From positions 1 through 26,588 of the IMG/VR virus record IMGVR_UViG_3300042989_000024: a DNA stretch of 26,588 bases, one strand, 5' to 3'. This DNA is from a virus. Each line of letters starts with the position of its first letter. Positions within the stretch are counted from its first letter, which is position 1. Shown here piece by piece: positions 1-26,588 of the stretch. A program made the position numbers and the translations under genes. The notes beneath the pieces were generated by a model. It was not told where the DNA came from, did not search any database, and saw nothing but the letters and a program-made list of their open reading frames with translations.

Positions 1-5
1 GCCAT
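1..5 (-). CDS. start of the next tail-module gene (partial)
   Basis: An ATG on the minus strand is preceded by AAAGGGGCAGC, a good ribosome binding site, just after the stop of the 194-aa protein. Only the start codon and two further bases lie in the window, so the product is unknown. It shows that the minus-strand tail operon continues beyond the left edge. Confidence 0.5.
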
Positions 6-14
6 GCTGCCCCT

Positions 15-599
15 TTAGTTCATTGATTGCATCGAAGTCCATTCCGTTATGATCGTGGCGCCAGTAACGGAGAACGTGACGTAGAAATTCAATGCGCCCC
101 AAGTTCCAGCGGTACCTGTTCCAGTGGTATCAACCGAAACTGCAGCGGTGCTTCCAAACAAAATGCCCCAGCCCCCTCCCGCAGTTGCCAGAGTGCCCTG
201 AGATTCAAAAGAACCCGTGAGCCACGCAGTTGATGCGGTCGCAGCACCCGAAATGGATCTGTAGATGATCTCGCCTTCCATGCGCCACGGAGCGTTTGAA
301 AGGCTCGCGGTAACGGTTTGCGCAGCAGATGCACCCATGTCCGTTCCGCCTGTGGTAGCCGAGGCCCCGTTCCCGTGAACAGGATCGATAATCAGCGTTC
401 CAGTGGCTGGCGTAGTGATAAGCCCACCTAGCGTAAAGCGGAAAATCTGGCCGGCGAATGGCGCGGCCTGTCCGAAAGGAAGCGGGAAGCATTGATTCGC
501 TTGTGCCTGCGTCAGAAGAAAAGTTTTTGTCGTTGTTGGCGTGATGGATGCAGGAACGATGATGGAATCCGCGAGCGATCCGTTGAAGTATTGACGCAT
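15..599 (-). CDS. putative virion/tail structural protein, 194 aa
   Basis: The ATG start follows a clear site, AAGGAGAAATC. The protein is rich in Thr, Ser, Ala and Gly with alternating hydrophobic residues, as expected of a beta-rich virion component. It has no signal peptide, Cys cluster or catalytic motif. It is the last complete gene of the tail block, ten bases after the 143-aa structural gene, and shares that gene's composition. I do not recognise a named family. A tail-tip, fibre-associated or decoration role is inferred from position and composition only. Confidence 0.75.
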   Translation of the reverse strand: MRQYFNGSLADSIIVPASITPTTTKTFLLTQAQANQCFPLPFGQAAPFAGQIFRFTLGGLITTPATGTLIIDPVHGNGASATTGGTDMGASAAQTVTASLSNAPWRMEGEIIYRSISGAATASTAWLTGSFESQGTLATAGGGWGILFGSTAAVSVDTTGTGTAGTWGALNFYVTFSVTGATIITEWTSMQSMN

Positions 600-608
600 G
601 ATTTCTCC

Positions 609-1040
609 TTATGCCAATCCAAGAATCGCTGTGCCAGCGACGGCGGCGGGGAAAACGATAGTGAAGGTGCCGGCCGTGGAAGTCTGGTCAGAGCCGAAAT
701 TCAAGACCAAGACCGCTCTGTTGGCATTGGTGCTGTTATAGATGAGAGCGCCACGCGCTGTGATTGTCGCGGAAGTAAACGAGAGGTCGTTGAAATCACA
801 GATAGCGGTATCAGTCGAGAGGACGGGGGTGATGTTCGTAAGCGTCCCGCCACCTGCTGTGTAAGTTCCAGAATTCCCCACTTCATTTGTGGCTGAATAG
901 ACAGTGGTGGTCTTGTCCATCGTGGCAGAGGAAGTGTAGAGGGCGAGTTTGAATATGTTGCCCGTAGAAGCCGTGAAGTTATGGAGGGCTGTGAGGACCT
1001 CTGTCTTGAAGCTATTCGCTACCGCCTGTGTGATGGCCAT
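609..1040 (-). CDS. putative phage tail/virion protein, 143 aa
   Basis: The start is an ATG in TAAATG directly after the stop of the 64-aa gene, with GGAGAGAAATAA as ribosome binding site inside the upstream gene's end. The N-terminus (MAITQAVANSFKTEVL) followed by a segment reading FKLALYTSSA resembles a small protein found in tail modules of many phages; I know of no assigned function. The rest is Thr/Ala/Gly-rich with likely beta strands. Neighbours on both sides are structural, so a virion role is likely. Confidence 0.8.
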   Translation of the reverse strand: MAITQAVANSFKTEVLTALHNFTASTGNIFKLALYTSSATMDKTTTVYSATNEVGNSGTYTAGGGTLTNITPVLSTDTAICDFNDLSFTSATITARGALIYNSTNANRAVLVLNFGSDQTSTAGTFTIVFPAAVAGTAILGLA

Positions 1041-1235
1041 TTATTTCTCTCCAGTCTGTGCGCCGAGACTGAGAGAATCGACCTGAATCTCGATGTCCCG
1101 GCGTAAAAGTTCCCCTGACTCGGGTTCGTAGTAAGAAGTTGTCACGCACTCACCGCAGGGGACACTGCGTCGCGTGACTTCTTTCCGTTCCGTGCCTTTT
1201 ACTTCATATACCGCGTCGTTCCTTACTTGATTCAC
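1041..1235 (-). CDS. small hypothetical protein, 64 aa
   Basis: The GTG start overlaps the stop of the 193-aa gene as GTGA, with AGCAGGAAC just upstream, so translation is probably coupled. The protein is polar and charged and carries a close Cys pair (PCGEC) near residues 27-30. It is too short for a confident fold. Position between two tail genes suggests a minor virion protein or assembly factor. No family recognised. Confidence 0.7.
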   Translation of the reverse strand: MNQVRNDAVYEVKGTERKEVTRRSVPCGECVTTSYYEPESGELLRRDIEIQVDSLSLGAQTGEK

Positions 1236-1813
1236 GTTCCTGCTTTCTTTTTGGCCGTTGCTGGACGCAACAAAACTTTTCCGAATCCCGAGCCGCCTTC
1301 TTGGCCGTTTGCAGCCGCTGTACCGCTACCCGTGCTGGGCAAGAGTGTGAGCATGTGCGTTCCACCTGGGTCCACTGCCACGCCTGAGTGTACCTTAGGT
1401 CCCGGGTGGCTGCCATGATATTGCGAGTAGGCGCGGAAAAAGAATTTCTGCGGATTCCCATTATCATCCATGGCGGGAAGAGTCATTGGAGCCATGGAAC
1501 GCGATGCGCCGAGATGCACGACATGCGGTTGCGGAAAACTGGCATCTGTATCGTACTCCACGAAATAGTTCAGATGCTTCTGGATCGCATTGTTATCCGT
1601 GATGACTGCGTGGACCAGCCCCTGTCCATTCGTTTTCACTGTGAGTTGCTGAATCGCAGGCGGTGGAGGAAGCGTGCCTACTGGATCGACAGCCACGTTC
1701 TTTCCGAGATTGTTCACGCTTTCTTGTAAGAGTTGCAATGCGTTGCCTAAGTAGGCACCCATGCCGGGAAGCTGTCTTAGATAGGTGATTTCTTTATCGA
1801 GTGAGAGAGCCAT
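1232..1813 (-). CDS. conserved phage tail-module protein, 193 aa
   Basis: An ATG start precedes a helical N-terminus (residues 1-40, including LLQESVNNLGKNV), then a Pro-rich linker (LPPPP near 48-52), then a beta-rich region ending in FFFRAYSQYHGSHPGP. This layout (helix, PPPP linker, fibronectin-like strand pattern with a YRAYSSY-type motif) is one I associate with proteins widespread in phage tail modules, with no function assigned as far as I know. The C-terminus is Lys/Ala-rich. The gene is 17 bases after the large tail gene and overlaps the next gene by four bases. The ribosome binding site is weak (GGTGCTAT). Confidence 0.8.
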   Translation of the reverse strand: MALSLDKEITYLRQLPGMGAYLGNALQLLQESVNNLGKNVAVDPVGTLPPPPAIQQLTVKTNGQGLVHAVITDNNAIQKHLNYFVEYDTDASFPQPHVVHLGASRSMAPMTLPAMDDNGNPQKFFFRAYSQYHGSHPGPKVHSGVAVDPGGTHMLTLLPSTGSGTAAANGQEGGSGFGKVLLRPATAKKKAGT

Positions 1814-1829
1814 ATAGCACCATGTACCA

Positions 1830-4800
1830 CTAAGTATTCACTCCACGCACTGGACTCCAAGGGTCCTGACTCATCACCATAATTGCGCGCGAAAGCGTAA
1901 AGCCTGCACCCACAGCATTCGATTTGAATTGCACAAAGAGACGGTTTCCAACTTCGTTCACGGGCACCTCGACATCGCCATTCGTGGAAGCGGGAAGCGT
2001 AAGGTCGGGCAAGAGCGCGTGAGCATAGGACGTGTCAAGCGTATTCGGAAAAACGCTGATTGTGCAAGCGCCAGTGCCATCGAGCAATAGAGACATATAA
2101 TCGTAGGTGTAGCGCGTGATGCCCATCCCGCGGCCTTCGCCTTCTTCCGTGGGCACGAAGCCATAGGTATCGTACATCTGGAGGATCGCGTTGCCATCGT
2201 CTTCGCGTAGACCATCCACGAGCTGGTAGATTTTCCCCGTGTTGTCTGAATTGCCCAGAAACATGGGAGTCGTGGTATCCGCGCGCTTGATCAGGCCCGC
2301 GCAAGGAGACTTGATAATCCAGATGGCCCATTTCCGCGTCATTTCCGAATCCAGAAGTTTGCCCGAATAAGAACGATGGACTTCGGGGCTGTCTGCGAGT
2401 GCATTTGCCGTGTTCAGTTGTTTGTAATTCACCACCAGCACAGCATTCGGCGTTGTGGGATTCGGGTCCGTGAGAATCCCAGTGGGCAAGAAGGACGGTA
2501 CTTTGCCCCGCGCGTCTGTCGGATTCAGCGGCACCCCCACGAGAATCCGGCGATTGGTGATGTCGTTCTTGATCCAGATGGTATAACCATACTTCCAGTT
2601 GATCATGTTCCAGAGCGATTGAATTTCTTCGCTGAGTTTTACGGGCTGGCTACCATAGAACATGAAGAGCCCGGGCTGATATGCAGTGAGCCACCACTCT
2701 TCTCCCGCATTTGGCTCATCGATTCCCGTGGTCATGGCATTCACGCCGGCAGTTCCCACGGAGTTTGAGATTGTCCGCGGCACTGCCCAGCCCGAAGGTT
2801 CGGTCGTATTGTTATCCGTCACGGAAATAGTTGAACCCGATTTCCCGAGATAGAGCGAATCGAAGAGTACGGAAGCACTCACAATGGGTTGTTGGTTCTG
2901 ATTGGTTCCGAGAATCACGCCGCTCAACTGATCAAAAGCCTCGAAGTTTCCCTTGTAGCTGAGAGTTACCTGCGTGTTCAAATTCGGCATCGCAGTGGGG
3001 AAAGGCTCGATGCGGTCAATGTTGACGGTCACGCCATTTGGGATGTTCGTGGCGTAGAGACGGATCACGATATCATTCGGCACAGGCGCAAGGATTGAAG
3101 TGAGCAGAGTGCCCGTGTCAATTTCCATTGTGGCACCGATGGCCGAGAGTGCCAGAGTGAAAGTCCCAAGGACTGTGCCGAGATTGTTGCTGTAGAGATC
3201 CACCACGAGATTGCCGCCAGAAGCAGCAACAGGAACAGCGCAAGTGATTCGCACGCTGTAGGCGGTCGAAGCGTCAATGATGGGAACCTGGAATTCATCT
3301 TGATAGGCGTTCTGCGTGATCATCCCATAAGTTGTTTGTGTGGTCCCCGTGGCATTGGAGATTTGATACGCGAAGCCGAAGATCGGAGACGCGATGACAT
3401 TCCCGCCAGCGCCATTCGTTGGATCAGATATCCAGCCGGCTGGAGTGAAGGCGCCCGCACTTCCCGTATAGCCACCATCGAAAGAATAGTTGAGGAAGTT
3501 CGAAACTTTGTTTTGTTCCCCGATAGCTACCAGACGTTGGGCGAAGGGCACCAGTGCAACACAACTTCCTAGTTCGGCGCACTCGAAAAGATTGTTGCCT
3601 TGGATATCCACTTGATCGGCTGCGAGCAGTACGCCATCGGAGAAACTCAGCGTGATGCTAGTGGAAGTGTTGTCAAGCAACCAGGTGGAGGAATTGATTA
3701 CGGTCACGCCATTGTCAATGACGGAGACCGGTGCAGGAATGTTGTAAAAGTTCCCGCCATCTGCAGCGGTCAGATGCACGATGCGCGCGATCACGTTCGA
3801 TGGACCAGGCAGAAGATCAGACACCACCAATGAAGATGCTCCTGCGATGATATCCAACGTCAGGATCGGCGAAGGCTGCGAGATGAACCCATTACGTGTC
3901 AAGTAGGAGTAACAGATTTTTCGCACGCCCAGCGCGATGGTTCCTTGAGTGACGATGCTGCCACCGCTCTTGTTTCCCACGATGATGAGTGGATCAAAAG
4001 TGAATTTCGTTCCGAAGACGATGCCAGAGCCGGTCTCTGCGGCAGTGGGGATGTTCGTTGCAGAAACGATGTTGAGCGAGAAATTCCCCGGGCTGGCTGC
4101 GATGATGGTTGCCTGAGCGACGTTGAAAATCCCATTCCCGTTCAGCGTTTGCGTGATAGTAATCGCTTGGCCAAGCACGGGATTCGTGCCTGTGATCAGG
4201 TTGTAGCCATAGGTAGCCACATTCCCAGTGAGTTGCGTGGAGGTAATCTGAAGCTGCGAAGCGTTCGGCGTAGTGAGAACAGTCCAAGTACCGTCATACC
4301 CCGCGGTGGGCGAGCCTCCCGTGCCGGTGATGGCGAATTGCATGTTGACTTCAAGGTTCGGCACTTGGCTCGCTGTAGTCATCGTCGCTGTCGTGACCTG
4401 ATAAGTGCCCGTTTGAGGAGAAGGTTCACCACCGCCAAGATTCACAAAGAGCGATGTGGGCATTTGAACGGTGAAGTACCAGCGGCCGTATTGCCCGCCT
4501 GGAGGAATACCCAAGCCCACGCTGGTGACGATGTAATCCCCGTTGACGGTATTCCCTTGAATCGACGCGATGTTGGCGAGTTGCACGCCAACTCCAGGCT
4601 GAAGATCCGCATCAGGTGAAGGGAGTTGGGGATTGCGCGAATAGTAGATCGTCAGCGTATTCCCTGGAGAACTGTTCCCCGGTCCAGCGGACCACAGGAT
4701 ATCTGATAGATGCCCAGGGGATTCCACGTCACTTTTCACTGTGGGTTGCGTGATTGTGAGAATGGTGTTTCCCGAAGCGGATGTGGAAGCCGAGGGCGGG

Positions 4801-6410
4801 GCTCCTGGACCTACTTGTGAAAGACGGTCAAAGTTCGTGCCATCGTAGCCGTAAGGAATATCCGTGCCGTTTTGGAGATTCGAGATGGCGATGAACTCGC
4901 GATCATCCACCGTCGCGGATTGCGCGAAGCTATCAGGTTCCACAGCGGTATATACCGCGTTCAAAACCCCTGGAGTGTTGAGCACATCCTCCTGATAGAA
5001 CACTCCGTCATCGCCCAGCGCCATCGTAAGGACTTCGCCATTGGTCTGCGCGAAAGTCTTGATGTAATTGAAACTTGGTGGAGGATCGGGCGTCGTCCAC
5101 ACTTTGAGTTTTGAGGCATAAAGGCTAAATGTCGCCGGCCCGCTTCGAGCGGTTTGCGCCACGATGTTCACGGTGAGATTCGGATCGTTGAACAAGGCGG
5201 GAGTGAGCACGAATCCCCAATCGGATGTGGGATCTCCCAGAGTGAGTGTTCCATTACTCGTACTGAGTTGTCCCGTCACTGCGGTAGAAGTCCTGGTGCC
5301 GTTGCTCACCGTGGCAGACACATAGGTGGTCACGTCAATCGCCGATTGCTTGCCGGAAATCTCCACTTGAAATCCAAGAGGAACAGTCGTGGAAGCAATC
5401 GAAAACGGGAAATTTAGCGTCTTGAGAACCTGGCTTACTGCGGCACTGGAAACGAGGATGCCACTCATTTCCGCGATGTGCAATTTCAAATTGGATACGG
5501 CGCCAGTGGCAGCGGACACGGTAACTGCAAATCCGCTTCTTCCTGTTGCATTGAGGCAGCACCACAGAGCCGTATAGGAACGTCCTGTGCCGTTCACATC
5601 ATAGGTGCCGAGATTCGCATAGATGTTTCCCGCATTATCACTCACAGTCAATGCGCCGAGCGGATACCCGCTGGAACCATTGCCCTGGATATGCACGAAG
5701 ATGGCGTGGCCTGTCGTAACGTCGGAAAGAAACGTCATCACGTTCGTTCCCGCTAGTGATCCAAGAGAATCATCAACAACCTGAATGAGCGCTGGAGTAC
5801 CGCTCACGTAGAACAGCGGCATGATGACTGACGTGGATTGCGTGAACGCCCCAATGTTGAGAGTGATGGAAGCATTGCCAGAATTAATTTGCTTGAATCC
5901 GAAGAAACTGCTTCCGCCTTGTCCACCGATATCCGTCCAGCCCGAGATAGGATGCGAAATACCCACGAGACTGCTGCCAGCGCTCACAATCGCAAGTTCT
6001 GGATAGACGCTAGGTGTGCCTATCACAGTGGGATCATTCAACTGCCCTGAATCAACAACCGTGTGGTCCAAGCCGGAAACTCCACCACCACCACCTAGAT
6101 TCAGGACCGCAGTGGTATAAGTTCCTGCGATATTCCCCGTCACGTTGGAAGGATTGGTCCACGCGGTTTCGTTTGGCGCGTGCGATCCAGCGATAGAAGC
6201 GGCAAAAGCAGCGAGTTTCTCAATGAAAGAATTCGCGAAGGTATAGACGCTTTCTTTCCCAGGCCGCTGCAATGTCTGTCCAACGATGAAATCCGTGTTG
6301 ATGCACAACGGGCTCGCGCCATTGGGAAGCGTCTCGGGAGACGCCTCTGTGTAGAGACCTCCCATGGTCTCAACAGCAACGGGAGTCAGCGGTTTTGCGG
6401 CATTGTTCAA
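1830..6410 (-). CDS. very large tail protein (nozzle/hub-like), 1526 aa
   Basis: The start is a TTG with GAGGAATCCC upstream; the next in-frame ATG is 15 codons in. Residues 17-57 (GGLYTEASPETLPNGASPL then a run ending QRPGKESVY) resemble the N-terminal pattern of podovirus tail nozzle or stabilisation proteins: LP-G-P, then Asn, then R-G. Residues about 200-320 contain a phrase typical of inserted beta-sandwich domains in environmental phage proteins (LTVSDNAGNIYANLGTY, later LKLHIAEMSG). The middle is Thr/Gly-rich repetitive beta. The last 500 residues look like a propeller or hub (EEWWLTAYQPGLFMFYG, IRRILVGVPL-like strands). It is much longer than typical nozzle proteins, probably because of inserted domains. 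The tail role is firm from context; the nozzle assignment is an inference. Confidence 0.8.
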   Translation of the reverse strand: MNNAAKPLTPVAVETMGGLYTEASPETLPNGASPLCINTDFIVGQTLQRPGKESVYTFANSFIEKLAAFAASIAGSHAPNETAWTNPSNVTGNIAGTYTTAVLNLGGGGGVSGLDHTVVDSGQLNDPTVIGTPSVYPELAIVSAGSSLVGISHPISGWTDIGGQGGSSFFGFKQINSGNASITLNIGAFTQSTSVIMPLFYVSGTPALIQVVDDSLGSLAGTNVMTFLSDVTTGHAIFVHIQGNGSSGYPLGALTVSDNAGNIYANLGTYDVNGTGRSYTALWCCLNATGRSGFAVTVSAATGAVSNLKLHIAEMSGILVSSAAVSQVLKTLNFPFSIASTTVPLGFQVEISGKQSAIDVTTYVSATVSNGTRTSTAVTGQLSTSNGTLTLGDPTSDWGFVLTPALFNDPNLTVNIVAQTARSGPATFSLYASKLKVWTTPDPPPSFNYIKTFAQTNGEVLTMALGDDGVFYQEDVLNTPGVLNAVYTAVEPDSFAQSATVDDREFIAISNLQNGTDIPYGYDGTNFDRLSQVGPGAPPSASTSASGNTILTITQPTVKSDVESPGHLSDILWSAGPGNSSPGNTLTIYYSRNPQLPSPDADLQPGVGVQLANIASIQGNTVNGDYIVTSVGLGIPPGGQYGRWYFTVQMPTSLFVNLGGGEPSPQTGTYQVTTATMTTASQVPNLEVNMQFAITGTGGSPTAGYDGTWTVLTTPNASQLQITSTQLTGNVATYGYNLITGTNPVLGQAITITQTLNGNGIFNVAQATIIAASPGNFSLNIVSATNIPTAAETGSGIVFGTKFTFDPLIIVGNKSGGSIVTQGTIALGVRKICYSYLTRNGFISQPSPILTLDIIAGASSLVVSDLLPGPSNVIARIVHLTAADGGNFYNIPAPVSVIDNGVTVINSSTWLLDNTSTSITLSFSDGVLLAADQVDIQGNNLFECAELGSCVALVPFAQRLVAIGEQNKVSNFLNYSFDGGYTGSAGAFTPAGWISDPTNGAGGNVIASPIFGFAYQISNATGTTQTTYGMITQNAYQDEFQVPIIDASTAYSVRITCAVPVAASGGNLVVDLYSNNLGTVLGTFTLALSAIGATMEIDTGTLLTSILAPVPNDIVIRLYATNIPNGVTVNIDRIEPFPTAMPNLNTQVTLSYKGNFEAFDQLSGVILGTNQNQQPIVSASVLFDSLYLGKSGSTISVTDNNTTEPSGWAVPRTISNSVGTAGVNAMTTGIDEPNAGEEWWLTAYQPGLFMFYGSQPVKLSEEIQSLWNMINWKYGYTIWIKNDITNRRILVGVPLNPTDARGKVPSFLPTGILTDPNPTTPNAVLVVNYKQLNTANALADSPEVHRSYSGKLLDSEMTRKWAIWIIKSPCAGLIKRADTTTPMFLGNSDNTGKIYQLVDGLREDDGNAILQMYDTYGFVPTEEGEGRGMGITRYTYDYMSLLLDGTGACTISVFPNTLDTSYAHALLPDLTLPASTNGDVEVPVNEVGNRLFVQFKSNAVGAGFTLSRAIMVMSQDPWSPVRGVNT

Positions 6411-6428
6411 GGGATTCCTCGCGTGAAG

Positions 6429-6485
6429 CTAGAGCCACTCCCAACTATGCCCAAGCACGTCAGGAGTGGCCCCCAGTATCCCCAC
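6429..6485 (-). CDS. possible 18-residue peptide
   Basis: In the 113-base gap before the giant tail gene there is a GTG preceded by AAGGAGGACGTA, a perfect Shine-Dalgarno sequence at five bases. It opens an 18-codon frame (MGILGATPDVLGHSWEWL) closed by TAG. The peptide may be real, may be a leader coupling translation to the tail gene, or the site may be chance. Nothing further can be inferred. Confidence 0.3.
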   Translation of the reverse strand: MGILGATPDVLGHSWEWL

Positions 6486-6523
6486 TACGTCCTCCTTCTC
6501 AGAGACGTTGCGGAGAATCCGTT

Positions 6524-6904
6524 TTAGACGTTCCGCTTGAATTCCGCCGAGAAATCGACGGTATCATTCACGATACCCTGCAGATTCAAATTGCTCGGGA
6601 TTTCCTGCAGTGGAGCGGCAGTCGTGAGCGAACCGTTCGGAGGCACCTGAAGGATCATCATCTTACCAGTGCTCGGGATGCGCTGATAGATATATCCCGT
6701 TCCTGTGTGTGAAATCAGGACGCAGCGATGCACGGCGGATGCCGTTGCTTCGGGCAATGCCAGAAGCACGGAATCGAGTGTGATGCCACCGACCGGATAA
6801 CTGGAACTCGCGGTCGCAACCGTGAGTGTTCCAGTAATGATGATTTTCTTCTGCGTGTTGTCAGCCAAGTATCCAGCGTTTACGGAAAGAGTTGCCAGAG
6901 CCAT
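6524..6904 (-). CDS. putative virion structural protein, 126 aa
   Basis: The ATG start has the site GAGGAGAAAGCAAC. The protein is small, beta-rich and Ala/Thr/Ser-rich, with GYIYQRIPSTGKMMILQVPP in its middle and no Cys cluster or membrane segment. It sits between the tail-fibre-like gene and the giant tail gene, which suggests a tail or decoration protein. Family not recognised. Confidence 0.75.
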   Translation of the reverse strand: MALATLSVNAGYLADNTQKKIIITGTLTVATASSSYPVGGITLDSVLLALPEATASAVHRCVLISHTGTGYIYQRIPSTGKMMILQVPPNGSLTTAAPLQEIPSNLNLQGIVNDTVDFSAEFKRNV

Positions 6905-6916
6905 GTTGCTTTCTCC

Positions 6917-7036
6917 TCAGTATGCCAGCGCATTCGTAAACGCTGCCTCGGCTTTGTTGATGGAATCAGGTGCCGAGTCCCGCCGCGTACCTTCATCTAC
7001 GAGCCGTTGACAGAGCCAGGTCCTACAGCGCGCCAC
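6917..7036 (-). CDS. possible small protein, 39 aa, overlapping the fibre-like gene
   Basis: A frame starting at GTG inside the end of the fibre-like gene reads MARCRTWLCQRLVDEGTRR, then DSAPDSINKAEAAFTNALAY and TGA. The C-terminal half looks like an amphipathic helix rather than noise, and its stop lies within the TGAGGAG site of the next gene, as in tight operons. No ribosome binding site is visible at the GTG. The start could be wrong, or the segment could be a relic. Confidence 0.35.
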   Translation of the reverse strand: MARCRTWLCQRLVDEGTRRDSAPDSINKAEAAFTNALAY

Positions 7037-7998
7037 ATGCTGCCCGTATAGATGAACTCTTGGACGCTCACGCTGCTTGCATCGGAACCGATATTCGATG
7101 CTCCCCTAAAGTTGGACGGCCATGCGAAGCTCCATCCGCCCGTGCCATCCTGCGTGAGAATAAAAGCAATGCGTTGTCCCGCAATCGGATTCGTGACGCT
7201 ACTTGATGTGACGCTCGCGCTGAGTGTCATCGTAAAAGCGGGAAGCGCATAAAGACTTGCGTCAAACACGGGCGTGACGCTGAACGTGACCGCATGGATT
7301 CCCGAGACATCGGCCGCAACCGCTTGGCGCGCCAAGACAGGTCCTGTACTGCCACTCGCTGGCCCTGCGAGAATCGTATTCGCGGCTTGATTCGCAAAAG
7401 TGATGTTGATTGTCGCCGTGCCGCTTGTGGTGATCGGATTTGTTCCCGAAATACTTGCGGTGAAAAGGGCGCCCGCACTGACAGCGAGTGTTACGCTGCC
7501 AACCGTGCCCACGCCACTCGGGAGATCCGCAGTGACCATTGGGCGGAAAGTGGGCACTGCAGTGCCGCCACTCACTGGGCCTGCATATAGGGCATTCGCG
7601 TTTTGAACAGTCTTGGTAACGGTGATGATGCCCGAACTGGTGATCGTCGGATTCGTGACAGTGAATTCGGCGGGCATCACGAAAGTTATGCTCGTGACCG
7701 TACCGCCCCCAGGCGATGTGACATTCTGATCGGGGAAGACCGTCACGGGAATGCGATTGTTCGGGTCCACGAGGACCACGGTATATGTTCCCGTCGCGAG
7801 ATACGCGAACCAATTCCCCAGCCCATCCGTTTGCACGGGATTCGCAAGAAGTGTGCCTCCCGTGGAATCGGTGTAGAGAGTCGCGAGAGGCGTGGGAGGA
7901 ACCGTCGTGGTGACTGCGGGCTGCGTGCAAATGTAGACATCCACGCCGTTCAGCGCGGGACCATAGGCAGCATTCACGGAACCTTGGAGTCTAAACAT
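6997..7998 (-). CDS. tail-fibre-like protein, 333 aa
   Basis: The ATG follows the upstream stop as TAAATG, with AGGAG eight bases upstream. Residues 1-90 look like an N-terminal virion-attachment or carbohydrate-binding-like domain (NPVQTDGLGNWFAYLATG at 53-70). Two imperfect repeats follow: NALYAGPVSGGTAVPTFRP at 135-153 and NTILAGPASGSTGPVLARQ at 207-225, each leading into an A-x-A-D-L/V segment. Repeats of the type LAGPxSGxxxxPxFRxLxxADLP are familiar from phage fibre shafts. The C-terminus (GGWSFAWPSNF and IYTGSMWRAVG) resembles a small terminal beta domain. Role: fibre or tail spike base. The exact receptor function cannot be read. Confidence 0.8.
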   Translation of the reverse strand: MFRLQGSVNAAYGPALNGVDVYICTQPAVTTTVPPTPLATLYTDSTGGTLLANPVQTDGLGNWFAYLATGTYTVVLVDPNNRIPVTVFPDQNVTSPGGGTVTSITFVMPAEFTVTNPTITSSGIITVTKTVQNANALYAGPVSGGTAVPTFRPMVTADLPSGVGTVGSVTLAVSAGALFTASISGTNPITTSGTATINITFANQAANTILAGPASGSTGPVLARQAVAADVSGIHAVTFSVTPVFDASLYALPAFTMTLSASVTSSSVTNPIAGQRIAFILTQDGTGGWSFAWPSNFRGASNIGSDASSVSVQEFIYTGSMWRAVGPGSVNGS

Positions 7999-8817
7999 TT
8001 AGGGCACTCCTGCCGAGCCAACCATCGTATTCGTTCCATCGGTCGATCCGCCACCTTGATAGCTGAGGCGGTTATAATTCACTGTTTGCTGACGCCTCAC
8101 ATACTCAAGCGCCATGTTGTCCATCGCTTCTTGTGCTTCGCTTTTGCAATTTGTGATGCCTTCGGGATTCCCACCGCGGGCACTGCCGTACATCACGGCC
8201 ATGAGATTCGCGAGCGCATCCTGGCAGTCAAGAATGTTGATGTTGGTAGTATCGAAATCCGCTGCAGGCGCGGCGATTGGAGGCTGGCCTGTGAGATAGC
8301 GAATCATGATGTCCTGCGCTTGCAGCGAACCATTCATCCAGATCGCGTACTTGCGCCACTCCCACATCCCGAGCCATTGATTCTGATAGCCCGAAGGAAG
8401 CCCTTCTTGTGCTTGCATCATCGGCACGAATTGGAGATTCGAGCCAGTGACGCGCTGGCGCACAATCACGACTTGCATGCAGTTGCCTGGAAGCGCGGGC
8501 GAAGCAGATGTCGTGGTGCCGTTGTAAGTTCCGCTAAATCCGATATTGATGAACACGGAAGGATCGGCGGTCACAACGGGAGGGATATTCCCGAGCACTA
8601 CGCCATCCTCAATCGGAAATGTGACGCCTTCGGCACGGAGATAGCGCTGCACTTTGCGAAGTGCGGAATTCAGAAAGGGAAGTGTGAAGGGAGCGTCATT
8701 GGTAAAGATGCGCCCTTGTGTGTTGGCAATTCCAGGGAATGTATCGTTGACAAGGGAGCGTGTCAGCTCCATCACTTCGCTGACAGTCGGGAAATTAGTG
8801 GCCAGTACATTCGTCAC
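7999..8817 (-). CDS. putative head-tail connector/adaptor protein, 272 aa
   Basis: The start is a GTG with CGAGGGACCCC upstream. The N-terminal 70 residues are helical: VMELTRSLVNDTFPGI, then ILTD-like TNDAPFTLPFLNSALRKVQR and YLRAEGVTFPIEDG. This layout (V-x-x-LVNDT, FLNSALRKLQRxLR-x-GV) is common in proteins encoded between capsid and tail genes of short-tailed phages. The middle is beta-rich, and a helical C-terminal part (DALANLMAVMYGSARGGNPE) ends in a Gly/Ser tail. Downstream is the fibre-like gene. The connector role is inferred from position and layout. Confidence 0.65.
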   Translation of the reverse strand: MTNVLATNFPTVSEVMELTRSLVNDTFPGIANTQGRIFTNDAPFTLPFLNSALRKVQRYLRAEGVTFPIEDGVVLGNIPPVVTADPSVFINIGFSGTYNGTTTSASPALPGNCMQVVIVRQRVTGSNLQFVPMMQAQEGLPSGYQNQWLGMWEWRKYAIWMNGSLQAQDIMIRYLTGQPPIAAPAADFDTTNINILDCQDALANLMAVMYGSARGGNPEGITNCKSEAQEAMDNMALEYVRRQQTVNYNRLSYQGGGSTDGTNTMVGSAGVP

Positions 8818-8878
8818 GGGGTCCCTCGTTTAATAGCGACTTGGTGGGGAACTGCGCCCAGATGAATCGGGTGTACAC
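8795..8878 (-). CDS. possible 27-residue protein in the gap before the connector gene
   Basis: A GTG opens a frame reading MYTRFIWAQFPTKSLLNEG and PRDECTGH, ending inside the start of the connector gene. The aromatic/basic pattern looks protein-like and the frame stays open further upstream, but there is only a distant GGGGAA as ribosome binding site. The same DNA forms the long hairpin listed separately, so the ORF may be incidental. Confidence 0.25.
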   Translation of the reverse strand: MYTRFIWAQFPTKSLLNEGPRDECTGH

Positions 8879-8901
8879 CTGGATACGAAGTTCCCCGCCA
8901 A
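8841..8901. repeat. 13-bp inverted repeat with internal palindrome in intergenic gap
   Basis: Arms at 8841-8853 (TTGGTGGGGAACT) and 8889-8901 (AGTTCCCCGCCAA) pair at 12 of 13 positions with one G-T pair. The 35-base loop contains the perfect 10-bp palindrome GGTGTACACC at 8870-8879. It lies between the zinc-ribbon protein gene and the connector gene. No T-run follows on either strand, so it is not a standard terminator. It may be an RNA processing or regulatory hairpin. Confidence 0.6.
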
Positions 8902-8918
8902 GAAGATCGTTTGGCGCG

Positions 8919-9797
8919 CTAGGCTTTCCTCTGCCTTCCTCTCCGCGCGGTCACAGGAGCAACAAGTTCTTCTTCAGGCTCTTCAGCGGGCTCGCTCCAC
9001 CACCGCTTTTCCATTGGCACGTCTTCAAGTTTGACGGCTCCTGCTTGATAAGCCCTCTCCCAGTCCAAGATGCATCGGTCCCCGAAATCGTTCTTGTGGT
9101 ACGCGATGCCGTCCTTCACCATGGCGCCGCAATTCGGGCAGGAGATCATGTGCTCGGTGGACATGTGCCACTGCGCTTGCTTGCCGGCGTAGTCCATCGC
9201 GAAGTGCATGAGTGGGGAAATGTCTTTGCGGTTGCCTTGCGCGTTCAGCGTCTCAGCCGCATTGATCAGTTCCTGCATCGTCTTCATCCAGCGGTCTTTG
9301 AAAATCTTGATTTCACTTTCGAGTTCGGGATCGTCGGGTTTTTTGAGCGACCACCAGCACCCGAACATATTCAGGTTATTTCCGAACTGGTCACCCGTAT
9401 CCCATTTCTGCACTTGCGCGTTCCAATCCGTGCTTGGGAACGCCATGGGATTCATGAGGCTCGTCGCCGCTTTCCGCCCGTCCTCGCTCTTGTAGTACAT
9501 CTCCGTGGTCCCAGGCTTTGTGAAAGGGATCTTCACGAATTCTGGCAAGAGCGTGTAAGAGAACTTCTGGCCCTTCTGGCACGCTGCTATGGCGAAGTGC
9601 GGAAAAACGGGCGGCTGTTCCACAACATGATCGAGCGCGAGAATGTTGTAGACATAAATCACCTTGCCGGATGATGGCCCAGTTTCCTGAGTCTCCAGCG
9701 TCGTGGCTCCATGATTCGCGCCGTCTTGCGTGGCCCGCGCCTGGTCCATTGCTCTCTTTTGATTCTGTGCAAGTGAATGTGTCAGTGGTACTCCCAT
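8919..9797 (-). CDS. phage protein with C-terminal zinc-ribbon-like segment, 292 aa
   Basis: The ATG has a strong site (GGGAGGAAAGAAA). A polar N-terminus is followed by a mixed alpha/beta middle (VIYVYNILALDHVVEQPP, FVKIPFTKPGTTEMYY) and a helical stretch near 155-190. Near the C-terminus are Cys220, Cys223, His234 and Cys242 (CPNCGAMVKDGIAYHKN then RCILDWERA), suggesting a zinc-binding ribbon. The tail is Glu-rich then basic (RRGRQRKA). It belongs to a run of uncharacterised genes between co-chaperonin and connector. A minor virion or assembly role is likely; no named family. Confidence 0.75.
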   Translation of the reverse strand: MGVPLTHSLAQNQKRAMDQARATQDGANHGATTLETQETGPSSGKVIYVYNILALDHVVEQPPVFPHFAIAACQKGQKFSYTLLPEFVKIPFTKPGTTEMYYKSEDGRKAATSLMNPMAFPSTDWNAQVQKWDTGDQFGNNLNMFGCWWSLKKPDDPELESEIKIFKDRWMKTMQELINAAETLNAQGNRKDISPLMHFAMDYAGKQAQWHMSTEHMISCPNCGAMVKDGIAYHKNDFGDRCILDWERAYQAGAVKLEDVPMEKRWWSEPAEEPEEELVAPVTARRGRQRKA

Positions 9798-9816
9798 TTT
9801 CTTTCCTCCCGATGTT

Positions 9817-10545
9817 TTAGTTGTAACCGATGATTCTTGGCCGATTCCCGATGGTCATCGCGCGCCTGAACCTCGGCCGTTGTCCTCTGCGCGAGAGTCT
9901 ATCCCAAACTTTCTGAATTGCATCCATTTTCTTGTCCAGCACCGAACATCGCGAACCGCCTGCACCGAATGAAACCGGACCCCAGAAGCTCGGAAGATTC
10001 TCGGCCATGCGATCCGCGATCTCTTCCGTGGCCTTGCGCTCTTCCGCCGCTGCTGTTGCCTGTCTTGCCGCTTCCTTCTGTTCTTCGCTCAATTCCTGAA
10101 ATGCGAGCATCATGGGAATTAACATATCGATCAAGTAGTGCGAAAGCGGAAAGTGCTCAATCACCAACTTGCCGTCTACAAACTCTTTCGAGATCAACGG
10201 CTGCACGCTCTCATAACGCCCGCGCCAGGGATACTCGCCGGTGATGTAGAGTCCCGTGAACGCGTCAAACGTGTTCGCGTAATACATTTCTGGCGTGCCG
10301 TACTCGACTGGCGCTTTCCAGCGCATGATCACCCAACAAGGCATCCCATGGCACTGATAGCGGTCGCGATATTCAAGGCGTTCGTTGCCGTACTTGTCAC
10401 TCCAGAGATTGCCGATGCGGATGAGTTGCGATTGACCCCATACGATCTTGAAGTGCGGATCGCCCCATTCGTTCGTGCCGAACAGTGCCGTGAGCCGCGC
10501 CTGAAACTCTGGCGGGGTTTCGCGTGTCTCTGGATACGCGTCCAT
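9817..10545 (-). CDS. conserved phage protein of unknown function, 242 aa
   Basis: The ATG overlaps the stop of the GroES-like gene as TGATG, so the pair is translationally coupled. The protein starts MDAYPETRETPPEFQARL and contains the blocks HFKIVWGQSQLIRIGNLW (34-51), CHGMPCWVIMRWKAPVEYG (66-84) and TGLYITGEYPWRGRYESVQP. A Gln/Glu/Ala helix at about 150-178 is followed by EEIADRMAENLPSFWGPVSF and a basic C-terminus. I believe this layout recurs in phages next to capsid and co-chaperonin genes, without assigned function. The helical arm may mediate oligomerisation; this is speculation. Confidence 0.8.
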   Translation of the reverse strand: MDAYPETRETPPEFQARLTALFGTNEWGDPHFKIVWGQSQLIRIGNLWSDKYGNERLEYRDRYQCHGMPCWVIMRWKAPVEYGTPEMYYANTFDAFTGLYITGEYPWRGRYESVQPLISKEFVDGKLVIEHFPLSHYLIDMLIPMMLAFQELSEEQKEAARQATAAAEERKATEEIADRMAENLPSFWGPVSFGAGGSRCSVLDKKMDAIQKVWDRLSRRGQRPRFRRAMTIGNRPRIIGYN

Positions 10546-10904
10546 CACGCGCCTTCGGGTATCTCTTCAAACACGCAATAGCATTCCTCGAAGCGCAGAA
10601 GTTTCAGTCCAGGGACGCCCGTGAATTCCTCCAACTGGCGGAAGGTCATCGCGAAGCGCGTGTACAGAATCAAATCCCCGACTTCGAGTGGAATTCCCTC
10701 GGCAACCGCAACTACGTGCCCTGACTGCGAAACGATTCCCGCGTCCATGCCAGGTGTGCTTGCTCCCGGCAGGACCACGCCTTCCGCTGTTTTTCTTTCC
10801 TCTATCTCGATGGGCTTGACCAGCACCCATTTGTTCAGCGGCCTAGCGCGATAAATCTTTTTCTTCGCTACCGGAATTTCGGTGAGCGTTGCTGTCTCTT
10901 TCAT
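10545..10904 (-). CDS. GroES-like co-chaperonin, 119 aa
   Basis: The start is the ATG overlapping the nuclease stop as ATGA, with GGTGATCAC upstream. The protein matches the GroES layout: RPLNKWVLVKPIEIEERKTA (21-40), a mobile loop with the hydrophobic tripeptide VVL at 43-45 (EGVVLPGAS), GHVVAVAEGIPLEVGDLILY (62-81), and a closing strand LLRFEECYCVFEE. In GroES and T4 gp31 such a loop docks on GroEL. No GroEL gene is in the window, so the partner is presumably the host chaperonin. Clients are probably the capsid or a neighbouring virion protein. The length is a little above the usual 95-105 aa because of an N-terminal extension. Confidence 0.85.
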   Translation of the reverse strand: MKETATLTEIPVAKKKIYRARPLNKWVLVKPIEIEERKTAEGVVLPGASTPGMDAGIVSQSGHVVAVAEGIPLEVGDLILYTRFAMTFRQLEEFTGVPGLKLLRFEECYCVFEEIPEGA

Positions 10905-11527
10905 GTGATCACCCGATATTGCTTCAGATATTTGACTACTCTTGCAAACCACCCAGTGTGGTGCTTGGCGAGAACCATTCCGAGTGATAGAAGTTCATCC
11001 AAATTGCCCAACCTCAAATTACAGCGGCGACAGAGAATCCCTCTGAGACATTTACCGCACGAACCGCTCTTCGGACAACATTGATGATTGTGGTCAATGG
11101 CGAGCCGATTCCCGTTTTCTTCACGCTTGCGTGAGCAGAGCGCGCAATGACCATTCTGTTCGGCGAGTTTCGTCCGATACCATTGCTCTGTCGTATGGAA
11201 TTTGTTGAGTACCGAAACGCGATTCCATTGTTTTCGTTTGTCGCTGGGAAGCAACTCTCGATATTTTCTGACTCGCGCTTTGATTTCATCAGCATTTTCC
11301 CGATAATCCTCTTTCGCTTTTGTGGAACGTTCAACCTTGTGTTCTTCGTACCATTCCTGGTGATATTTCTTATCTCTTTCAATCTCATCGGGAGTTCGCT
11401 TCTTGTTGCGAACCTTCATGAGTTGCAGCATCGCATCTGAGTTCTCGCGATAATACGCTGCACTTCTAGTCCTTATCTTTTCCTGATTACGCAAATAATA
11501 CTGGTGGTGATATTCCTTCGTGCCCAT
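10901..11527 (-). CDS. endonuclease VII-type HNH nuclease, 208 aa
   Basis: The ATG has AGGAGAGTGCA upstream. Residues 1-110 are a very basic, helical region with repeated Y-x-x-N/E segments (KEYHHQYYLRNQEKIR, DYRENADEIKARVRKYRE), probably DNA-binding. The catalytic part follows: Cys128/Cys131 (HCALC), DHNH at 145-148, then CRRCN at 166-170 (Cys166, Cys169). This is the recombination endonuclease VII arrangement. Extra cysteines at 150, 151, 157 and 160 may bind another metal ion. Such genes can be homing nucleases or resolve branched DNA during packaging. It follows the capsid gene and overlaps the co-chaperonin start by four bases, so it is embedded in the operon. Confidence 0.85.
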   Translation of the reverse strand: MGTKEYHHQYYLRNQEKIRTRSAAYYRENSDAMLQLMKVRNKKRTPDEIERDKKYHQEWYEEHKVERSTKAKEDYRENADEIKARVRKYRELLPSDKRKQWNRVSVLNKFHTTEQWYRTKLAEQNGHCALCSRKREENGNRLAIDHNHQCCPKSGSCGKCLRGILCRRCNLRLGNLDELLSLGMVLAKHHTGWFARVVKYLKQYRVIT

Positions 11528-11622
11528 TGCACTCTCCTAGAAAGAGTAGGTAGGGAGAGCGTTCTAGGCACCCTCCCCGCCTTGGTGAGTCCACCACCGA
11601 TCAAGCGGCGGACATAGATAGT

Positions 11623-12972
11623 TTAACTCGTTACGCTGGGAACTGCAGCACTGGAGATGTAGCAACCTGCTTTCAAATTCGAGTTGAACAGGTTCCCAAA
11701 AAAATTGTAAAAGAATATCGAACTAGTCAAGTAGCTTCCCTGCCCCGTGAAGTCGGGGATAGGCATCGTGGTGACGCCATCGCCGAAGTCATAGAGTGAA
11801 GGTTCCACTGTCTCGATGATCCCCCAGGTTTCCGGGCACACCGCGTCAAGCCGTCCCTGACGCGCGGTGTAGCTCACGTTCAGTTCACGCCCGCCGAAAG
11901 TCGGCGACATGTGCTTCTTCACCATGTCCAGGGCCTTATCGCCCGGTGGGACATAGTTCTGTTGCAGCACGTTCGTGTAGAGCTGCGTGACGGCCAGTTC
12001 CTGATCCGGCCCGCAAATCCACTCGAAGTCCGAGACCGCTTCGTTGTCCGGCCCGAGGCCGCGGCCAATCAGAATTTCCGCCTTGTAGGCATCGGTTGTG
12101 GTGATGGGCTGGCCGTTCTTGTTGATGTTCGGCGTGGAGAGTTGCCCGGGATAGGTTGAGCGCGCCAGATTGAGCACACTTCCCGTGTTGCTCGCGACCT
12201 GATAGGAATAAATCCCCTGCAGGCCCGAGTTGAGCGCGCCGCTTGATCCCTGGATCATCACGTAATCGCCGTATGTGGTTCCCGTTGGCAGAGCCGTCGA
12301 GAAGTACACGGTGTCATTCGCGCCGTCCACGTAGGAAACAGTGGCAGTCGAGACGCCAGTGGTGCGCGCCGCGCCGCCTTCAGCCGCGAAGAACTGCACG
12401 ACTTGCTGTTCCTGGAATTGGTTCGCTTGGCCACCGAGGCCAACGATGGACGATGGGTTTGCCCCACCGAGTGTGTTGTTGCTGATCGTGGTGGACCCGA
12501 GTGCGGGCAGTTGCACGATAGCGCCGGCGCCATCGCTCAGGAACTGAGCGTCAACGCCCTGCATGAAGGAGTTGAAAGAGTTCTTCAACTCTTCGGCGCG
12601 CAGCGAAATCAAGCTGCGCTTCGGGCCATTCGTCGCGATGCGCGCGAGATAAGTGATCTCGCAGCCGGCGAACAAGCCGATTGGCGCAAGGTCTCCAGCG
12701 ACCCAAGTCGAGCCAGTCCCGCGGCCCAGAGCGTCACCGTTGCCGGTGGCCTGGAAGATCGCGGAGCCTGACTGCATGCGCACGGGGATACGGAAGGAAG
12801 GACGCGCCGTTCCACCAGCTTGCGTGGTTACAGCGGTTGGAAATGTCTTGCTCTTTTTCTTGAAGAAATTGTAAACCGAGTGGCCTTTGAAGACCAAATC
12901 GGGAATACCTTTCGCAAACGACTCAAGCTCAACGGCTTCTACGGCCGCTTCTGCAAGTGGATTCGCTGCCAT
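11623..12972 (-). CDS. major capsid protein, 449 aa
   Basis: The ATG is preceded by GAGGTAGTGTACCC. The sequence has an N-terminal helical segment (AANPLAEAAVEAVELESFAK), a basic segment FFKKKSKTFPT, then a beta/alpha body including FRIPVRMQSGSAIFQATG, LRAEELKNSFNSFMQGVD and a C-terminal strand region GGRELNVSYTARQGRLDAV. Length, position after portal and scaffold, and the helix-rich E-loop-like and spine-like order fit an HK97-fold capsid protein. It is probably the most highly expressed gene here. Downstream come the HNH nuclease and GroES-like genes. Confidence 0.85.
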   Translation of the reverse strand: MAANPLAEAAVEAVELESFAKGIPDLVFKGHSVYNFFKKKSKTFPTAVTTQAGGTARPSFRIPVRMQSGSAIFQATGNGDALGRGTGSTWVAGDLAPIGLFAGCEITYLARIATNGPKRSLISLRAEELKNSFNSFMQGVDAQFLSDGAGAIVQLPALGSTTISNNTLGGANPSSIVGLGGQANQFQEQQVVQFFAAEGGAARTTGVSTATVSYVDGANDTVYFSTALPTGTTYGDYVMIQGSSGALNSGLQGIYSYQVASNTGSVLNLARSTYPGQLSTPNINKNGQPITTTDAYKAEILIGRGLGPDNEAVSDFEWICGPDQELAVTQLYTNVLQQNYVPPGDKALDMVKKHMSPTFGGRELNVSYTARQGRLDAVCPETWGIIETVEPSLYDFGDGVTTMPIPDFTGQGSYLTSSIFFYNFFGNLFNSNLKAGCYISSAAVPSVTS

Positions 12973-13062
12973 GGGTACACTACCTCTGCATTTGGCTCAA
13001 CAGCGAGGCTACCCGTAGCTCACGCGTTGGCATTCACGCGCAGTCAAGCGCGGAATTGTCGT

Positions 13063-13182
13063 TCACCCGATGTTGTGGAACGATGCAGAGCTAAAGGGAT
13101 AAGACCAGTGTTTATACGTGCTGGAATCCACGGCTTTTTTTGAGGTTGCGTCTCGTTTGCCCCTTAGCAACTCACTACCCAT
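13063..13182 (-). CDS. possible small protein, 39 aa, upstream of the capsid gene
   Basis: The 226-base gap between the GIY-YIG gene and the capsid gene contains an ATG frame reading MGSELLRGKRDATSKKAVD then SSTYKHWSYPFSSASFHNIG and TGA. The composition is protein-like (basic N-terminus, aromatic/Ser C-terminus) and it fits the gap. The ribosome binding site is poor (GAAGG 12 bases upstream). The remaining 90 bases before the capsid start show no clear terminator and no textbook promoter. Confidence 0.4.
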   Translation of the reverse strand: MGSELLRGKRDATSKKAVDSSTYKHWSYPFSSASFHNIG

Positions 13183-13198
13183 ATACGCTACAAACCTT

Positions 13199-13672
13199 CT
13201 AGGCGCAAGGAGTTTTTAACAAGGTGTTATGACCGCAGGTAGGACATTTACTTCGGAGTGCTCTTTTAGCCGCAGATTCGGCCATGCCTTTTCGCTTCAG
13301 CATTTCGCATTCCTCTGGCGAAACGTATTTCTTGATAGAGATTTTCACCACTTTGCCTTCAGGTGCATCACTCTCTATGTTTGAAAAACCAACTGCCACA
13401 TCTGTAGAAGCCCACAACATCTCATCCACAATTTCATGTATCTCCTTGGGGGTGAAAGTGAACCATTCCCCATTGATTCGATTCGCCGTATATTTCTCGT
13501 GAAGCGCATATTCCATGACGTGATAGTTCGACAATTTCCATACTGCGATTACTTCAATCCGAAACGGTAATAGGATGCCTAGTTCGCTCACGCGAATCGT
13601 GGGCTTGGAAGTTTTGCCGATCTTATACCACTTGAACGTGCGGGACCCGATGAGGTAGACGTAGCCAGCCAT
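13199..13672 (-). CDS. GIY-YIG superfamily (T5orf172/MUG113-type) nuclease-like protein, 157 aa
   Basis: The start is the ATG six bases after TATACT, not the longer GTG frame, which would run through a terminator. Residues 3-70 show the family pattern: GYVYLIGS, WYKIGKTSKPTIRVSEL, an E in the middle, YALHEKYTANRINGEW. This matches the DNA-processing subfamily named after T5orf172 and Mug113. The C-terminus has CPTCG plus a final Cys (143, 146, 156), a likely zinc knuckle for DNA binding. It lies between virion genes but behind its own terminator and promoter-like element, the arrangement of a moron or mobile nuclease. Activity on DNA is inferred from the family. Confidence 0.8.
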   Translation of the reverse strand: MAGYVYLIGSRTFKWYKIGKTSKPTIRVSELGILLPFRIEVIAVWKLSNYHVMEYALHEKYTANRINGEWFTFTPKEIHEIVDEMLWASTDVAVGFSNIESDAPEGKVVKISIKKYVSPEECEMLKRKGMAESAAKRALRSKCPTCGHNTLLKTPCA

Positions 13673-13675
13673 GAG

Positions 13676-13686
13676 AATAGTATATA
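13676..13686 (-). promoter_or_regulatory. TATATACTnTT element upstream of the GIY-YIG gene
   Basis: The minus strand reads TATATACTATT, with TATACT as a -10-like hexamer. It ends four bases before the ATG, and TATACT lies six bases from it, so a transcript starting at the usual distance would begin at or next to the start codon. The element follows the T-run of the terminator by two bases. No -35 match is visible. Confidence 0.55.
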
Positions 13687-13688
13687 CC

Positions 13689-13729
13689 AAAACAAAACCG
13701 GCGTGCCACTCTCGCGAGCAACACGCCGG
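13689..13729 (-). terminator. rho-independent terminator after the Ig-like gene
   Basis: Arms CCGGCGTG (13698-13705) and CACGCCGG (13722-13729) form a perfect 8-bp stem around a 16-base loop, which itself holds CTCGCGAG. On the minus strand the stem is followed at once by TTTTGTTTT (13697-13689). It would end the transcript coming from the portal, scaffold, methyltransferase and Ig-like genes. Confidence 0.8.
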
Positions 13730-13753
13730 ATGCCCATCTCCCGTAAAGGATTC

Positions 13754-13801
13754 TAACACGCTTCAGCGCGCCGCTGGGACTGGGCTCAACGGCGCGCGTT
13801 A
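13754..13801. repeat. GC-rich inverted repeat after the Ig-like gene
   Basis: GCGCGCCG (13766-13773) pairs with CGGCGCGC (13790-13797) around a 16-base loop; TAAC (13754-13757) and GTTA (13798-13801) could extend it past a bulge. No T-run follows. It lies between the gene stop and the terminator and may be an auxiliary hairpin protecting the mRNA end. Confidence 0.45.
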
Positions 13802-13822
13802 GTGACCCCTGACCAACTCGCT

Positions 13823-14143
13823 TTACGCCGTCTGCGCGAAATCAATCGCCGTCAATGCGGGAGGGGGCGGCTGCACGATGGTGATCGTGTGCGCGGCCTT
13901 CACTGTTCCCACGCTCGCATCCGCTGAGATAGCGGTAAGCTCCAAATCGAAGCTCGCGGCAGTCGCGCCAACGGGCACAGCGGCCTCGCAAGTCAGGCCG
14001 TCAGGCGATGGCGTGATGATCACGCTTGAATCGCTCGCGGACCACTTAGGCACTTCGCCGGCTGCGAGTGCGCCATTCGGTGGCGTCAAGATCGATGCGA
14101 ATGTTCCGCTTGTTCCCGCAACTATCGAAAAATCGGTTGGCAT
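13823..14143 (-). CDS. Ig-like virion protein, 106 aa
   Basis: The start chosen is the ATG with GGAGGATGT upstream (MPTDFSIVAGTSGTFASIL). The same frame stays open 45 codons further up to a GTG at 14278, and that extension reads like a charged amphipathic helix (KKLNRIEREVECLHRDVQRL), so a longer form of 151 aa or a fusion is possible. The body is a bacterial Ig-like (Big2-type) pattern: VPKWSASDSSVIITPSPDGL, then CEAAVPVGATAASFDLELTA, ending in a Pro run (QPPPPALTAIDF). Such proteins commonly decorate capsids. The neighbours are the methyltransferase and the terminator. Confidence 0.7.
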   Translation of the reverse strand: MPTDFSIVAGTSGTFASILTPPNGALAAGEVPKWSASDSSVIITPSPDGLTCEAAVPVGATAASFDLELTAISADASVGTVKAAHTITIVQPPPPALTAIDFAQTA

Positions 14144-14287
14144 ACATCCTCCAAGTTGAATGAAATCCACGCGATGCAATGAAAGAATTCTGAGCAGCCG
14201 CTGAACGTCTCGGTGCAAGCACTCCACTTCACGTTCAATACGATTCAGCTTCTTAGAGTTCTTTTTGTCGAACCACACGCGGACATC

Positions 14288-14929
14288 CTAGCGCACTGAT
14301 GTTACGGACGCAACACGCATTTCCAAGATTCTCTCCGCATAATCCGCAACGCAATTGGCCAGTTCGGGAGGGATGGTGGCTGCTAGGGATGCACAACCCT
14401 CTGCATTCTGCCTGCGCGATGCGCGCTCGTTCTTTGTGCCCCATCCTGGCTTTCCTTTGTGCTCACGCTGCCCCATTGCCTTGCGGGTCATGCCTTTGAT
14501 GATTCCTTGGGGCATAATTGGCGGTACTCCTGAGCCCCACAAATAGAACGACCCGCAGTGATGCACCGCATTGCCTACGAATTGCTGCGCTGCCCGCACA
14601 TTCTCCATCACGTAAGGCACGCCAGCCGCTTCGCACAATTCCCGCGTGTGGTTGAACAGCTTGATGCCTAGTTCTGGGTACGGCGGATGCGGGTGGAAGT
14701 GCTTCATGCCGTGAACACTGAACTGCTCGCAGGGAGAACTCGCTACGATGAGATCGTAAAGTCTGTTATTTGGAGCTAACTGAAATTCCAGAATGTCTTT
14801 CTTGATGAAGATGCAACCCTTCGGAATTTCTGGTGGCTCAACTAGGTCTAGGCCAACGCATTCCCATCCCCGCGCAGCAAACGCCTTGCTCCAGCCCCAG
14901 CGCCCGCAGAATAGGTCCAGAAGTCTCAT
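14288..14929 (-). CDS. compact cytosine-C5 DNA methyltransferase, 213 aa
   Basis: Motif I is LLDLFCGRWGWSKAF (3-17). Motif IV is SSPCEQFS (64-71) with catalytic Cys67. The MEN of motif VI is at 108-110 (PYVMENVRAA). A C-terminal PPELANCVADYAERI matches the conserved final helix. At 213 aa the protein is much shorter than bacterial Dcm enzymes (usually 300 or more), so the target-recognition domain is minimal; specificity cannot be read. ATG was preferred to a GTG one codon upstream. No Shine-Dalgarno is visible and a -10-like element lies nine bases upstream, so the message may be nearly leaderless. Likely role: modification of phage DNA against host restriction. No restriction enzyme gene is adjacent. 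Confidence 0.8.
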   Translation of the reverse strand: MRLLDLFCGRWGWSKAFAARGWECVGLDLVEPPEIPKGCIFIKKDILEFQLAPNNRLYDLIVASSPCEQFSVHGMKHFHPHPPYPELGIKLFNHTRELCEAAGVPYVMENVRAAQQFVGNAVHHCGSFYLWGSGVPPIMPQGIIKGMTRKAMGQREHKGKPGWGTKNERASRRQNAEGCASLAATIPPELANCVADYAERILEMRVASVTSVR

Positions 14930-14935
14930 CACGTC

Positions 14936-14946
14936 AAGAGTATATA
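14936..14946 (-). promoter_or_regulatory. TATATACTnTT element upstream of the methyltransferase
   Basis: The minus strand reads TATATACTCTT followed by GACGTG and the ATG. The larger block CGTCAAGAGTATATA (plus strand, 14932-14946) recurs exactly at 24659-24673. Distance to the start leaves almost no leader. No -35 hexamer is seen at 16-18 bases. Confidence 0.55.
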
Positions 14947-14950
14947 CTAT

Positions 14951-16276
14951 CTAGCGTTCGTAGGGCACGGGAGTTTGGCTCCCCTTCAGATACGCTTTGC
15001 CGAGGATGATGTACTCGCTTGGCGTGTTCTGGATATCCACTTCCGAGCGCTTGTAGACCTTTCCCGCTACTGCCTTGGGCGCTGGGACCACTGGTGCCAC
15101 TGTCTTGCCATTCCCCGCCGCTGGACGCCTCACTGCGGCTGCAGGCGCTGCGCTGGTGCGCTTGGCGAGACTCGGGTACATCTCGTTACGCAGCGCGCGG
15201 AACTGCTCAGGCAGCATCTCGCGGAACTTGTCATGCACGAAGCGGGCATGGCGCGCTCGATCACCTTTCGCGCGAATCGCCTTCGCGGCGCGAAGATAGG
15301 GCTTGTCCTCACCCATCGCTTTCCAGATACGCGATTCCAGCGTTTGCTTGAAGGTGTTGCGCCCTTTCTCGGGCAGCTTCAGATCCTTGAAAAGTTGCAT
15401 GGTGATGCGCGAGAGAATCGGAGAGTTCATGCGATTCACGTCGCCAGTGACAGACTCCGTGTACATCTTTTGCTTCTCGGTCTGCACTTCGGCGCGTTCG
15501 CGGGCTACTGCTTCGCGTTCAGGATCGCGCGCTGTCTTCGTTTCGAGATTCTTGCTCGCGTGGTCCTTCGCGCCGCGGAGCCAAGCCACTACCTTCGCCT
15601 GGAGATCGTAGGCTTCCTGGCCCTTCCCGTCCTTGATGAGCGCGAGAACGCTGTCAGCGGAATCGAACATGCCCGCTTTGTCGAGGCGCGTCACCATCGC
15701 GGGAATGATAGCGGTATCGAATTGCTTCAGGTCACGGCCGGCGAGGAGTTCAAGGCCGTTCTGCATCGCGGTAACGAAAGAATCGGGATTCGCTTCATGG
15801 AGTTGCGTGAGTAGCGCGGGATCGCCTTGCGAGAATTGCGTGATCTCGTTGCGATAATCCTCTACTTCGCTTTGCATCTCCCCGATGCCCTCTTCACCGC
15901 CGAGCGATTCAAGGATGGCTTTGGTTTGGCGCGCTTCGCGTACACCGCCAGGGAATTCCGTCTCAAACGCTTTGCGATGGAAGTGATCGTCGGCCCACTT
16001 CTTGCCGATCTCGGGATTGCTCTTCTTCAAGTCCGCGATTTGTTTGCGTGTTGCGGCGTCTGTCTTGCGACTGTCCGCGTCAATATCGCCGAGTAAATCC
16101 TCTTCCTCGCCTTCGGGCGGGGTTTCAGTTTCTTCTGGTGGCGTTTCGACAACTTCAGTTTCGACGCCTTCAGTTGGGGTTTCGACTTCTGTTACTGGTG
16201 TTTCGACAACTTCAGTACCCGTTCCTGCGCCGTCCGCTACTGCGGCTGTTCCTGCTCCTGCGATTTCTTCTGGCAT
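14951..16276 (-). CDS. putative scaffolding protein, 441 aa
   Basis: The ATG follows GGGGAGGAATAAAAAATC. Residues about 15-65 are acidic and repetitive, built of V-E-T-P units (TEVVETPVTEVETPTEGV). A predicted helical body follows (LESLGGEEGIGEMQSEVEDY; FSQGDPALLTQLHEANPDSF), with a Lys/Arg-rich C-terminal half (RAAKAIRAKGDRARHARF) and a Pro/Ala linker near 380-405. Acidic N-terminus, coiled helices, basic C-terminus and a place between portal and capsid are typical of scaffolding proteins of short-tailed phages. No protease motif was seen. It could instead be an internal core protein. Confidence 0.65.
   Translation of the reverse strand: MPEEIAGAGTAAVADGAGTGTEVVETPVTEVETPTEGVETEVVETPPEETETPPEGEEEDLLGDIDADSRKTDAATRKQIADLKKSNPEIGKKWADDHFHRKAFETEFPGGVREARQTKAILESLGGEEGIGEMQSEVEDYRNEITQFSQGDPALLTQLHEANPDSFVTAMQNGLELLAGRDLKQFDTAIIPAMVTRLDKAGMFDSADSVLALIKDGKGQEAYDLQAKVVAWLRGAKDHASKNLETKTARDPEREAVARERAEVQTEKQKMYTESVTGDVNRMNSPILSRITMQLFKDLKLPEKGRNTFKQTLESRIWKAMGEDKPYLRAAKAIRAKGDRARHARFVHDKFREMLPEQFRALRNEMYPSLAKRTSAAPAAAVRRPAAGNGKTVAPVVPAPKAVAGKVYKRSEVDIQNTPSEYIILGKAYLKGSQTPVPYER
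16143..16216. repeat. short direct repeats encoding V-E-T-P units
   Basis: GTTTCGACAACTTCAGT occurs at 16143-16159 and again at 16200-16216, with diverged copies between. They encode the acidic T-V-V-E-T segments of the scaffold-like protein. Such repeats expand and contract easily. Confidence 0.7.
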
Positions 16277-16309
16277 GATTTTTTATTCCTCCCCGATGTT
16301 TACCCGATT

Positions 16310-18910
16310 TTACTGAACTCGTGTTGGCGCTTGTTCCGGTACTCCCGTGGGAATCGGTTCTGCCGGCCCCTTCGCACCAGCGGGAGCAGGCACTGGTGGC
16401 GGTGCTTCTGCCCCCGCAGATGGCGTGACTCCCGCTTTCTGGAGAATCTGTTTCGCCGCGCCCTGATCGATCATTGCCACGTCCTTGTATCCTACGCTCA
16501 CGCTGGGCGGCTTGCCAACCTGTTGCGCTTGTGCTGCCTTCGCCTGAGCCGCTTCAACGTGCGCATCGAAGTGTAACGCCACGTTCTCCCATCCCTTTGG
16601 ATTGGACCGCTTCTCGCGGCGCCCATCATCGCTGTTCAAGAACTGCCAGCAAGTGGCTGCTTCGGTCACGTTGTCATCACGCTTCGCGTCAATCGCGAGC
16701 GAGCAAATCTCTTGAGGCATGGCCGCAACTTCCGCTTCGGCTTGCTGCAGCACTGCAGGGTCCACGGCCATTGCCTTTATCTGCGTGATCTTCGCTTGCG
16801 CTTCCATAACCGCGGGATTCGGAATGGGTTGTGTCCCAAGCATGATCTGAATCTCGCCCAATTGTTTGTTGTGCGAGGCAACCTGGGGAATATACACATC
16901 GCGCTGACTAGTCATCGCCTGCATGTATTCGAGGTTCGCGGCGTTGAACATCACTTCCGCGAGTTGCGGATTCTTCGCGGAAGCATCAAATATCTGCATG
17001 AACGCGTTCTTGCGCTGTGTATAGGTCTCAGGAAAATTCTCATCGCTTTCCGCGAAGCACAGGATATTCGCTTTGAGGTCGTTCACTTCCAACCGGATCG
17101 CTTGGCCCCCAGGAATGCGCTCGCTGATTGAGCCATCGCGGCACTTCGCGCCCCAGCGCACCAGTTGTTTCATGCTCTTGGCTTCCGCGTTCTTCATGGA
17201 GTGCCAGGTTGGCGCGAGCCGGCCGAGTGCGGAGTCTCGCTGTGTGGCGATTGCGACACCGCTATCCGCAGTTCCGGTATCGCCACCAGCGAGTGCGGGA
17301 TACGCTCCCGAGAGCAGCTCCGCGAGATCCCCAGCGTACTTGTTGATGAAGTCCGCGAGACTCACGGGCTGAGGTACGGCGGGTTCCACGAAGATCAATT
17401 CAGAGACAGGCATGCCAGCTTGGCGCTTGAAGGCACCTACATCCCCGGGCACGTTCGTTTGTCCACGGATCGCTTCCACGTTGAAGGCGCGCGAATCCAT
17501 CCACTTCTTCGGCACCGCGCGCACGAAATAATCATTCATCAAGTCGAGCCAGTTGTTGAGGCGCTTCTGCACCGGCAGCGTGGAGGTGCCCATCGCGTTA
17601 CGGTTCTGTCCGTCGCCCGAGTACGCCTGCCCAATGGCCCAGGAATCATCCATGGACTCATTTCGTGCGTAGCAGAAAGTCTCGCCAGCATAGACCACGA
17701 GACAACCATTCGGGAACATCTCGATCAGTTCATCACGTACCGCTTCATCCTTGATATTCATCAACCACGAAGGTCGCATCCAAGCGCGCTGAATGGTCAC
17801 ATCCTCGGCCACGGAATCGCTGGTCACATACGTGGACTGCATCCCGAGTTTCACGTTCTGGCGTGCAAGCCGTCCAATCTCTCCATGCGCGGATTGATTC
17901 ACGCCCGCCTTGATGTCATCGGCAACCCAAGGGAACATGCCCTTCGCGCGCGAAGTGTCCACTTCGGTTTCGTAGATAAACACATCCGCTTCATCCAGGT
18001 TGTTCGCGGACATCGGCACGATTTTTGTTTCGAGTTTGCCGTGAGCGCTGCGGACTTCCTGGCCGCGCGGCGTGCGTTTGACTGGCTCTTCTTCTTCCTG
18101 AGCCTCTTCGGCTTGGTCCACTTCGCCGGCAGTTTCGCTTTCTTTGGCCGCTTCCTGCTCGACGTTGCTCAACTCTTCTTGTGACTCTCCCGCGGCGTTG
18201 CCTTCTTGCGCGGTCTCTGACGCTTCGGGCGTAGCCGCGGCTGCAGCACCTTCTGTGGCCGTCTGCCCCGCTTCAATCGGCTCGTTCTCGGGCACAAGAT
18301 CATCAGGTTCGTCATCCTCTTCCCAACCAAACTTCTGGCCGTTCTTCTCATAGCGCGACCAGTACGCGAAGCGCCCATCTGTCCAGAGATAGCGCGAGGC
18401 ATCGGTCTGGATCATGATGAGGTCATTGTTACGCGAGATCACCTTCACGAACTTGTCAGCGGATTCGGCGGCCGTAATCTGCGCGTCAGAGTCAGCACGT
18501 TGTGGAGCAAAGCGCGTATTGGGTACAGTGCGCGTCAGCGCAGCGATAATCATCTGCGCGCGAGCGGAATAAATGTTTGTGGGAAGTAGCGCGAGGTCCA
18601 TCTGCATCGAAGGACCGTAGCCAGTTGATTCGCCCGGTATAACCCAACCACCACCGCGTTGCGGAATGAGAAACTGAAAACCACGGTAGAACAATGCGGC
18701 TTCCCATGCGGCGATCACTTCGATCAAGCGCGCGGGATAATCCCTCTTCTGCGCGTCTTTGAGGCGGTCCTTCAGCGCGTTCTTCTGCGTATCAGTAAGT
18801 TTCGCGTTGGGGACGGGACTCCACTCAAGGCCGGCGAGCTGACCAATGGAATACTTCGGCTCGTCCTGCTCTTCGTCGCTTCCCGTGTAATTGTGGACCG
18901 CTGTCGCCAA
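16310..18910 (-). CDS. portal protein, 866 aa
   Basis: The start is uncertain: TTG at 18910 is the first usual start after an upstream stop, with no clear ribosome binding site. Residues 40-190 and 300-680 give a portal of the podovirus (P22-like) type: LPTNIYSARAQMIIAALT, YLWTDGRFAYWSRYEKNG, LPVQKRLNNWLDLMNDYF, DLAELLSGAYPALAGGDT, and SGVAIATQRDSALGRLAPTW. Residues about 197-276 are an acidic Glu/Ala/Gln-rich low-complexity insertion. The C-terminal 150 residues are Ala/Gln-rich helix, then a Pro-rich tail. The portal forms the dodecameric DNA channel and docks terminase. Its neighbours, terminase upstream and scaffold downstream, agree. Confidence 0.85.
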   Translation of the reverse strand: MATAVHNYTGSDEEQDEPKYSIGQLAGLEWSPVPNAKLTDTQKNALKDRLKDAQKRDYPARLIEVIAAWEAALFYRGFQFLIPQRGGGWVIPGESTGYGPSMQMDLALLPTNIYSARAQMIIAALTRTVPNTRFAPQRADSDAQITAAESADKFVKVISRNNDLIMIQTDASRYLWTDGRFAYWSRYEKNGQKFGWEEDDEPDDLVPENEPIEAGQTATEGAAAAATPEASETAQEGNAAGESQEELSNVEQEAAKESETAGEVDQAEEAQEEEEPVKRTPRGQEVRSAHGKLETKIVPMSANNLDEADVFIYETEVDTSRAKGMFPWVADDIKAGVNQSAHGEIGRLARQNVKLGMQSTYVTSDSVAEDVTIQRAWMRPSWLMNIKDEAVRDELIEMFPNGCLVVYAGETFCYARNESMDDSWAIGQAYSGDGQNRNAMGTSTLPVQKRLNNWLDLMNDYFVRAVPKKWMDSRAFNVEAIRGQTNVPGDVGAFKRQAGMPVSELIFVEPAVPQPVSLADFINKYAGDLAELLSGAYPALAGGDTGTADSGVAIATQRDSALGRLAPTWHSMKNAEAKSMKQLVRWGAKCRDGSISERIPGGQAIRLEVNDLKANILCFAESDENFPETYTQRKNAFMQIFDASAKNPQLAEVMFNAANLEYMQAMTSQRDVYIPQVASHNKQLGEIQIMLGTQPIPNPAVMEAQAKITQIKAMAVDPAVLQQAEAEVAAMPQEICSLAIDAKRDDNVTEAATCWQFLNSDDGRREKRSNPKGWENVALHFDAHVEAAQAKAAQAQQVGKPPSVSVGYKDVAMIDQGAAKQILQKAGVTPSAGAEAPPPVPAPAGAKGPAEPIPTGVPEQAPTRVQ

Positions 18911-18953
18911 AGAAAACGCCAGTTCTCACCCGATTGCTTGCGTTTCTCGTTCC

Positions 18954-19139
18954 CTACTTTGCTGCCGCGAAGGCCAAGGCCATGCGCGCTTTCTTTCCGA
19001 TTTTTCCAGGCTTATGTTTGTCGTGCACTGCTTCTTCGTGAACCGAACGGCCATGCGCTTTCGCGATTCGGGTGAAGGAACCTTTCGTTCCCGCGTGCTT
19101 CTCGCGCTCCGCTTCGTGCTGCATCCAGCGATTCGCCAT
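18954..19139 (-). CDS. small basic phage protein, 61 aa
   Basis: The ATG has GAGAGGGGAGCAG upstream. The protein (MANRWMQHEAEREKHAGTKG, then FTRIAKAHGRSVHEEAV) is rich in Lys, His and Ala, mainly helical, and ends KKARMALAFAAAK. Small proteins with this W-x-x-x-A-x-x-x-PG-K/x-A pattern are common immediately before portal genes of phages; their role is unknown. DNA or terminase contact is possible given the charge. Confidence 0.75.
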   Translation of the reverse strand: MANRWMQHEAEREKHAGTKGSFTRIAKAHGRSVHEEAVHDKHKPGKIGKKARMALAFAAAK

Positions 19140-19159
19140 CTGCTCCCCTCTCTACCCGA

Positions 19160-19366
19160 TCAACTCTTTTTCATCGCGCTTGCGATCCGCGATTTCTTCT
19201 CGAACAGTTTGCACCAGCCGCCAGGGTCAATGATGCCCTCAACTCTCGCGCAGTGGCGCGGCGCGATACGCTCGAAGTACGTACATTGCGCGCAGTGCTC
19301 GGGACCGTGCGCCTCCTCTTCATAGCGCGCTTCAGCCTTCGAGACTTTCTGGATTGCTTCAGCCAC
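19160..19366 (-). CDS. HiPIP-like four-cysteine protein, 68 aa
   Basis: The GTG start overlaps the stop of the 96-aa gene by eight bases. Cysteines 25, 28, 39 and 52 follow C-x2-C-x10-C-x12-C (HCAQCTYFERIAPRHC, then VEGIIDPGGWCKLFEKK). The G-W-C-x-L-F ending resembles high-potential iron-sulfur proteins, which hold a [4Fe-4S] cluster. Unlike exported HiPIPs it has no signal peptide, so it would be cytoplasmic or in the virion. It sits in the small-gene run between terminase and portal. A zinc site is an alternative; the sequence cannot decide. Confidence 0.7.
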   Translation of the reverse strand: MAEAIQKVSKAEARYEEEAHGPEHCAQCTYFERIAPRHCARVEGIIDPGGWCKLFEKKSRIASAMKKS

Positions 19367-19649
19367 GTTTCAACTCTTCAATGGGGATGGCACGTGATCT
19401 CCCTAAGTTCGTGATCTTCGCGACAATCGCGTTCTTGTCATCGCGAAAGTGAATCTCTTTCTCTGGTACGCCAGCATCAATGTGAATGTCCTTGCCTAAG
19501 AACGTCATTAGCGCGAGCGGCGTGAGCTTCTTGATCTCTTGAACTTGTTCTTCTTTCATCGCGAGATATGCGATGCCTCTCGCGCGACGAAGAACCTGCA
19601 CGCCCATCATGGGAGTGATTGACGCACCATTGGCTGATATTTCGATCAT
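19359..19649 (-). CDS. hypothetical protein, 96 aa
   Basis: The ATG overlaps the stop of the 55-aa gene as ATGA, with AAAGGCGCGGCG upstream. The frame stays open further upstream, but the coupled ATG fits best. The protein is mixed alpha/beta (MIEISANGASITPMMGVQVL, ARGIAYLAMKEEQVQEIKKL) with a charged C-terminal half. No Cys or membrane segment. Family not recognised; role probably in head assembly or packaging by position. Confidence 0.7.
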   Translation of the reverse strand: MIEISANGASITPMMGVQVLRRARGIAYLAMKEEQVQEIKKLTPLALMTFLGKDIHIDAGVPEKEIHFRDDKNAIVAKITNLGRSRAIPIEELKRG

Positions 19650-19813
19650 CGCCGCGCCTTTCGGAAGGCTTCCGCCATGCGCGAGGAACCCTTCCGCATG
19701 TGGCCCATCGCTGGGTTGGCGTGGAGTTCCGAGTGCATCTTTTCTTTCTGTTTGCCCGTAAGTGGTGAACCAGAAGAGAAAAGATACTTCACTTGTCTGC
19801 GAGTCCAAGGCAC
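19646..19813 (-). CDS. small conserved phage protein, 55 aa
   Basis: The GTG start has AGGAGCGCTCT upstream and the frame reads MPWTRRQVKYLFSSGSPLTG, KQKEKMHSELHANPAMGHMR, then a basic end. The pattern PWTxxQVKYLxSxGSPLTxxQKxKMxxELHxNPxxGH is one I know from small proteins encoded between terminase and portal in many phages; function unknown. It is basic and helical. A shorter ATG start exists 25 codons in, but it would lose the conserved part. Confidence 0.8.
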   Translation of the reverse strand: MPWTRRQVKYLFSSGSPLTGKQKEKMHSELHANPAMGHMRKGSSRMAEAFRKARR

Positions 19814-19828
19814 AGAGCGCTCCTGAGA

Positions 19829-20257
19829 CTACGCTTCGCTTACACCAGGCATTGATTCGCTGGACCTGCCGCCTGCGTACTCTTCGGCTTCGTTATCCGG
19901 CGTTTCGGTCTCTTCGTTCTCGCCGCCAGTCACACCCATTGCTTTGCCCATGTGCTCGTGGGCTTCTGCGTGAGACTTGTGGCGTGAATGATGGGGAGGA
20001 CCGTCGCCATGGTGAGAGGTCACGTGATGCGTGCCTGACGCTTCGTGGTGCATGTGGCCGATAGCGGTCGCGGGACCGTGCAGGCCAACGTGCTCTTCAA
20101 TCGGCGTCTTGGTTGGAGGATTGTGCGGCCCTGGATTTGGTGCAGTGCCCTTTGCGGGCTCTTCGGTCGCCGGTCCCTTTTTTGCTGAGAGTTCGTCATG
20201 AAGGCGCGCCCGACTCGCGCTGTGATGCGTTGTGCCGTCCTGAGCTTGCATGGCCAT
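19829..20257 (-). CDS. histidine-rich protein, 142 aa
   Basis: The ATG has AAGGAGAACTAGC upstream and follows the previous stop directly. The N-terminal half is polar and Pro-rich (PNPGPHNPPTKTPIEEHVG). The central part is dominated by His (GHMHHEASGTHHVTSHHGDG, PPHHSRHKSHAEAHEHMGKA), and the C-terminus is acidic. A G-x-H-x-V-T-S-x-H-x-D-G core with alternating His recurs in phage proteins near terminase genes. The His clusters could bind metal (zinc, nickel or copper). Mostly disordered; likely cytoplasmic or packaged. Confidence 0.75.
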   Translation of the reverse strand: MAMQAQDGTTHHSASRARLHDELSAKKGPATEEPAKGTAPNPGPHNPPTKTPIEEHVGLHGPATAIGHMHHEASGTHHVTSHHGDGPPHHSRHKSHAEAHEHMGKAMGVTGGENEETETPDNEAEEYAGGRSSESMPGVSEA

Positions 20258-20258
20258 G

Positions 20259-20624
20259 CTAGTTCTCCTTTGCTTCCGTCGCTGTCTTTGCGGCTGCTTC
20301 AATTGCTACGCGCCGTGCGATTGCATCGTTTTCTTCCTGAGCCTTGATTCCTCTGCGTAAGATTCGCTGCCACGGCGTGCCTCCCTCTTCGATAGGTGTG
20401 GGTGGCGGCGAGTTGTCCGGTTCAAGCGAAACATTCTGAAGTGCGGGCGTGAGCAGGTAGCGCGTTCTGGTCAGCTCATCGCGCAATCTTTCGTTCTCTT
20501 CTATAGCATACTTCAGTTGTTCGGCGTGAGACTTTTCTAGTCGCACGATTTCTTCGCGGTGATGTTGCTCGCGTTTTTCAAGTTCCTGTTCAAGCCACAG
20601 CGTGTGACGCGAAGCGAATCTCAT
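20259..20624 (-). CDS. coiled-coil protein, 121 aa
   Basis: The start is the ATG overlapping the terminase stop as ATGA, with GAGGTTTCAGAA upstream; an in-frame GTG seven codons earlier is less likely. Residues about 10-60 form a Glu/Lys/Arg-rich coiled coil (LEQELEKREQHHREEIVRLE). A Pro linker (SPPPTPIEEGG) leads to an Ala-rich helical C-terminus. Translational coupling to the terminase suggests a packaging or portal-assembly partner. No named family. Confidence 0.75.
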   Translation of the reverse strand: MRFASRHTLWLEQELEKREQHHREEIVRLEKSHAEQLKYAIEENERLRDELTRTRYLLTPALQNVSLEPDNSPPPTPIEEGGTPWQRILRRGIKAQEENDAIARRVAIEAAAKTATEAKEN

Positions 20625-22279
20625 TTCTGAAACCTCTTCATCCACGAGGGCACAATCTTTGGAGGCGCATCCGCTTTCCTCTGCCGCGCTTGGTCCAGAT
20701 TATACTCCCGAAACTGTTCAATGTGACGCCGCATAGGATCTTTAATTCCTGCCAGTTTTTCTCTGAGTAATTGCTCTTTAGGCTTCTCACCTTCGAGCAA
20801 AACACCAGCGACGGCGTAGCGCAATGCATCAGCCGCGTCGTCCTCTAAACTAGTGCCTTTTGGCTTTATCACGTCTTCCATCGAACACGTCGTACCATTG
20901 CCGCGGACCAAAAGTGGGATTGCGTCTACACACGCAGGGCATTCTCCTTGAAGCAGAAACCATTCGTCTGTCTCCAACATCTCGTACATCTTTGTCCATC
21001 CCGCGATGCGGTCATTGTTTGAACGCGTCGGTCGCGGAAGTCCAGCGGCTTGGAGTAAATCCCCAATCTCATCCGCTACTGTGCGATTGGAAACTGTGCG
21101 GTTGAAACGCTCCCAGGATAAATGGATGCTATCAACATCCCAAGCATAACCAGCTTCGCGTCCCTGTTCGTCCTTGAGCCGCGGAATCGCAAGCAGGAAA
21201 GCCTCAACTTGTTGCTCCACTGTTTTTTCTTGAAGCACCACTTCCTTCAGCGTGACATTCACTAGCCGAGGTTTTTCACCTTCAAAGCGGGGTTTCAATA
21301 CAGCTTTTGTCCAGAAGGTCATCACCGAAAAGTGCGAGAACCCCCAATCCCAACTCGCCCAAACAGGCTGCCACTGTTCAAATAGGAAAGCATTCTTCGG
21401 AAGTATGTGACGCTTTGGGTCCCAATTCGAGAAGTACTGCCCGCTAACGGTTTCGAGCCTGCCCCAACGGATCTTGTCACGTAGCGGTGACTTCTCCAAG
21501 GATCGTATATACCCTTTGTCGCGTATCAGGATGGGATTCTGGTCCACGGTCGAGTGTATATACTGATAGTCGCGCGAATCGAAGGCGTCCGGGTCCATCC
21601 CGTGACAGGGTTGGTGGTCTATCCACACTTTCTTGATCCAGCCCCACCCGATGCCCATGGGGTTCGTTACGCCGGCCATGCACGGCCGCGCGCCGTGAAT
21701 CGTGCAGCGGTTGCGCCCTTCCATCGCGTCATAGATGAGATAGGGGAACTCGCCGAGCTCCTCGAAGCCGATGAACACGAACTCAGTGGAGAGATATTTC
21801 CCCACGTCTTCAATGCGGTCGCACGCGCCGAAGTAGAGTTTGCTCTGCTTCCACACTTTCTTTTGCTCGCCAGTTTCGGGATCAATGATTGGTGTGTCTG
21901 TGTCGGGGTCCCAGTCATCCACGAGAACAGGAGGGAAGTACACGATGTGGTCTGACTTGTTGTAGGTCCCGCGTTCTTGCGACCCGCGTTCGTACAGCGA
22001 CTTAGGGATATCGTTCTCGAACTTATCTAAAACAGTGCGCTTCAGATCGGGAATCGTGCGGCGAAGGATGATGCTGTTCGAGCCCGGGAACTCGATGCAG
22101 TGGATGATCGCTTCCATGAGAAGCGGCTTGCTCTTGCCGCTCCCGAATCCCCCGACGTGCAGCCGATGTTTCGCGGGAAGACAGTGCCAGGAATTTTGAT
22201 GCTCCCATGGGCGATAGAAGTCCGTGATGCGAAGCACTTCATCTTCGCGATAGTTAAGAGTAGGAGAGACGCTTGCCAC
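20621..22279 (-). CDS. terminase large subunit, 552 aa
   Basis: The GTG start is the first start codon after a stop and has no strong ribosome binding site. ATPase: Walker A GGFGSGKS (43-50), the following ILRRTIPDLK, and Walker B FVFIGFEE (167-174) with the catalytic Glu. Nuclease: WASWDWGF with Asp311, WDVDS (380-384) and DDAADALRYA (480-489) supply the acidic metal ligands of the RNase H-like fold. The protein drives ATP-dependent DNA packaging into the prohead through the portal. Length is typical (about 450-600 aa). The stop overlaps the coiled-coil gene. Confidence 0.92.
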   Translation of the reverse strand: MASVSPTLNYREDEVLRITDFYRPWEHQNSWHCLPAKHRLHVGGFGSGKSKPLLMEAIIHCIEFPGSNSIILRRTIPDLKRTVLDKFENDIPKSLYERGSQERGTYNKSDHIVYFPPVLVDDWDPDTDTPIIDPETGEQKKVWKQSKLYFGACDRIEDVGKYLSTEFVFIGFEELGEFPYLIYDAMEGRNRCTIHGARPCMAGVTNPMGIGWGWIKKVWIDHQPCHGMDPDAFDSRDYQYIHSTVDQNPILIRDKGYIRSLEKSPLRDKIRWGRLETVSGQYFSNWDPKRHILPKNAFLFEQWQPVWASWDWGFSHFSVMTFWTKAVLKPRFEGEKPRLVNVTLKEVVLQEKTVEQQVEAFLLAIPRLKDEQGREAGYAWDVDSIHLSWERFNRTVSNRTVADEIGDLLQAAGLPRPTRSNNDRIAGWTKMYEMLETDEWFLLQGECPACVDAIPLLVRGNGTTCSMEDVIKPKGTSLEDDAADALRYAVAGVLLEGEKPKEQLLREKLAGIKDPMRRHIEQFREYNLDQARQRKADAPPKIVPSWMKRFQK

Positions 22280-22316
22280 GCGAGAAGGGTATCACAAATA
22301 AACTAAGTGCCGTCCT

Positions 22317-22544
22317 TCACCAGGTTTGAAATGGTTCCAGTGGCACAGGACGTTCCTTGCCCGCCAAATCAAACATCTCCTGAACGAATTGGAATGTCTC
22401 TACGTAATCTCCAGACCACCCGTGTGTTCGGACAGCCTGCAATAACGTACTCAGAAACTCATCAGTGAGTTTCGGTTTGAGTTCCGCATCGAGACGATCA
22501 GATTCCTTTTGATAAGCCAGTTCTTTTTCCCCAAGTTCTCCCAT
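22317..22544 (-). CDS. hypothetical protein, 75 aa
   Basis: The ATG chosen has GGAGAACATGAT upstream; the frame also opens at an ATG 6 codons earlier and at a TTG (22577) next to the promoter-like element. The product is helical and acidic (MGELGEKELAYQKESDRLDA, LTDEFLSTLLQAVRTHGW). It is the gene directly before the large terminase. It may be a packaging helper; no helix-turn-helix of a small terminase is evident. Confidence 0.65.
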   Translation of the reverse strand: MGELGEKELAYQKESDRLDAELKPKLTDEFLSTLLQAVRTHGWSGDYVETFQFVQEMFDLAGKERPVPLEPFQTW

Positions 22545-22578
22545 ATCATGTTCTCCGTTCATGGTTTCCCACGCCAAG

Positions 22579-22633
22579 AACAGTATATATCACTTCCGCG
22601 CGCCTAGCTCTGGATAGTATGGGATATATACTG
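22579..22633 (-). promoter_or_regulatory. TATATACTnTT element with 11-bp inverted repeat before the terminase genes
   Basis: The minus strand reads TATATACTGTT at 22589-22579. The plus-strand arms CAGTATATATC (22581-22591) and GATATATACTG (22623-22633) are perfect reverse complements, 31 bases apart. The arrangement suggests a promoter plus a pair of operator-like sites facing each other. It fills the gap between the zinc-ribbon-like gene and the 75-aa gene. Confidence 0.55.
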
Positions 22634-22635
22634 CG

Positions 22636-22830
22636 CTACGCTTCGCCGCGAATCTCTTCCAGTGTCGCGCCGCACGCGAGGCACATCGCTTTTTCAATTG
22701 TCACATAGGTCGTCTTGTCCGGTTCTGTTGGATTGAGCGCTCCTGTCGATGACATCGACCCGATTTTGTGCCCTTGTTTCAGGCAAACCATTTTTGCTAT
22801 CTCCGCCATCGTTGCTGTTTCCAGTTTCAT
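22636..22830 (-). CDS. zinc-ribbon-like small protein, 64 aa
   Basis: The ATG has AAGGAGAAACG upstream. Cys16, His21, Cys50 and Cys53 (MVCLKQGHKIG and MCLACGATLEEI) give a C-x4-H...C-x2-C pattern seen in small phage zinc-ribbon proteins. The start lies inside the 3' end of the upstream gene in another frame (137-base overlap). The longer TTG-initiated frame is unlikely. Possible DNA- or RNA-binding role. Confidence 0.75.
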   Translation of the reverse strand: MKLETATMAEIAKMVCLKQGHKIGSMSSTGALNPTEPDKTTYVTIEKAMCLACGATLEEIRGEA

Positions 22831-23083
22831 TCGTTTCTCCTTGTCTCGCGCCAATCGCGATGAAATTGACTTTGTTCGGCCCGAGTTCCACTTGCTTGAA
22901 CTCTAGTGTCGGGAACTTCGCGTCAAGATGCTCGATCACGCGCTCTAGGGACGCTTCAATGTCCGCTTCGCTGTAGCCGCGTTTTGGCGGCGCGCGAAAG
23001 ACGTGTGGCATAACCTTCTCGCCCACGATAATCTTCACTTCGAGGCGCTTCCAGAGCTTGCTTCCGTCTTTCGCTGGCTTCAT
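22694..23083 (-). CDS. hypothetical protein with polar C-terminal tail, 129 aa
   Basis: The ATG lies three bases after the upstream stop. Residues 1-80 look folded (LWKRLEVKIIVGEKVMPHVF, DIEASLERVIEHLDAKFPTL, then KVNFIAIGAR). From residue 81 the protein is a Gln/Asn/Asp/Gly-rich tail that overlaps the zinc-ribbon gene in another frame; the overlapped gene's ribosome binding site encodes Q81-T84. Family not recognised. Confidence 0.65.
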   Translation of the reverse strand: MKPAKDGSKLWKRLEVKIIVGEKVMPHVFRAPPKRGYSEADIEASLERVIEHLDAKFPTLEFKQVELGPNKVNFIAIGARQGETNETGNSNDGGDSKNGLPETRAQNRVDVIDRSAQSNRTGQDDLCDN

Positions 23084-23085
23084 CG

Positions 23086-23562
23086 CTAGAGTTCTTTGAG
23101 CGAGAATTTTCCGCCGTTCTTGTTGAGCAACCCTGCATTCTTCATCTTCTCGATCACACCGTATGCCGTGCGAATGTCGCAATGCGCTGCTGCCCGGAGT
23201 TGCGCTGCGGTCATTTCTCCGTGTGCCATCAGATCAATAAACTCCGCTTGCCGGCCTCCCAGTCGCGTCTTCATCATCTCCCACTTCGGACTCAGTACGG
23301 AAGTGTGATGCGTAGGACGACCGTCCTCAGGAAGACCTTCGACCTCGACGCGGGAGATTTCGCCGAAGATCATTTTCAGCGCTGCATAAAATGGTTCCAA
23401 CTGGTGACGCAACGCTCGAATTGCTTGTACGGCATCTTTCGCAGCTAACTTTGCCGTTGCGGCTTCGTCTTTCGCCTTTTGGAGTTCTTGTTCAAGTCCC
23501 GCGATCTCGCGGCGCAAACGCACAGCATCATCGGGCGGGCCTGGGAGTAAAGGCTGAGTCAT
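23086..23562 (-). CDS. coiled-coil and winged-helix protein, 158 aa
   Basis: ATG start with GCGGGGAATGACGC upstream. Residues about 13-55 form a coiled coil (LRREIAGLEQELQKAKDEAA). Residues 103-158 look like a winged helix: GRQAEFIDLMAHGEMTAAQL, RTAYGVIEKMKNAGLLNKNG and GKFSLKEL. DNA binding is likely. The gene lies three genes upstream of the large terminase, and dimerising plus DNA-binding domains would suit a small terminase, but a transcription regulator is equally possible. Confidence 0.7.
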   Translation of the reverse strand: MTQPLLPGPPDDAVRLRREIAGLEQELQKAKDEAATAKLAAKDAVQAIRALRHQLEPFYAALKMIFGEISRVEVEGLPEDGRPTHHTSVLSPKWEMMKTRLGGRQAEFIDLMAHGEMTAAQLRAAAHCDIRTAYGVIEKMKNAGLLNKNGGKFSLKEL

Positions 23563-23565
23563 GCG

Positions 23566-24192
23566 TCATTCCCCGCTGGCATGTTCCGCGATGGCCGCGA
23601 ATCCCTTGAAGGCACGTTCGAGTAGGCTGGATGTTCCACAACGCTCGATCTGGCGAATGGCCTTGAGTGTCAGGCAGATCGCTTCCATGTTGAGGCGCAC
23701 CGCATTGAATTGATCGCACGCGAGCACGTAATCGAAGTTCTGATTCGTTTTCCGATTCACCCAGTTAAGCGCGTTCTTCCGATGCACGTTGAGCGCTTGG
23801 AACATCTGGATGTCACCGCCCTTGTCGGGGTGATAAATGAGCGAGAGCCGGCGATAGGCTGCGTCAATCTGCGCTTCGGTCGGCGCCGGATCGTGGATGT
23901 CGAGCGCATCCTGCCAAGAGAAATCCTCTTTCACTTTGCGCGTGAAGTAGAGTGCCACACCCACATCAAGCGGCTCAATCCCTGGCGTCATGTTCCCACG
24001 CTGATTCTCAGGCACGTTGCTGGAGATCACAAATGACGGTGACTCTATGCGCGTCAATTCCTTCTCTAAGGCATCGCGGTATTGATTCGCTGTTTTCTTC
24101 CACGCCGCTTGAGGCTTGCGGTCTTGCGGCCGAGTCCGCGGCCATCCTTCCGGCCACGAAAGCGGATAGCGCTCTTTCAGTTCGCTTTTCAT
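23566..24192 (-). CDS. J-domain (DnaJ-like) protein, 208 aa
   Basis: ATG start with CGGGGGAACG upstream. Residues about 95-145 are a J domain: AQIDAAYRRLSLIYHPDKGG with the HPD triad at 121-123, followed by FQALNVHRKNAL. The flanks (WPEGWPRTRPQDRKPQAAW near 13-31, VGVALYF near 77-83, FDYVLACDQFNAVRLNME near 153-170, and IERCGTSSLLERAFKGFAAI) match a phage protein layout in which, to my memory, VAVYF is followed closely by FACD. The J domain would thus be inserted in that fold. HPD stimulates DnaK ATPase, so the partner is presumably host DnaK. No DnaK gene is present. Confidence 0.8.
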   Translation of the reverse strand: MKSELKERYPLSWPEGWPRTRPQDRKPQAAWKKTANQYRDALEKELTRIESPSFVISSNVPENQRGNMTPGIEPLDVGVALYFTRKVKEDFSWQDALDIHDPAPTEAQIDAAYRRLSLIYHPDKGGDIQMFQALNVHRKNALNWVNRKTNQNFDYVLACDQFNAVRLNMEAICLTLKAIRQIERCGTSSLLERAFKGFAAIAEHASGE

Positions 24193-24217
24193 CGTTCCCC
24201 CGATATTTTGCGGCGCG

Positions 24218-24613
24218 TCAGGCGTGTGGCCTGAATTTCGCTTTCTTCTTTTCCGGTTTCGCTAGTTGACCACCGCCAAGGACGCTTCGTTTGAAACTGC
24301 AAACCCCGCATTGGCAGGAAACATCGTGTTGATCAGCCGCTCGATCTGAGGAGACACTTGGGGCGATTGGTTTGGAATCGCGCGCAGATCCAGCACTTCC
24401 GATACGCGGGCGAGAGCGCCGTCCCAAAAGAGATAGGTCTCGAAGCCCAGTGGCGTCCTTCTGATCACGAACTTCATGGCCTGCCTCCTTCCCTTCAAGC
24501 GCTCTGCCACACGCTATGCGAATCCATTCCGCAAGTTTCAGTCCCTTGGCCTTCGCCGCTTTCTGATACGCCGCATGCACTGCATCATCGAGCTTCAATA
24601 AGTATGTTTTCAC
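24218..24613 (-). CDS. ribbon-helix-helix-like protein with long tail, 131 aa
   Basis: The GTG at 24613 has AAGG nine bases upstream; a TTG nine bases earlier is an alternative. Residues 1-40 (MKTYLLKLDDAVHAAYQKAA, KAKGLKLAEWIRIACGRALE) fit a ribbon-helix-helix DNA-binding dimer. From residue 46 the frame continues as a Ser/Arg/Asp-rich tail with SCQCGVC and a basic end (AKPEKKKAKFRPHA), overlapping another gene. The true end may be as annotated. Two promoter-like elements lie just upstream. Possible autoregulator. Confidence 0.6.
   Translation of the reverse strand: MKTYLLKLDDAVHAAYQKAAKAKGLKLAEWIRIACGRALEGKEAGHEVRDQKDATGLRDLSLLGRRSRPRIGSAGSARDSKPIAPSVSSDRAADQHDVSCQCGVCSFKRSVLGGGQLAKPEKKKAKFRPHA
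24262..24477 (-). CDS. nested small protein, 71 aa
   Basis: The ATG has AAGGAGGCAGGCC upstream, one of the best ribosome binding sites in the window. The frame reads MKFVIRRTPLGFETYLFWDG, ALARVSEVLDLRAIPNQSPQ and so on to TAG. It is wholly inside the 3' part of the RHH-like gene in a different frame. It looks folded (alternating hydrophobics, aromatic residues). Family not recognised. Confidence 0.6.
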   Translation of the reverse strand: MKFVIRRTPLGFETYLFWDGALARVSEVLDLRAIPNQSPQVSPQIERLINTMFPANAGFAVSNEASLAVVN

Positions 24614-24633
24614 GCGCCTCAACCTTCACAAAG

Positions 24634-24673
24634 AAGAGTATATATGGAAATGGTCCTGCGTCAAGAGTATATA
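24634..24673 (-). promoter_or_regulatory. two tandem TATATACTnTT elements before the RHH-like gene
   Basis: Minus-strand copies lie at 24644-24634 (TATATACTCTT) and 24673-24663 (TATATACTCTT), 29 bases apart. The upstream copy continues as GACG, giving TTGACG (24664-24659), which stands 16 bases before the downstream TATACT: a good sigma-70-like promoter. Transcription would start about 17 bases before the GTG. Confidence 0.6.
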
Positions 24674-24723
24674 AAAGCGCACACCAGCGCGATGGCCCCC
24701 AATCCTTGTAGCAGGAGCTTCAT
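24661..24723 (-). CDS. possible 20-residue membrane peptide
   Basis: The ATG overlaps the preceding micro-ORF stop as ATGA, with GGAGGG ten bases upstream. The peptide MKLLLQGLGAIALVCAFIYS is almost entirely hydrophobic after Lys2, long enough for one membrane span. Its stop lies inside a promoter-like element. It may be a small membrane peptide or a chance frame. Confidence 0.4.
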   Translation of the reverse strand: MKLLLQGLGAIALVCAFIYS

Positions 24724-24761
24724 CGCTCGCGTTCCCTCCACCAGTTTGTAAACCAAGCCAT
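24720..24761 (-). CDS. possible 13-residue micro-ORF
   Basis: The ATG overlaps the previous stop as TGATG and the frame reads MAWFTNWWRERER then TGA, overlapping the next start by four bases. Trp/Arg-rich. Its main function may be to couple translation between the neighbouring ORFs. Confidence 0.35.
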   Translation of the reverse strand: MAWFTNWWRERER

Positions 24762-24883
24762 CACTGCCCATAAACCGCTTTCTGCCAGTCTGCTGCTTGC
24801 TGCGCTGCTTCTTCTTTGCTCGGCTTGCTCAGATAGCCCACCAACAAAGCAAAAATACCTTGAAGTAGTTCCTGTGTGCTCAT
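24761..24883 (-). CDS. small amphipathic/membrane-associated protein, 40 aa
   Basis: ATG with GAGAGGGAAAGACG upstream. The protein reads MSTQELLQGIFALLVGYLSK, PSKEEAAQQAADWQKAVYGQ: a hydrophobic segment at about 6-19 followed by a charged helix. The frame also opens at a GTG at 24994 that would give 77 aa with a hydrophobic start; the shorter form has the better ribosome binding site. The 166 bases upstream (24884-25049) show only GC-rich partial hairpins. Confidence 0.5.
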   Translation of the reverse strand: MSTQELLQGIFALLVGYLSKPSKEEAAQQAADWQKAVYGQ

Positions 24884-25049
24884 CGTCTTTCCCTCTCTGC
24901 CGCTCAGGGGCCGCTCCCGCCCGGAGCTAAGCCCCCTCTGCAGCTTCGGTTGCTGGTCAATCACGCGAGCCACTAGTAGCATCGCAGCCAACACACCAAA
25001 CTCTTCTCTAGCTTGTTCCCTTCTCCCCGCTCACCCGCGAGGGGTGGGG

Positions 25050-25439
25050 TCAGGCGCACCAATCCCTTGAGATTATCGGCTCCTTAGCCTCAATTTTGCG
25101 ATAGATGGATTCCCAGCCGCCTTCTGGCGTGAAGCCAATCTTCAACGCATAATTCGCTAGAGCAGTCGCCACTTCCGGGGCACATGACACCGCATCCCAA
25201 CACCAGTTACCCACCCAAGTGTGATAGCCTTCGATGTGAAACTTCCGCCGCGAGAACTTGATTACTTTCTCTCCGGGAATGTGATAGCACACTGGCGAGC
25301 AAGATGGCGGCCAGAACGGATAAGACAATTCAAGCGCCGTATCTCCGTCCAACCCATCAAAGCAAATCTTTTCAACCCATCCCGTAGGGTTACCGTGCTC
25401 ATCACCAACGGCAAGCATGATTTGAACAAGTTTTCTCAT
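25050..25439 (-). CDS. hypothetical protein, 129 aa
   Basis: The ATG overlaps the stop of the 341-aa gene as ATGA, with AGGGTGAA upstream. The product is soluble and rich in aromatic residues and Cys (YPFWPPSCSPVCYHIPGEKV, GYHTWVGNWCWDAVSCAPEV), then a helical segment with GFTPEGGWESIYRKIEAKEP. No family recognised. Coupled to the previous gene, so probably co-expressed. Confidence 0.7.
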   Translation of the reverse strand: MRKLVQIMLAVGDEHGNPTGWVEKICFDGLDGDTALELSYPFWPPSCSPVCYHIPGEKVIKFSRRKFHIEGYHTWVGNWCWDAVSCAPEVATALANYALKIGFTPEGGWESIYRKIEAKEPIISRDWCA

Positions 25440-26461
25440 TTCACCCTGCGATACACCTCAAACGCCCCCAGCGCCGTCTCGTCGCTTATCCCCCAGCCCG
25501 CTTTCAGATCGCCGCGCTCGACTGCATAGCCGAGAGGTTCGTAGGTGGGTGCTGGCTCCGTGGCGGGTGGCTGCTTTCCGTGTTTTGGGCACAATCCCGG
25601 CTCGCTGTTTTCGTATAAATCTGAGCACAAGCATTGCGGATTATCGTCAGCGAGTGGCTGGCTGGGCGCTGGCTCCGCTGGCTTATCTTCCAGTTCAATG
25701 ACACGACGAAGCAAGACATCCGCTTTCTGCGCCATTGAATGATATTCAGCATAGGAAACCCAATTAGCTTCTTCTTCCTTTGGCAACTTGAACATCACTG
25801 ACCTGTCGATGGTGGGTTCTGCCGATGTCTCGATAGGCCTCATCGTGTCGTTCATGGCATGAGCGGGCGCTGGCTCCGCCGGCACTTTAGTTGGCACGCG
25901 AGCACAGATTACGTAAAGAAAATTAGAGAGCTTTGTTTCCACCCATGCAAACTCGCACGATTCTTCGTCTTCATTCTCGCCACATTTCTTGCAATCGTGA
26001 CCGAAATGTTGAGCAATTTCTTGCGCAAGGTCAATAGCCTTGATTGAATCAATCCAACGGATACCTCGCCAATCTCTAGGTTCTGACGTGGGCACTCCCT
26101 GCGGGGCGGGCGCTGGCGCGGGAGAGACGAGAAGGATGTTTAGTTTTCTGGCGATTGTTTCTGTGTGATAACCTCCCGTTCCTCCATGACTAGACTCCAT
26201 TGCATTTCGCACGTCTTGTCCTGTCAGTGTCACCTGGGGCTGCGCGGCGAACGCAACATTCAGCTTATGCCGGGATTCAGCCGATAACCGCGCCCATTCG
26301 GCGTCAGTGAGCAACTTACCTTGCTGGGGCTGCGCGGCGAGGGCGGCCCTTGCGCGCTTGTCAATCCATGCCATGCCCTCGGTATCGTCATCAGCAATCT
26401 GTCTCTCGCCACTGGCGACGGCAACTATCTCTTCTAACGCTTTCTTCAACTCATCGCTCAT
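25436..26461 (-). CDS. hypothetical modular protein with Cys clusters, 341 aa
   Basis: The start chosen is the ATG overlapping the upstream stop as ATGA (MSDELKKALEEIVAVASGER); a longer frame adds 15 unlikely residues. Helical modules are joined by Pro-Ala linkers (SPAPAPAPQGVP, PAEPAPSQP, ATEPAPTYEP) and repeated A-A-Q-P-Q segments. Cys groups CKKCGENEDEESC and CLCSDLYENSEPGLCPKHG suggest zinc binding. The DNA holds short direct repeats such as GGGCGCTGGCTCCGC. The composite make-up resembles recombination-prone accessory phage genes. Function unknown. Confidence 0.65.
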   Translation of the reverse strand: MSDELKKALEEIVAVASGERQIADDDTEGMAWIDKRARAALAAQPQQGKLLTDAEWARLSAESRHKLNVAFAAQPQVTLTGQDVRNAMESSHGGTGGYHTETIARKLNILLVSPAPAPAPQGVPTSEPRDWRGIRWIDSIKAIDLAQEIAQHFGHDCKKCGENEDEESCEFAWVETKLSNFLYVICARVPTKVPAEPAPAHAMNDTMRPIETSAEPTIDRSVMFKLPKEEEANWVSYAEYHSMAQKADVLLRRVIELEDKPAEPAPSQPLADDNPQCLCSDLYENSEPGLCPKHGKQPPATEPAPTYEPLGYAVERGDLKAGWGISDETALGAFEVYRRVK

Positions 26462-26588
26462 AACTTGCCTCCCAATGTCGCTGGAATCTTCAAACCTTTT
26501 CTGCAAAGGTCAGCGCATTCGCGGAGCCGAGTGGCGGCGTCGGTGGCGGCGGCGGCGTAGGCGGCGTAGGCGGTGGCGGCGTAGGCGG
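26458..26588 (-). CDS. Ala/Tyr-rich protein, C-terminal part (partial)
   Basis: The frame is open to the right edge and ends TGA overlapping the next ATG. It reads AYAATAYAAYAAAATDAA, then TRLRECADLCRKGLKIPATL and GGKL. Alanine helices with regular Tyr and a C-A-D-x-x-R end resemble Ala-rich proteins found in phage and prophage accessory regions; I cannot name the family firmly. Confidence 0.6.
   Translation of the reverse strand, partial: AYAATAYAAYAAAATDAATRLRECADLCRKGLKIPATLGGKL
26530..26588. repeat. GGCGGCGTA-type low-complexity repeats
   Basis: The plus strand is built of GCGGCGTAG and GCGGTGGCG units up to the window edge, encoding the A-A-Y units of the partial protein on the minus strand. 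Such tracts change length by slippage. Confidence 0.75.

Follow-up and report, generated by a model that had tools for sequence, protein, structure and literature searches.

The window analysed here is the entire 26,588-bp stretch of the IMG/VR virus record IMGVR_UViG_3300042989_000024 (G000 among the compared phages), which has ~55% GC and all of whose called genes lie on the minus strand. An earlier note had drawn attention to five intergenic copies of an element, TATATACTnTT, all oriented with transcription. A scan of the whole window recovered the five exact minus-strand copies where the note had placed them (positions below) and no exact plus-strand copy; at a tolerance of one mismatch the scan gave 8 matches against 0.12 expected, a count that 0 of 100 shuffles reached, and the motif read backward, taken as a control pattern, gave 0 matches. 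All five copies are intergenic, provided that the GIY-YIG gene starts at the ATG at 13672 and not at an upstream GTG, and a good -35 is present at copy 4 only (TTGACG, 16 nt, TATACT), also as described. The copies (boxes) and the features around them are:

13199..13672, minus strand: GIY-YIG-type (T5orf172/MUG113) nuclease gene behind copy 1 (Pfam PF13455, E 4e-15; PF10544, E 3e-11)
13676..13686, minus strand: box copy 1, TATATACTATT, in the arrangement TATACT-N6-ATG
13698..13729, minus strand: intrinsic-terminator-like hairpin directly upstream of copy 1, a 14-pair stem followed by TTTTGTTTT
14288..14932, minus strand: cytosine-C5 DNA methyltransferase-like gene behind copy 2 (PHROG 363, E 1.4e-12), with leaderless-type spacing
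14936..14946, minus strand: box copy 2, TATATACTCTT, inside the perfect 10-bp palindrome AGTATATACT (14939-14948), in the arrangement TATACT-N6-GTG
20621-22279, minus strand: terminase gene, after the 81-aa ORF
22317..22562, minus strand: 81-aa ORF, function not assigned, the first gene after copy 3
22579..22589, minus strand: box copy 3, TATATACTGTT, in the intergenic stretch ahead of the 81-aa ORF and the terminase
22625..22632, plus strand: inverted partner of copy 3, TATATACT, 43 bp from it centre to centre
24218..24613, minus strand: ribbon-helix-helix (RHH; CopG/Arc-like) protein gene directly downstream of copies 4 and 5 (MKTYLLKLDD...LAEWIR, with a C-terminal CxxC motif)
24634..24644, minus strand: box copy 4, TATATACTCTT, whose TATACT (24642-24637) serves as -10 in a TTGACG-N16-TATACT promoter
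24663..24673, minus strand: box copy 5, TATATACTCTT, overlapping the first bases of TTGACG, which serves the RHH gene as -35

The methyltransferase-like gene additionally matches the Pfam DNA_methylase model just under the cut-off. Copy 3 and its inverted partner are conserved with the same spacing in the relatives G001 and G002; the 43 bp within this pair (22579-22632), which precedes the terminase operon, equal about four helical turns, and looping is possible. The tandem arrangement of copies 4 and 5 is likewise the same in G001 and G002 and has other spacing in G005, G006 and G009, there being no fixed geometry across phages. The strong hairpin upstream of copy 1 together with GTTTTGGTATATACTnTTCTCATG forms a cassette (13672-13729) that recurs in G006 at ~12040-12098, in front of a gene whose N-terminal sequence is dissimilar to that of its counterpart in the window, which suggests a portable terminator-promoter unit on inserted genes. 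Elsewhere in the window, the product of 10545-10904 resembles by eye a GroES-type co-chaperonin and 23566-24192 encodes a DnaJ-like domain just below the Pfam cut-off (E 7.7e-6).

IMG/VR was searched with the terminase and capsid proteins, and the 27 related records obtained, several of them 59-70 kb long, were scanned whole; enrichment of the element was computed across 24 phage records, namely the window and 23 relatives. Among INPHARED phages no match was found to the window by megablast or to the capsid protein by tblastn, and the best matches of the terminase there have <30% identity; the clade is without a close relative in this annotated phage collection. When three RHH proteins served as queries for additional IMG/VR scans, every hit was either a phage already in the set or a contig identical in the RHH gene, and all six contigs matched by a tandem-box pattern search belong to the window's clade. 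Searches for the host gave no hit for a capsid profile in GTDB genomes, one weak match for the terminase in 297 genomes from the phylum of an Acidobacteriaceae MAG, and mixed phyla for the epimerase of G010.

The two nearest relatives have many copies of the exact 11-mer (7 in G001 and 6 in G002), which is rare in the others. When 8-mers were ranked by their observed to expected ratio, the palindrome GTATATAC and its frame-shifted neighbours headed the list for the near and middle relatives: GTATATAC occurs 12 times against 0.12 expected in 89 kb and 33 times against 0.3 expected in 374 kb (about 100-fold in both), and less extremely in the far group (6 against 0.8). On account of this ranking we take the palindrome as the conserved entity and TATATACTnTT as the version of one clade. 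A set of 31 sites in front of genes yielded the consensus RnR-GTATATAC-YnY, with matching preferences on both sides (R/Y at -1/+8 in 28 and 30 sites, and at -3/+10 in 26 and 26). Such a symmetric extension of the flanks would be expected of a dimer and accounts for the 'n' of CTnTT, which is the unconstrained position of the palindrome. Copies 3, 4 and 5, i.e. three of the five in the window, are without the first G of GTATATAC, and their left half-site is therefore imperfect.

In eleven records 32 of 46 GTATATAC sites are intergenic against ~15% expected (p = 1e-16), and most sites lie within ~50 nt upstream of start codons; G000, G001, G007 and G010 have 5-12 sites each, mostly intergenic over the group. 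The in-gene sites of the window, in the terminase and a 1526-aa gene, recur at the corresponding codons in relatives: that at 4948 is kept in G009 and G018 and that at 21505 in G001, and these two occurrences of GTATATAC are hence explained by protein conservation. Over the whole set at least four in-gene sites fall at codons shared with relatives.

The earlier note had read the element as a promoter class that might need a phage or modified host polymerase, and omitted the option of an operator. Its reading holds to the extent that the element marks promoters and usually provides their -10. A T follows GTATATAC on the gene side only at 11 sites and on the other side only at 1 (p = 0.006), which points to an additional constraint, namely that TATACT be formed as a -10. 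To judge from their sequence the promoters look host-type, several with leaderless spacing: the TAnnnT placed ~12 nt before the start codon in leaderless sigma-70 promoters is seen, as TATACT-N6-ATG/GTG, at no copies other than 1 and 2, and the spacing at copies 3 and 4 is longer. Leaderless genes with TAnnnT at such a spacing are found in several phyla and comprise 13% of the genes of Acidobacteria (PMC3160421), and because copies 1 and 2 match that spacing we infer leaderless starts there. One could go further and hold that no dedicated regulator exists and that the motif is nothing more than a host -10 (TATACT in the TATATACT context) belonging to leaderless or short-leader promoters. The breadth of leaderless genes across phyla would favor this, as would the -35 at copy 4, the recurrence of TATACT-N6-ATG/GTG at G003 12758 and G006 12081, and the fact that in relatives an ATG follows TATACT more commonly at 6-11 nt than at other spacings. 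We nevertheless consider it unlikely, given that the enriched 8-mers belong to the TATATAC palindrome family and not to other -10 words such as TATAAT, that the palindromic flanks misfit a pure -10, and that no TATACT-N6-ATG peak is apparent in a 275-kb Acidobacteriota sample with 18 TATACT sites, though this may not be the host's phylum. The general TAnnnT-ATG spacing gave no usable peak in the phages and Acidobacteriota DNA.

Two further arrangements likewise misfit a pure -10. The G010 box falls inside the spacer of a promoter whose -35 and -10 are both good (TTGACA-N18-TAGGAT-N7-GTG), and is therefore not the -10 there; ahead of the RHH genes of G003, G007 and G013 the box has TATACC, which makes a poor -10. 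Leaderless promoters taken as the full account agree with copies 1 and 2 and fail in these cases. They lead us to read the element as an operator that in many instances doubles as the source of the -10 TATACT, a reading to which the palindromic core and the coupling to the RHH gene also contribute.

The candidate reader of this operator is the 131-aa product of the gene at 24218-24613. In its AlphaFold model an extended segment (residues 1-9) is followed by two helices (10-23 and 27-40), with a pLDDT of about 80-92 over residues 1-30; DSSP, run on the monomer model, did not assign a strand at 1-9. A Foldseek search of the PDB retrieved CopG (probability 0.98, TM 0.80-0.83) and Arc (0.95) with an rmsd of 1.5-2.0 A, and the other matches, VapB, FitA, NikA, SvtR, AmrZ and MazE6, are all RHH proteins; the E-values are weak (best 0.26, above 0.2) because the domain is short and only ~43 residues align. 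In the predicted fold the N-terminal strand and two helices match solved structures of the RHH (MetJ/Arc/CopG) class, and the long tail is probably disordered. Pfam searches with 13 orthologs detected DUF6290 in 6 (best E 7e-5) and a NikA-like domain in 5 (best E 3e-4), and RHH_1 barely registers, in one of the 13 (E 0.56). Orthologs are present in nearly all relatives with enough sequence; the 39-kb fragment of G018 has a box before a ~65-aa protein discussed below and no RHH gene.

A comparison of the RHH genes with the boxes, counted as GTATATAC or TATATAC either before the gene itself or at the head of its operon some 300-550 bp away, showed that: 1) RHH genes encoding a recognition strand of the LLK(L/V)D type have a box in front or at operon distance in all 11 evaluable relatives, and those with other strands in 0 of 5 (G016, G020/G026, G021, G023 and G024), a coupling with a Fisher p of 2e-4 that is uncorrected for kinship. 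2) The RHH protein of L162, which from its sequence looks chimeric, has a C-terminus like that of the other clade, yet its strand is LLKLD and its boxes are TATATAC, and we argue from this pairing that box type follows the strand rather than kinship. 3) Other words stand before some of the remaining RHH genes: G023 has five copies of GTACCCAC, the last abutting the ATG, which 0 of 2733 comparison windows reach, and G021 has three copies of GTCTTAC at the same place, which 10 of 2737 reach. The two repeats each in G016, G020 and G024 are no more than chance, and the only clear statistical cases of operator switching in this unbiased repeat test are G023 and G021. The sequence coupling and the predicted fold together make it likely that the RHH protein reads the boxes.

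Another phage DNA-binding protein could in principle take this role, for instance the small protein with a DnaA C-terminal/HTH_38 domain that is encoded by G001 and G007 and whose G007 gene itself sits behind a box. We regard this as improbable, as the box stands before the RHH gene in every testable LLKLD-type phage, box type tracks the strand, and RHH dimers, which insert a two-stranded sheet into palindromic or repeated sites, would be well served by a symmetric AT-rich palindrome of 8 bp. A promoter class served by a phage sigma, a phage polymerase or a modified host polymerase is very improbable: the box does resemble the T4 late promoter element, TATAAATA, and only one copy has a good -35, but ten long relatives have no sigma-r4 domain over the cut-off (G009 and G026 gave two weak matches below it), neither G001 nor G010 shows a polymerase in Pfam scans, a search for the T7-type polymerase (PF00940), run without a positive control, found none, the best promoters are ordinary TTGAC / TAnnnT, and palindromic conservation is unexpected for a promoter class. 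The polymerase part of the earlier claim accordingly has no support from these searches, and neither has a T4-late-like promoter.

We therefore favor, as the probable though by no means certain explanation, that TATATACTnTT is the form taken in the window's clade by an operator, RnR-GTATATAC-YnY, which is bound by a homodimer of the phage RHH protein and whose copies overlap host-type sigma-70 promoters. As the right half of the box is the -10 hexamer TATACT in most copies, bound protein would hide the promoter from the host RNA polymerase, and the sign of regulation would be repression. Copies 4 and 5 would make the RHH protein an autorepressor, and copies 1-3 would place the GIY-YIG nuclease, the methyltransferase and the terminase-leading operon under the same control. 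As to timing, when the protein is low the host polymerase would start 6-7 nt downstream of TATACT, and the nuclease and methyltransferase would be expressed from leaderless mRNAs. To judge by the placement of the boxes, the phage appears to run its RHH gene, homing nuclease, methylase and packaging genes by one on/off word.

Beyond the window, a ~65-aa family typified by the motif (C/R)VPLGILxYxxEK...DEVNALL, function not assigned, is directly preceded by a GTATATAC box in 6 of 6 phages (G010 40880, G009 57468, G006 32984, G007 21820, G001 18965 and G018 23985). In G006 (L113:687-1394) and G009 a GIY-YIG domain (Pfam E 4e-7) is fused in frame to an RHH domain behind tandem boxes, and from its architecture this fusion looks like a self-regulating homing nuclease. 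A further G006 ORF (L114:13012-13449, minus strand) has an N-terminus that by eye is HNH-like and an RHH-like C-terminus (HicB E 0.007), and sits ~10 nt behind the palindrome AGTATATACT.

Arc and CopG are autoregulators whose operators are short, palindromic or repeated, and overlap the promoter. With P22 Arc/Mnt and plasmid CopG the present system shares the small RHH fold (by Foldseek), a palindromic promoter-overlapping site and the proposed autoregulation, and by analogy it would work like an Arc/CopG-type autorepressor with extra targets. It differs from them in that the window boxes are scattered over the genome, in the long tail with its CxxC end, and in that no integrase was found in the window's long relatives. 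The RHH antitoxins VapB, FitA and MazE6 and the archaeal virus protein SvtR have a similar fold by Foldseek; unlike the antitoxins, the window RHH gene has no toxin partner identified beside it. In cluster A mycobacteriophages the repressor, a monomer, binds many copies of a short asymmetric 13-bp site, mostly in one orientation relative to transcription and mostly off promoters, and the site sequence diverges between related phages along with the repressor (PMC6550527, PMC9283540). Like those operators and stoperators, the boxes are many, dispersed and in the same orientation, with many copies outside the repressor locus, and diverge together with their proposed reader; unlike them, they have a palindromic core, a proposed RHH reader and positions at promoters, and we do not class them as stoperators, which block elongation away from promoters. 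The GIY-YIG nuclease I-TevI of T4 represses its own gene through an operator that resembles its homing site and overlaps a T4 late promoter (PMC2988022). The promoter of the window GIY-YIG gene is similarly overlapped by a proposed operator, and the G006/G009 fusion lies behind tandem boxes, whereas in the window the nuclease and the RHH protein are separate genes sharing one box.

More tentatively, these observations might describe an uncultured clade, with no integrase detected, that possesses an RHH regulon whose target word can be switched via a few residues of the recognition strand, and in which RHH domains joined to GIY-YIG (and, by eye, HNH-like) nucleases behind the same boxes represent selfish genes that carry or borrow the off-switch of the phage. 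With one small gene and one 8-letter word, the regulatory map of the clade would become readable from sequence alone. Should operator and recognition strand indeed change in concert, the clade would be a natural experiment on DNA reading by RHH proteins, and the nuclease fusions may bear on how selfish genes stay quiet in a phage.
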